A stretch of DNA of 64,000 nucleotides. Origin: Polychytrium aggregatum. Lineage: Eukaryota; Chytridiomycota; Chytridiomycetes; Polychytriales. This document shows positions 1-64,000 of this stretch, in pieces. Numbering within the stretch: the stretch's first letter is position 1; every line of letters starts with the position of its first letter. Position numbers and translations under genes: made by a program. Location: NCBI RefSeq assembly GCF_025602895.1, contig NW_026516204.1:62001-126000 (forward strand). The letters are read 5' to 3'. Below the pieces are notes generated by a model. It did no database searches. It had not been told where the DNA came from and worked only from the letters and a program-made list of their open reading frames with translations.

Positions 1-3000
1 GGCGAACACAGCGTGCTTGCGCTGTCCGAGAGCGTGGACCCAGAATCACTGAATCCGTGGGACTCGGAGAGCAGGATTCGGCTCCGATTCCCGTTTGAGG
101 ATGTGAATGTGGATGTGCATCTCGGTAAGTGCCACTCGATGATTGAGCATTCGCCGACCCATCGATTCGTTGCTGACCAGCAGTGCCTTTCTCGACTATG
201 GCGGGTGTCGCTGTTTCACACAAACAATCCGAAAATCACTTTTGCAGATGACCTGCTGCCCCGCATCGCCGAACTCGCTGAAAAGTCCCCCGATCGCAAA
301 ACCAAAGTTGCTGCCTGTGAGCTCCTCCACGTCATTGTCATCTGGATGGTCGGCAAGACTGCGACGGCGCCTCACGACAACGGAACGGAGCCATCCAAGG
401 TATGCTCCCTCGCCTCCTGGGCTGGCATCGCCTCCTTCACCGACCCAGAAGCGCGAAATTGGTGTGTGGCGTTCACTTTGATGACAGAGCAGTATCGAGA
501 CCAACTTGTTCTAACCATGTCGGGGCGCATGACTACATCCAGTCGCCGTTTTACCAGATTCAAGTCAAGATCTTCCCGATCCTCCTCCGCCTCGCAACCG
601 ACATTGACCACTTGGTTCGAAGCATGTTCCACGCTCTTGTCCACCAGCTCATTCACTGGCTCGCCCGCGGGCAGATGCGCGAAAACACCGAGGCCATGGC
701 AATGCTGCAAACCTGCCTGGACGCCACTCTTTCGGATGATGGGGCGGTAAGACGGAGACCAACTGGACAGCTTGACTGACGCTATGGCATGCTTGACAGT
801 CTGATGTCCAAGGAGCTCGCCAGGCGTTTGAATAGCTCATCGTGTGCCACTGATGCCTGACTGCCATTTCTGCTCCCAACGATATCCACCGACCGATAAG
901 CTCCGCGACATGGGCGCGGATTGCACCCTTGAGTTCTTTGAGTGTTCGCTCAAAACCAGCGGAAACAAGGTTTGGCTTTGCGTGCCCATTTTACCAGCTG
1001 CAGCCCGCCTGCACCCCCTCTTACATCCGCTACCCATGGCCCGGACTTCCAGGTCGACCGCAATACCGACAGCGGTGTCCAATCGCTGTTCACGAGGCTC
1101 TACGAGTACTGCAAACACTCTAACGTCAACAAGAGGCGCGGCGCATCGCTCATCTTCAATCGGATCTATCGGGCCTTCCGTGCAAGCAACAGCTTGGTGG
1201 AGCAGTTCACCTTTGAGCTTCTCTACCACTACCTCTGTAATCTTCGGTTGTCTGCTGCCGAGACAGAAAGCATTGGTGAGTCATGATTCACCGGCTTGCA
1301 ACTTCTTTCACTGCGGACCGTTGAGACTCAAAACCTCGCGCTCATGGCTCTTCCTTGACTTGGTGTTCATGACACGTTGGGTGAATAACCACTGCGTGCA
1401 TCCGAAACTCACTCAAGGCACTTGGGAGCAAGCCGGGATGGCCATAGATCATCTCAAGAAGATCCTGATCAAGAAGCATGCAGTGTTCATGGTCCGCAGC
1501 AAAGTGCGTCGCCCGTTCCCTGGTTTGGAGAGCGACGATCTTCCCTCCTTGATCAACTGGCTCTTCCGCGAGACACGACATACAGAGTCGGTCTATGCCC
1601 AAAGATGTCTGGAACTTGTGCTGGATCTCGTTCCTGTGTTCTCGGGTATGTCTCTCGTCTCTGGCGCACGATTGGAACATTCGACACTCAATATGATCTC
1701 CCAATGTCGCGATATGTGCATCCAACCAGCCCATTCAACTAATTTGTCCAGCCAATTTATCCAACTAATGTATAACCACTTTCTGCCTTTAGATGCACGC
1801 AGGTGGTTCGCCGGCCTGGTCAAGAAGCACCCCAGGCTTCTCGTCGATATATATGAAAAGTCGCTCGCAGTCCCGCCGGCTCGGCTACCGTGGTGCTCGA
1901 TCGCGTCCGAGCACCAAAATGGATATCTGATTGCGGCCCTGAATGCCTACACCTCACTTATCAAAACCGGAATGCTCGCTCCTCAAAACCTCATCGGTCA
2001 GGGCTACAGAGAACTTGTGGCTGCCTCCCAAGACTTCATGCTGCGATTCCAGACGGCAGACTTTGCGCCTGGAGAGGCTTTGAGCTCGGTTTCGCGAAAC
2101 CGCGCCCGAGTCCTCAAGACTGAGACAGCGGCCAGGATCATCGCGCTGTCTGCTGCGATCCTGGAAAGGCTCGACGATGATCACGATCATAGCGAGCTTG
2201 CTCTGCTGTTGTTTGGCGACAGCTTCTTGTACATGCTCGCTCGCCTCGTTTTTGAATGGACAGGCGACCTGCTGTTTGCCGACGCTGAAGGCAAGCAGTC
2301 CTTCGAAGCGACCCTTGCCAGTCTCCTCAGAGCAATGCTCGTTCGTGCGCCTGTCAAGCAAAAGGCTCTCTTTGTCGATCATGTCACTGCCATTGGCCGC
2401 ATCCCCAAGCTCGTCAGCGAAGCGGACGCAACTCTCGAGAGCGAGTCGTCCGAACTACACACGACCCTCCAAAGCGTTCAGGGATGGAAGACTCTGTGGT
2501 GCTGCGGCTGGCAGAACGAGATCATGGAGAAACACAAGATTTCCTCGCAGGCACTGTTCGACAATATCTGGAGCATCGTCAACAAACGCACTCACCAGAG
2601 TCTCAGTATTTCGCAGCGCCAGCTCCTCGAAGAACTGGTGGATTGGATGACCAAGAGCCTGGACGCTCGCACGGTGCTGTTTGAGAACGTTTTGGTGAGT
2701 CCCAGTCGCTTGCTGTCGGCATTATGGTGAGCAATTCACCCAGTGCGGGATGGACTTGGGCGCCTGGCTCACCTGTGGTTATTTGGATCGTGTGTACCTG
2801 CCGTTCAGGAGCCATCGCAAGACAAGCGTGATCTTTGCCAACAGTTCCCGAGACAGGTAAACTCGAGCGGCCGCTGCAACATGGCTCAGTCCGGTTGTAT
2901 GAGGCTCTCCAGTCCAACGGCATCCGACACCGATGAAATTGGCTTAACTTGTGTGCCTCTACCGCCGTCAGATCCATATGGCAATGGCAACCCACTTTGA

Positions 3001-6000
3001 CGAGTTTGTGCTGGCATCTCGCCGATCCTCGGCGGTTGATCGAGTCTTGGCGATACTGCAAGACCTCGGGACCTATCTTATCAACCATTGCACCCATATG
3101 GAGTCCGAGATCGCCGACTGGTTTGCTGAGGTATTTTCTAGCTACAGGGCAAGCACATGAACCAGGCCCCAGGCAGACCTGCACGGAATGGCTCTGCGTC
3201 TGGGAACCTCCACATGCAACGCCGTCTCATTGCCAACCGCATCCCGCAGGTGTCCCAGCGAAAGGACTACTTGGATTCAATCGCCGACAAAGTCGCCTCC
3301 TTCCGGCCCGATCTTGTCCACACCTTGGTGTACACTTGGAAGCGCTTCTTGTTTCTGTCGCACAAGCAAGCACACCGTATCGATGTCGAGGCCGTCCACT
3401 CCGTGCTGTTCGCCGGTATCGCTGTGGGCCTCCAGTCCAGCGTTCCACTCTCGATCAAAGTCGAGGCCTTTGAGGCACTGCCGTCATTTCTTCGGCCGTC
3501 ACCGAACCAATCGGCCTATCTATCGGTGGGTACCCGATTCTGATGCGTTAGGGCGTGGGCTCCTTGCGGGATATGAGCTGGCGAGGCATTTGTTGCTTGA
3601 ACGACTAAAATTGGCACTCTCGGACATTCACAGACGATCGAAAAGCTCCTGCACCAAACGGTTATGAGTCAGCTCCCGGTCAACGCCTCCGAGCTGGCGG
3701 AGGGGTCGGCTGGCCGTGAGGAATACGACAACGCTGCCCTGAATCTGCTCTCCGTGTTTGAGTCGTCCGGCGCCCTGTGCGTATTTAACCCCCTCAGCTT
3801 CCACATTTGTCGGCAGACGCAGTACCACCTTGCCGACAGCGTCAAACAGGCGGTCTCCAAGGCAGCTCACCTCGTCCCGTGCATGCAGTTCGCTGACATG
3901 TGCTTCAGGTGAGTCTTGCCAGCCGCTTCCCAGTGTTCGCCACAGGCCACTTGGCCCCGCACCGCCCAACTTTAAGCACTGCCATGACGCGCATCCCTTG
4001 ATTCGGAGCTCGGTTGGGGCTCGGCATAGTCCCGCAGAGCGCACGATCATGACTGAGCACTGATATTCCATCGCCCACATCGTTTGCATCGTTGTCTTGA
4101 ACGCGGATCGCCAGCTACTGCTTCGACGGCGACATTCCCTCGGCCAATCGGCGCACTATGGTCACTCTCATCCTTGTTCCGTTCCTGACCGCGATCAAAT
4201 CGGAGGACTTGTCCCAGGTCTTCCAAAAGTACATTAGAGTGATATCCCGGAGCTTCAACAAATCGCTTCCCTCGCGCCTGACGGACATCAAGCCTTACCT
4301 GATTGAAAAATCCTCGGCCTTCGACTTAATGACCATATCCTTTTGCGTCCGATTACTGTCCCATGCTTCCCTGGAGAGATCGGTGCATTGGCGCCCCTGT
4401 CATTATCTTTAACTCTGTCTTTCACCCCATCACGTCTGCTATCGCCGGCTACCGTTCGAAGAGCTCCATACTTGCGACGGAGCGATCGTCCGCTCCTCCT
4501 GCGATCCAGAGAGCCTCTCGGCCCAAGTGCTAACCAAGGCGTTGATGGTGGCAGCTTACAATGCGCGCAAGGATCTCTTTCCTCCCGAAGTCTTCCAAGA
4601 GAGCCTTCACGGACTGTTTGTGGAGTTTCAGCAGTGTGCATACAATGCTCTGGCCGCATCAACGATCAAAACTCAAAAGAAGGTACCTGCCAAAACCGTA
4701 ACTGCGATCGCCGAGAGCTTTGTCCTGGCATTTCGGTCGTGGGACCAGCTGCGAGCCTCAGTGCTGTCGTGACTGGGACAGAGTGATGCAGTCCTTGATC
4801 CACTCATGGCTGCACTTCAAGCCGGCATACTGCCTGCCTTTGTGCCGAGCTACGCGACTCTGCGCTGATATTTGATCTAAATGGGTGCCACTCACCAACC
4901 GCAACCCAGAAATCGTACTACGAGCTCTTTTTGTTCACCGACGACCACGCCAAGGGCGAGTTTGTCTGGAAGAACATTGTCGATACGAAGGTACGAGCCT
5001 ATCGCTCCGCCTACCTCGTCCGTACTGTGCAGCTGTGCTGACGCTGGAGAGAACAGACCCCGTTATTCTTTCCCCATGCACTCCACAAACCCATGGAGCG
5101 GCAGCGACTACGAGAGTTCAAGGATCGCTCTCACGAACTGGTGACTCGGAAGACTGCGATCAAGGACATTGCCTATCTCTCGTCTCAGTTTCTGATGGAC
5201 AGCAGCCTGGCGATGGTACGTGTGCGTGTGTAACTCGCTCTCTGCGTCTCACAATATCCAGATCACCAACAGTCCTGTCCATATTGAACCTAGTCGTTCG
5301 GCATGTTTATCGATCCAAATGTACCAGGTGTGGTCTTGTTCGACTCGGTGCAGGAAGCCATGTCGGAGCCTTCGATTCGCCGAGCTCGGTTGCGTGACTC
5401 ACCACGGACTTTGATGCTCGTAGATGTCGGCGATGACATAGCACCCGCGCTGCACAACGACCCTACGGCAGCGCTGGCCAGGACCCAGGCTCCTATCGAG
5501 CTGTCGGCAGCGACCACTCCATCAAACGTCCACGCGCGAATGTAAGGAATGCCCTATCCGAATGCGCTTTCACGCGGGCACCTCATCGGCTGATCCTAAC
5601 GCCAGCATATCACAACCCAGAAGCGACAGCTCTATCATTGAGATGGTAAATGATTATGCACGCTCTTCGGTGCGAGACGAGAACTCCCTCTGTGATATCC
5701 GAGGCCTCTCGATCGCAATCGCAGAGGACAGATCCACGGCAATCGCATCGCAAGGCGGCTTGGACCGGCAGGCCCGTCTGGACTCGACCTCTCGCACGTC
5801 TGGAGGCTTCACTCAAGCATTACCTGTGTCCCTGCGCTCTCGTTGCTTCACTTCAGGACGATCTCAACAAGCACCCGTGCATGCCTACGATGATGGCCGT
5901 ACTCCAGAAACTTCACGAGGAAATCACCCCTCCGCCGCCCCCGTCGACAGAGCGCACTCTGAACGCGCCGTTGCCCAAATGGATGCAGAAGCTGCTCGAG

Positions 6001-7971
6001 AAGATACAGCCAGGCAAGTACTAACGAACACACCTCACGTTTTTCATGCTAGCTGCTGCGGACCTGACGCTAAGCCCCCACTGCAGAGAACCACATCAAT
6101 GTCCGCCTGTTCATTGCAAAGCTCGTGGTCAACATGCCCGACGTATTCGCGCCGTACTGCCACAGCTGGTGGGGTCCTCTCGTTCAAGTCATTTTGTCCA
6201 GCAAAGAGTATGGAGAAGGCATCACATATTTTGTTCAGGTATGTTTGCATCCTGAGCAGAGCCGACTGGGCGCCAGTGGCGATGGTCACCACCCCGGGAA
6301 ATCCATGTGTGCCTGCCAGATCAGTGGCTTGTGCACCGCTGACCCGATATACCAAATACTCGCCGCAATGACCCCACCCTCAGGATCTGCTGATACAACT
6401 GATCACTTGGATCGACGACAATGGCTTGACTCCTGAAGACAATGCACCCAACAGAAAGCTCGTGTCGCTGCTCCTGGTCAGTGGATGCGTTGCAGTCAGA
6501 TCTGAATCTGGTTCGTTGTGTGTTGCACAGAGGTATGCAGCGGCTGGCCAACTCCTTCCAACTGCATGGTTCACAGGCACATCTGACAGCCCAAGCCGCC
6601 CACAAGTCCAAGCATGTTATCAATGGCAACCTGAAGCTCATGCGGCCGTTCGTCGAGAAATGGGGTAGCCTTCTGACTGCGCCCTCGGCCGAGATGAGGC
6701 AATTGATCACCAGCGACCAAAACAGCTCAGCCATGTGCGGGCTCTACATCCTGTCGATGCTGCTTTCGAATCGACGCGAGGCGGCGTGCTCCCGCGAAGA
6801 AACAACGCTTTTGCTGCGTGCCATCACGAGCCACTTCACCGCACGGAGCCAGGAGCTGCTGCTGGTGGCATCGCATGTGGCTGGCCAGTTCCTGGGCTTC
6901 TACAAGCAACACGATCCGACGTTGTTTGAAGAGTCGCGAAAATGGATATGCAAACAGGTAAAGTCGACGCCACGCTTGTTCTCACACTTGCTCACCAGGA
7001 CGGTGTGAAGCTTGAGGCTCGTGGACGCTAACTCTGTATCTCTCTGCACTTCAAGATCGACGAAACCGGAACCAGCGAGACAGATCGATGGGTATCCATC
7101 ATCGCATCGATAGCCAAAAACAGCCCTGAGATCGTGGGACATTACTACCGCGAGCTGTTGTTCAACTTGCCCAAGCTACAGGGGCGAGCGAAAGCCCACT
7201 GCCTCGAAGCCCTGGGCGCTGCAGCAGCCGATATCCCCCTGTTGTTCCAAGAACTGCAGGGCAAGAATCTCCTGGCCTTGATGACATACCGCGACGACGA
7301 GTGCCAGAAACTGACGCTGATGATCTTGTGGAAGCTAGCCTCAAATCTAGCCGACGATGACATTCTGTTCTTCTTGGAACCAGCCCTCCAGCTCTTCCAA
7401 CGTCATCCAAACGAACCGACAAGACATGCATTCTACTATCTTGTGGTGGATCTGCACCGTGCCTTCTCGAGCGACGGTCCGCATGGCCCTAGACACAGTC
7501 AGAGCGGCAAAGGCGGGCAAATCTATGAGTTGCTTAAGAAGGCCATGCTGCAGGGGCTGGGCGACGACGACGAATCAGTTCGTACCGGACTGATCGAGTA
7601 CATACACAGGGATCTGATGGGGTCGTCCACAGTCTTCAAGCATCTCGAGACGCTGTTCAGGTAGGGCAAGTCCGGCTTGCCCCGGGCCTGACATTGCATG
7701 CCACTCCTTGATGCCATGACTCTGACCCCGATTTACCGATAGCTCTCTCTATTTCACCGAGGCCGAGGATTCCTATCTGCACTATGCCGCCTATCTGCTT
7801 CTGGAAAAGACCAAAGCCTCTCCGCAGATCACCGAAGTGCTGTTTCCCGATGGATTTCCGAGCGCAACGTTCCGAGAACTTGCGCTGGATACCTCATGGA
7901 CCAACAGCGCGACCATGAGGCCGCTGTTTACGACGCCCAGGACCCAAATCTCAACACAGCACGTAAGGCAT

Positions 7972-8004
<33 letters not shown>

Positions 8005-11000
8005 GGGCAGACGGACATGTCAACGGCGCTCTCGATACGACGTGCGAACGGCCTGATAGCTGAAAGAATTTCCCCATGCTGACCCAGGTCGTCGGAGGAT
8101 CGTCCATGGACCGAACGGACACACAGCCGACTCTGGGATTTTCGCTCACGGCGGACGCCGCGGAGCTGCGAACGCACCTTGTCACCCCGCCAATCATCGA
8201 CGACAAGACGCAGTGGGCCATTCAAAGGTAAGTGGCCGCTTAGGCCTCTGCCAATGCTTCGAACAAATCCCATGCGGGCTGCACGAATTGTAGCTGTCTC
8301 GTCCCTCCCTGTTCTCTCCAACCTCCGATTGATCGTTTCCTGCAAGTCGCTGACCCCGTTGGCCGGAATCCACCACCATAGCCCAAGTCGTCTCGGCGAG
8401 CTTCGAAAGAGAAACTATGTCCACGATGAACAACAAACCGTCACGTACTTTTCGAAGCAGGCAGAGCGCTTGCGCAAATCTCGCTGGCGCGCCAAAGCCT
8501 ATCAGCGGGATCGCATCCTTAAATCCGTGGCGCTTGCACGCAAATACCGCATCGGAGATCTGCCGGATATCCAAATCACCTTCCTCGACATTATTCGTCC
8601 GCTGCAGAACCTCGTTCAGCGCGATGCAGAGATCAGCCAGATGCTCTTTGCCAACCTAGTGACGGCTCTCACCAAGCTCTGCCCAGTAAGTGCCGGCGTC
8701 TGCGGACTCGGATTCAGTACCCAGTGCCTGCCAATCAGGGCTGCAGTATTCTGCTTGTCTTTTGGAACGCCTCTCTCCAAGGGGATGGCGGGGCATTTGT
8801 CGATTGGATCACGCACACAGACAGCATGACGCTTCTGACTGATCTCTTCTGCTATCTAGCCTGAGGAGCGACTCGAGGAAGAACTTGGCGCACACCTGAA
8901 CCGCATGATCCGGTCCTCCACGCTGTTCTCCCACTCGTTCGTGAGGGCGATGCTTCTCATTGCCCTCCGTTGTCACTTGAAGATCGATGAAAGCGCCGTG
9001 CGTGAGGTTGCCACCAACAGCTTCAATCACGAGCTTGGAATAATGGTGCTGTGAGTATTTGCTGATGATCTTGCCCCCACTCGATTTTGATGTGGTGCTG
9101 TGCTAACCATGTGCCGACCATGTGCCGACCATGTGCTTTGACAGAGAAAACCAAATTTCCAATGTTGCCGCAGCCCCAGGTAGGCTATGGGTGTCTCGCT
9201 CGATGATGTTTCAAATATAGCATTCTGCGCCTTGCCAGAGCAATCCGTTGCTCGCGATCGATACGTACTCCTCTGGAATACACCAAGGCACCTAATGTCC
9301 AACGCAATCACCGTGATCGATATAGCTCCGAAGCGGCAGAAGCGCCATGCCGATGCGCCACGACCGTTTTCGCAATGGAAACAGGTCGCCAGACTCTTCC
9401 GAAACCTGGGCTCAGTCGAGATCTACCAAGGCATACATGAAGAGTATCTGTGCTCGCACCCCGCAATCAAAGGTACGTGTAGCTTGCGGCTGCAGATGTC
9501 GGGTGCTCGGGACTTTAACTTGACTGCTGCGCGAGGCTCACACTCAATGTACACACGATCCTCAAGCCGCGATCTCGGCAGAGACCCTTGGGGACTTCAC
9601 CCACGCGCTGCGGCTCTATCAAGAGATCACGGACCAACTTGGATCAGAAGATAGTTCCAAGCTGCCCGAGGATGAGTACAGCTATATGGCAAGTGTATTC
9701 AGATGCAGCTATTGGCGAATGGAGTACTGAACAGTCGGCACTGGAGGCAGTCTGACAGCCGTGGCTCGCTGGCACTGTTTTGGCTAACGGCAAAACCTCT
9801 GAACCTTGGCAGTGCGACATCCTCTCGCAGGGCCAAGTCGAATGCATGGCAAAGCTCGGCTCTTGGGATCATTTGGCCGCCACGGTCGAGAGAGATCTCC
9901 GAGAATACTGCGGCTCCTTCAACACACATGTGCTCTGGGATGATCCGATCCGCGAGCCATACCTGCGTCTCTTCATACGAACGTTTATCCGCCTCAAGAC
10001 TGGGTACAGATCCTCGAGCTTGGATACTGGCCAGAATGCAGATGTTGAGAGTAAGATGCCATTGTCGCGCTCCACGATGATACGCCGCTGTGCGCGAATG
10101 AAGCTGAGCCGATCGAACATAATCCACACCGATGTCTCGGTGTTGATGCCCCCGGTGAGATCTGCGCTCGTGACACTCATACGGTCCATTTCAATGACTC
10201 AGTGTTTGTCGAATGGAGCAACGATCATCCCAATCCGCTCGTCGGGTTCTTGGAACGCGAGATAGCGGATCCAGCAAACCAGTAAGATCCTGCGTGTCCA
10301 AATTCGGGCACTTGTGCATTTCCACGATGAATCTGCTGGGCTCTCCTTAGTTGATCTTGATCCTGCACAGCGAAGCTATGCACATTCGAAGAAACTCACC
10401 GTCTCTACCGATCTGTGCCCCCAGACTGTATCTCGAAAAGTTCTTCTCGACCGGTAAGCCTGCGCATTAGCTTCATGTATATAGCTGCTCGGCACCACAA
10501 TCTAAACGCTAACCTTCGTCAACAGAGCTGGCTGTAAATGCCCTGAACAGCAACAACCCGGCTGCAGCCCGGTACTTTGTTGCTTCGGCGTATGACCAAT
10601 GGCTGAAGGACTTTTCGCATATTGGAGGCCACGCCCAGACCATCAAACGCCAGCTCATGAACCGTCTGCAGGTGGTGAGTATCGATTGCGGTCATCGCAG
10701 AGAGCCGTTTGGGTGCTGTTGTAGTGCGCCGAATTCTGATAGGTGATGTACCGCCCTTCAGATCGAGGAGATTCAGGAGGGTCTGGATCTGGTTCTCAAC
10801 ATCCCGCAAGCCCAGCCCATAGAGGCGCTTGAGAACCTGCTCCTTCAGTGGCAGAATCGGTAAGCCGCATGTGCCTGCTGGTGGACATGCGATACCCCGC
10901 GCACCATTGAGCTGACTTTCGATCGTTGGTCTCAACAAACAGCTATCCGTCAAGAATTACAGCTCCGCTGGATACCTGGGATGATCTGGCGACTTATCGC

Positions 11001-14000
11001 CAGCACATTATGCAGTGGATGACGACGAGCGTCAAGGGACAGGTGGGTTATCCGCGCTCACTACAGGCGATTGCGTGCACATAGGCATTGTACTCACCAA
11101 CAAAATGCCGCCCAGATCGCGGACCCGCAGCAACTCGATGACATACTCAGGAAGCATGAGCGTCAGTTTGCCTTTGAGATGATCACTGTTGCCGCCCGCC
11201 GTAAAAACTTTAGCCTGGCCATGTCGTGGCTGGAGCACATACACTCCGGACAGGCAGCGGCGATCGACATCTTCGATGAGGACTACTACTATCAACTGTT
11301 CAACACGACACTGCTCGAGATTGAAGCCCGACCCGCCGGACAGGACATGCAACAAACCGCGACCAATCTGCTTCTGAACTTTCTGTTCTACCAGGTATAC
11401 AGGGCTGCCTGCATGTATCGAGATGGCTTGTGCACAAGCATTCAGAGTCTGTAGATTGATCTCGCGCACACCTGAACACAGGAACACATTGAGCGTCTCG
11501 ATGGACCCAGCAAGCGCCGGTTTCAGTTGCTGGAGGGCCGCTTCTTTTCTTCGCTCTCCAGCGCCATGACGACTGATGCAGCCTCGGCTGTTGACGCTAA
11601 GGCCTTGAAGCGGAAAATCGTCCGTCGGCACTTTGGAACGCTTGCGTCCGTGGACGACTTGACTCCGCTGGCGGTCCAGCGCGCCTTCGATCTCCTTTCG
11701 GCGGCGGGAAATGCCACGGACGTAAGTATCATATCAGTCGATACCAGCACGATGACCCAGCAATGTCCTGATCCTTACTGACACACTCGGTCCCGGCTCA
11801 ACCCAGAACGCCGCCCGAGTCGAGCAAAAGATGCACTTGGCCTCGCATTGCGATGCCGTTCTGCGGTTCCATGAGCTCCAAGCCAATTCCGATGACCAGG
11901 TAAGCCACAACACCCGCCCTTCGTCAGAAGCTTGGCCCAAGCTGATCGTGCAACGGCGTTGCTACAGGAGATGGAAACGACCGTCATCGAGCAACACAAA
12001 TGTGTTCTCGCTGCCAGTATACTGGACTCGATGGCCCTTGGCTCCGAAGAAGCCATATCGCAGTTTCCACGGCTCCTGGAGTTCCTCGGCTCAGCAATGT
12101 TTCAAGCAGACTTCAAGAAACGGGTATGTGCGGCGCTATCCAACGCGGCCTCCGTCAAACACCAGATCACAACAACATCCTGCGGCACTAACTCATTTCT
12201 ACCGATCACAAATGCTCGTTTGGCCTGCGCTTGCTCGGGTCACCATGGCAGATCACGATAGTCCCGTCATGGATGTTCCTTCGTTGGCTTCCGAATCTCA
12301 CAGCGATCTTTGACAAGCCCGCGGGACACACAATCACGCCGATTTTGATGGAGGTACTGTGCCAGAATTGCATTTCCCATCGGTAGACCGTGGGAGAAGC
12401 ACGATTGTGGCATTTTTACTGATGGAAGTCCGTTCATGGTATCAGGTTGCGAAGGAGTATCCCGAAGCTCTCCGCTATCCCTTGAACATAAGCAGCGATC
12501 AATACGCATTTGACGAGAGCACCAAACTAGGCAGGGTCCAAAAGGCGGCTCATGCGCGTCTGAAGGAGATGATCCGATCAGAACTTGCCGACCAGCTGCT
12601 GAGGGAACTCAAGCGGCTGCAGGAGCCCATCCATGTGCTCAAGGAGTGGATGGAGCGGACCGAGGTAACTGTTGACGATGTCGCACTCAACTTGTCCGTG
12701 GAGCAGATCGCTTACGATCTTGCTCGATAGGATCTCTTGTCCCGGTCGGCCGGCCAAGCACCGAAAGAACAAATTGCAGCCCTCTTCAAGGACATGAGCG
12801 AATACTGCATCCAGGCGTCCACCCGCGGAGGAATGAGCGAATCTGATATCCTTTTCAGACCATCTGGCCGCACCAAGGCCGTTACTGACCCTCACATCAA
12901 TCAACTTTGGCCATATTGTCCTTAACTATCTGTCTCTACGTCAGCTGTTTGCGCGAGATAATACCGAAAAGATCACACGCCTGTGTGGTAAGTTGGCTGT
13001 ATGACATTGGTTCGGTCACGAATCGCAGATGCGAGCCTGATGCACTGTTTTCTCAAAAATAACGACCCACACTACAGGCAAGGACGGCTCGAAAATCGCC
13101 GAGATGACAGCAGACGACTTTAAAAAGAACGTTGTTCGCTTCAAAGGATTCGAGCAGCGCGATTTGCAAGGCAAGAGCGGCTCGGGGGTGCTCAAAAACT
13201 ACTCGCGATGGCTGGAGGAGTTCCACTCGAATAACTACGATGAGGTGAGAATCACAATCTGCTCGAGTAGGCATGAGCTGGCAGCCGCTGCCATCCACCG
13301 CGATGCTAATTTGAACCAACCTATCCAGACTGTGGAAATTCCCGGGCAGTATCATGGCCGACAACGTCCGAACCCGTCGGAGCACGTTACGATAACAAGC
13401 TTTTCATCCAAGCTTCTGCTTTTGGCATCGATCCGCAAGCCCAAGCGCTTGATTATCAATGGAAGCGACGAAAAAGAGTACCCCTGGCTCGTCAAGGTAT
13501 CTGGCAATGCGTTGCGTCGTGTGACTGTGGCTCGGCTTCCAGTGCGGTCGATTTTTGGAACATAAACAAGCGTGCCGCACGACTCACCTCCATGCCCGGC
13601 GCAACAGGCGGGTGAGGATCTGCGTCTCGACCAGCGAATCCAGCAAATCTTTGGAATCATGAACGGCATCCTCAGGAAAAACCAATACTGTCTGAGCCAA
13701 AATATGTCGATCCACACGTACAAGGTACAATCGATGCGCCGCCAGCCCGACTGCTCCGTCTTCCATCCTGCTTTGTGCTTCTGATCGTGGATGGGCCCAA
13801 AGGCTTGCCTATCGTGCAGCGATAGCCTGATGTCTCACACACTCGATTCATCGCCCACTCTCTTCATTGGAATCGCCGCCTGTGGTGGCCATCAATACTG
13901 CTGCATCGCCTCGGCTCTCTAGGTTGTGCCCATGAACACTGGCCTCGGCATCATCGAGTGGGTCAACAACACCAAGCCACTCAGACAATGCATGGCCGAC

Positions 14001-15776
14001 ATTCCTGGATTCAACGACGAGCTCAAGAGGGCCAAGGACATATTCTTTGATTCTCTCAAAAAAATGGGCGGCAGCTACGAAATCGCCGGTGCGAATCGCT
14101 CTGGAACAGAGATCCGATGGTGTCAATGCCACCGGCTTGCATGGCTTGGCTGCGGCTGCTCAATATTGGCCCGTTATCGCAGCATGGCATCTCACCAACC
14201 GCTCTCTCTGCACACGCAGCCTACACCACGGCATATAGACGGGTCAAGGCCGATGGATACACCAGAAACATGCAGCAGCTCTGGGGATGCTTCTCCAAGC
14301 CCTACCTCAAGGAGAGCCTTCTGCTCTTGTGCAAGTCGCCCGAGGCCTTTTTTGCGCTGCGCTCGCGCTTCAGCCAGACGCTGGCGGCCTTCAATATTTG
14401 CTCGTACTTGCTCGGTACGTCAGTGCAGACGATGCTCACCGATTCGAGTGGCAGTGCACTTTTCTGCGTCTCATGCTGCGTGTACAAGACTAACCGGAAC
14501 GATTCGACACTTTGATCCACAGGCATCGGGGATCGCCACTTGGAAAACTTTTTGATCAGCCAAAAGAGGTGGGCAGCAACGCTCCTGTGTATCTGTCCTC
14601 GTTGTGGCTCTGTGACTCTGCGTGCTTGCAGTCCTCAAGCGCCTAACCCATGGTTGGTCCCACAGCGGCGAGGTGATCGGAATCGACTTTGGCTTGGCAT
14701 TCGGGTAAGACCCTCAGCACTGGCGGACCAAATGAGATGGATTGCGCTGGCCCGGTGGCCCACGCAACCTGTGGATGTGGATGTGGATGTGGATGATGTT
14801 GTCAACTGATTCGATTCGATCCGTCACGGCTGGCTTGGGATTGCGGCAGATCCGGTGCAGAGAACCTGCCGATTCCCGAGATTGTCCCCTTCCGGGTTAC
14901 CAAGCAGATGGAGCGAATGATGGAGCCCCTCGGTGTCAATGTCCTGCTCAAGATCCCGATGGTTCACGCAATGACCGGTTAGTGGCCCACGCAAGCCCCT
15001 GTTCCACTCTCGTTGCTTCGTCCCCATTGTTGTCTGGCGACGTTGACAGGCTATGGGTTCTTTTCGCAGCAGTGCAAGATGAAAAGCGAGCATTGGTGAC
15101 GGCCCTGGATATCTTTGCCAAGGAGCCCATCGTCGAGTGGCGCAAATACGCCAAGGCTCAAATCGAAAAGCAAAAGCGAAGTATGGCCTGCCCTCGAGCT
15201 GCATTCTTCCAGAACTCGGCGACCCCCGAGGACTGGGAACTCGCCAAGACGCAATGCCGATACGAACTTTGGACGGCCTCGCTGTCGAGAGGCCATATCT
15301 GTCTGCGGCTGCCATCTAATGCCCTTGTCCCGTCCGTGATACTGCAATCAACCTACAGGAGGAAAATACTCCAGTGCGGAGCCAGATCTATCGTCGGAAG
15401 ACTCCATCGCGGCAGTGCCGGCCTGGTATCCAAAGCAGAAGATCCAGACGGCCATCCGCAAACTGAACCGCGATCCCCCGCTCGGTAGGCCCAAGTCTCG
15501 GCCGCACTGTCCTGCACACGTTTCGAGCGTGTTCGATGCCGGCGAGACTAACTTTGTCCATTGACAGACATTTTGCTTGAAGAGCTGGCCCGCGGCCATC
15601 AAGAGAAGGACTGGTTCAAGGCCCTGTGTCAAGGACTGCTGGAAACACAGGAGCAGCCCGCCAGCAGCCGACCAGAGGCCCCCACGGTCGAAGCGCAGGT
15701 GTCCAAGCTCCTGTCGATGGCGACCGACCCCAACATTCTCGGCAGGGCTTACTTTGGCTGGACATCGTTCCTTTGA
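1..15776 (+). CDS. PRKDC: DNA-dependent protein kinase catalytic subunit (DNA-PKcs), 5' truncated by window
   Basis: Giant PIKK of non-homologous end joining, recruited by Ku to DNA ends in the nucleus. The reading frame is spread over roughly 40-50 small exons separated by introns mostly of 60-120 bp, so the gene is visible only as exon fragments. Landmarks collinear with animal DNA-PKcs: KTKVAACELLH (exon 248-400), KIFPILLRLATDIDHLVR (about 570), SLVEQFTFELL (about 1195), RYRIGDLPDIQI-type FAT entry (KYRIGDLPDIQI, about 8540), NFSLAMSWLEHIHS (about 11210), LASIRKPKRLIINGSDE (about 13425), GEDLRLDQRIQQIFGIMNGIL. The catalytic loop is GIGDRHLENF (exon 14523-14568) and the metal-binding motif IGIDFGLAFG (exon 14666-14704), so the kinase looks active. 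The last exon, 15568-15776, ends in FATC with ATDPNILGRAYFGW followed by a stop. The N-terminal part lies upstream of the window. No disabling break was noticed, but not every exon junction was checked. Confidence 0.93.
7969..8020 (+). repeat. (CAGA)n microsatellite in a PRKDC intron
   Basis: An imperfect run of CAGA units lies in the intron between the exon ending at 7962 and the exon starting at 8089. It is intronic and does not interrupt the frame. Confidence 0.85.
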
Positions 15777-16162
15777 TGTGGCTGGCACGGTTTCCGTTGA
15801 TCCAACTCCACTCATGATCCCACCGAGACGGCTGGATGCGTTGAGGGAGGGGTCGCAAAAGCAGTGTGCCCGTGAGTATCTCGACAAGACAACATGTCCC
15901 TGGCTTGGCAGCCAGACCCAGATCCCAGTGCACGACCCTTGTTGCCTCGCTGATCCCACGGGACTCATCGGGGTCCAGCCCCTGGTTCCTGGGAGGCGGT
16001 GCAGTTCGTCACCGCGCAAAGCACACGCCACCAAGCCCCCAGAGCGGCTTTGCCTTCGTCGGTCATATATATCTGTGGTTGGACTTGTTCCTGGGTTCAT
16101 CGCATTCACCGCACTTCCTGCCTCTTGCTTGGGCCTTCTTGCTACCCACCGCTCGTCGCCAA

Positions 16163-17778
16163 ATGTCCTCGGCCAAGAGAAAGCTGCCCGCCGACGCCCT
16201 GAGCGACAACAATGTCGACCGAGAGCGCCTCCAGTCGCTGCTGACCATCCCGGACCCCGATGCCTCCGCCGACGAGGCGGCCGTTGAGCAGCACTTCCAG
16301 CAACACTTTGCCAGGATTGCCGACGCTCTGCTGAACCGAACCCTGCTTCGGATCAGCGACGAAAGCCGCGGCATCTTGCCGCAGTGGTTCCGGTTCCTGG
16401 AAGTCGAGTTCTATCTGAAGGACCAGGAGTGGCATCTGGACCCATACACCCACGGACAGGTGCGTCAACTCAGAGCTGCCAGGTCCTGGCGGACGGGCTC
16501 TGCTGTCACCGGCTCGATTGTCGGCCGGGTCGATGCCGCTTTCGACGAATCTCTATCGCTGCTGTCGTGGACATAGTGCTTGCCAGCATCGCCCGTGGCT
16601 GACATCTCGCCCCTCGCTCGGAACTGGCTTTTGAATGGCTCCAGCCCCAGCAAAAGACCCGAGGACAGTGGTATTTCGTAAGTAGCGACGGGCGGCTCGT
16701 GGGGCCAACGAGCAGCGTGGATCGGATCGGAATGATGAGCTGAGGAGCGAGGTCCAGTTTCATGCTAAGGCGACCGATTACCACCTGCCTCCAGCATAAA
16801 AAGGGCAACGCATACTCAGGAGGAACCTGGAAAGGCGTCGACCTCACCTTTGGCGAGACCAAGGACACGCACTGTGTCTTTGGAGGCATCCTGATCCGTG
16901 CGATCGAGTGCTGCGAGACGGGCGAGATTGTCGAGGGCCCCTCGCGCTGTGTCGACCGGCTCATCGAGGTGCTCAAGGCCAAGGGTGTCCCCGATCTTGC
17001 TGACGGGATCCTGCAGAAGCAGTTCGAGGCCACCGGCGACAAGGCCAAGCTGGCCCTCGTTTCGGATCGCACCCTCGCCCGGCTCTGGAAAGAGGATGGC
17101 GGACCGGACGGCTCGCCCAACGGCGCTGCAGTGGGGAAGAAGGCCAAGACCGAGCTCTCCGACACCGAGCCCGACAGCGATCCGGAGCCCGAAGCTGTCG
17201 CCCAGCCGCCCAAGCTCAAAGCGGCTGCTGGCGATCGGCCATCGCAGGTGCTGCCATGCAAAACGGCGCTCGGTCGACGGCTTGTGCTTGGGTCGCCCCG
17301 CATTGGGCTCTACCTCCGTGCCTCGTACTCGGATCTCGACCAGCGCATCGGCTACGTGCGGCGCCCTTATCGGTTCTTTAGTCGGCACCAGGAGCTGAAG
17401 AGATCCAAGCCGCTGACGGTCCTGGCATCCCTGCGACTCGTTCGCGAGCTCGTCAACCAGCCAAGCACCGTGCGCGACGGACAGGATGGCGACGATACCG
17501 AGGAGGACGAGCCTGCGGAACAACCAAGACCCGGCTCCCTGAAAGACGTCGGCATCAATATCCGGCTCAAGAAGGCCGACCTGGAATACGACCGCGAGCC
17601 ACCACAGGCGCTGGTCAACAGCATCCATCGGCTGTCGAATGTGCCGACCGCCATGGTTGCTCGCTGTCTGGCTTCGTATCGACAGGGCCAGGGCCAGGCC
17701 GCCAAGTCGTTCCTGGACGATGCCTTGGGCAGCGCCGACTCGCTGTGTCGATTCTTTGGCTGCGTGGGATACCAGTGA
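16163..17778 (+). CDS. Alkyladenine-DNA-glycosylase-like protein (MPG/AAG fold, putative)
   Basis: Three exons: 16163-16459, 16645-16677 and 16795-17778. They join in phase 0 to give 437 aa. The order of motifs follows human MPG/AAG: LEVEFYL for VETEAYL (catalytic Glu and stacking Tyr kept as E-x-Y), His residues 7 and 13 positions later (MPG has one at +9), a WYFHKKGNAYSGGTWKG block for the glycine/tyrosine-rich MPG segment, GGILIRAIE for GACVLLRALE, EGPSRCVDRL for SGPSKLCQAL, and SPRIGLYLR then RPYRFF near the end. An acidic, low-complexity insert separates the last two blocks (codons of about 17100-17230). The role would be base-excision repair of alkylated purines, but this rests on motif order only. 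It could equally be a conserved fungal protein that has only the fold. It starts 386 bp after PRKDC on the same strand. No signal peptide or membrane segment is seen. Confidence 0.6.
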
Positions 17779-18355
17779 CGACCATCAGTCGAGCAGGCAA
17801 TCGATGCAGCGCAGATGGGATAGCGCAATCGAGACCGCGGCGCCCGCAAGACATGCACGTCTGTCCATGACCGCCGATACCGGCGCCTGAGTCGTGCATT
17901 TCGACGCTCGACTCCATCAACATATCCAGAACCGAGATGGGACAGCGGCGTCTCTTGGCAATCCCGCACATCAGCGACCGCTTGTTGTTGGTCTGGGAGG
18001 CACAGTCTCGAATACATCCGACCGATCTGATGGCCACCATCATCTGGCATCGATGTCGCTTCCGTGTGTTCTGGGCCGTGGGCGTCTCTGGCGATCGATG
18101 CTGTCCATCCACATCCAGAATGGGTGATAATCCATTCTCAGAAGCCGGACAGTCACTTCGTTTTGGATGTGCCTTTCCTGTGTGCCACCGCAGTTGACAA
18201 ATCGCATCGCTCCACCGGCCGTCCTCGGCGACAGCGTCGCTCTGTCTCGGCGAGAAGCGCCGCTCCCTCCCCGCCCTCGCTATCGGGTTCGCCGGACGCT
18301 GCTCTCCGTCTCGATCTCCATCCGCCCAGCATCCAGCACAGCAAGCCAGCACAGC
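17779..18355. other. Intergenic, no gene seen
   Basis: This stretch between the glycosylase-like and F-box genes has only overlapping shadow frames in both directions. It should hold the 3' end of the first gene and the promoter of the second. Confidence 0.5.
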
Positions 18356-21061
18356 ATGTCCGAAGAAGAGCAGCTCAGCATGCTGCAGCGCATCTCGTCC
18401 TGGACCGATGAGGAGAGAGCAGGTTTGTCGGCAGGGCTGCGTGTGCGCCATGGCCCCGGCAACGCAGGCCATGTCCGGCTCCGTTCCGCCAGCCTGATTT
18501 ACATGGCTTCTCGACGCCCAAGGACACATGAGGGTCACAGCCGATGCCAGGGCTCGAGCATCCTTTTGGCCATGAGCCGCCGCTGCTGCTGCGCCGTGCG
18601 ATTGCATCGCATCGTGCTCACCATTCTCCCCCCTCCCTCGTCGCCCCTCCAGATTTCGCCGTGCGAATCCTGCTTGAGACGCCGTCGGTGATCCTACCTC
18701 GGATATCCAGCAAGCTGCAAGCAATCCTTCATCGGGACCACCTGTCGGGCCTTCCTCCTGAAATCATCACAAGGATCCTCTCGTGCACCGATCCGCGGAC
18801 CCTGAGTCGAGTCGCCCGTCTCTCGCGGAAAATGAACGAGTATGCCACCGACAGCGGCCTGTGGCGGATCCTCTACAAGCAGCAGGGCTGGACCGTCAAC
18901 GAGGAGTTTCTGGACGACTGGGTCAAGATGGGCAATCACAACACCGTCACAATCTCCTTCCATGCCTCGTCCAAGCGACGGCTCTCGCACCAGATCGACA
19001 ACCCGAGCGATGCCATGTCCACGAGGCATTCGCTCACCGGGTCGTCGCGGGACAACCAGAGCGTGCTTGGCGATTATCCGACCTCGATTGCCACCAGCAC
19101 CGGGTCTGTGCACGAGCCCTGGCATTACGAAGATCCCGTGGACGAGGACACCGACTCGGCATATCAGAACGATCCGTCGTCGGCAATCGCAGGAACCCCA
19201 CCGCGCGATGCCGCTGCCCCATCGGTCCGGCCCCTCAACGTTGCATCGCTGCCCCGATCGATCCCCAGGCCCAGTTCTTCGTCTGCCCACGCAGATTCTC
19301 CGCTCGCGACGTCACCGTACACGCCTGCCCCGCGGCAGCTCTCATCGTCGCTTCACGAGTCGCCGCTGATGGCAGGCTCCCCGTCGGCCGGTGCACGCCC
19401 GTTCAATCTGTCGTTTTCGATCAAGGGCTCTGGCGGGGCGGGCTCCGGACCGTCGCCGAGCCACCTGGCCCGCCGGGGATCCGAGCGGTTCCACCACCTC
19501 GACTGGCGGTACATCTACCGACAGCGCATGCTGCTTGAGAAGAACTGGGCAAGCCTCAAGTTCAAGAAGCGGGAGATCAAAGGCCACCAGGAGGCAGTGT
19601 ACTGTCTGCAGTTTGACGACGACAAGATTGTCTCTGGGAGCCGAGATGGTAAGACAAGCAGTGTGTTGTGCAGGGATGCCGTGGAGGAGCGTGCGGCCAA
19701 CATGAGGAGGTGTATCAAGCCAGTGTGAGGGGGAGGTAGCAGTTTGCACCGGCAAAGATAGTACATGTATCCGTAGGCGGTAGGGCGGGCACTGTTTGGC
19801 TCTCTTCCCTGGCCGGCACACTGATTTGCATCCGATGGCTTTCTGACGCAGACACCATCAAGATATGGGATATGAAAACGGGTGCCCTACGGCACACCCT
19901 GATCGGCCACGGCGCCTCTGTGCTCTGTCTGCAGTACGACGCCCACTACATTGTCTCGGGCTCGTCCGATGCCACCATCATTGTCTGGAACCTTGCCTCG
20001 GCCACGCCGCTCAAGACCCTGGTCGGTCACACCGAGCACATCCTGGGGCTGCGATTCGATTCGCAGTACATTGTCAGCTGCTCCAAGGACAAGACGGCGC
20101 GGATATGGGATTTCGAGACCGGCAATCTGCTCAAAAGCCTGCGGGGCCATCGGGCCGCCGTCAACGCTATCCAGTTCAAGAACAGCATGGTCGTCACAGG
20201 CAGTGGCGGTACGTTGGTCGATAACTTGCTTGCCCTGAGATTGATGGCTCAGGATGTGTGAACAGCTCGTGTCTTGCCGCCACGCACGATAGCTTGGCCC
20301 GGCCAACCTGACTGTGCTAATCATCGTAGCATGTCTCATTCGCCACAGACCGGACAATCAAAGTGTGGTCCGTTCGAGACGGCCGGTTGATCCGAACGTT
20401 GATGGGACACGAGCGGGGGATAGCCAGCCTCCATTTTGACGGGCAAACCATCATATCGGGGTCGTCAGGTATGGGGTCTCCTTCGGATACGTTCGGAAAT
20501 GCCCGAATCTCACTCTGATGTCGGGATACATGTGCGCACCCCGATTCCGCATGGCTGGACCATTCAGCATCCATCTGCATATCAATCCGAATCTCGCCAT
20601 CCTGACGGACATGGATCCATGCAATGGATGGCCTTGCTTCTCTCCAGACTTTACGATCAAGGTTTGGAATATACGCCAGGATGACTGCCTCCAAACGCTG
20701 CAGGGCCACGAGGAACTTGTGCGGACAGTCCAGTTCAACCGCTTCCGCATCGTCTCGGGCGACTACAAGGGCGTCATCAAGATCTGGGACCGGCATACAA
20801 ACACCGTCCTGAACATGAACGCACACACATCCAAGGTCTTCAAACTGCAGTTCAGCGACACCAAGATCATCAGCTGCAGCCAGGACCAGGTACGGGACAT
20901 GTATCGAGGTGATCGATGATCTTGTGGCCGGCCAGACGACGACGCCGCATCCGTTGGGCCTGGGCTGATCCCCATTGCCCTTGTCTGGAACTGCCTCCTT
21001 GCGACAGACGATTTCCATCTGGGACTTTTCGCAGAACGTCGACACCCGCTTTTTCAGCTGA
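18356..21061 (+). CDS. F-box and WD40-repeat protein (SCF substrate receptor)
   Basis: Six exons: 18356-18422, 18653-19648, 19852-20208, 20349-20468, 20648-20889, 21008-21061. They sum to 1836 nt, 611 aa. The F-box is at residues about 47-92 ([20 protein letters not shown]). A Ser/Pro-rich linker follows, then the short basic helix [20 protein letters not shown] that precedes the propeller in Cdc4/Met30/beta-TrCP-type proteins. About seven WD40 blades follow, most carrying I-x-G-H starts and S-x-S-D/x-D-x-T-I-K-x-W ends; the last ends [11 protein letters not shown]. All internal introns fall at the GSRD-D, GSGD-R and GSSD-F turns, which makes the splicing unambiguous. It should bind Skp1 through the F-box and phospho-degron substrates through the propeller. 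Which fungal F-box/WD family it belongs to cannot be fixed here. Confidence 0.92.
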
Positions 21062-21460
21062 AGAGCTTGCGTTTGTCCCGCAGCATCGCTCCGATGCATA
21101 ACAACAAAACAACAAAACAACAACAGCATCAACCAGCAATAACAACAACAACAACCCATCTTTCACGTGCCAGCGCGGGCGAGACCACGGCGAGAAGCGG
21201 GATGCGCGCTCGCTGTGCCAGACCCTGGCCACCAGCTTCGTCCTGCACACGGCTCCCACCACCACCGCCGTTTGCTCCCCCCATCTTGCAATCAACACTT
21301 CGCTGTGCCCAGCATCCGCTGTCCCTCTGCCTCGGCAGCGTCTCCTTTTATTGCAATAAACGCATCTATCTGTGCCTCATCTGCTTCGCCCGTCGACTGC
21401 ACATTTCCCCAAGCTCGCCTCATTCAAGTCGCTGCCTCCGCAAGCCTCATACGATCGGCC
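21062..21460 (+). promoter_or_regulatory. Intergenic promoter region of the GPAT gene with (CAA)n tract
   Basis: About 400 bp between the F-box gene stop and the GPAT start. A (CAA/ACA)-rich run at about 21100-21158 is followed by pyrimidine-rich sequence up to the ATG, as expected of a promoter and 5' UTR. No clear TATA box was found. Confidence 0.4.
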
Positions 21461-24400
21461 ATGCCCGCCTCCTTGGCCATCTCGCCCTACTGGGCTGCCG
21501 TCCACGGCTTCTCGTTCGTCATGGACATCTTCTTTCGAGATATCCAGCAGCGAAACGCCCACTCGATTCCGACCGATGGACCCGTCATCTTTGTGATTGC
21601 CCCGCATGCCAACCAGTTCATTGACCCGCTGGTTGTGCTGAAGCACTGCGGTCGTGAAACAGGCTTCCTGGCTGCCAAAAAGTCCATGGACAAGTTCTGG
21701 ATCGGCCTGTTTGCTCGCACCGTGAGCTCAAGTAAGAGGTCGCTTGTCTCCCGTCGCCACCCTTCATCGCTTCCTCAACAATCGAATTGTCTCGTGTGGT
21801 TTGCGTATTTACCTCGTGGCCGTTGCATCCTTGCACCGCTCGCTTCCACCGCCAACTCCTTCCGCTGCGCCTTGCCTTCCGCTTCGCGTCTGGAACAATC
21901 CTGCAATTCGCTGGGGGCGCCTTCAACCCCAAAGTTCCTGTCGAGAGACCCCAAGACCTCGCCAAGGCTGGAAAGGGCAAGATCTTTATGCGTAACTCTG
22001 GCGAACAGCCACTCAAGCTCTACGGCATCGGCAGTAAGCTTCGGGTGCGGGTCTGCCTTACCCTCCCCTGTGGGGGAATGGTGGAGATTTTCGTTCCCAT
22101 TGAACTGCAGTCGAAAGCAGCGATGCTAACCATCCGCGGTACTTGGGCCATGCTTTGGTTGTGCCATCGCTCGCCGCCCGCCATTCCAATGTTGTCATCA
22201 GCCGAGTTCACCAAGCAGGTCGGCCCTCGAGGTGCCATCCTCCTCAATAGCTCGCTCGGGTCGGATATGGTTGAGGTTGTTTCGATCGAAAGCGATACCG
22301 AGCTGACCCTCAAAAAGACCTTCGACATCAAGTCCGAGAGCCAAGCCGATGCCACCCTCTTCTCCGAAATCACTGGGGCCACCTACAAGGTGGTTCCCCA
22401 CGTCGACCAGTCGGTCATGTTCAAGACCGTGACTGAGCGACTCAAGGCCGGGGGGTGCGTTGGCATTTTCCCGGAAGGCGGCAGCCACGATCGCAGCGAG
22501 TTCCTGCCCCTCAAGGCCGGCGTGACCATAATGGCGCTTGGTGCCATGGCCGAGCACCCCGGACTCGAGGTCAAGATCGTGCCCGTTGGCCTGAACTACT
22601 TCCATCCCGACCGGTAAGAGCAAATGGCGGCACAGTCGCGGGGATTATCTGTTGTCCTTGTCACTGCCAGCAGGATCCGTAGCAGCACCGAGCGACATTC
22701 CCACATCTTGACCATGGCACTTTGTGGTCGACCACAGCTTCCGCTCCCGCGCGGTCGTCGAGTTTGGCGATCCCATCACCGTCGACCACAAGCTTGTCGA
22801 AGACTATAAGAAAGGCGGGGCAGACAAGAGAAATGCCTGCTCGAAGCTCCTGGACGATATCTACAAGGCCCTCAAAGCCGTCACGGTCACGGCACCGGAC
22901 TACGACACTCTGATGGTATGTCGCCCAAAGCTCTAGTTGGTGCACTGAATCTACTTCAGCGGCGAACAGCACTCAGGACCGAGCTGATGGCCAATCGCTC
23001 AACTATCATCATTCGCACCGGCGTCCACATTCACCTCCACAGGCGATTCAAGCAGCGAGACGTCTCTATATCCCGCATTCCAAGAAGATCACTTCTGCAG
23101 AGCGGCTGGACATCAGCCGCCGTTTTGCTGCAGTATGTATCAAGGCTGCCTTGGTCCAGCCTGTCATGCGGACGCAGTGACTCGGGTGTGCGGGGGAAAG
23201 CGCTCCAGACGAGTTTCCCGATTGAAATCACGCGCCGTGGTTGATATTGCGGAAGCTTGCTCTCGGCCTAGAGGGACAGGATAGAGGCCAGTTGGAATCG
23301 AGTCCGTGTCGCCTCGCGCCAGAGAACTGAAGTATCCATCGGTCGATTGTGCATCATGCAGGCCTACCAAGCGTTCCACGGCGAGCCGGAAGTCCAGAGT
23401 CTCTACCAGCGAATCAAGGAATACAACCAACGACTGGGATACTATGGTATTCGTGATCATCAGGTCAAAAACACTGGTCTGGGCTACAAGGCTGCCGTAG
23501 TCCTGGCTTCGAGACTCATCCAGGTTGTGAGCATGGCGCTCTTTGCCCTTCCAGGGTAAGTTGCGTACAATCGGTGTGCCGGCGGCACCCACGAGAATCG
23601 ATGCAGCTTCTTCGCAGATAGAAGGATGTCGTACTCCTCTAGAAGACAATGGGCTCGTCCGCGACATCGGCTGCCGGCGGCGCGTTTCTCTTACATTGAT
23701 CCGTTGCCTCGACAGCGCACTGCTCTGCCTCCCGATCGGCATTATTGCCCAGAAGATTTCTGCCGAAAAGGCCAAAGGTTCGTCACGACAGCTTGACGCT
23801 CATCCTGGATGTGGTTGCGTGCGACGCCTTTCTGCAAGGCAGTACTCAGTCTGCCGCTGTCGCGCTCCTCCACACATTGCTTCACAGCGCCGTACCAACA
23901 GTCGCTGACCATCTGTTTATGTTTCTCCACCTTTAGAGGCCAAAGCTGGCTCAAACGTCAAGATCTGGGGTCGCGACGTCATTGGCACATGGAAGGTGCT
24001 GGTGTCAGCCGTGCTGTTCCCGATCGCCTTTAGCTTCTACACCCTGGTCACCATCATCGTGATGTACTGGAAGCACGGCTTTGGTCTGGCCGGTCTCCTC
24101 CTCACTGCCATTTTTACTCCCATGATCTTGTTCCTGTTTACGGCTGTGGCGATCCGCACCGGCGAAGTTGGCCTCGACATTGTTATGTCTCTCAAACCGC
24201 TGGTGCTGGCTGTGATTGACCCCAAGAGCATGGAGCCTCTGCGAACGATGCGAACGGAGCTGCAGCAACAGCTCATCAGCGTTGCAGACAAGTTTGGCCC
24301 GTCGATCATCGAAGGCTATGCCACCGGCGAAGGCCGTATCATCAAGCCCGAGGATTTCGCAGCCAAAGCCACCGACGGTACCATCAAGGGAAAGCTCCTC

Positions 24401-24836
24401 TTTGGCGGCGCTCTGATCGATGGCACCACTCAGCTTATCGGCGGAACGACCCAGCTGATCGGCGATACCACTCAGTTGATCGGTAGCCTGCAGAGCGAGG
24501 TACAGAAGCGCTTCCAGAGAGTTGAAGTCCAGACATTCAGGTATGGCCGATGGATGGTACCGCCTGCAGCTGCCTCATTACGCTTCGCTGTATTGCTCGG
24601 ATGGCTGATTGGAGCATGGATCCCTTCTCTCTCCATGACCGACACGACCCGGTTTCCGTCCTTGTTCATGGATCGCCTTCTGTCACCGAACGACATGCGG
24701 CATCGGGACGTTTGGCGCCGTCCAAACGTCCAAACATTGTAGATGGGAAGAAGTTTCCGAGGGCGAGGAGGACGAGGTGTTCTTCTTCCACAAGGACGAC
24801 GTTCAAGCTCTCCGCGACGACAAGAAGAACGCATAA
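21461..24836 (+). CDS. Glycerol-3-phosphate/dihydroxyacetone-phosphate acyltransferase (Sct1/Gpt2 type)
   Basis: Acylates glycerol-3-phosphate at sn-1 in the ER, the first step of phospholipid and triacylglycerol synthesis. Nine exons: 21461-21731, 21935-22033, 22202-22613, 22738-22915, 23043-23132, 23362-23555, 23716-23777, 23937-24540, 24743-24836. They total 2004 nt, 667 aa, somewhat shorter than the yeast enzymes (about 750 aa). The PlsC motifs are clear: PHANQFIDP (H-x4-D), SIPVERPQDLAKAG, GIFPEGGSHDR and KIVPVGLNYFHPDR. Hydrophobic segments around VSAVLFPIAFSFYTLVTIIV and LLLTAIFTPMILFLF are membrane spans. Near the C-terminus a seven-residue unit around TTQLIG is repeated three times. 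The tail is acidic with a DDKKNA end. The first intron appears to use an AAG acceptor, because only that restores the conserved SIPVERPQD. Confidence 0.93.
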
Positions 24837-25178
24837 ACCCTCGGTCTCAGTCTTCCACCTTCCCGTTCTTTCACTCACTTTCCTGTTTGTAGACCAGCTC
24901 TATCAATATAGATTCCACGATCCAATGTTCGCAGGCTACTGTCGTCCGCCGCGCTCCACTCCAACGACAGGCCGAAGTGTGTCGTAGCAGATCGAACAGG
25001 ACTCAGATGGTCGTATCCTAGCACCTGGACTTCCTCCAGTCCTGACTCGTCGAGGAACTCTCGATATGATCACGGAGAAATCAAGCGAGCTCCTCGATTG
25101 CACCTGGAGAGCGACCAGCCAACCAAACACAGGGCGGATACACCTCATTTTGCGAATGCAGTCGCCTGCGTTGTATAT
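24837..25178. other. Convergent 3' intergenic region
   Basis: It lies between the stops of the GPAT (+) and methyltransferase (-) genes. Only shadow frames are seen; it presumably carries both 3' UTRs. Confidence 0.4.
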
Positions 25179-26915
25179 TCAGACCTTGCGGCAAATGTAG
25201 ACAAAACATGAGTCGATGCCGGAGCCAAACTGGAACGTGGCGGATTCTGCACCCTTGGCCGTGGTGACTTCGAAGCAGTCGTCAACCATCCAGCCGCCGA
25301 TCTGGTTCTCGATCAAGTCGAGCCTTCCTTCGGGACGGCCGAGGGAAACCAGCACCAAGAGCCCGCCCGGGACGAGAATTTGGCCAAGTCTGGCCCAAAT
25401 CTGCCGCAACATCTGCACTCCTTCGGGGTTGTAGAGGATGCCGTCAAGTGTGCCTTTGTCGAAGATCCAGTCGACAATGCCGCCCGATCGGAAAGGCATC
25501 TGGACGGCATCAAGGGTCACGAACTGCTCGATGCCCTTCAGGGCACTTTGCTGAGAAGCTGCCCGCGATGCCTTGGCTTCGTCCTCGAGAGCGATTCGCA
25601 GGATGCCGTCCATGGAGCTCCTCGCCACGTCGACGTTGAGGATGAAGCTGGCGGCCTCGTCGCCGATGATCTCGCGGGAGGAGCGAGAGTTGCCACAGCC
25701 GAGGTTGAGAGCGACAGAGCCCCGACCCCGGTTGGGCAGCGCATTCATGACCACTCCGCGGACCGCCTTCCAGGGGACAAACCAATCGTGGTGCTGGCTG
25801 CTGGAGGAGACATCGTAGTGACGCTTCCAGTAGTCGACATGGGCGTAGTTTGGCATCGGCGTCAGCTCTGAGCGCATCAGCAACGAGCCGCTGGGGACTT
25901 GATGATGAGGCCACAGCACCGTGAAAGCCCGGCTCAGCCCAACGTCGATAAAAACTGTGCACATGAGGCTGGGCGCATTCGAGAAGGGGACGAACGCCGG
26001 ACCGTTGCGATCAAAGTTGACCCAGTAATGGGTTTGAGGGACGACCTTGCCTTGCTGATCGTAAGCGGCCACTTGGTACTGAGGGTTGAAGAAACAGGTC
26101 AGCCAACGAATGCGAGAGCAACGGCGCGGCAAGCAGAGCCAGATTGGGCTCAAGACGGCACTTGATGTCGACGGTGCGTATGCGCTGATGGACCCAGATC
26201 AAATCAACCGAGATCCAAAGTGCTGTCTACTCTGGCCGATCCATGTCCACCAAGCCGTGGGCATTAGGATCAGAAACGACGCCCATACCGGTCCCAAGTT
26301 GGCCAGTCCAAGAGCACTGGTTCAAGGACCGTGGCCACACCTGAATCTCACCAGAAGACACTGACCTGAAAAGCAAGCTTGTAGACCGAGTCGAGCAGAG
26401 CCCGAGGTGCGGCCGGGGCATCGCGCTGGGTCTGTGCGGATGCGTCCTTGGCCCCGTCCAAGGACTCGAGGGCCTTTGCGACGTTGGCGGCCAGGCCACT
26501 ATCGGCTGAGAGGTGGTTCAGGGCTTGTTCCTGGGACACGAAGGTCCAGGTATGAGGGAAAACGAAGACCGACCGCCGATCGTCTGGAGAAAGCAGCTTG
26601 GTGGATCGAACGGCCACCACAGGCATCTCCTGTGGACCGGGACTTGCAGCCTCCACCGGCACCCATGCCGAGGAGCCATAGTCCGCGCTTTGGATCTTGG
26701 TGTAGAGCGTCTGGTGAGGATAGCGACGCAGGTCAGCGGCGCATGTCAGTAGTCCAAGTTCGGCGGTGTCGGCGCTGGCTGATCTGGGGCAACAGACACA
26801 GCTCTCGGGATATGTCCATTCCGGCGAATCGACTTTCCTCGTGCAGCGTCGCAGGGAGGACGTCGAGCTGGGAGGCGTGGGCCAGCGACCAGGATGTGAA
26901 ATCCAGCTTGCTCAT
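25179..26915 (-). CDS. Class I SAM-dependent methyltransferase, METTL13/EEF1A-methyltransferase-like, C-terminal domain
   Basis: The 3' exon 26078-25179 is phase 0 and ends in YICRKV then a stop. An exon from about 26710 to 26366 precedes it (donor CAG/GTCAGT, acceptor CTCAG/TACC). The C-terminal domain has the eEF1A-methyltransferase hallmarks: VDYWKRHYD before the domain, SAM motif I LNLGCGNSRSSREI, acidic post-I strand NVDVARSSMDGI, and WIFDKGTLDGILYN. The family methylates lysine or the N-terminus of eEF1A or related proteins. About 190 N-terminal residues (around HTWTFVSQEQALNHLS and THYWVNFDRNGPAFVPFSN) are not recognised. A candidate start reads MSKLDFTSWSLAH at 26915, but no donor joins that frame cleanly to the next exon, so the 5' end is uncertain. 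The gene is divergent from the Sel1 gene at 27150. Confidence 0.75.
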
Positions 26916-27149
26916 GGAGTTGGTGAGTATTGTTGCAGCGAGCTGGGGGGGGGGGAAGAGGAGCCGATTGATGCAGATCAGGGATCGGCGAGATCGATGA
27001 GATCGACAAACCGCGCCACGTCGAGCCAAATATCGAGTTGGCATTCTTGATCATCGGATGAATGTTCTGCCTTCACCTTGCTTCGCCGCCTTCTCCCTCA
27101 TCAGCCCTGCCTGTCTGTCGCTCTGCCCGCTGAGCGCTCCCCACATATC

Positions 27150-28676
27150 ATGGATCTCAATGCCACCACTCCCTCTGCCATCGATGCGGCGCTGCTGTCG
27201 CCTTCCAGCCACAGCCCTGACATCTTCACCATCGTGTGCTGCAACGACGGCTTCCAGCTCCAGCTCGATTATGCCACCATCCAGACCCTGCTCCAAGTCT
27301 GCAAACGGGCCAGACCCCTGCTGAGCGCCAAAGTGAATCGCTTCCGCAGATGGTGCCAGGATGCAGGACTGTGTCATCCAGACGGGTCGATGAGGATCGT
27401 CCTCACACCGAGCGACCAGATCGCCATCTCGCCTCATTGCGATGAGCAAGTTGCAGCAGACCGATCCTGGCTCATTGACCAAGCCGACCAAGGCAACGCT
27501 GCCGCCTCATTCTTCGTGGCCCGGATCCTCCAAGTCGAGCTCGCTGACCAGAAATCTACAGGCTGGCGAGAGCAGGGAGACAAGCAGCGGCAAATCTTCC
27601 AATATCTGGAAGCAGCAGCCAAAGCAAACCATCCGATGGCACAGTTCCACTTGGCTGAGTGTTATCTTCATGGCCATGGAATCAGCCAGGACCACACCAA
27701 GGCTGTCGAGTTGTATCGTGACCTCGCAGAGCGTGGACTTGCACAGGCTCAAGTTGGCCTCGGTCGATGTTTCGAGAACGGCGAAGGAGTTGACCAAGAC
27801 TACGAAACTGCCATCAAGTGGTACACCAAGGCTGCGAACCAAGGCAGCGACAGCGGTCGACTCCATATCGTGTTCCTCCGTGGCTGGTTCTCGCTCGTTG
27901 GCCACGGTGTTGGACAGAGCGACGCCGATGCGCTCAAATGCTGGCAGGAGGTCAGCACACAGTCCACCGACATAGCCATCAAGTCGATTGCCACGCACAT
28001 GGTTGGGTGGATGCACTACCTCGGCCGGGGCGTCGAGCGAGACCAGCAGAAGGGAGTCAAAATCATCCGTGAGAACGAGTCGGACGAGTTTCCGCTCGGG
28101 GAAGGCGATTGCCTGGCCGGGGGATTTGCCGAGCCTTGGATCTACTCGGACTCGCTCGCTGTACGCAAGTTCTTCAAGTTGTGCCAGTTTGGATCGGAGC
28201 GGGACTGGCTGTGCAAGCACCTTATGGCCATTTGCCTGATATATGGACTAGGAACCGAGTTGGAACCAGAAAACGCAGCGAACATTTTCGAGCAGCTCGC
28301 CAACGATGGCCACAGCGACAGCCAGTTCTCGATTGGAGAGTGCTACTACGATGGCAACGGGCGATCGAGGGACAAAGCGAAAGCAATCCGATGGCACGAA
28401 AGCTCCGCCAACCAGGGTAATTCATATGGCCAGTGGATGGTTGGGTGGTGCCGTTCCTTTGAACACCAAGTGCCCGAGGGCAGCACCATATCAGCCGAGT
28501 GGTATCGCAAGTCGGCCGAGCAAGGCAATCGATATGGACAGTTCTATTTTGGCGAGTGTCTCCAATTTGGTTACGGTATCGACCGAGACATCGACGCCGC
28601 CATCGTCTGGTATCGCAAGTCTGCAGAGCAGGAATTTCAACTTGCCATCGACATCCTTGAGAGCCTTGGAAATTAG
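27150..28676 (+). CDS. Sel1-repeat protein, copy 1 (508 aa)
   Basis: Single exon. The start at 27150 is chosen because the paralogue at 52382 begins with the same MDLNATTPSAIDAALL; an in-frame ATG also exists at 27078. Residues about 25-80 form the family's N-terminal module: PDIFTIVCCNDGFQLQLDY, then TLLQVCKRARPLL, then the VNRFRRWCQDAGL helix. From about residue 110, eight or so Sel1 (TPR-like) repeats follow, with A-x2-x-L-G and G-x-G-V-x-x-D signatures such as LGRCFENGEGVDQDYETAIKWY. Sel1 arrays are adaptor scaffolds; no enzyme domain is present. Its N-terminal third is almost identical at DNA level to the 52382 gene, and its middle to the 30763 gene. It converges with the gene that ends at 29165. 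Confidence 0.85.
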   Translation: MDLNATTPSAIDAALLSPSSHSPDIFTIVCCNDGFQLQLDYATIQTLLQVCKRARPLLSAKVNRFRRWCQDAGLCHPDGSMRIVLTPSDQIAISPHCDEQVAADRSWLIDQADQGNAAASFFVARILQVELADQKSTGWREQGDKQRQIFQYLEAAAKANHPMAQFHLAECYLHGHGISQDHTKAVELYRDLAERGLAQAQVGLGRCFENGEGVDQDYETAIKWYTKAANQGSDSGRLHIVFLRGWFSLVGHGVGQSDADALKCWQEVSTQSTDIAIKSIATHMVGWMHYLGRGVERDQQKGVKIIRENESDEFPLGEGDCLAGGFAEPWIYSDSLAVRKFFKLCQFGSERDWLCKHLMAICLIYGLGTELEPENAANIFEQLANDGHSDSQFSIGECYYDGNGRSRDKAKAIRWHESSANQGNSYGQWMVGWCRSFEHQVPEGSTISAEWYRKSAEQGNRYGQFYFGECLQFGYGIDRDIDAAIVWYRKSAEQEFQLAIDILESLGN

Positions 28677-28688
28677 AACTACACTCGG

Positions 28689-28946
28689 TTCAGAAAGAAA
28701 CGGGACAGTCATTTTCTGGCTTCAGAGGTGGATGAACTGCTCGAAATACTTGGCGAACCGGAGTCTCCGTGGGCTGGATGCATATCCCTTCCCTTGCTTC
28801 CATGAGGCATTTCCAAAGACAATCACAAAGTCGGTCTCCCTTGGACATACTGTTAGGCCATGAGTGCAATGAGCGGGTGGGTGTACTCAGGTTCTAGAAA
28901 AAAAGTACTGTCCTGGTTAGAAGCGAGGTGTCCCGTTTCCAAAACG
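28689..28946. mobile_element. Possible MITE with GAAACGGGACA inverted ends
   Basis: The left end reads TTCAGAAAGAAACGGGACAG (28689-28708) and the right end TGTCCCGTTTCCAAAACG (28929-28946). Inverted, these share GAAACGGGACA, and the left end matches the transposon remnant at 62845. There is no coding sequence inside. It fills most of the 490 bp gap between the two convergent Sel1 genes. No target-site duplication could be established. Confidence 0.4.
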
Positions 28947-29164
28947 AAACGCTGTAAATGCCAAGCACAGGCACCCACGAACAGCCTCTGGCGGACCCGC
29001 CGAGCGTCACCGCAATTGCCAAACCGCCCTTTATTGTTGTCGATCTCTCGTTTCTCCCTTTCCTCTTTACTGCACGGCTGCCCTTTGGGCCATGTGTCGC
29101 CATCCGATGCCCGGAAACGCCACAACAATCACAGTTTCCCTCTCAGGACAGCGTGCTGTCTCCG

Positions 29165-30763
29165 TCAGCGGTGTTGCGCAAACGACTTGCGAGACCAGTA
29201 TGTCGAGAGCTCCCAGTCCCTGGCAACGCCGTAGCCATTCCCATAGCAGAACCCGAGGTCATACTGGGCCTGCCGATGACCCTGCTCGGCCGCCTTGCGG
29301 TACCACTCGACCGCCTTGGCGAGATCTCTGGACACTCCACCATGATGATAGTAGCTGTGCCCAACCATCCACTGTCCGTACGGGTTGCCTTGATCGGCTG
29401 ACTTGCTAAACCACTCGAACGCCTTCGAGTAGTTCCTTGGCTTTCCCCAGGAGCCGTAGTGGCACTGTCCCAGCCAGTACTGGCTGTCGCTATGGTTCTC
29501 GTTGGCAAGCTGCTCAAAGATTCTTGCGGCCTTGTCGTGGTTCTGCGTCACTCCAAAGCTGTGGATCAGGCAAACGGCCATGAGATGCCGGCACAGCCAG
29601 TCCTGCTTGGACCCCAGTCGACACAGCTTGAAGAACTTGCGTGCGGCAAGCGAGTCGCAATACTGGAAATCTTCTTCGGTCCGACAGTCGAGCTCCCCGA
29701 GCAGAAACTCGTCCGACTCGTTCTCACGGATGATTTTGACTCCCTTCTGCTGGTCTCGCTCGACGCCCCGGCCGAGGTAGTGCATCCACCCAACCATGTG
29801 CGTGGCAATCGACTTGATGGCTATGTCGGTGGACTGTGTGCTGACCTCCTGCCAGCATTTGAGCGCATCGGCGTCGCTCTGTCCAACACCGTGGCCAACG
29901 AGCGAGAACCAGCCACGGAGGAACACGATATGGAGTCGACCGCTGTCGCTGCCTTGGCTGACAGCCTTGGTATACCACTCGATCGCTGTGGTGTAGCCTT
30001 GGAAGCTCTTGACGTTCTCCAAGCATCGGCCGAGGCCGACCTGGGCTGGTGCATATCCGCGATCGGCGAGACTGCGATACAACTCGGCGGCCTTGGATGT
30101 GTCTCGCTTGGTTCCGTATCCGTTGTGGCAGCATTCGGCCATGTAGAATCGCGCCACCGGATGGCCGGCATCGGCTGCCTTCTTTACGTAGTAAAATGCG
30201 AGTCTGCGCCGCGAGTCGTGCCTGGTGTCGCTCGCGGATCCAGTGTCGTCGGACGCATCGTCGTCATCGGCATCATCATCATCATCGTCGTCGTCGTCTT
30301 CGTCTTCGTCATCGTCATCGTCCGAAGAATGATGTGTGTCGTCGTTGTCTTCTGCCCTCGTCTTGATTTCAGACTGGAGGATCCGACCCAGGAGATACGA
30401 AGCAGAACAGCGACCCTTGTCGGCCAGGGCGACGAGCCAGGATCGGTCGGCTCCGGCTGGGTCGTCGCAGTGCAGCGAGATGGCGATCCGGTCGCTGGGT
30501 GTGAGGCCGATTCGCAGCTGCCCGTCTGGACGACACAGCCCTGCTCCCTGGCACCAGTGGTCGAAGCGAGACAGCCTGGAGCTCAGGAGGAGCCGAGCCC
30601 GTTTGCACACGAGAAGCAGCGCCGGGATTGTGGCATCGTCGAGAGCAAGCTGGAAGTGGTCGTTGAAGGCCACAATGGTGAAGATGTCTGGAAACAGGAG
30701 GACTGGCTCTGCGGCATCGGGTGAGGCATGGGCGCTGACAAGGGTGGCTGGGGTGGCTGCCAT
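29165..30763 (-). CDS. Sel1-repeat protein with acidic tract, copy 2 (532 aa)
   Basis: Single exon, minus strand, start MAATPATLVSAH at 30763. It has the same N-terminal module as copy 1 (FPDIFTIVAFNDHFQLALDD, LLLVCKRARLLLSS, RLSRFDHWCQGAGL), then a unique insert (about 30245-30350) made almost entirely of Asp/Glu and Ser. Sel1 repeats follow to the end (LGFCYGNGYGVARDWELS). The stretch 29690-29952 is nearly identical, in inverted orientation, to 27840-28108 of copy 1, including synonymous sites, while flanking parts are diverged. The start codon lies 10 bp from a seven-copy 16-bp minisatellite, which must therefore be in the 5' UTR or core promoter. Function is unknown beyond a scaffold role typical of Sel1 arrays. 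Confidence 0.85.
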   Translation of the reverse strand: MAATPATLVSAHASPDAAEPVLLFPDIFTIVAFNDHFQLALDDATIPALLLVCKRARLLLSSRLSRFDHWCQGAGLCRPDGQLRIGLTPSDRIAISLHCDDPAGADRSWLVALADKGRCSASYLLGRILQSEIKTRAEDNDDTHHSSDDDDDEDEDDDDDDDDDADDDDASDDTGSASDTRHDSRRRLAFYYVKKAADAGHPVARFYMAECCHNGYGTKRDTSKAAELYRSLADRGYAPAQVGLGRCLENVKSFQGYTTAIEWYTKAVSQGSDSGRLHIVFLRGWFSLVGHGVGQSDADALKCWQEVSTQSTDIAIKSIATHMVGWMHYLGRGVERDQQKGVKIIRENESDEFLLGELDCRTEEDFQYCDSLAARKFFKLCRLGSKQDWLCRHLMAVCLIHSFGVTQNHDKAARIFEQLANENHSDSQYWLGQCHYGSWGKPRNYSKAFEWFSKSADQGNPYGQWMVGHSYYHHGGVSRDLAKAVEWYRKAAEQGHRQAQYDLGFCYGNGYGVARDWELSTYWSRKSFAQHR

Positions 30764-30773
30764 GGCGTGCGAT

Positions 30774-30893
30774 CGGATGCGGATGGTGTCGGATGCGGAT
30801 GGTGTCGGATGCGGATGGTGTTGGATGCGGATGGTGTTGGATGCGGATGGTGTTGGATGCGGATGGTGTTGGATGCGGATGGTGTTGGATGGG
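30774..30893. repeat. 16-bp minisatellite, seven copies
   Basis: The unit YGGATGCGGATGGTGT (Y = C in the first three copies, T in the last four) is repeated from 30774 to 30885, plus a partial unit. It sits directly upstream of the minus-strand Sel1 start at 30763, in a 404 bp divergent intergenic region shared with the LRR gene at 31168. Confidence 0.95.
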
Positions 30894-31167
30894 TGAATGG
30901 GCAGGAGAAAGAGGGGAAGCAGGGTGGCCCAGCCAAAGTCACAAACATTCGACGGCCCAGACCCGCAATCGAATCCGCCATGCCGCCCAATCACGTGCTC
31001 GGCCATCCCGCCCGGGTCCGCCGCAGCCAGCCACAAGCCGGCCCTCCCGCGGCCGCTTTGCACTATCAATTTTTTCCACCCGACGACGCCGTCCACCGCC
31101 CGAGCGATAGCAGCCGGCAAGAGAAACCAGCCAGCAGACACCCTCTCCCGGAGAAGAGACTACACCG

Positions 31168-32703
31168 ATGAACGCCGGATACCCCGAGTCCTTTGGCACC
31201 TGGTCGCTGTCGCCCCGCAGCGGGTCGGGCTCGATCTTCTTCGGCCACGGGTCGCCGCTCGTCCCACCGCAGCCGGGCTGTCCCGACCCAGGATGCATCT
31301 GTCGGTCGGCCGAAGCAAACCCCCAGCCGAGGACCAGCGAGTCGCTCGCCGCCGAGGCCATCAACGAGGCCATCGACAACGCAAAATCCAACGTCGATCT
31401 GAGGTAATGCAGCATCCCGGATTACCGTCGTCCCTGAGGGCCGGCCGATGCCGCTCCCTCCCCCACTCCAACTCCCTGAACGCAGATATCGCCCACAACG
31501 CAGCAACGCTCCCGGAACTCACGCCTTTCCTTGGCCGGCCACAGCGAGCTTGGACTGGTCGACATCCCAAAGGAAACCGAGTCGCTCGGGCGGCTGGTGT
31601 ACATCAGCTCGTCGCAGTACTTTGACAACAAGATCCAGCTCTATCTCTCGAAAAACTCGCTGCGGCGTCTCTCCCCAAGCCTGTTTATGCTCCAGAACCT
31701 GTCTGTTCTGTCCCTCCGTATGTGGCCGTGGATGCGAATTGCTTTGGAAAGCAGTCGGTTTTCTCGCATCCGCCTTCCACTCCACTCCACTCCGTTCTGC
31801 TGTATGCGCTGACTCATTTCGCCTCAAATCCAGGCGACAACCGGCTGCAGTTCATTCCTCCGGAAATCGGGCTTTTGCAGAATCTGCGTGAGCTCTGTGT
31901 CGGCAACAACGAACTGGTGGGTCTTTGCGAATGCACTGACTCCAACGGCGCACCCATCCTGCCCCTCGCCGGACCAGCGTTCCTAACGATATCCCCATGC
32001 CCTTCCCTGTGCAGCAATTTCTCCCCGTCGAGCTCTATTACATCAAGAACCTCACACTGCGCCAAGACCCCAACCCCTTCCGTATCTGCCCCGAGATCCC
32101 ACCAGCGTCTCTGTCTGATGCCATCATTCGCCCATGGCCCTCGGCCACCGCAGGCCCAGCCGCCCAGGCTCCCCATGTCCCGACTGGACCACCACCGCTC
32201 AGCGAGCTGGCTCGCCGCCAACTCATCCAACTGTTCAACACCATGTCGCCCAAACAAAAGTCCGACTTGCTCGATTTTCCTCCATACCGGCTCCATCTCG
32301 AGTTTCAGCACGGGCATCTGAGCAAAGACTATATCCGCTATGTGATGGAAACCCTTCCGCACATCTACCGCTGCAGCCGAGCCGCCTGTGGACGCACGTT
32401 CTTTACAGCCTCGGTCGAAATGATTCGCTGGAGCCGCTTTGGGTCACCGACCGAAAGCAATAGGCGTCTGCCTTTTGTCCATCGGTAAGTGTGAGTCGCT
32501 TGGCTGGTCAGAGACATAGAGCGACCCAGCGTATCCGGCGTTGGCTTACACCTTTCTCTGTCTCTCTTACATCTGTCTCGATCTTGCCCCTTAAAAGCTA
32601 CTGCTGCGTTCACTGTGCTCAGAGTTGCTTGAAGATCGGACCAGTTGCGACTGACTTTGAAGCAGCAATCGAGGCTGCCTCTGGTCCAGCCGCCCGTCGC
32701 TGA
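31168..32703 (+). CDS. Leucine-rich-repeat protein with C-terminal Cys-rich motifs (355 aa)
   Basis: Five exons: 31168-31403, 31545-31717, 31834-31916, 32015-32484, 32598-32703, totalling 1068 nt. Four LRRs run in order: VDLSELGLVDIPKE, IQLYLSKNSLRRLSPSLFML, SVLSLRDNRLQFIPPEIGLL and ELCVGNNELQFLPVELYYI. Each intron in the LRR region restores a repeat exactly. The C-terminal half, after a Pro/Ala-rich linker, has CSRAACGRTFF and YCCVHCAQSC, a C-x4-C plus C-x2-C-x3-C arrangement that could bind zinc. The N-terminus is low-complexity and not conserved-looking. Fungal LRR proteins with this architecture exist but have no function I can name. Exon 5 appears to use an AAG acceptor. Confidence 0.82.
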
Positions 32704-33261
32704 GGTTGTTGTTTGAGCGAGCAAGTCGACGATGATAATAATGATGATGATGAAGGAACCGCCGCACCGCAATGCCGCCACGCTGCAACACCCCAATGCC
32801 ACAACGGATGCGCTCTCAAGTCTGCCCTGCTTTCGGCGTTTGCGGCACAGAGCGTACTCGTCTCCTGCTGCAACAGGGCCCCCGCCGTGGCCGTCGAATG
32901 GCTCTTGTCGGCCATGCTGTCGTCGAATCGCCTGGCAGCGATGATACTGCCCAGGGTCGGCGCAGCGGCGTCCAAAGGCGAGGGCGATGGTGTGCCCAGG
33001 ACGTAGTTTTGGATAATATATTTACTCTGCGAACGACTCCCCTCCCCGCAACCCACAGCATTAATCTCGGGCTGCTGCCGGTGGTGCGGGCATGCGCTGC
33101 GTGCCGATCGTCCAGGGCCCCGGCTCCAAACCGAGCAACCCGCGCTGCGTCCGCCGGCTTGATCAAAGCCGCCTCGCTTGCCTCGGCCCTGTCCTCTTTC
33201 TCGCCCTCACCAACCCGCCCCTCGTATCCGCTTCCGCCCCCTTCCCTGTGTCGTCGCAACC
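32704..33261. other. Intergenic, with a GAT-rich run
   Basis: About 560 bp between the LRR gene and the next Sel1 gene. A short (GAT/AAT)n run lies at about 32729-32755. Nothing else is recognised; the 3' part should be the promoter of the gene at 33262. Confidence 0.4.
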
Positions 33262-35981
33262 ATGGAGGCTGCACCGACGAGAGAGCAAATCAGGCAAAAG
33301 ATCCTGGAGAAAAAAGGACAATACACCATCCGCGATTTCGACGGCTATGCGGTCAAGGTCCACCGAGACACCAGCCAGGTTCGGCCCTTTCCCGATCTTG
33401 CCCTTGCCAGCAGCAGCAGCAGCAGCAGCAGCAGAGCCCGCACGGCCAGCCTTCGGCTCGGCTTCCTCAGCCAAAGAATCAGCGGCCGGCCGAGTGGATT
33501 TGTCTACCCTCGGCTAACCTTGTCGCCAAATGTCGGATTCGTCGCGGCCACTTTTGGCCGGCTCAGAAACTCTCGATTACCATCTGGGACCATCTCGAGC
33601 CCGAGGCCGTCTACGTCGGCACCTTTGAAGAGTCGCTGATCGCAGAAGCCTATGCCGAACTCACGTCCGAGGCCGGCATTTTGCGCATCGAGGAGGGCAA
33701 GGTATGTCCCAACCGCTTCTGGCCCTCTCACATTATCTATGGAGGCCGGGGTCGAGCCTGTGCGTCCGTGCTTTTGCCCATGACCGCTTGGGTTTTCCGC
33801 ACTGTTCTGGCTTTGTGTCGACAACTGTTCCAAGTATCCTTGGTATCTGGAGCTGCGATTATCGGCATAGCTGGATGCATTGCGGACTACCGATGGGGCT
33901 TCGGCTCCCCTCCCCTTGCTGTTGGAAAGCAGACCAGGGTCCGATTCCTTTCCGTGCCGTTTCCTATACTGTCACTCCCATCGCTCCCGTCAACTTACAG
34001 AATTATACACCTGCCTCCCTTGGTCTGTGGTCTAGATCGACACCAACCTCGTGCCACACCAACTGGACATCCGTCGCCGATCTGCCCCGACCCTCTCGTA
34101 CATTCTCAAGCGCGAGCTCATTCCGGCCTCGATCGTTCTGCGGAACGAAATCGACCGGCTGCGTTGGGTTGGGCCGCAAGGCGCGGGCGTGGCGAAATCC
34201 ATGGACGAAGCTCTGAAGCGGCTTTCGGTCGATCCAGACAACCTGGAGCAAGGTGAGGGATAGCTGGTCAATCGAGCCTTGACCGGATAGCAGGACTCCA
34301 TCGTACCAATGACGGTCGATGTGCGATGTGCGATGTGCGATGTGCGATGTCGGCGTGAGTGTGGTGCTGGTGGCGACAAGAAGGGTCTTGGTTGATACAC
34401 GGCGTTGAATGCAGTTGGCATCCTAAACAGCCTGTCCATTGGATATCCCGGCACCACCACCCACACCATCCACACCATCCACACCATCCACACCATCCAC
34501 ACCATCTACATCATCCACACCATCTACACCATCCACACTTTGCCCGCCACGCTGACTATCCGCATCATCCGCCGTGTATATCATGAACGCCATGTCGCCG
34601 CTGCATTGCTCCAGTTTCCCCGGACTACATCCATGGCCGTCTCGAATTCATGAGCGAACACTACGCCAAGGCCGCCGACTATTTCCGCAAGGCTGCATAC
34701 AAGGACCATGGTCTCTCGCAGAATGCTCTTGGTCTCTGCCATGAAATCGGAGGCGACCCTGTCGGCGCGGCACGCTGGTTCGAGAAGGCGACTGAATCCG
34801 GATGCTTCGAGGGCGCCACCAACCTGGGGCGCTGCTACCTGGAAGGCATCGGCGTCGAGCAGGACTACACCAAGGCCGTGGAGCAGTTCAGCCTCGGGGC
34901 CGAGCACGATGACATGGAGGCCCTCAACTATCTCGGGCTATGCTACCAGCGCGGCCACGGCGTCGAGGTCGACTGCGAAAAGGCCGTCGACTACTATGAG
35001 CGAGCGGCCGAGATGGGCCACGCCGATGCCCAGAACAACCTCGGCCAGTGCTTTGAACACGGCTCGGGCACAGACCAGGACGAGGTCATGGCCTTTGCCC
35101 TCTACCAGAAAGCCACCAAGCAGAAGCACAAGGGCGCCCGCAAGAATCTGGCCGTCTGCTATCACCGCGGCATCGGCGCCCAGGCCGACAAGAACGCAGC
35201 CATCTGTCTCTACCAGGAGATTGTGGACCACGGCGACGCCGACATCGAAGTGCACTACAATCTCGGAACGCTCTACTACGGCGCCCTCGAGTACGACGAG
35301 GCCGTGCGGTCGTTCCGACGGGCTGCCACCAACGGGCACATCATGGCGCAAAAGTACCTGGCCGACTGCTTCCGCTTCGCCCAGGGCGTCGTCGCCGACA
35401 CGACGGCAGCGGTGCGTTGGTATCAGCGTGCTGCCGACCAGGGCTGTGTTGAGGCCCAGTGCTCGTTGGTGCAGTGCTACTTTGACGGAGTCGGCGTTCC
35501 GCAAAACTACGCCCTGGGTATGGAGTGGTATCGCCGCACGCGAGCAGTCGCCCCCGACTTGGTTGCCCTGCAGTCGCTGCAGTCTACATACGGCCCGAAA
35601 CTCAAGGAGCTCGGCGATGGATACTGCGAAGGCACGTTTTCGTTCGGCAAGAACGAGCCCAAGGCGGTCGAGTACTACCAAATGGCATCGGAGCTTGGCT
35701 GTGCCGCGGCACAAAACAAGCTCGGGTACTGCTATGAGGTGGGGCTGGGCGGACTCGTTCCCAGTAACGAGCTGGCCTTGATCCACTACGAAAAGGCGGC
35801 TGCCCAGGGCCTGGCCCACGGCCAGTACAACCTCGGTGTCTGCTATGAGAAGGGCATCTTTGTGGACGTGGATCTGGACATTGCTCTGGCATGGTACCAA
35901 AAGGCTGCAATCCAGAGCCACAAGCAAGCCCAGAAAGCGGTCGACCGTTTGTCCAAGAAGCGAGCAGACCCAGCCCCTTAA
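33262..35981 (+). CDS. Sel1-repeat protein with IRQKI/KLSxxxWDxLEPEAV module, paralogue A (611 aa)
   Basis: Four exons: 33262-33378, 33567-33701, 34036-34252, 34615-35981. They total 1836 nt. The N-terminal module (residues about 1-155) has three blocks shared with the gene at 42143: REQIRQKILEKKGQYTIRDF, KLSITIWDHLEPEAVYVGTF, and RSAPTLSYILKRELIPASIV. I recognise no named domain in it. From about residue 165, ten or eleven Sel1 repeats run to the C-terminus (LGRCYLEGIGVEQDYTKAVE, LGVCYEKGIFVDVDLDIALAWY). The first two introns are in the same positions and the first two exons the same lengths as in paralogue B. Intron 1 holds a (CAG)n run and intron 3 holds minisatellites. A scaffold or adaptor role is inferred only from the Sel1 array. 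Confidence 0.88.
33410..33436 (+). repeat. (CAG)n microsatellite in intron 1
   Basis: About nine CAG/AGC triplets lie inside the first intron (33379-33566) of the Sel1 gene, so they are not translated. Confidence 0.85.
34319..34540 (+). repeat. Intronic minisatellites: ATGTGCG-type and 9-bp CCACACCAT units
   Basis: Both lie in intron 3 (34253-34614) of the Sel1 gene. First come four GTGCGAT-type repeats at about 34319-34350. Then about ten copies of the 9-bp unit CCACACCAT, slightly degenerate, at about 34455-34540. Confidence 0.85.
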
Positions 35982-36643
35982 GCAGGAGGCGACTTTGGTT
36001 GTCATGAAAGCCCTCGCTCTCCAAGCAAGCCTGACAGCTCGATTCTCTTCTGATGGGTTTACTTCCACCCTGTTTGTCCGGTTTTGTTGATTTGATTTGA
36101 TTTGACTTGATTTGATTTGCCTTGCACTTGCCCTTGCTTCCCGTTTGTTTATCTTCCCTTTACTTTCTTGTTTGATATAGTTCACACCGCCTCTCGGAAA
36201 TGGCTTCACTTCCCTCCCCCCATAGACGTTTTGAAGGCCCAGGTCTTGGTTTGGAACCAAACTCTGAATATAACACCGTTATATGACATGGTGGGGGGAG
36301 GAGCTCATGAAGCAGACGCGATTGCAGCAGGTCACTGTCGGTGTATTCTCAAGTCCGACGATTGCGAAAGGCAGGTGCGAGTCATCGCGGCCCCATCATC
36401 CAAACCCGATGCACCAGGCGGCAAAGGGCTTCTCTCACCGAGGCAAATCAAACGTCCAGAAGCGAGCGCGGGGAATGTTGATATAACCAACTGGGGTGGG
36501 GAGAAGGAAAAGCAAGAGAAAGACACAATCAAATGATCGACAATGAAAAGGAGAGAATAAAATAGAAAGGGAGGGAATGTGACAAAGGAAAAGAGTCATC
36601 TAACTTGGCCGACTGGCTGTCCGACTGACTGGCTCACTCGCTC
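35982..36643. other. Convergent 3' intergenic region
   Basis: About 660 bp between the stops of the Sel1 gene (+) and the phosphatase gene (-). A run of TTGATTTGA-like units at about 36085-36120 resembles T-rich fungal 3' UTR sequence. No gene is seen. Confidence 0.4.
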
Positions 36644-39600
36644 TTAGAGGCTACTCCATGGATACGAAAATCTCCTTTGGCTGGTGATGCGTCCCGATCC
36701 GCTCAGCGTCTCGAATCGAGCACCCAGAACCTGCCGATCGGTGCGCTCCAAGATCGGGGTGTACCAGTACTCGCACGAAACCCGGTCGCGATCGGCGTGG
36801 AGCAGCATGTAACCGTGGCGACGCAGGTCGGTGTACTTGAGATGCGGGTTGCGCCATTCCATGTAGGACTCGACCGGAGCGTACCGAAGCGGAACCTTGG
36901 ACGGGTGATCCAGCGGCGTATTCGAAGTCACGGAGGGCGAGACGAACTCGACGCCAATGGCTCCGGCACCGGTCTTTGGGTCATAGCTGGAGGAGTTGAA
37001 GGGATCCAACGCGATGTCGTAGACCCAAGAGGCATGGACACTGTTTTGGGATGCACACATAAGCATGGCGAGCGCGTCCGATTGCACCGGCACCGGACAG
37101 CAACAGCGCAGTATCAAGGCTCAAACAACATGGCCAATATGACTGCTTTGGATGCGCTCTGCACAGGGAGCGCATAAACGGTCTGTCTCGGTCGTGGTGA
37201 TACTTACTCGCCAGTCAGAACGACCAGATTGTCGATACCCTCGTTCTGCACAAAGTTCAAGATGCGCTTGCGATTTGCAGGGTATCCGTCCCAGGCGTCG
37301 TAGTTGGCATAGTCATGCACCAGATATGTTGTCGAAAACACCACCTGCTGGCCAACGAACCGCCAGCGGGCACCACGGTCGCTCGACTGCTTCAACTGCG
37401 ACAGGAACCAGTTCTCCTGGATCTCTCCGAGAATCTGGCGGAAGAAGGAAAGAGACGAAAGGCATCCAGACGAACGAGAGGAAGGACCCAGGAGTTTAGA
37501 CTCGGATGCCGCGTCCAGAAAGCAACCGGACAGAGGTCTTGAGAACACCAAGGGGCGCAAGCGGATCGGGCAGCAGATTGGCGAATTGAGCAGACGATCG
37601 AAAGGCGACCAAAGAAGCCGCACCCAGGATATGGGTCCCGAAAGTACCGGACTATCTCGACATCTTACCGTGCGATTTTCGGCTTGTACGACTTCAGCCA
37701 ACTTGAGATCCGTTTCCTCGCGACCGACGATTCTGCAGAGGTATCCATTGACATAGCAGCGTTACTAACCGCTATTCTATAGAACTAACCGCCACTCTAC
37801 CGACATAAATGTATGCTTGCAAGCCTTTGCATAGGGCGATAGAAGAGGTACAGAAGCCGGCTCCAAATCACTCACCGCGTATCAAGCATGATGAGGTCTA
37901 GCAGCTTGCCGTACTGAAAGTTGCGGTAGATGCGGTTCTCTTCGGTCTGGACTTGTGGACGGATAGGGAGATACTCGAAATAGGCACGAACGGCCGCTCC
38001 GACTCGCTCATGCCAGTCGCCGGCCGTCTGGGGGTGGTTGTCGGCGCCGTGAAGCCATCTAGATTTGATTCAGCATTGCATTGATGTCGAAATGAGGGGG
38101 GTATTTAGTTGGGAATTGAATTATGCAAAAGACAAATGGTGAGCAGGGGAGCTTCAGAAATGCAACCCATCCAGTCACCATGGACTCGATTGCCGAACGC
38201 ACAAGCCAGGAGATGAAAGATCCACGACCAAAGGAAACAGGATAAGGTCGATGCCCTTTCCATTCAGTAAACCTACGCATTGTCGGCAAACTCGTGATCA
38301 TCCCAGACGACGATCCACGGCACGAGGCGGTGGGCGGCTTGCAGATCTGGGTCGAGCTTGTACTGGGCGTGGCGAGCACGATAGTCTTGGACTGTGACGA
38401 GATCGTGGTCCGGCAAAGGGATGCGACCGAGGGCAGTACCGTCGCCGTATTGACCTGGGTGGACACCGACGCACCGACCATATTCGAGAGCATCAGAAAG
38501 TCAGCAGGCCGGAACATTCACGACACTGATGGTGATGGATAGTCCGACGACACCCCTTCATCGGCAAAGGGCTCACCATTCATGTACTCGTAGATGTAGT
38601 CACCAAGATGCACCACAAGATCAATATCCTTCCGCGAGGCAATGTTGCGATAGGCATTGAAGAAACCCGCCGGCAGATTTGAGCAGCTAACAACGGCGAG
38701 CCTCAAACTCTCGAGGCTCTCGTCGTCCGGAAGCGGCAGAGTCGTAGTTCGGCCGATCCAGCTTGAGTGCCGGGCACCAAAGGCATCGTAGACGTGGAAC
38801 TGGTAGTAGTACGCTTGGTTAGGCATGAGGTCCTTGACGTCGACTTTGACAATGTAGTCAACCTGGTGCGAGGTGTGGGTGAAGAGGTTGCGGATGGGCT
38901 CGGCCGGGGTGGGAAGCAACCGAGTCAGGTCGGCATTGGCATCGGCGGCGATCTGCAGATGAACTCTGATGGGCGACGCAGACGCAAGGCCGATTGTGAT
39001 CTTTGTCCAAAGGCTTGGTGGTGTTAGTGGGCATAGGAAGACAGAAAAAGCACAGCCAGAACAGGGTTAGGATCGGATGAGAAGCCTGATATCGATACGA
39101 GCGGAGTATTCGACACAGGCAGAACGGGCCAGTAGCAACACTGACTCGAGAGTCGGGACCAGATCGAATACTCGAGTGCGGAAGGGAACGAGAACATCAA
39201 ATAGACCAGGACCAGCACCGAACGAGAACCGACAACGGCTGGGGGGGGGGCAAAGCAAGCGACAGAATGCGACTGGCTCGTGGTCAACGAAACTTACATC
39301 ACTGAAGTTTGCAAGGGATCGCCGCTAGCAATGCCATGGAGGAACTGGACAGGGCTCGGGCCCGTAAGCTCAGGGTTGTAGAGGCTCTTGTGAGGAGCAT
39401 GGCCGATCCTGCCCGGACCCTGATCCTGGTCCTGGTCTTGCTGCTGGACGACCAGCGGAATGGCCGAGTCTCGAACCAGAGGACTGGAAAACACCAGATT
39501 GGGAATGAAGCGGTCCTCCGAGAAAAGCGTCAGATTCTGGATAGACGAACCGACGGGCGCAGATCCAGAGTTGAGCGAAATAGCGGCCAGGCAGTTGCCA

Positions 39601-39677
39601 AATCCGGGCGAGCAGGGCAGCTCGGATGAGGAGACCAGGCTGGCGGCCAGGATGAACAGCCAGATTCTTCTTGCCAT
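36644..39677 (-). CDS. Secreted PhoD-type alkaline phosphatase
   Basis: Multi-exon, minus strand. The start at 39677 gives a signal peptide (MARRIWLFILAASLVSSSEL). Exon 1 is 39677-39298 and exon 2 starts at 39013, restoring the family motif VILWTKI. Further motifs in order: NQAYYYQF, LAVVSCSN, HLGDYIYEY (metal ligands, about 38600), PDHDLVTVQDYRARHAQYK, IVVWDDHEFADN (about 38285), LLDLIMLDTR (about 37880), GEIQENWFLSQL, VVLTGE then HASWVYDIALDP, and VEFVSPSVTSN near the C-terminus. These are the metal- and phosphate-binding motifs of PhoD, which releases phosphate from phosphodi- and monoesters outside the cell. The exact ends of the middle exons were not all fixed. A poly-G run lies in the first intron. 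Confidence 0.88.
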
Positions 39678-40436
39678 GTGGACGACCGAGACGAATGGGT
39701 GGATGGATGGACGCTGAGCTTCTGCTTGGATGGGATACAAGGACGAGGACGGAATGAGGCGTTGGCAGGAACCAGGGGGGTTTCAGAGCAGAGCAATTCG
39801 GCGATGAAGCAAAAGTGGAGGGCCGTGGCTGTGGATGAACAGCGCCAAGAAAGACAAGATCGGGGCTGGACAGTGGCCAACGACGAATGCGGCTGTGGGT
39901 TCCAAAAGCGTCCGATGCCGACGCAGCAGCGGCAGCCAACCAAGGCGAGGCCAGGACAGAGCCAAGGAGGATTGCTGTGGAGGCTTGCGGGCTGGACTGG
40001 CGATGTGGATTGCGTCTGAAAGCCGTTGTGGCTGCGCTGGGCGAAACTCCGCTGGGCAAACATTCGACGGCGGAACTGGACTCTGCCCAAGCAATATTCC
40101 CAGCGACGACCCGGCAGCAGACGGGGTGGCGGAATCGTTGGGGCAGAGGACAGCGATACAGGCTGCGACGGCAGATGGACGCTCATACTGCATATGCGAA
40201 TCGTCCGGACAGGCTGGGCCTGCAGCAGACCCCCAGACGCAGCTCGCTGCCAGCCCACAACACACGGAGACAATAGGCAGATTGAAGGTCCTGCGATGGA
40301 TACATCAAAGTCTTGTTCATAGCGCTTGTCTTGCTGCACAGTGATGGTGTGGTCAACAACAAAAGCAGCGGCCTTTGAGCAGCGGCACTATCCACGAGGA
40401 GCTCAGCCGTTCTCGTGTGGGGAACCCTGATGCCGT
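39678..40436. other. Intergenic between phosphatase start and methyltransferase stop
   Basis: About 760 bp with only overlapping shadow frames on both strands. It should contain the phosphatase promoter. No RNA gene or repeat was recognised. Confidence 0.4.
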
Positions 40437-41285
40437 CTAGGCAGCGGGCTTCTTGAGCTTCGTGGCGCTGAAGACGAGGAAGCTGGGCTTCAGCTCGCCA
40501 AAATAGCTGGCGTTGTCGGCACCAGGGATGTGTCTCAGGGACACCGTCACTCGGACCTGAGAGAAACCAATGCTATGCAGATACAGCAGCAGCGAGTCGG
40601 CGGTGTGGAGGAAGCGAGGGCGCTCCTCTCGACCGGGCAAGCCCTTGGTGGGAGTCATGACGTTCGTCGTGGATCCGGCAGAGTTCAGGGTGCCGACACA
40701 CCAGCCGATGAGGTTGCCGCCCCACTTGAGACTCTGGAAACAGTTCACCAGGAACTGATCGGTCTGCTCCTTGGAGAGGCAGTGCAGAATGGCAAAGGCC
40801 GAGACGGCGTCAAACTTTTCGACCCATCCGTGGGCAGAGACGATGTGGGGCAGGTCCGACGAGGATTCGGCGGTGGTAAAGTCGCCAAAGACCCGTTCGA
40901 CCGAGGGCTCATCGCCGGCAAAGAGGATATCACGGCCGAGGTTCCAGTAGACGTCGCTGAGGTCCGAGACTGAGAGCTTGGCGGGATCGACGCCATCGTG
41001 GATAAGCTTGCGGGTGTCGACGCCGAAGCAGCAGCCGAGCTCGAGGAAGCGAAAGTCGGGCGAGCGCGAGAGCTCGAGGAGCTGGCGGTAGAAAGGGTGG
41101 CGGTTGATCTTGGAGTTGCCAAAGGTGCCATGCTCGATGCACTTGTAGAGATGTTGGCCGTCGCGGCGCAGGGCGTCCTTGACCTGCTCGATGCGAGCAA
41201 GGGCCTCTTCCTTTGAGATGTTGGAGTATTTTGTGAGGAACTCGACCTCGGGGATTTCGGGCCAGGCGGAAGCAGAATCGGCCAT
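40437..41285 (-). CDS. SAM-dependent methyltransferase (282 aa)
   Basis: Single exon. The start at 41285 (MADSASAWPEIPEVEFL) is preferred over upstream in-frame ATGs because the extra N-terminus would be Leu/Ser low-complexity. Motif I reads RFLELGCCFGVDTRKLI, followed by VSDLSDVYWNLG (acidic strand after motif I), a VFGDF strand, FDAVSAFAILHCLS (motif IV/post-motif region) and WGGNLIGWCVG. This is the Rossmann methyltransferase fold of small fungal enzymes acting on metabolites or proteins. The substrate cannot be inferred. It is divergent from the Sel1 gene at 42143, sharing an 857 bp intergenic region. Confidence 0.85.
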   Translation of the reverse strand: MADSASAWPEIPEVEFLTKYSNISKEEALARIEQVKDALRRDGQHLYKCIEHGTFGNSKINRHPFYRQLLELSRSPDFRFLELGCCFGVDTRKLIHDGVDPAKLSVSDLSDVYWNLGRDILFAGDEPSVERVFGDFTTAESSSDLPHIVSAHGWVEKFDAVSAFAILHCLSKEQTDQFLVNCFQSLKWGGNLIGWCVGTLNSAGSTTNVMTPTKGLPGREERPRFLHTADSLLLYLHSIGFSQVRVTVSLRHIPGADNASYFGELKPSFLVFSATKLKKPAA

Positions 41286-41787
41286 TTGGAAGACGCTGAT
41301 ACTGTGGGGGATGGCGCAAGGGGAGGCGAGGATTGAGCCAGGGGGCCGGGATGTGGTATGGGACGATGGGCGACTGAAAGCACAGACCAATGTGCAGAGG
41401 CGACCTACGTGAAGAATCAAAGGCGATGGTTCGGGAGCAAGACAGGACCGCAGGACGATACGACTGGGCGAGGCGACAAGACGAGGCGACAAGACGAGGC
41501 GGCAAGAGGATATGAGCAGGTGTGATGGAGGAGCAAGGCCAAAGAAACAGACGACGTTCGAAAATGGAATCGCTGGGACGGCAAGGCGCTTTGTCAGCGC
41601 CGATGCCAGGCGATGACTGCGCAGCGTGACCGTCACACGCCGTGCGCAGCTGTGGCAGTGCATTGTGGCGGTAGGACAGAGAGCGGGCGAGAGCAGCGAG
41701 AGCAGCGAGAGCAGCGAGAGCAGGAGAGAGAGGCCGGGCGAGACGTGCGGCGAGGGCGACTGGCCGTGACGCGGTGTGAGCCAGGCC

Positions 41788-41823
41788 CGCACCAATCGCG
41801 GCCGCGCTGCCGCTATTTATAGA
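41788..41823 (+). promoter_or_regulatory. Candidate CCAAT and TATA elements in a divergent promoter
   Basis: ACCAAT at about 41790 is followed about 20 bp later by CTATTTATAG (41813-41822), an almost palindromic TATA box. They lie between the methyltransferase start (41285, -) and the Sel1 start (42143, +). Both are single short motifs and may be chance. Confidence 0.3.
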
Positions 41824-42142
41824 AGCCGCTGGCCACAGGCGCCCGGACTCGGCCTGCGCGCTGGGCGGACAGACAGGCGGACCTTGGTGCTGCGTGGCAC
41901 CGCGCCCGCGCCGGACCCACACAGCACGCGGAGACGCTCTGTGCTACCTTCTGTCGCACAGCAGCACAACCGCACGCGGCCCCACAGCGACAGTGCTGGG
42001 GACCCGCGCCGTCCTCGCCGCCGCTCTCGGCTCTTCTCGCCCGCGTCTCGCCACCCGCCAGCGTCCCCCGTTCTCGACTCATCGGCTTTCGTGATCGTGG
42101 CCGTCGTCGGTTTGCTCTGCTCTGCATCTCCATTCCCCAGCG

Positions 42143-44757
42143 ATGACCTCCCGCGATCAAATCCGCCAGCGCATCGTCTCCAAGAAGGGCGACTACAAGA
42201 TCCGAGACTATGAGGGCTACTCCATCAAGGTCCACAGGGATGGCACTCCCGGCAGCTCCGTAAGCCGTCTCCGCCGCTAAATCGTCTCGGCCGCATCCCA
42301 CGCAGCGACAACCATCGCACCATTACACCATTGCACATCGCCATGGACATGGCCGCGATGCATATTCGCATCGCTCGCGGCAAATCGATTGGGCCAATGA
42401 CCCAAATGCTGGTCGCTTGTACCGGCTGAGTGGACGGCCCCTGCGTCGGCACCAGACTATCACTCGTGCGTTGTCGCTGACTGTCTCCCGTGCCCAACGC
42501 CGCTCCCATCCACAGAAACTCTCGCTGACTGCCTGGGACCAACTCGAGCCCGAAGCTGTCTTCACAGGCACCTTTGAAGAATCCAATCTGGACGAGAGCT
42601 TTGCCGAATTCCTCAAGGACACCGGTATTCTCAGTTTGGATGAAAGCGTGGTATGCACACAGCATGTGGAGCTATCGAGCTTGGGTCTCGACGGTCTCAA
42701 TCCAGCACGAGCGATTTGGCGAGTGCATCCAGGGAGTGTGCCAGGTGCGAGGCATACCTGTACACCGTATCGCCATCTCGACAGCGTCGGTCACGGCCTC
42801 TCCAAGTTCCTGTGTCCATCTTACCAATGCCCGACATCCCCACCCAACATCAGATCGACAAGAGCCTCGTCGTTCACGAAATTACCCTCCTCCGCCGCTC
42901 AGCTCCGACCGTGGCCTACATCCTGAAGCGGGAGCTGATTCCTGCCTCGATCGTGCTCAGAAACGAGATGGACCGCCTTCGCTTCGTGGGCGCACCCAAG
43001 AGTAAGGCTCCCTCCTCTCCTTTGGTTCGGGCTTGGCCCGGCTTTTGCGCGACTCACCGCCACTTCACTCAACCGTACCGCCCGAGCTCGCCTCGATCTA
43101 ATCCGCCACCGCCGCTACGACCGTCTCGTTGCTGCAATTCCCAGATCTGCCAAAGCCACAGCGTGAGTCGACCCTTGACGAGGCGTTCAAGAAGATTAAT
43201 ATCGATCCTGAGTCGACCGAGCAATGTAAGAGACACTCCACCAGCCGTCATCCTCCCCCCCCACCATTCGCCGTGAGTCGGTCGATTGTGTCAGAAGCAT
43301 TCCTACCCATTCAGCCTCGCCGGTCATCGTCCCTCGTGGTCCCCGTCTTTGTCCCGTCCGCTCTAACCTCCCTGCCGCACCTGTCGTGCTCGCTGCCAGT
43401 CGTTCCCGAGTACATCTATGGTAAAATCGAGTTTATCTCGCAGAACTATGCCAAGGCTGCAGACTTTTTCCGGCGCGCTGCCTACAAGGGCCACGCCCTT
43501 TCTCAGAACTCGCTTGGTCTCTGCCATGAGATGGGCGGAGACTTTGAGGGCGCTGTTCGCTGGTTCCAAGAGTCGGCCGATCTCGGGTGCGCCGACGGCG
43601 AAAACAACCTCGGACGCTGCTATCTGCAGGGCATCGGTCTTGAGAAGGATTTCAAGAAGGCCTTCGAGCTGTTCCTGCACGCGGGCGAGCAAGATGATAT
43701 GGAGGCCCTCAACAACCTGGGTCTGTGCTACCAATACGGCACCGGTGTCCAAGAAGACATCGAGAAGGCTGTCGACTACTACGAGCGTGCCGCCGAGAAG
43801 GGCCATCCCGGCGCTCAAAACAACCTTGGTCTTTGCTTCGAACACGGTTACGGCGTCGACCAGGACCCCGTCATGGCTGTTGCCCTGTACCAGAAGGCGG
43901 CTCGGCAGAACGACTTTGATGCGCAAAAGAACCTCGCCTCCTGCTACCACCGCGGCGTCGGCGTCACCATGAACCCGGCAGAAGCCATCCGTCTCTACAA
44001 GGGCCTCGTCGATGGCGGCAAGGCCGACACCACCGTCTTTTTCGAGCTCGGCACGCTGTACTATTCACAGATGGAGTACGACGACTCGGTCCGTGCTTTC
44101 CGCCAGGCCGCCCACCAGGGCCATCCTGGAGCCCAGAAGGCCCTCGGCGATTGCTATCACTATGGCCACGGCCTCCGACCGGATGTCACCGCCGCGGTGC
44201 GATGGTACCAGCGCGCTGCCGACCAGGGTCATGCCGACGCCCAGAACTCGCTGGCCTACTGCTACTTTGAGGGCCGCGGCGTGTCCCAAAACTACGAAAT
44301 GGCTGTGCACTGGTACCAGGCTGCTGCCGATCAAGGCCACAGTGCCGCCATCAAGTCGCTGGGCTCAGCCATGAAGAGCCTCGGCGACGAGTTCTTTGAC
44401 GGCACCGACACACTCTGTCGTGACGAAAAGGAGGCCGCAAAGTGGTACATTCGTGCCTCCGAGCTGGGCTCAGCCGCCGCCCAGAACAAGCTCGGATACT
44501 GCTACGAGATGGGCATCGGTGTCGGCGGCGAGGATCACCAGAAGGCCATCAAGTGGTACGAGAAAGCCGCGGAGCAAGGTCTGGCCCATGGCCAGTACAA
44601 CCTCGGCGTCTGCTACGAGAAGGGCCGTGGCGTCGGCATCGATCCCTACATTGCCCTGGCCTGGTACCAGAAGGCTGCCGTCCAGAGCCACAAGCAGGCC
44701 CAATCCGCCGTTGAGCGGCTGACATCGAAGCGACGACAGAGCACCATTTGGGGATGA
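42143..44757 (+). CDS. Sel1-repeat protein with IRQRI/KLSxxxWDxLEPEAV module, paralogue B (612 aa)
   Basis: Five exons: 42143-42259, 42516-42650, 42854-43001, 43145-43225, 43400-44757. They sum to 1839 nt. The three N-terminal blocks match paralogue A: RDQIRQRIVSKKGDYKIRDY, KLSLTAWDQLEPEAVFTGTF and RSAPTVAYILKRELIPASIV. About eleven Sel1 repeats follow (NNLGRCYLQGIGLEKDFKKAFELF, NLGVCYEKGRGVGIDPYIALAWYQ), ending in a basic tail. B has one intron more than A, after the RFVGAPK sequence. Exons 1 and 2 are exactly 117 and 135 nt in both genes. Sel1 arrays usually act as scaffolds, for example in ER-associated degradation or chitin synthase activation. The N-terminal module here is unlike Hrd3 or Chs4, so no function is assigned. 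Confidence 0.9.
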
Positions 44758-45453
44758 AAGGGTGGTCGTGACGGCCCTTCCCATGGCTACGCCAACTGTA
44801 CATTCACAACTTCAACAGTAGTATATCTCTGATCTTGGCTATTCCTCTCTCTCCCATGCGCTCTTTTGTTTGTCATATCATCTGCAGCGTTTCCACGGCT
44901 GCCTCCTTGGCGATCCTCCTCCCAGCGCCTCTGGCTTGATATTTTTTTTCTTTCCTTTCCTTTCTTCGTATCTCCTTTCCCATTGTACTCTTTTTGATGT
45001 CGACCACCCAATCCCTTCCCACTCGGGACACCTTGCAGGCCTACCTTGGATCACAGCGTGCGTGGCTCCCCCCAGGAATACAACCTCTCTCGGGTGTCCA
45101 GTTGTTGTCTCGCCTTCCTCCACCCTCCCTTCGTGGCGTCCCAAGCAGTGCCAGCATCACGCCAATCGCTGGCTGCTGCATGTAGAATTACTCTTGTGGA
45201 ATCCGGCACAGCCTCTTGCACATCGGCTGCGTCGTCCCGCTTCATTCCAGAATACATGCAATGTATCCGATTGCTCCAGAACCCCGGGAGTGGCTGGAGC
45301 TCGAGGATACTGAAGTGCTTCATTCTGCAGCGTCCACCATCACAACACCACCACCACCACCACCACAACACCGCCAACATCAACAACAACAACAACAACA
45401 ACAACAATTACTACAACAACATCGCCGTTACTCGTTCAAATGTCACGACACGA
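44758..45453. other. Convergent 3' intergenic region with (CAC)n and (CAA)n microsatellites
   Basis: About 700 bp between the stops of the Sel1 gene (+) and the OSBP gene (-). It holds a (CCA)n run followed by a (CAA)n run at about 45340-45421. No gene is seen. Confidence 0.5.
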
Positions 45454-48400
45454 TCAGGGCTCCGACTGTCCCCAGAGATCGCGGGCCTGGTCTTCGTCTT
45501 TGAACCGACCACGCTGCTCCCAGTACGATCCGGGCAAGTACCGCCACACTCGATCGGTCGAGTTCGTCGGCGAGGCCGCACTCGCCGTACTTTCCCGGCC
45601 CTGCGTATCGGTAGCGCCAGCCCCAACACCAACACCAGCACCAACATCCACGCTACCCGTCGATGCTGCAGCTTCGGTGTGCACGGGCTCGAAGAATCGA
45701 GGCGTCCACTTTTGACCTTGCGCCTCGAGCTCCTTGATGTACTCTCGCTGCAGTGCCTCCAGCCGCAGTTTCTCCATCTCGGACTCGTCCGCCAGTCCGT
45801 TCTCGTACATGCGCTGATCGGTGCGGTATCGCGAGTCAGTCTTGGGAATCACACCTTCGAGGCTTGGGTGTAACTCTGCGGACAACACCGATGGAGAATG
45901 GGTTTACATGAGTGGGTTTGGCTCGTGCCGCCGCATCCGTCGCCACGAGCAGGAACAGCGAAAGTTGATATGTCGCGGCACCAGCGCGGCACCAGCGCGC
46001 ATACCAAGCTCTTCATGACGAGCAACATCGATGCTCCAGTGCAGCGTGAGGGCGATGGCGCCAGGATGGCACCACGATCAAAGGCACAAGCGGCCCAAGT
46101 TCAGGGCTGGCTGAGGCCCTCAGGAGAGTGAATTCATTACCATTGAGCTGCACGGCGTAGTCCGTGAAGCCATACATTTCTTGCGAATGGTTCGGGTTGG
46201 GTCTGCGTCTCCAGAGCACCTCAAGCTGGTTGGGCGTGGATGAATGGAACTTGGCGATGCTGTCGTCCCATTTTCCGCTTTGTATCGCAACCAAGATACG
46301 AGCGATCGGGTCAGCAGTAAGCTTCAATCCCGTATTGTGGATAATCCATACACGGCCACTATGTCGGCTTTGCCCGCCATCCACAGGCACGCGCAGAGTC
46401 ATATCTACAGCTACCGGGGGGACACTCAACGACCAAGATGTCTACTCACCCGATCGAGAGAATCTCCTGCCCATTAGGATCCAGGATCACACCAGTGACC
46501 TCATTCTTGGAGGAAGTAAAGTATCCCGACTCTTTAAACGTAACCTGGCATGTGTACCCTGCCAAAGGGAAAGAGCGTTCCGATCATGGCCGCGGAATCG
46601 TGGTGAGCCAATGCGAGTGCGGCTGCGTGAATCCGGACTTGATGGCACAGCACGTCTGGCCCAAGCAGCAGCAGTATTCGCAGGTCTCTGCATTGTCGAT
46701 CAGGAAAACGGAGGAATGTGGCCGCACCTGTCTTCAAGCTCTTGATGTTCATGATGCCATAGTGCTCCAGATAGCGTGTGCCAGCCAGAATATTTCGCAT
46801 ACATGTCGTCACTGCCGTTGAGAGGAAGGTGTAGGTTTGATAGATGTCAGCTCTTGAACTGCCTGGACTTGATCCCAGCCTCTGTTTGGAAGGGGCGGTC
46901 CTGGCATCGTGGAGCCGCAATAGGAGCAGCAGTGGCAGCAGCAGCAAACAAATGAAAGCGTAAAACATGTTGCGTGGCGGCGCAGCGCAAAAATGAAAGG
47001 TAAGATCGCCCAGCAGAGGGATTTGCAGAGGAGCCGGCCGATGCGCTTGCGGGTTCAGTCGCTTCATCAAGTGGCTTACCCTTGTTCCATTGATAGTGCT
47101 CGCCCAACGCTGGAAATTCGACGTTGACTGATCACACCAACAACCATTCAGTGAGCCGTGTCAAGCACATGTGCAATATGCGCCTGTAAGCACATGTGCA
47201 TACAGAACGACCCATTCGCTCGCATCTGCAGCCAGGACAAAACTCCGCACACAGGCGCGAACTCGGATAGCACCACGACACCGCAACGAACATACCCTGG
47301 CCCAACGGGATGAGCTCCATTGACTTTCCCCAGAACTTTGTTTTGACTTGATTTGACTGGTAAAACACATAGCGTCGCGACTCGGCGTGGCAGGCCATGA
47401 TGTGCGGGTGGTGGCTGACCTTCTCGGAGATGAATCGGAAGCCCTTGTCCTCTCGCACGCACTCATACGTCTCTCCTAGCAGCGGATTGAACTAGAGTCG
47501 AGCAGGCAGAGCGACAAATGGTAAGTCAGCCTCCTGGATTGCACACAACGCCAAGTGTGGATGGTAGATAGAACCGATCCCGCACAGCCCACAGAGGTAA
47601 GATTCCAAGGTCGGCGCATCACTCACGGGTTTGCGTCCTGCACGGAGTATTGTCGAGCCGTAGGCCGAGATCGCAAATGCTGCAACGCAGTTTCAGATAT
47701 TAGGTAAGGTCTGTGTGCTCAACTCAGCACACGGCCCCGACACAGGACAGATCGGTTACTTTTTGACCTGTTTCAACCAGAAAGCCTGAAAGGCCACCAG
47801 CAACCGACGCAGCTGCCTCTTACCAGATATCAGCGCAATGCGATGCACATCGTCCGATGTTTCCGCTGCTTGCTCGAGCAGCTCGGAGTATTCCAACTCC
47901 TCGCAGAGCTTTTGCAGCAAATTGAGCGGCTCGTTCAGAGCGATGGGCATCGCGACTGTCGACAAATCTTTGCCGATCTGTGGGTTTGCACCGTCCGCAG
48001 CCCATTCCGGCCATGCGTATTGAAATACCAAAGATACATCGGACATGGCGACGTTAGTATGCGAATCATCGTGCCTTGGCAGATTCATTCGACACAGGAG
48101 TAATACGGGGCATGATGGTATCGAGACCAAGGCCCAGCTCTCCGTGCATTGCAGCGAGTTCCATCACAGCGTCCTAGAGCTACGTGGTCGGGCCAAGCCA
48201 CGGTGTACTTACATTTTTACGGAGGATAGACATCAGGCTAATATTCTCCATCGAGACCTGAGGTGCCGGCAGGGCAGCACGTCGCTTCATGGGGGGCTGC
48301 TTGAGCTCCGGGAGCGGATCGATAGGCTCAGGCGCCAGTGGCTTCTCCAGTTCGTTATTGGCTAGGTCCTGAGGTTTGATCTCTGGAATATTCGGCAGCT

Positions 48401-51049
48401 GCGCAGGGACCGCAAGAGGGCTTGCCACGAGCTGATCAGCAGGCATGACGATGGCATGGTTGATCATGGGTGAGTATCCGACCATCTTGGGTCCGAGTGA
48501 GCCGTGCGAGTGCGATCGCGCGGCTTTGGGCGACATCACAGGGGTGACGTTCAAGGAGCTATCTTCGGTTGCGTCAAGCTCCTCATATTCGTCGATCTCG
48601 TCAGACTCGTCAATGGACATCTCGCCTTCCTCGGCATCGTAAAAGACATCAGTGTGGCTGACGGATCCAGCGACGCTTTTACGATACGAGGGTGCCGATG
48701 TGGTATGCGCACGGAATGGCAGTACAGGCGTCACCGTTGCGGCCGGAGGAGTGACAATGGCGGCGTTCATGAAGAACTGGGCGATTGAGGCATGCTCGAG
48801 ACCAAACTGCTGACGGATGCGGTTGTTGTCGGCCCAACAGGCCTGCAGAGCAGCATCTGTTTGCTTCAATGTTGCCGAGAGCTGGTTCATTTGAGTCTGT
48901 CGACTGGTTTCGCTGGCTCGTAAGTCGACTGTGCGCGATTTGATCTGGTTCACTTTGTTGAGGATCGAAGTTGAACGCTCGTCCAGAGTACGCAGAGCCG
49001 AGAGAAAGTCTGTCGGTTGTGAAGAGTAAGCTCGGGTGCTGCTGCGACTTGATGACTGCAGTCGCCCGCTGGATGTTGAGCATATACATGGCCCCCATAT
49101 CATACACCACAATTCTGCGAAAGTGCGTGTGGGGAGGCGGAGGCGCCTCGGACAGCGCAACGTCAAGAGCCCTACCAGATGATTGCAAGCCATCTGCTTT
49201 CTGCAGAGACGTCTCAATGGTTTGCTTGACCTGGAAGATTTCGGCCAAAATCTGGGCCAAGTGAGACTCGACAAATTGTTGCAGTTCTTGAGAGGTCTCT
49301 TCCTCGGTCTGCATCACCGAGTTGCGAGGAACCTCGGCGTGGTGCTGGATGGCTGTGATCCACATGAGAAAATCGGGCTTGGAGAGAGCTTTGAAGTGCA
49401 GCAGGTTTTCGCCAGAGTCTACGGACGCATCCCTCGAGGTTAGGTGCAAGTACAGGATAGGGACAGCGATGCGTATCGCGGCGCCCCATGTGGCCGCCAT
49501 CGGCACTCCTTTGGCATCACGCCCTGAGCCATTTCGGCACTCTTGGCACGGGCAGCGCCTCGTCTGTGAATGGAGCTCTTACCAATGTCAATCAACAGAT
49601 GGTCTAGGGCCATGGAGTTGTAATCGCACGGGTTAGCCAACGATGGATAGCCCGCATCTATACTCCTGCCGATTCGCCCACTCGGCCATCAAGTCGCTTG
49701 TCGACGAGTAAGGTGCATCAGGCTGTGCCTCCCAAGCTGTATGGGGTCTGGAGACTCCCAAAACCTTATGGCTGGCTTACCATGGTCCAGGCGGATACTG
49801 GCATTGGTCAAGTCGACGGCTGCGCGCTCCTCGCTGTCAAGATCAGTAGCAGAGGATCAGCACCAACACGACCTCAGCTGCCGATTACTCCAAAGCAAAC
49901 ATATCCATGGTACCTGTCTCGCATGCACCGGTCATCCGAGTTCGGCTTCTTACCTGCCAGGCTGCTTGGCATATTTGAGCACGCCTCCGGTTTCAATTTG
50001 CATCCATCGCTTTGAGAATCCCTGGAGACGCCGGTTTCCCTTCTTCAGAATCCAGCCCTCGGCAGATCGACCCTGGTCTGCTCCGGTCGACACGAGTTTC
50101 TCGCCTTCCTTCAGGGCAACGAAGAATGTCAACTTCTTGGAGGTGTTACTGGGGAGATGAAGTTGTCGTCCGTCCAGGCGAGCCGACCACGAACGATAGA
50201 ACGTCAACATTTCGAGCAGACGGGACATGATCGCAAATGCGACGGAGGCTGACGGGACGGCTCGCAACAACGATAAACCCAACGGCCGCTCTTGCGGCAG
50301 TCATGGTTTCGCATGTCCAAGGCCATACATATGTCTCCAGCCGTTGGGAATCCACGTACAGAGCCAGAGAAGCTACTTACACCGAGAAGGTATTGTCAAA
50401 GATGAGCACACTGTCGCGGACAGAGGTTTAGTTGGTGGTTGAATGGTCCATTTGTCAGAGATAGGAATGGATTGTGAGTGAAGACAGGCATCGGGCAAAC
50501 AAGCCCGCGCTCGCTTGCGCAAAGGCAAACTTGTCGAAGAGGCCGATGCATGAGGATAAGCAGCTGGGACATGCCCACAAGGACGTACTAGACTCCGGGC
50601 TCGGTCACCATGTGGCCGCCCTTGACGGTGTACTTGGAAGAGTCATAGTGGGTGATGGGCAGAATCTCGATTAGGTCCGGATCGATGGCGGTGGTGCTCT
50701 TTCGGGTAGTCCGTCTAGGGTGGTCTGTGGCCTCGTTGAGGCTGTCGGTGCTGGAGGTCGTGCTGGAGGCTCCTGCGGCGTCTCGGGGACGGAGCATCGA
50801 CGTAGAAGCCAGGGTGTCAGCCATCGAGCTGCCGCTTGGAGCGACGAGCGAAGCTCGCTTTGAAGGGGGCGGGTCAGTGAGGCCCGTAAGTGCCAAGCCA
50901 GGTTGAACATCGGATGCGGGCTTCTTGAAGAGCCCAAAAGAGATATTCTTGCCGGCGGTGTGGAAGTTCCAGACCAGCTCGGTGCCGGCTTGCTCGACAA
51001 CGACCGAGTGCTTGAACGAGGCCCTGGCTTTGACAGTGACTTCGTGCAT
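45454..51049 (-). CDS. Oxysterol-binding protein homologue, Osh3 type (GOLD-PH-ORD)
   Basis: Multi-exon, minus strand, start [12 protein letters not shown] at 51049. Domains in order: GOLD-like region ([21 protein letters not shown], then EPGV and VLIFDNTFS across an intron, 51049-50370); PH domain ([20 protein letters not shown] at about 50050, ending [19 protein letters not shown] at about 49380); coiled linker; FFAT-like motif VFYDAEEGE in an acidic stretch at about 48630-48650; ORD from [20 protein letters not shown] (about 48260). Inside the ORD are [41 protein letters not shown], signature [12 protein letters not shown] (about 47410), and the C-terminal [21 protein letters not shown] followed by [19 protein letters not shown]. 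It is a lipid transfer protein at ER contact sites; FFAT binds VAP/Scs2, and the two signature histidines contact PI4P. Several short-exon joins were not resolved. Confidence 0.9.
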
Positions 51050-51842
51050 GGTCGCCTGGGGATGCTTTTGGTCGATGGCGCTGTTGGAGGGTGGCTGCAG
51101 GCCGAGGAATGGCGAACGACAGGGACGACGGATTCAGGCGGCGATGCTGTCAGGGCAATTTCTGGAGCAAGAAGCGATGGCAGCAGCACCAGCAGCAGGA
51201 TATCGAGGGCTTTGTCAGATGCGATGACCCAGGAAGACAGGCGGGTCAATCCAGCAAGGCCACGGTCGACACAGCGAACAAGCCTCGATGGGACGATGAT
51301 GGAAAGCCAGACAACAGGGGGCTTGGCGCAACGGAAACCCGAGGTCAAGTCCTGGTGGCTCTCGAATCGGGATACCGGAGCCATATCGGGCAGTCACTGC
51401 GCTGCTGCATGGCGGACAGACCTGCTGCTGGCCGGAACAACCAAAGGGTCAGCCGGCAGAGAGTGGCTTCGGGTGCCCCCAGGAACTGACGAGGCAGATC
51501 GATGCGGCAGCGAACAAGTACATCTGGGCGGCAAGCGAGCCCAAGGCAGACAAGGTCGGTGTGATTGGGACGGCCGCGATTGGGGCCAGTTGGGTTGCTG
51601 GCACGAAGGAGCAATAGTGCTGAGGGGGATGCAAGGCGCAGACGCAGGAAGGTCGATGACTGAGTGCCTGTGATGACTGTTGAATATCGACACCATCGTA
51701 TGGACACCTGGGTCGAGGAGCATGGATCCGGCCGGGTTTCTGGGTGGTTGTGGGGGGGCTGGGCAGCTGGAGAGAATCGAGTGAACTCAATAGGTCATAG
51801 TGTGCGTGCGCGGAATTCCGATAACGAGCTCGGGTTACACGA
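51050..51842. other. Intergenic between OSBP start and tRNA cluster
   Basis: About 790 bp. Shadow frames only; it should contain the OSBP promoter and the upstream region of the tRNA cluster. No repeats or RNA genes were recognised apart from the tRNAs that follow. Confidence 0.4.
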
Positions 51843-51915
51843 GGGGAATTAGCTCAGATGGTAGAGCGCTCGCTTAGCATGCGAGAGGCACGGGGATCGA
51901 TACCCCGATTCTCCA
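51843..51915 (+). tRNA. tRNA-Ala (AGC)
   Basis: 73 nt, intronless. The acceptor stem GGGGAAT pairs with ATTCTCC (one G-T), with discriminator A. Anticodon AGC is in the loop CTTAGCATG. Box A (TAGCTCAGATGG) and box B (GGATCGATACC) are present. No T-run follows; the next tRNA starts after a 7-nt spacer. Confidence 0.95.
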
Positions 51916-51922
51916 CTCACCC

Positions 51923-51995
51923 GCCCGGCTAGCTCAATCGGTAGAGCGTGAGACTCTTAATCTCAAGGTTGTGGGTTCGACCCCCACGTTGGGCG
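51923..51995 (+). tRNA. tRNA-Lys (CTT)
   Basis: 73 nt, intronless. Acceptor GCCCGGC pairs with GTTGGGC, with discriminator G. The anticodon loop is CTCTTAA with CTT. Box B is GGTTCGACCCC. No terminator follows; the spacer to the next tRNA is 4 nt. Confidence 0.95.
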
Positions 51996-51999
51996 ATCA

Positions 52000-52073
52000 G
52001 CTCCTATGGCGCAATTGGCTAGCGCGTTCGGCTGTTAACCGGAAGGTTGGTGGTTCGAGCCCACCTAGGAGCG
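52000..52073 (+). tRNA. tRNA-Asn (GTT)
   Basis: 74 nt, intronless. Acceptor GCTCCTA pairs with TAGGAGC, with discriminator G. The anticodon loop CTGTTAA contains GTT. Box B is GGTTCGAGCCC. It is followed at once by a T-run. Confidence 0.95.
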
Positions 52074-52074
52074 A

Positions 52075-52080
52075 TTTTTT
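52075..52080 (+). terminator. Pol III terminator of the tRNA cluster
   Basis: Six consecutive T on the coding strand begin 2 nt after the tRNA-Asn gene. This is the only T-run of four or more after any of the three tRNAs, so it likely ends one shared transcript. Confidence 0.75.
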
Positions 52081-52145
52081 GCATACTTATGCAACCCGCT
52101 CGATATTCTGCGTAAGCTCCCTCGAACAGTCTCGGGCAGCCCCGG

Positions 52146-52222
52146 TCATGCGTCGCCATCCGATGCCCGGGAACGCCACCACAATCGCAGACCAGCATGT
52201 CGAGAGCTTCTGCTCCCTGGTG
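52146..52222 (-). pseudogene. Relic of the 3' end of a minus-strand Sel1 paralogue
   Basis: Read on the minus strand, the sequence gives TREQKLSTCWSAI, matching the C-terminus ARDWELSTYWSRKS of the gene ending at 29165. The adjoining GTCGCCATCCGATGCCCGG stretch matches the 3' flank at about 29099-29117. No further Sel1 coding is seen; the homology stops about 90 bp before the shared 5' region of the next Sel1 gene. It is too short to be functional. Confidence 0.55.
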
Positions 52223-52381
52223 ACGTCGGGCAGGGGTGGCGAGTCAGCATCGCCGCCGTGGGAATCGGATCGAATCACAAGCCAACTTGTTTTCATGACC
52301 CGTTTCGGCCTGCTTCGCCGCCTTCTCCCTCATCAGCCCTGCCTGTCTGTCGCTCTGCCCGCTGAGCGCTCCCCACATATC

Positions 52382-53896
52382 ATGGATCTCAATGCCACCA
52401 CTCCCTCTGCCATCGATGCGGCGCTGCTGTCGCCTTCCAGCCACAGCCCTGACATCTTCACCATCGTGTGCTGCAGCGACGGCTTCCAGCTCCAGCTCGA
52501 TTATGCCACCATCCAGACCCTGCTCCAAGTCTGCAAACGGGCCAGACCCCTGCTGAGCGCCAAAGTGAATCGCTTCCGCAGATGGTGCCAGGATGCAGGA
52601 CTGTGTCATCCAGACGGGTCGATGAGGATCGTCCTCACACCGAGCGACCAGATCGCCATCTCGCCTCATTGCGATGAGCAAGTTGCAGCAGACCGATCCT
52701 GGCTCATTGACCAAGCCGACCAAGGCAACGCTGCCGCCTCATTCTTCGTGGCCCGGATCCTCCAAGTCGATCTCGCTGACCGACAGTCCGTAACCGAGCC
52801 CCAAAGGTATGCCGCACGACAGCAGATTTTCCAATATCTGGAAGCATCAGCGAAAACGAACCATCACGGGGCAGGATGCCACTTGGCCGAACATTATCGA
52901 AATGACTATGGATTCCATCGAGACTACGACAAAGCACTTGAATTGTATCGTGACCTCGCAGAGCGTGGACTTGCACAGGCTCAAGTTGGCCTCGGTCGAT
53001 GTTTCGAGAACGGCGAAGGAGTTGACCAAGACTACGAAACTGCCATCAAGTGGTACACCAAGGCTGCGAACCAAGGAAACACCGACGGCAAACTCCGAGT
53101 CGAGTTCCTCCGTGGCTGGTTCTCGCTCGTCGGCCACGGTGCCGAGCAAAGCGACGCCGATGCGCTCAAATGCTGGCAGGAGGTCAGCACACAGTCCTCT
53201 GATCCAGTCATCAAACCCATCGCCACGCACATGGTTGGGTGGATGCACTATCTCGGTCGTGGGACACCCCAAGACAAACAGAAAGGAGTCAAAATCATCC
53301 GTGAGAACGAGTCGGACGAGTTTCCGCTCGGTGAAGAGAGCACGTTCACAGGATATCCAGCCTCCTCCAAGTTACCCGCTGCCCGAAAGTTCCATCAGTT
53401 GTGCCAGTTTGGATCGGCACAGGACTGGCTGTGCAAGCATCTCAAAGCTCTGTGCTTGATCCAAGGATTTGGAACGACCCAAAACAAGGATATGGCAGTG
53501 GAAATCTTCGAACAGCTCGCCAACGACGGCCACAGCGACAGCCAGTATTGGATTGGGGAGCACTACAGCCGTAGCTGGGAAGCATGCCGTGACCAGACCA
53601 AGGCCTTCAAGTGGTTCAGCGCATCTGCAGACCAGGGCAACTCGTATGGGGAGTTTAAGGTTGCAGAGTGCTACTATTATGGAACCGCAGTCGCCAGCGA
53701 CGAGGACAAGGCGGTTGAGTGGTATCGCAAATCGGCCGAGCAAGGCAATCGAAAGGCGCAATATGAACTTGGCGATCTCTATCTGATGGGTATGAGTATT
53801 CCCAAGGACCGCAACGCTGCCGCCGAATGGTTCCTCAAATCCGCCGCGCAAAATTACACACCTGCCTTCTCCAGGATCGAATCCCTAGGCCTGTAA
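52382..53896 (+). CDS. Sel1-repeat protein, copy 3 (504 aa)
   Basis: Single exon. The start MDLNATTPSAIDAALL is shared with copy 1; the frame is open further upstream through the tRNA-proximal sequence, but that part is not protein-like. The N-terminal module is almost identical to copy 1 at DNA level from about 52311 to 52783, covering promoter-proximal sequence too. The Sel1 array contains LGRCFENGEGVDQDYETAIKWY and LRVEFLRGWFSLVGHG. The stretch 52934-53300 is nearly identical to 55510-55160 of the pseudokinase gene, inverted. The C-terminal repeats (KVAECYYYGTAVASDEDKAVEWY) are more diverged. A scaffold role is inferred from the repeats only. Confidence 0.85.
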   Translation: MDLNATTPSAIDAALLSPSSHSPDIFTIVCCSDGFQLQLDYATIQTLLQVCKRARPLLSAKVNRFRRWCQDAGLCHPDGSMRIVLTPSDQIAISPHCDEQVAADRSWLIDQADQGNAAASFFVARILQVDLADRQSVTEPQRYAARQQIFQYLEASAKTNHHGAGCHLAEHYRNDYGFHRDYDKALELYRDLAERGLAQAQVGLGRCFENGEGVDQDYETAIKWYTKAANQGNTDGKLRVEFLRGWFSLVGHGAEQSDADALKCWQEVSTQSSDPVIKPIATHMVGWMHYLGRGTPQDKQKGVKIIRENESDEFPLGEESTFTGYPASSKLPAARKFHQLCQFGSAQDWLCKHLKALCLIQGFGTTQNKDMAVEIFEQLANDGHSDSQYWIGEHYSRSWEACRDQTKAFKWFSASADQGNSYGEFKVAECYYYGTAVASDEDKAVEWYRKSAEQGNRKAQYELGDLYLMGMSIPKDRNAAAEWFLKSAAQNYTPAFSRIESLGL

Positions 53897-54539
53897 TGCC
53901 CACCACGAATATCCAGCGGGTGGCGCCTATGAGACCTCCTGCCCAATATCAGATACAAAATATAGTCAATCCAGAAAGAAACTGGACAGTGTTCGATTCC
54001 TCTGGCATCAAAGCCCCAGTGGCCAGGCGGTGCGATTGTTTCCCGTCCTGGGAGACAATCTCTTTGATTTAGTTGATTTCGGGAAACGTGGCCTTGAACA
54101 TGCCAGTCGATCTCCCGTGGCGACGATCGACTAGTGGCGACGATCGACTAGCGTACCAAGATCATGTTCCTGGCTGGATTGATGTCTCGATGTGGGAACG
54201 CGGTGCACCCAGCTGATACTGCACTGACACACCCTTGCATCGACCTTCCCATTACCGCTTGTTGCTCATCAAGGTGCTCGCTCTTCCACATCAGCGATAT
54301 TTACCACCTGCGCAACGTTCACCTCGTGGCCGTTGTGGATTGTGACTTGACCCGTTCTCTATTCATTGGTCTGGCCGTATTGGGCTCTGATCCATGCGTG
54401 CCCCGCCAGGTCGGCCTGAATAGTTTCAGAGGGGACGCCACAGCACCACAGTATGAAGTCGACAAAATGCTGTTGTATTCAGAATCAAATACAGCATGAT
54501 TTTGCTACTTGCTCGTATGCTCAGCGCTTAGCCAAGGGA
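53897..54539. other. Convergent intergenic region with a TIR-like motif and a short tandem repeat
   Basis: CCAGAAAGAAACTGGACAGT at 53971-53990 resembles the transposon end at 62845. A 17-bp unit, GTGGCGACGATCGACTA, occurs twice in tandem at about 54117-54150. No gene is seen. Confidence 0.5.
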
Positions 54540-57083
54540 TCAGGGGCACTCCTTGAGGAACCACAGACTGTCGATTGCACCTTCGTTGCCTTGGTCTGCC
54601 GCCTTCTGATACCAAAAAAGAGCCGACTCGAGGTCCTCGGCGACACCATAGCCCTTACTGTGGCAGAAACCGAGCCAATACTGCCCACGCCGATTGCCTT
54701 GCTCGGCAGATTTGCGATACCACTCAACCGCCCTGGCGTCGTCACCAACAACACCACATTCGTTATAGTAACATAGGCCAACCCCCAGCTGCCCGTACGA
54801 GTTGTTCAAGTTGGCCGATCTGCTGTACCACTCGAATGCCTTCGAGTTATCATCCAATACTCCCCAGCCATTATAGTAACATTCTGCGAGCCAGAACTGG
54901 CTGTCGCTGTGGCCGTCGTTGGCGAGTTGTTCGAAGATTTCCACTGCCATATCCTTGTTTTGGGTCGTTCCAAATCCTTGGATCAAGCACAGAGCTTTGA
55001 GATGCTTGCACAGCCAGTCCTGTGCCGATCCAAACTGACACAGTTCGAAGAATCGAAGGGCAGCGGATGGCTGTCTGAAGGTCGGCTGCGAAGGAACTCC
55101 ACAGGCCAGGCATTCATCTTCACCAAAATTGAACTCATCCGACCTGTTGTCTCGTATAATTTTGACTCCTTTCTGTTTGTCTTGGGGTGTCCCACGACCG
55201 AGATAGTGCATCCACCCAACCATGTGCGTGGCGATGGGTTTGATGACTGGATCAGAGGACTGTGTGCTGACCTCCTGCCAGCATTTGAGCGCATCGGCGT
55301 CGCTTTGCTCGGCACCGTGGCCGACGAGCGAGAACCAGCCACGGAGGAACTCGACTCGGAGTTTGCCGTCGGTGTTTCCTTGGTTCGCAGCCTTGGTGTA
55401 CCACTTGATGGCAGTTTCGTAGTCTTGGTCAACTCCTTCGCCGTTCTCGAAACATCGACCGAGGCCAACTTGAGCCTGTGCAAGTCCACGCTCTGCGAGG
55501 TCACGATACAATTGAAGTGCTTTTGAAATATCGGGGCGGACTATGAGGCCATTGCGGTAGGAGTCAGCCAGGTGCAACTGTGCCATCCAATGCCCAGTGT
55601 CGGCAGCCTTTTCAAAGTGGCCGAGAATTCGCTTATATTTGATGCTTCGCTCTTTCCAACTCGTGGACAGTGGGTTTTGGAGATCCATTTGAAGAATCCT
55701 GGCCAAGATGTACGAAGCGACTGCGCTCCCTCGGTCCGCCAAGGTGGACAACCACGAACGGTCCTCTGCGTCTTGGCCACTGTAGTGATGCAAGAGGGCG
55801 AGCAAATCGTTTGTCGAGATAAGGTCAGGAAGTGGCTTTTCTGGGGAATGCAGCCCGTTCTGCTTGCACCAGTGTCGAAGTCGGTTGACTCTGGAGTTCA
55901 GGAGCGGTCGGGCTCGCTTGCACACGAGAAGCAGGGTCTTGATGTCAGCTAGACAGAGTGCGAGCTGGAAGCTTTCGTTGAAGCACACGATGCTGAAGAG
56001 GTCTGGTCCGAGCTGGATGGCCGACGGCCGTATTGGATCCAAGATCGATAAACTGGTGTTGATCCCGACGATTTCGTCCGACACAATCAGTGGAGCATTG
56101 ATGCGACTGGTGGAGCCCCCGTCCAAAGTGAATGGATGAACTCTATCCATGAGGACCAGTTTGGTTTTGTCGCTCTGGGCGGATGTGAGGAGTGCCGCTG
56201 ACGTAGGATCCAAACCCGCCCTGCACTGGTCGAGAGCAGCAGCGATCTGTTCGAAAGTCGGTCGATCGGCAGGGGTTTGGGCCCAGCAGCGCTCGATGAG
56301 GGTCCAGATGTCATTGGGAATGCCGTCGATCTGCTGGGGTCTTTGGCCATGGTCGACTGTTTGCTCAATTGCTTGGTCTTGCAGCGCTTCTCCGTCGTCG
56401 GTGATCCACACGGGTTTGGCATCGTTGAGCACCTCGTACGTGGTAATGGCGAAGGCATATACATCGGTCTTCATGGTGGTGTCGCCGAGTTCATCGTCGT
56501 CAAGCGTCTCGGGGGCGCCGTAGCTGCTGTTTCGGCTGCGGTCCGTCAAGGTGGATGTATGTTTGATGCGGGACAGCCCAAAGTCGCTGACGACAGCATT
56601 GGCTCCACTGTCGAGCAGGACATTTGCAGCCTTGAGCCCGCCATGAACGACATTGTGATCATGGAGATATGCTATCCCCGCGGCCACTTGGTGGAGTAGA
56701 CGGAGCTTCTCCTCCAGTGGGACATTGTTGTTGGCAACATGATCAAGGAGGGTGCCGTTGGGCATGAACGGCGAGACCATGAAGGGAGGAATCGGATTGC
56801 CGTCGTCGTCTTGGTCGCAGGCACCGAGCAGCGACAGGATGTTAGGGTGACTGAGCTGCTTCCAGAGATCGATCCGATGACGGTATTCATTGAGCTGGTC
56901 GATGTTGCAAGTGCCGAGGAGCTGCTTGATGGCGACCTTGGAGCCAAAGTATGTGCCGGTGAAGACCTCGCCAAGGCCACCGCGGCCGATGGGTTGGATG
57001 GAGCGGCCGGTGATATCGCTGGGCGAGATGAACCAGGACGGCCGCTCAGGCACGGATCGAGCGATGTCTTTGGTGGACGCCAT
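54540..57083 (-). CDS. TKL-type pseudokinase fused to a Sel1-repeat protein, copy 4 (847 aa)
   Basis: Single exon, minus strand, start MASTKDIARSVPERPSWFIS at 57083. Residues about 25-290 form a tyrosine-kinase-like domain: glycine loop GRGGLGEVFTG, VAIK lysine, HPNILSLLGA, SDFGLSR, YGAPETL, DVYAFAITTYEVL, CWAQTPADRPTFEQI. The catalytic loop reads VVHGGLKAANVLLD instead of HRDLKxxN, so the catalytic Asp is Gly (codons at 56638-56646). The alpha-C Glu is Arg (YRHRIDLW). It is therefore probably a pseudokinase, although the lysine and DFG could still bind ATP. Next comes the family N-terminal module (GPDLFSIVCFNESFQLALCL, LLLVCKRARPLL), then about nine Sel1 repeats to residue 840. The frame is open to 57293 upstream, but that part is unlike the family. 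Confidence 0.9.
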   Translation of the reverse strand: MASTKDIARSVPERPSWFISPSDITGRSIQPIGRGGLGEVFTGTYFGSKVAIKQLLGTCNIDQLNEYRHRIDLWKQLSHPNILSLLGACDQDDDGNPIPPFMVSPFMPNGTLLDHVANNNVPLEEKLRLLHQVAAGIAYLHDHNVVHGGLKAANVLLDSGANAVVSDFGLSRIKHTSTLTDRSRNSSYGAPETLDDDELGDTTMKTDVYAFAITTYEVLNDAKPVWITDDGEALQDQAIEQTVDHGQRPQQIDGIPNDIWTLIERCWAQTPADRPTFEQIAAALDQCRAGLDPTSAALLTSAQSDKTKLVLMDRVHPFTLDGGSTSRINAPLIVSDEIVGINTSLSILDPIRPSAIQLGPDLFSIVCFNESFQLALCLADIKTLLLVCKRARPLLNSRVNRLRHWCKQNGLHSPEKPLPDLISTNDLLALLHHYSGQDAEDRSWLSTLADRGSAVASYILARILQMDLQNPLSTSWKERSIKYKRILGHFEKAADTGHWMAQLHLADSYRNGLIVRPDISKALQLYRDLAERGLAQAQVGLGRCFENGEGVDQDYETAIKWYTKAANQGNTDGKLRVEFLRGWFSLVGHGAEQSDADALKCWQEVSTQSSDPVIKPIATHMVGWMHYLGRGTPQDKQKGVKIIRDNRSDEFNFGEDECLACGVPSQPTFRQPSAALRFFELCQFGSAQDWLCKHLKALCLIQGFGTTQNKDMAVEIFEQLANDGHSDSQFWLAECYYNGWGVLDDNSKAFEWYSRSANLNNSYGQLGVGLCYYNECGVVGDDARAVEWYRKSAEQGNRRGQYWLGFCHSKGYGVAEDLESALFWYQKAADQGNEGAIDSLWFLKECP

Positions 57084-57322
57084 GCGGCAGATTTGAGGCG
57101 AGAGATGGGCTGGACGGAAAGGACGGCCCGCCAGAAAAAGGCCAAAGCCTGGATGGGGGCAGTGCCGAGCGAGAGGCCAAGCCAAACATGCGATACAAAC
57201 ACAATAGGACGGGATCCGCAGGTGTGCGTGAGAGCCTGGGGTCCAAATGATAGGAGGGAGAGAGCTATCTGCGGACTTGACTTTTCGTCTCATTCAAAAG
57301 TGCAGCATCCAAGCGAGTTCTG

Positions 57323-57376
57323 GAGTGGAGCGGGAATACTCGAGTGGAGCGGGAATACTCGAGTGGAGCGGGAATA
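57323..57376. repeat. 19-bp tandem repeat, about three copies
   Basis: GAGTGGAGCGGGAATACTC occurs at 57323-57341 and 57342-57360, with a partial third copy to 57376. It lies about 240 bp upstream of the pseudokinase start and downstream of the stomatin stop. Confidence 0.95.
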
Positions 57377-57595
57377 CAACATGAAAAGCAAATTTATTTT
57401 TGTTGATGCACCTAGAAACGTTATTTTGCGGTAACAACCATACACAATCAAACAATTGAAAGCAGCATCGAAAACGGACAATGTTACTGAGGTACAAGCT
57501 GAGCGTGGCAAGAGGAGAATACAAGAAGAGAAGAGCGCTGCTACGACAGGAGATGAGTGCTACTGATACGGTGTCCGTCTGGCGGTTCAGGCAAC

Positions 57596-59611
57596 TCAGT
57601 TGTCGGCGACGAGTTCGAGGAGGGTGTTGCGGGTGGCGCCCTGCAGGCCAGTTTCGCCAATGTGGCCGGCACTGGGCTCGGCGGGCATGAAGATGACCTT
57701 GGTACCAGCGGTCTTGGACATGGCCTGCAGAGTTTCGAGGTAGCGGATCTGCATAGCCGCGGGGGTGTTGAGGATGTCGGAGGCCTCGCGCTAAATACCA
57801 GGGCAGCCGCAAGATAGGTTCGTGTCAGCAACATGAATAAGGAGCATCCAAAGGAAGGCATGTAGAGAGCAACGGGGCATATGATGAATTGCAATAGTAG
57901 GCCAATTGACCGGCGAGCGCTTTGAATGGGCGGAGCGAGCAATGGGAGAGCGCGGAACAGATTCTTCTGCTCTTACCATGAGCTTGGCGGACTCGACCTC
58001 GGCCTGGGCTGCAATGACCTTGGATTCACCGATTCGCTTGGCCTTGGCGGCGGCCGACAGGTTCTCCTGGAGCTCCTTGGAGAACTGCAGATCCTTGATC
58101 AAGATCGACTGGGTGACGGCACGCAAACGACGTGGGGACAAAGGGCAGGCCAGGATGGAGGCGATGAGGCGAGAAGGTGAGTTGCTGTTGGGTTGCCCAT
58201 CGGGAGAGGGCGTCTGTGGGGACAGAGACTGCTGATGCCGTCGCTGCTGGCAGGTGCGATGGTGTAGCGGGAGGCCATGGCGTCCATGCATCGCACAAGG
58301 CCATGTTATGTTGCCCCTGGCGTTTCCCAGCAAAGCAATCCACTTCGCGTGTCTGTGCTGCATTTCCCTCGCACTCCCGCCAGTCAAGCCAAGCCACGCC
58401 AAGCCAAGGGTCGCTGTTCTCACCTCAATCTTGACACCCCAGGAGGCGGCAGGCTCGCGGATGATGCCCTCGATCTGGTGGGCGAGAGCCTCGCGGTTCT
58501 CGATGGCATCCTGGAGGGTGCGGGTGCCCAGGATGTGGCGAAGGGTGGTCTGGGTGCGCTCGATGAGGGCAACACGAACGTTGTTGACCAGGAAGACCGA
58601 GGTATAAGGGTCGACGATGTGCCAGTCTTTTGGATAAAGCAGCGGCAGGGGCAAGCGAAAGAGGGCATGGTTCAGATAGGGCTCGCCGACGAAAATAGGA
58701 CCGAGTGTGTGTGCCGCGGAAACAGAGCGCATTCGCCCCATGGACCAGCGCAGCCGCACCCGTCGAACAGACACAGCCAATACCGAGTCACACTTACAGA
58801 GAACAGAGTCGATGCTGATGTTGACGTTGTCCTTGGTCATGATGACCTGCGACGGAATCTGCTCGATCTGTGGAGGGTCGGACAACAGCGAGTGCATCAG
58901 CACAAGGGCCACCTTGCGGGACAGCAGGACCCACGCTGCCCGCCAGTCTCGGGCTGCGGATAATCCCCCGGCCGTCTCCATAAGCAGCCCAGAGCCGACG
59001 AGGGAAGGGCGGTGGCATCGGGGGAACTCACCTGGATTTTGATGTTGACTCGGTCGATGCGCTCGGTGCACACGTTGATGCCGTGCAGACCCGGGTCGAT
59101 GGTCTTGTAGTACTTGCCGAAGCGGGTGACGAGACCAACCTCGCCCTGGCGGACGGTCTTGTATGGGTTGGGGAAGCAAACGCAGCAGGGGATGGCACCG
59201 AGGAAACCCAAGCAGCCACCCAACGAGTTCATCATGCCCTCGTCTAGAAAGGACGTGGCAGGGTAGCGGCATGAGAGGGGGCGCCGTTAGAAGGGAGACT
59301 CGGCTCAAAGATGCCAGAATCAGAGCACCGGCTGGCTCGTTGGGCAACTGGCTGTGCATGCAAGACAGGGGCTTACAGGCGGGATTGTGAGCGGGCGGGA
59401 GGGGAATCTCATTTGCAAAGGACGCCTGGTTGATCTGCGGGGGTGCGGCAAACTTGGGCTGCGAGGAGCTGCTGACGCCAAAGTCGATGGAGATGTCGGG
59501 GCGGGCTTGGTTGTCCATCGAAGCGAAGAGAGGGAGACGGTGCGAGACTGGGGGATTGGACTCGGGAGACAAGAAGGGAACGAGCTCTTCCTCCTGGGAG
59601 AACGAGGACAT
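57596..59611 (-). CDS. Stomatin-family (SPFH/band 7) membrane protein (348 aa)
   Basis: Six exons: 59611-59377, 59243-59032, 58867-58798, 58626-58424, 58108-57977, 57790-57596. They sum to 1047 nt. The N-terminus is soluble. It is followed by a hydrophobic hairpin with a cysteine cluster (GGCLGFLGAIPCCVCFPNPY), probably palmitoylated and inserted in the inner leaflet. The SPFH domain has EVGLVTRFGKYYKTIDPGLH, IEQIPSQVIMTKDNVNISID, VLYWHIVDPYTSVFLVNN and TLRHILGTRTLQDAIENRE. The C-terminal coiled helix has AAAKAKRIGESKVIAAQAEV and ASDILNTPAAMQIRYLETL. Stomatins oligomerise and organise membrane microdomains. Intron 3 uses an AAAAG acceptor, which alone restores SVLYWHIVD. The domain order and length are normal for the family. 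Confidence 0.93.
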
Positions 59612-60101
59612 TTGAGGAGAAAGCGATCCTTTCCGCCCTCACGGGGATGGGCGTGCAATTGCCGGGTGCATTTGGCTTGATTGTCACAGGACCGACCGGG
59701 CTGTGCCTGCAACAAGCCGATTGCTCAGCGGACGCAATTTGGCCGGGGGCGAGCCGCCAGCGCCAGCGGGAGCGAATGGCCCACGGTCATGCCAATGCCA
59801 AGAAAGCACGGCAGCAATCCAAGATTCCATGATGATTTGACCAATGCGGCCGAATACCCGACAGCGGCATTCTTTGTGTGGGAGAAATGAGATCTCATGT
59901 TATGTCCACCACCCGCCCATTGGACATGCTGGTGCCCAGCGCACCTTACGCCACCTCACTGCCCACACATCACCTCGCACTGCTCACACCGGACACCAGA
60001 CACCGCACGCTGTGCACGTTGGATTCAGAAGAGTCGTCCGCCTCTCTGTATTGGGGGGGGGTTTCGTGAAGAGGATGTATCAAATGAAATGGGGGTCGCA
60101 C
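59612..60101. other. Intergenic between PDH E1-alpha stop and stomatin start
   Basis: About 490 bp, both neighbours on the minus strand. It should hold the stomatin promoter. A CA-rich stretch lies at about 59955-60010 and a run of G at about 60053. No gene is seen. Confidence 0.4.
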
Positions 60102-61742
60102 TTAAAATTGCTTGACTTCAAAGGGCGTGCATCCACGGACGGTGGGAACCTCGTAACCGGGGGCATAGATGTCGGTCCAGAGCTCCTCGGCGTTGGGCTC
60201 GGGCGAGGCCTTGGACTCCTCGACGGCCTTGTCGATCTCGGCACGGATCTCCTTCTCAATCTGCTTCAGGTCCTCCTCGGAAGCGATGCCGCGCTCGATG
60301 AGACGGGTGCGGTGGCCGGTGATGGGGTCGTTGGTGGAGCGCATGTTCTGGATCTCCTCACGGGTGCGGTAGGTGGTGCCGGGGTCGGACATGGAGTGGC
60401 CGCCGTAGCGGTAGGTAACCATCTCCATGACGAGCGGGCCGTTGCCGTTGAGGGTCCACTCGCGGGCATATCGGCAGGCCTCCTTGACGGCAAGGACATC
60501 CATAGCGTTGACTCGCAGACCGGGAATAAAGTCACCGCGGGTGTAGTACTTGGTCGAGGCCGAGGATCGGTGGGCCGAGGTGCCCATGCCGTACTTGTTG
60601 TTCTCGCAGACAAAGACGACCGGAAGCGACCACAGCTTGGCCATGTTGTAAGACTCAAAGACCTGGCCCTGGTTGGCGGCGCCGTCACCGTAGAGCGAGA
60701 AGGTCATGGTGTTCTTGTTGAGGTACCTCTGGGCCAGGGCAATACCGGCACCGAGAGGAACCTGGGCACCGACGATGCCGTTGCCGCCGTAGAACTCGTG
60801 GGCAAACATGTGCATCGATCCACCCTTGCCCTGGGAGCAGCCAGCGACGCGGCCCATCAGCTCAGCGATGATGCTGGTGGCCGAGGCACCGCGGAGGAGA
60901 GTGAATCCGTGGCAGCGGTAGGATGTGATGATGGCGTCGTCCTTGGAGGTGGCGGCGTGCATGCCGGCGGCGACGGCCTCCTGGCCGATCGACAAGTGGC
61001 AGAAGCCGCGAATCAGCTTGGCTTTGTAGAGCTGAGGACCGGATGAAGAGACAAAGTGTTAGATCCGTCCAGGATGACATTGGAATAGCGAGCGAGGGCC
61101 ACTCCGGCTGCGACCGAGGCCGGATCGGAGTTGCACCAGACATGGCTGAGCGATGTAGCTTGACGATGAGGACCACGGTGCGTTATCGGTCGCGTCGCCC
61201 GATTACATTATCGAGACTCATCGCTTGGCTGTCTCATCCAGTGTTGGGTGGCCTCGGTCATCGCACGATATTGCAGCCAGCTCGGGACATCTGGCTGTCG
61301 CCGCTGACAAGCACTGCGATGACGACCGAAACTGCATGTAGCTGGCAGACAGGCCAAGCCGGGCTGTCACAGCGCACGGAGCGCAGATTGGAAGAGTCCG
61401 ACCATCAAGTACGCCGCTGGATCCGGCACCCACCTGGTCAGAGGCAGTCTCGAGACGACGGATGGCAACCATGTTTCTGAAGATGTCGACCAGCTCTTTG
61501 CGAGTGGCCTTGACAGAAAAGTTGGGCGAGTCGCAGTTGTGGGTGGAGAAGCTCAGGTTGTTGAGCTCAAACTCGAACTCGTCATTGTCGGCGGGGGTGG
61601 CAGCAGCCTCGGAGCTCTGGACCTTGGGCGAGGTCGAGAACAGAGTCTTGAACAATGAGGAGGAGGAGGCCCAGGTCTGGTTGCTGCGGACGCCCAGGGT
61701 GTGGGTCGAGTTGAGCGATGCTCGGACGAGCTTGGCAATCAT
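60102..61742 (-). CDS. PDA1: Pyruvate dehydrogenase E1 component subunit alpha, mitochondrial (412 aa)
   Basis: Two exons, 61742-61434 and 61031-60102, join in phase 0 (RRLETASDQ to [20 protein letters not shown]). Residues about 1-45 are Ser/Arg-rich and lack acids, a mitochondrial targeting sequence. The thiamine diphosphate motif [20 protein letters not shown] with CENN is intact. So are [31 protein letters not shown] and the regulatory loop [16 protein letters not shown], whose serine is the PDH-kinase site. The length is close to yeast Pda1 (420 aa). With E1-beta it decarboxylates pyruvate and acetylates E2 lipoyl groups in the matrix. Confidence 0.97.
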
Positions 61743-62844
61743 GGCTGCTTTTCTTGGATAGATTATGGGGAGATGGGAGGGTGACGAGGGAGAGGAGAGC
61801 CGACGAGAGCAAGTCTGGCCGAGACAGAGGACAGGATGAGGGCAGTCAGCAACGGCAGAGCAATGAAGCAGACCCGACAGGGTCAATATGCCCGTCAGTC
61901 ACTGTCAGAACTGCGATTGCTTGTGGCTGTCGTTGTGGCTGTTGCTGTGGTTGTGCTGGGCCGATGGCGATGGGAAGCCGGAGCGGCGAACAGAGGCCGT
62001 CCAGCAACGATCTGCGCGACCAGCTGCCCCCTGGGCATACGGCAAGACAGCACCGCTATGGCCAGCCCGAGCAAGACGAAGCAAGACATGGCAGCACGGA
62101 TACGGAATATATCCCTCAAGCAGCAGCCGTCGCGACAGCAGCAGCGCACTCACCTCCGAGCAGATGGATCCAAAGCGAGCAAGCGCAAGCGCAGGGCGAA
62201 AGATGAGGCAGGCCGCGAGGCGAAAATGCAGAAAAAAAAGCGATTCGGAAACAACGGCCAGCCTTGGCACACAGACAGCGGCTGCGTCGGGCGACAAGCT
62301 GTTCCGTGTCCGGGGTGCGTGCACAGGCAGCCGCTGCACTGCCCGAGTGCGGCGACACATGCTGTGTTCTGTGTCGAGGAGCGGTGGTGTGCTGCCGTCA
62401 TCTGTATCCATTGTGTGTGCGGGGATTGTGTGTGTGTGTGGGAGTCCCTGGTTTGTGATTTGTCCGCTTGCTTGTCCGCTGTCTGTGTGCTGATACACAC
62501 ACAGAGCCAGGACGGCACACACACACAGAGGGCCACGCCATTGGCTGGGGGCGCGCGGCTTGGGCTTTTGGGGCTGTCGAGCGAGGACGCAGCGAGACGG
62601 CAGCGAGAGCAGCTGGGGCCCCGTCTCGTTGCACCCTCGCCGCGTCCTCGCCGCGTCCTCGCCAGCCCCAAAAACCAGCCTCGCACAAGGGGCGACTGGG
62701 CAGTTCTGTGCGACTGGCGGCTCCAGCGCCCGCGCCCCAAATCGAGTCTGGATCGAGCCGGATCCGGCGGATGTTGCCTCTGGTGGCGTTTGGCGTGGGA
62801 AACGATCAAGCGGGAAGCAAGTACAGGCGATGCTGTACACTTTA
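61743..62844. other. Long intergenic region upstream of PDA1
   Basis: About 1.1 kb. It includes GT-rich and CA-rich runs at about 62410-62445 and 62495-62530 that could pair with each other. The open frame across the region looks like low-complexity shadow, without domains. It should contain the PDA1 promoter. Confidence 0.4.
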
Positions 62845-63210
62845 TTCAGAAAAAAACGGGACAATATCGCCGTTTCCATGAACATGTAGTATGTGCTGTG
62901 CTTGCGTCAAGCAAAGCCACAAGAAATAAAACAGATCACTTTGGCAGCCTCCGAGTGAAGACCACCGGTCGCCCTCCGGTCTCCACAATCGACCTGCACA
63001 CTGGTCTCGGAGTGCCAGCGATGGATGATACTCTTGGACACACTGAATATGGAGGCAACCTTACGCAGGCTATGGATGAGGTCGTAGCATCGCAATGCGG
63101 CGGTGCGAAAGTCGGATGTGTGGCGAATGGTCATGGCCAGCGCGCGATAACATTGGGTAACAAAATATTCGATGAATGGTCAAAATCCCGGGTGTCCCGT
63201 TTTTTATTGG
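62845..63210 (-). mobile_element. Tc1/mariner-like element remnant
   Basis: The ends are inverted: TTCAGAAAAAAACGGGACA at 62845-62863 and TGTCCCGTTTTTTATTGG at 63193-63210 share AAAAAACGGGACA. Inside, on the minus strand (63134-62907), is a 75-codon fragment with the helix-turn-helix typical of Tc1/mariner transposases (LRKVASIFSVSKSIIHRWH). The catalytic DDE/D domain is absent. A further TAAAATACGGGACACCC at 63219-63235 suggests a second, nested end. This is a non-autonomous deletion derivative. Confidence 0.6.
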
Positions 63211-63805
63211 ATTGCCTGTAAAATACGGGACACCCCTGTTCCCGCCAGGGCTGCCGCTGTTTTCTGGGTCCTGGACACACCAACCAATAGCCCATCATGA
63301 CGCACAGATGCACTTTGACCGAGCCACGAGGATCATCGACAGGTGCGCATCCAACTGCAAGAGGCAACACACGATCCACGCCCTTGAGATGAGAGCAACC
63401 AGCTTCGCTTGGGAAGCGCACGTCATCGTTGGGAAGCGTCTGCGGCTCTGTCAGGGACGTGGACTTGCATACACCGCCCACGCTCCTCGATCCATAGCAT
63501 CTCTTGGCGATAGCGGTTGCTCTTGGACATGATTGCTGGGCAAATATGTATATTCATGATCCCGAAAAAATGGCGGCAAAACTATGAATCTTAATTACAA
63601 AGAACAGGGTGTAGGGGTGATGGCGGCATGCATCCGTGCATGCATCCGTGCATGCAGGCAAGGCATGTGAACAGCATTACGCCAAGCTCGGTGGCGTCCG
63701 ATATTGCAGCGCAGGAAGAAAGGAGAGGGGAGGTTGATACAAGTCGCGTTGCGATGAAAGACATGGCCGCGACCCCCCTCATTTGCCTGGATGGTGGGAA
63801 TGTGT
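63211..63805. other. Intergenic with GCATGCATCCGT repeats
   Basis: About 600 bp between the transposon remnant and the sulfhydrylase stop. A 12-bp unit, GCATGCATCCGT, is repeated about two and a half times at 63627-63657. No gene is seen. Confidence 0.45.

Positions 63806-64000
<195 letters not shown>

Follow-up and report, generated by a model that had tools for sequence, protein, structure and literature searches.

A DNA-PKcs gene at the locus

DNA-PKcs (PRKDC) is a giant kinase of DNA-break repair that is best known from animals. The window, the whole stretch of 64,000 nucleotides analysed here, opens within an intron-rich gene for this protein on the + strand, which ends at a TGA stop codon at 15774–15776. 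The initial annotation had the gene spanning from base 1; instead, of the 3947 residues, those from 858 onwards fall in the window, and the gene starts outside it, upstream at C112:57759, with its 5′ part occupying C112:57759-62000. Exon models were predicted from genomic DNA by a home-made program, model 1 being the earlier and model 3 the final one. Model 3 has 66 exons encoding 3947 aa from ATG to TGA, with no internal stops. Models 2 and 3 include a 157-base exon whose intron has a GC donor and which is missing from model 1; splicing at 5776 also differs between them and model 1. Support is weak for the short exons 5294–5327, 5621–5645 and 5732–5749, among others. The features within the window are as follows.

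1..15776, + strand: portion of the DNA-PKcs (PRKDC) gene inside the window, encoding residues 858–3947 of 3947 (model 3), with DNA-PKcs matches
546..1196, + strand: DNAPKcs_CC1-2 (PF20502), E 1.6e-46 for the protein; best stretch, model 1
4910..6416, + strand: DNAPKcs_CC3/NUC194 (PF08163), E 3.9e-49, 168.1 bits, profile positions 144–385 of 389; obtained with a better exon model than model 1
6471..8120, + strand: DNAPKcs_CC5 (PF19704), E 1.4e-81; best stretch, model 1
7933..8391, + strand: 60-residue loop where human DNA-PKcs has the ABCDE loop, placed by alignment with the human protein
8392..8544, + strand: basic stretch that aligns with the human DEB-A/DEB helix
8545..8607, + strand: YRPD motif YRIGDLPDIQITFLDIIRPLQ, residues 2687–2707
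10438..12078, + strand: FAT domain (PF02259), E 2.3e-12; model 1
13479..15143, + strand: PI3/PI4-kinase catalytic domain (PF00454), E 2.3e-44
15684..15773, + strand: FATC domain (PF02260), ending ATDPNILGRAYFGWTSFL, E 5.2e-08

Together with the DNA-PKcs_N domain (E 1.5e-102), which lies mostly upstream of the window, four Pfam models specific to DNA-PKcs are thus found in order (DNA-PKcs_N, CC1-2, CC3/NUC194, CC5), followed by FAT, kinase and FATC matches, each above its curated Pfam cut-off. The collinearity of DNA-PKcs blocks along 1..15776 that had been claimed at the outset is borne out by these profiles and by matches in the PDB, and chance resemblance is ruled out by the same profile E-values and PDB matches.

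The three peptides singled out by the initial annotation were all recovered in the exon model. GIGDRHLENF spans the junction of exons 14220–14414 and 14523–14568, IGIDFGLAFG spans exons 14666–14704 and 14850–14977, and the terminal ATDPNILGRAYFGW lies in exon 15568–15773, with the stop codon directly after it. The catalytic residues are kept: Lys at 13494–13496, Asp of GDRH at 14531–14533, Asn at 14546–14548 and Asp of DFG at 14685–14687. The kinase core appears intact, as had been proposed, and is predicted to be active. The YRPD motif fits exactly the pattern YRxGxxPD that is printed in the available text of PMC10419180 and PMC8549938. The loop at the ABCDE place carries four of the 28 S/TQ sites in the whole predicted protein.

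Assignment among the PIKK classes

Human DNA-PKcs was the top solved match of the N-terminal, middle and kinase stretches. When residues 1–1502 were compared with the PDB at E ≤ 1e-10, all six distinct matching sequences were DNA-PKcs, and the same held for all six matched by a 698-residue middle stretch; none of these 12 sequences was ATR, ATM, TOR or SMG1. The kinase–FATC piece (E 3.7e-68 with human DNA-PKcs) scored 233 bits with DNA-PKcs and 121 bits with ATR, the next class, among the best 60 of 146 matches. Many classes appear among these matches, as is expected of a kinase fold common to all PIKKs, which is the sole point in favour of another PIKK class. In a PIKK tree of 11 rows, in which the human protein was the sole other DNA-PKcs, the window gene joined human DNA-PKcs at 100/100, apart from ATR/Mec1, ATM/Tel1, TOR and SMG1, kinases that it resembles as fellow PIKKs. 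This is the grouping that the initial annotation had predicted in calling the gene PRKDC rather than ATM, ATR or TOR. Another PIKK class was rejected on the strength of the tree, and the domains found only in DNA-PKcs also argue against it; at the level of sequence, the predicted protein is confirmed as DNA-PKcs.

The predicted protein and human DNA-PKcs share the order of domains, the YRPD motif with its preceding basic helix, the kinase and the FATC domain, with 39% identity across 252 kinase columns. They differ in length (3947 residues as compared with 4128 in human), in the loop (60 residues, as compared with ∼117 for the ABCDE loop, residues 2605–2721 in the available text of PMC8549938), in the DFG region (IDFGL instead of IDFGH) and at the C-terminus (GWTSFL instead of GWEP..).

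The host genome and the integrity of the gene

The assignment of the genome to a fungus rests on its predicted mannosyltransferase and chitin synthase families, the chitin synthase N-domain giving 13 matches over 10 contigs; these marker families uphold the earlier description of the gene as fungal. IFT57 was also found in the genome, which suggests that the fungus has a flagellum, and hence swimming cells. A search of the genome for COX1 gave no match, so there was no mitochondrial contig from which to read the code. A contig of 1.46 Mb, for which there is an allelic contig, carries the DNA-PKcs gene, in the genome with these chitin synthase matches. Contamination from an animal or protist was rejected on account of the long contig with its allelic partner and the fungal markers; taken together, we consider it extremely unlikely that the gene either belongs to another PIKK class or is a contaminant.

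Two allelic copies of the gene are present, the second on the allelic contig. The second allele differs from the first by 29 substitutions and one indel, the latter in an intronic G-run. Ten of the substitutions fall in coding bases, where they make no stop, and there are no coding indels. Seven of these 10 alter the encoded amino acid. Changes falling at random in the coding sequence would be expected to do so at a share of 0.74; because the observed figure is close to that, the comparison of alleles shows no constraint. In addition, the acceptor base at 15072, in the kinase region, is changed in the second allele, although a usable CAG lies three bases upstream. The near-neutral share of replacements, the polymorphic acceptor and the weakly supported exons are what might be anticipated of a gene that is decaying though still intact in appearance. 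Nevertheless, 3947 codons are open in one allele, the other has neither a stop nor a coding indel, and the YRPD motif and catalytic residues are retained; we therefore regard decay as very unlikely.

End-joining partners and the probable role of DNA-PKcs

Profile searches of the same genome indicated genes for Ku70, Ku80 and LIG4, and probably one for XLF. Ku80, located on C46 at about 338–343 kb, carries Ku_PK_bind (PF08785), the globular DNA-PK-binding domain, at E 7.5e-24; as this domain is reported in almost all fungal Ku80 in the available text of PMC11936186, its presence is weak evidence for use of DNA-PK. LIG4 has the ligase domains and a BRCT match at 2.1e-10, with the LIG4-specific PF11411 just below its cut-off (21.0 as compared with 22.1). 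XLF is the weakest of the partners, with E 0.024 and a score below the cut-off when unspliced, and 36 bits against a cut-off of 24.6 when spliced. A profile search of the genome for XRCC4 was empty at E ≤ 1, and control genomes likewise gave nothing; a genome search for Artemis, run without a positive control, was also empty, the one DRMBL gene found (on two contigs) being SNM1A-like. The proposal that this lineage has animal-type end joining is thus supported in part, by Ku70, Ku80 with its PK-binding domain, LIG4 and probable XLF, whereas Artemis, XRCC4 and the Ku80 tail motif are missing from what was detected.

That tail motif is reported to dock DNA-PKcs, and its co-occurrence with DNA-PKcs is reported in the available text of PMC8549938. 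No DVDDLLDM-like tail was seen in the predicted reading of Ku80, whose frame ends four residues after the domain match, and no such peptide occurs in three frames of the ∼213 bases between its 3′ end and the ATG of the next gene; the search covered one gene copy in genomic reading, in which a tail could sit in an overlooked exon. A predicted Ku80 without the tail runs counter to the co-occurrence reported there.

Loci in this genome that were matched in kinase searches were assigned to ATR, SMG1 and a pair of TOR-like genes, and further matches were assigned by eye as TRRAP-like and phosphoinositide kinases. No ATM orthologue was present among the loci matched in these weak searches. The window gene itself reached only E 6.4e-4 with the kinase profile when unspliced, and an ATM split over short exons may therefore have been missed.

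Our preferred reading is that this is very probably an intact DNA-PKcs gene of a flagellated, early-diverging fungus, whose product most likely functions in the manner of DNA-PK from other organisms. Ku70/80 would bind the broken end and, with the C-terminal domain of Ku80, bring in DNA-PKcs, which would hold and cap the end by means of its helical ring and the basic helix ahead of the YRPD strand. Two such complexes would pair the ends; the kinase would then phosphorylate the S/TQ-bearing loop, and release of DNA-PKcs would allow ligase IV, with XLF, to seal the break. We infer that this DNA-PKcs is expressed, has kinase activity, caps ends, autophosphorylates and has descended vertically.

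It is conceivable, though we doubt it, that a true DNA-PKcs is here recruited without the Ku80 tail, by the globular Ku80 domain or by DNA directly, or is mainly used elsewhere. Such other uses could lie, for instance, at telomeres or in break signalling in place of ATM. A predicted Ku80 with Ku_PK_bind yet no docking tail, and kinase searches of the genome that returned no ATM orthologue, are consistent with this; nevertheless, the tail could lie in an unseen exon, an ATM gene divided among short exons may have escaped the searches, and the genome has most of the core NHEJ factors. A more specific version, which we think unlikely, is that the fungus has kept DNA-PKcs while losing the Ku80 docking tail as well as ATM, which would make DNA-PKcs, recruited tail-free, its main double-strand-break kinase. 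If true, this would be the converse of the situation in Dikarya, where ATM/Tel1 was retained and DNA-PKcs disappeared.

As a novelty, DNA-PKcs outside Dikarya is not supported: the available text of a review (PMC8549938, citing Lees-Miller et al.) states that it occurs in Mucoromycota and Chytridiomycota and not in Dikarya; a literature search of limited depth found no further reports of fungal DNA-PKcs. The likeness of our gene to those proteins, that of an early-diverging fungal host, is drawn from the review's statement only. Should the host belong to a phylum other than Mucoromycota and Chytridiomycota, the gene would also extend the range reported so far. Because non-Dikarya fungal DNA-PKcs is already reported, the gene is a good new example and not a surprise. 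Returning to the reading of an intact DNA-PKcs, its presence is most simply explained by retention through descent in this fungus and later loss in Dikarya. A predicted full-length DNA-PKcs is now available from a single early-diverging fungal genome that also encodes Ku80, LIG4 and probable XLF. This makes it possible to address the timing of the loss of DNA-PK in the line leading to Dikarya, and the question of whether DNA-PK can operate in a fungus that lacks the Ku80 tail and perhaps also Artemis or ATM.

Extent and exon structure of the DNA-PKcs gene

The genome comprises 64.7 Mb in 418 contigs, and the window occupies C112:62001-126000. The peptides that the initial annotation cited for a DNA-PKcs gene at 1-15776 are visible in stop-to-stop frames. 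The gene is real, lies on the forward strand and ends with the TGA at 15774-15776 as proposed; its supposed start at window base 1 has to be moved, because the exon models run from an upstream ATG at C112:57759 to 15776.

Exon models came from a small self-written program that chains exons, with the frames of the window as its training set. The first model ran from that ATG to the TGA with 65 exons and 3921 aa. The third, made after retraining, with a penalty on tiny exons and GC donors allowed, contains 66 exons and 65 introns (median 108 bases, range 66-322) and encodes 3947 aa without stops, residue 858 being the first in the window. It includes the following GC-donor introns:

5750-5856, + strand: GC-donor intron (GCAAGG), third exon model
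6014-6086, + strand: GC-donor intron (GCAAGT), third exon model
9689-9812, + strand: GC-donor intron (GCAAGT), third exon model

Elsewhere in the window, large look-alike frames with Sel1-like repeats, recognized by eye (27105-28676, 29165-31006, 52163-53896 and 54540-57083), one of them fused to a kinase-like domain, look like a locally expanded family. A tRNA cluster at 51843-52073 comprises one gene each for Ala(AGC), Lys(CTT) and Asn(GTT). Upstream of the window, within about C112:43064-47200, lies a class C GPCR-type 7TM protein (7tm_3, E 6.2e-31), near which a papain-like protease frame was read by eye on the opposite strand.

Class and intactness of the kinase

In the first model, seven Pfam domains stand in the following order along the protein: DNA-PKcs_N (1.5e-102), CC1-2 (1.6e-46), CC3/NUC194 (6.8e-32, improving to 3.9e-49 in the third model), CC5 (1.4e-81), FAT (2.3e-12), kinase (2.3e-44) and FATC (5.2e-08). 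When residues 1-1502 of the third model were compared with solved structures, all six distinct sequences at E <= 1e-10 were DNA-PKcs, the best (2e-127) covering residues 71-1182; a 698-residue middle stretch likewise gave six of six (best 3.9e-70). CC3 and FAT lie between the structure-searched stretches and draw their support from Pfam. Among the best 60 of 146 matches of the kinase-FATC piece, DNA-PKcs came first (3.7e-68) and ATR next (4.1e-34).

The assignment to PRKDC as against ATM, ATR or TOR was upheld by a kinase tree of 11 rows: the window gene, human DNA-PKcs, human ATM, human and own ATR, yeast MEC1, human and own SMG1, human mTOR and two own TOR-like genes. The window gene and human DNA-PKcs (39% identity over 252 kinase columns) formed a single group at 100/100, a result that informs on class only and not on history within DNA-PKcs, because the human protein is the single other DNA-PKcs row. 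The genome's own ATR row and its two TOR rows, all outgroups, were adjusted by hand: stretches were omitted where the exon model seemed unspliced, and a few residues were guessed in the ATR row and one TOR row. A review (PMC8549938) reports DNA-PKcs from Mucoromycota and Chytridiomycota, with none in Dikarya.

When the whole unspliced genome was searched with the human ATM kinase, all 17 matches at E <= 0.001 fell at the SMG1, ATR and two TOR-like loci; no ATM/Tel1 orthologue was seen in this search. Loci were assigned from best PDB matches for ATR, SMG1 and the TOR gene on C98, and by eye for that on C1. The SMG1 orthologue lies on the window's own contig (C112:1109000-1117500, locus L031; E 5.1e-94 to SMG1); this PIKK is not known from model yeasts. 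The main kinase match of the second TOR-like gene (locus L023, C1:1105.5-1106.7 kb) contains two TGA and two TAG, which probably reflect introns, or possibly decay.

In the DNA-PKcs kinase the catalytic Lys is kept, as are Asp and Asn of the GDRHLEN motif and the DFG Asp. Further upstream in the gene is the stretch:

8545-8607, + strand: YRPD stretch, YRIGDLPDIQITFLDIIRPLQ, pattern match

It matches the YRPD pattern printed in PMC10419180. The DNA-end-binding helix region of human DNA-PKcs aligns with the basic stretch ahead of YRPD here. Of the 28 S/TQ sites in the protein, 4 fall within the 60-residue loop preceding this basic stretch; at least four were found there in 0 of 2000 residue shuffles, a post hoc figure, since the bounds were set after the TQ sites had been noticed by eye, and one that preserves composition only.

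A second DNA-PKcs allele lies on contig C360. Across the gene, 29 substitutions separate it from the window copy, together with a single indel in an intronic run of G. Under the third model 10 of the 29 substitutions are coding; 7 of these are amino-acid replacements, and no stop arises. In the C360 allele the acceptor base at 15072 is substituted; as the local sequence is CAGCAG, an acceptor three bases earlier would be usable, with one residue gained. Random changes would be expected to give a replacement share of 0.74; the observed 7/10 is so near to this that the few differences give no sign of constraint. Such agreement with the neutral expectation is what a gene decaying despite its intact look would also give, a reading that we consider very improbable.

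End-joining partners and the Ku80 tail

The initial annotation had proposed animal-type end joining in this lineage, and a search for its genes bore this out in part: Ku70, Ku80 and LIG4 were found, while XRCC4 and Artemis gave no match in unspliced genomic DNA searched without a positive control. Ku domain matches lie on C46 (two), C397 and C414. Spliced models of Ku70 contain Ku_N, Ku and Ku_C, and of Ku80 Ku_N, Ku and Ku_PK_bind (7.5e-24). The Ku70 C-terminal end reads as SAP-like by eye; Pfam gave no SAP at E <= 0.01. Spliced LIG4 has ligase domains and BRCT, the LIG4-specific PF11411 falling just below its cut-off (21.0 vs 22.1). A probable XLF passed its cut-off of 24.6 with 36 bits as a spliced model, and was below cut-off unspliced (E 0.024). 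The single DRMBL gene found, on two contigs, is SNM1A-like (DCLRE1A 1.7e-18, Apollo 0.005), with no Artemis among its matches at E <= 0.01.

Nearly all fungal Ku80 of the set in PMC11936186, including S. pombe, are reported to carry Ku-PK-bind, so that this domain alone is weak evidence of DNA-PK use. According to PMC8549938, a terminal DVDDLLDM motif of Ku80 touches the NUC194 domain and accompanies the presence of DNA-PKcs. The end of Ku80 here was located by frame reading:

L017 (the Ku80 locus), about 2043-2310 on to about 1830 (C46, near 339 kb), - strand: Ku80 end

The frame ends after ITSDECPDCGAH, 4 residues beyond the Ku_PK_bind match, which reaches position 107 of 120. No DVDDLLDM-like motif occurs in three frames over the ~213 bases to the next gene's ATG, in one gene copy. 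The program's own Ku80 model spliced beyond the stop into this adjoining 3' gene, a putative pescadillo-like one, and was judged wrong. As read from sequence, Ku80 would thus mismatch the reported association of tail and DNA-PKcs, a test weakened by resting on genomic sequence and a single gene copy.

Fungal and flagellar context

Family 15 mannosyltransferase and chitin synthase are fungal markers, and IFT57 is a flagellum marker. The first (6e-70) adjoins Ku70, chitin synthase N-terminal domains gave 13 matches on 10 contigs, and IFT57 gave eight on two contigs, which implies cilia or flagella; COX1 had no match in the genome's contigs. Provisionally, what is less ordinary in this genome is that both ATM and the Ku80 tail appear to be missing. 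We conclude with high confidence that the window gene is an intact DNA-PKcs of an early-diverging, flagellated fungus.
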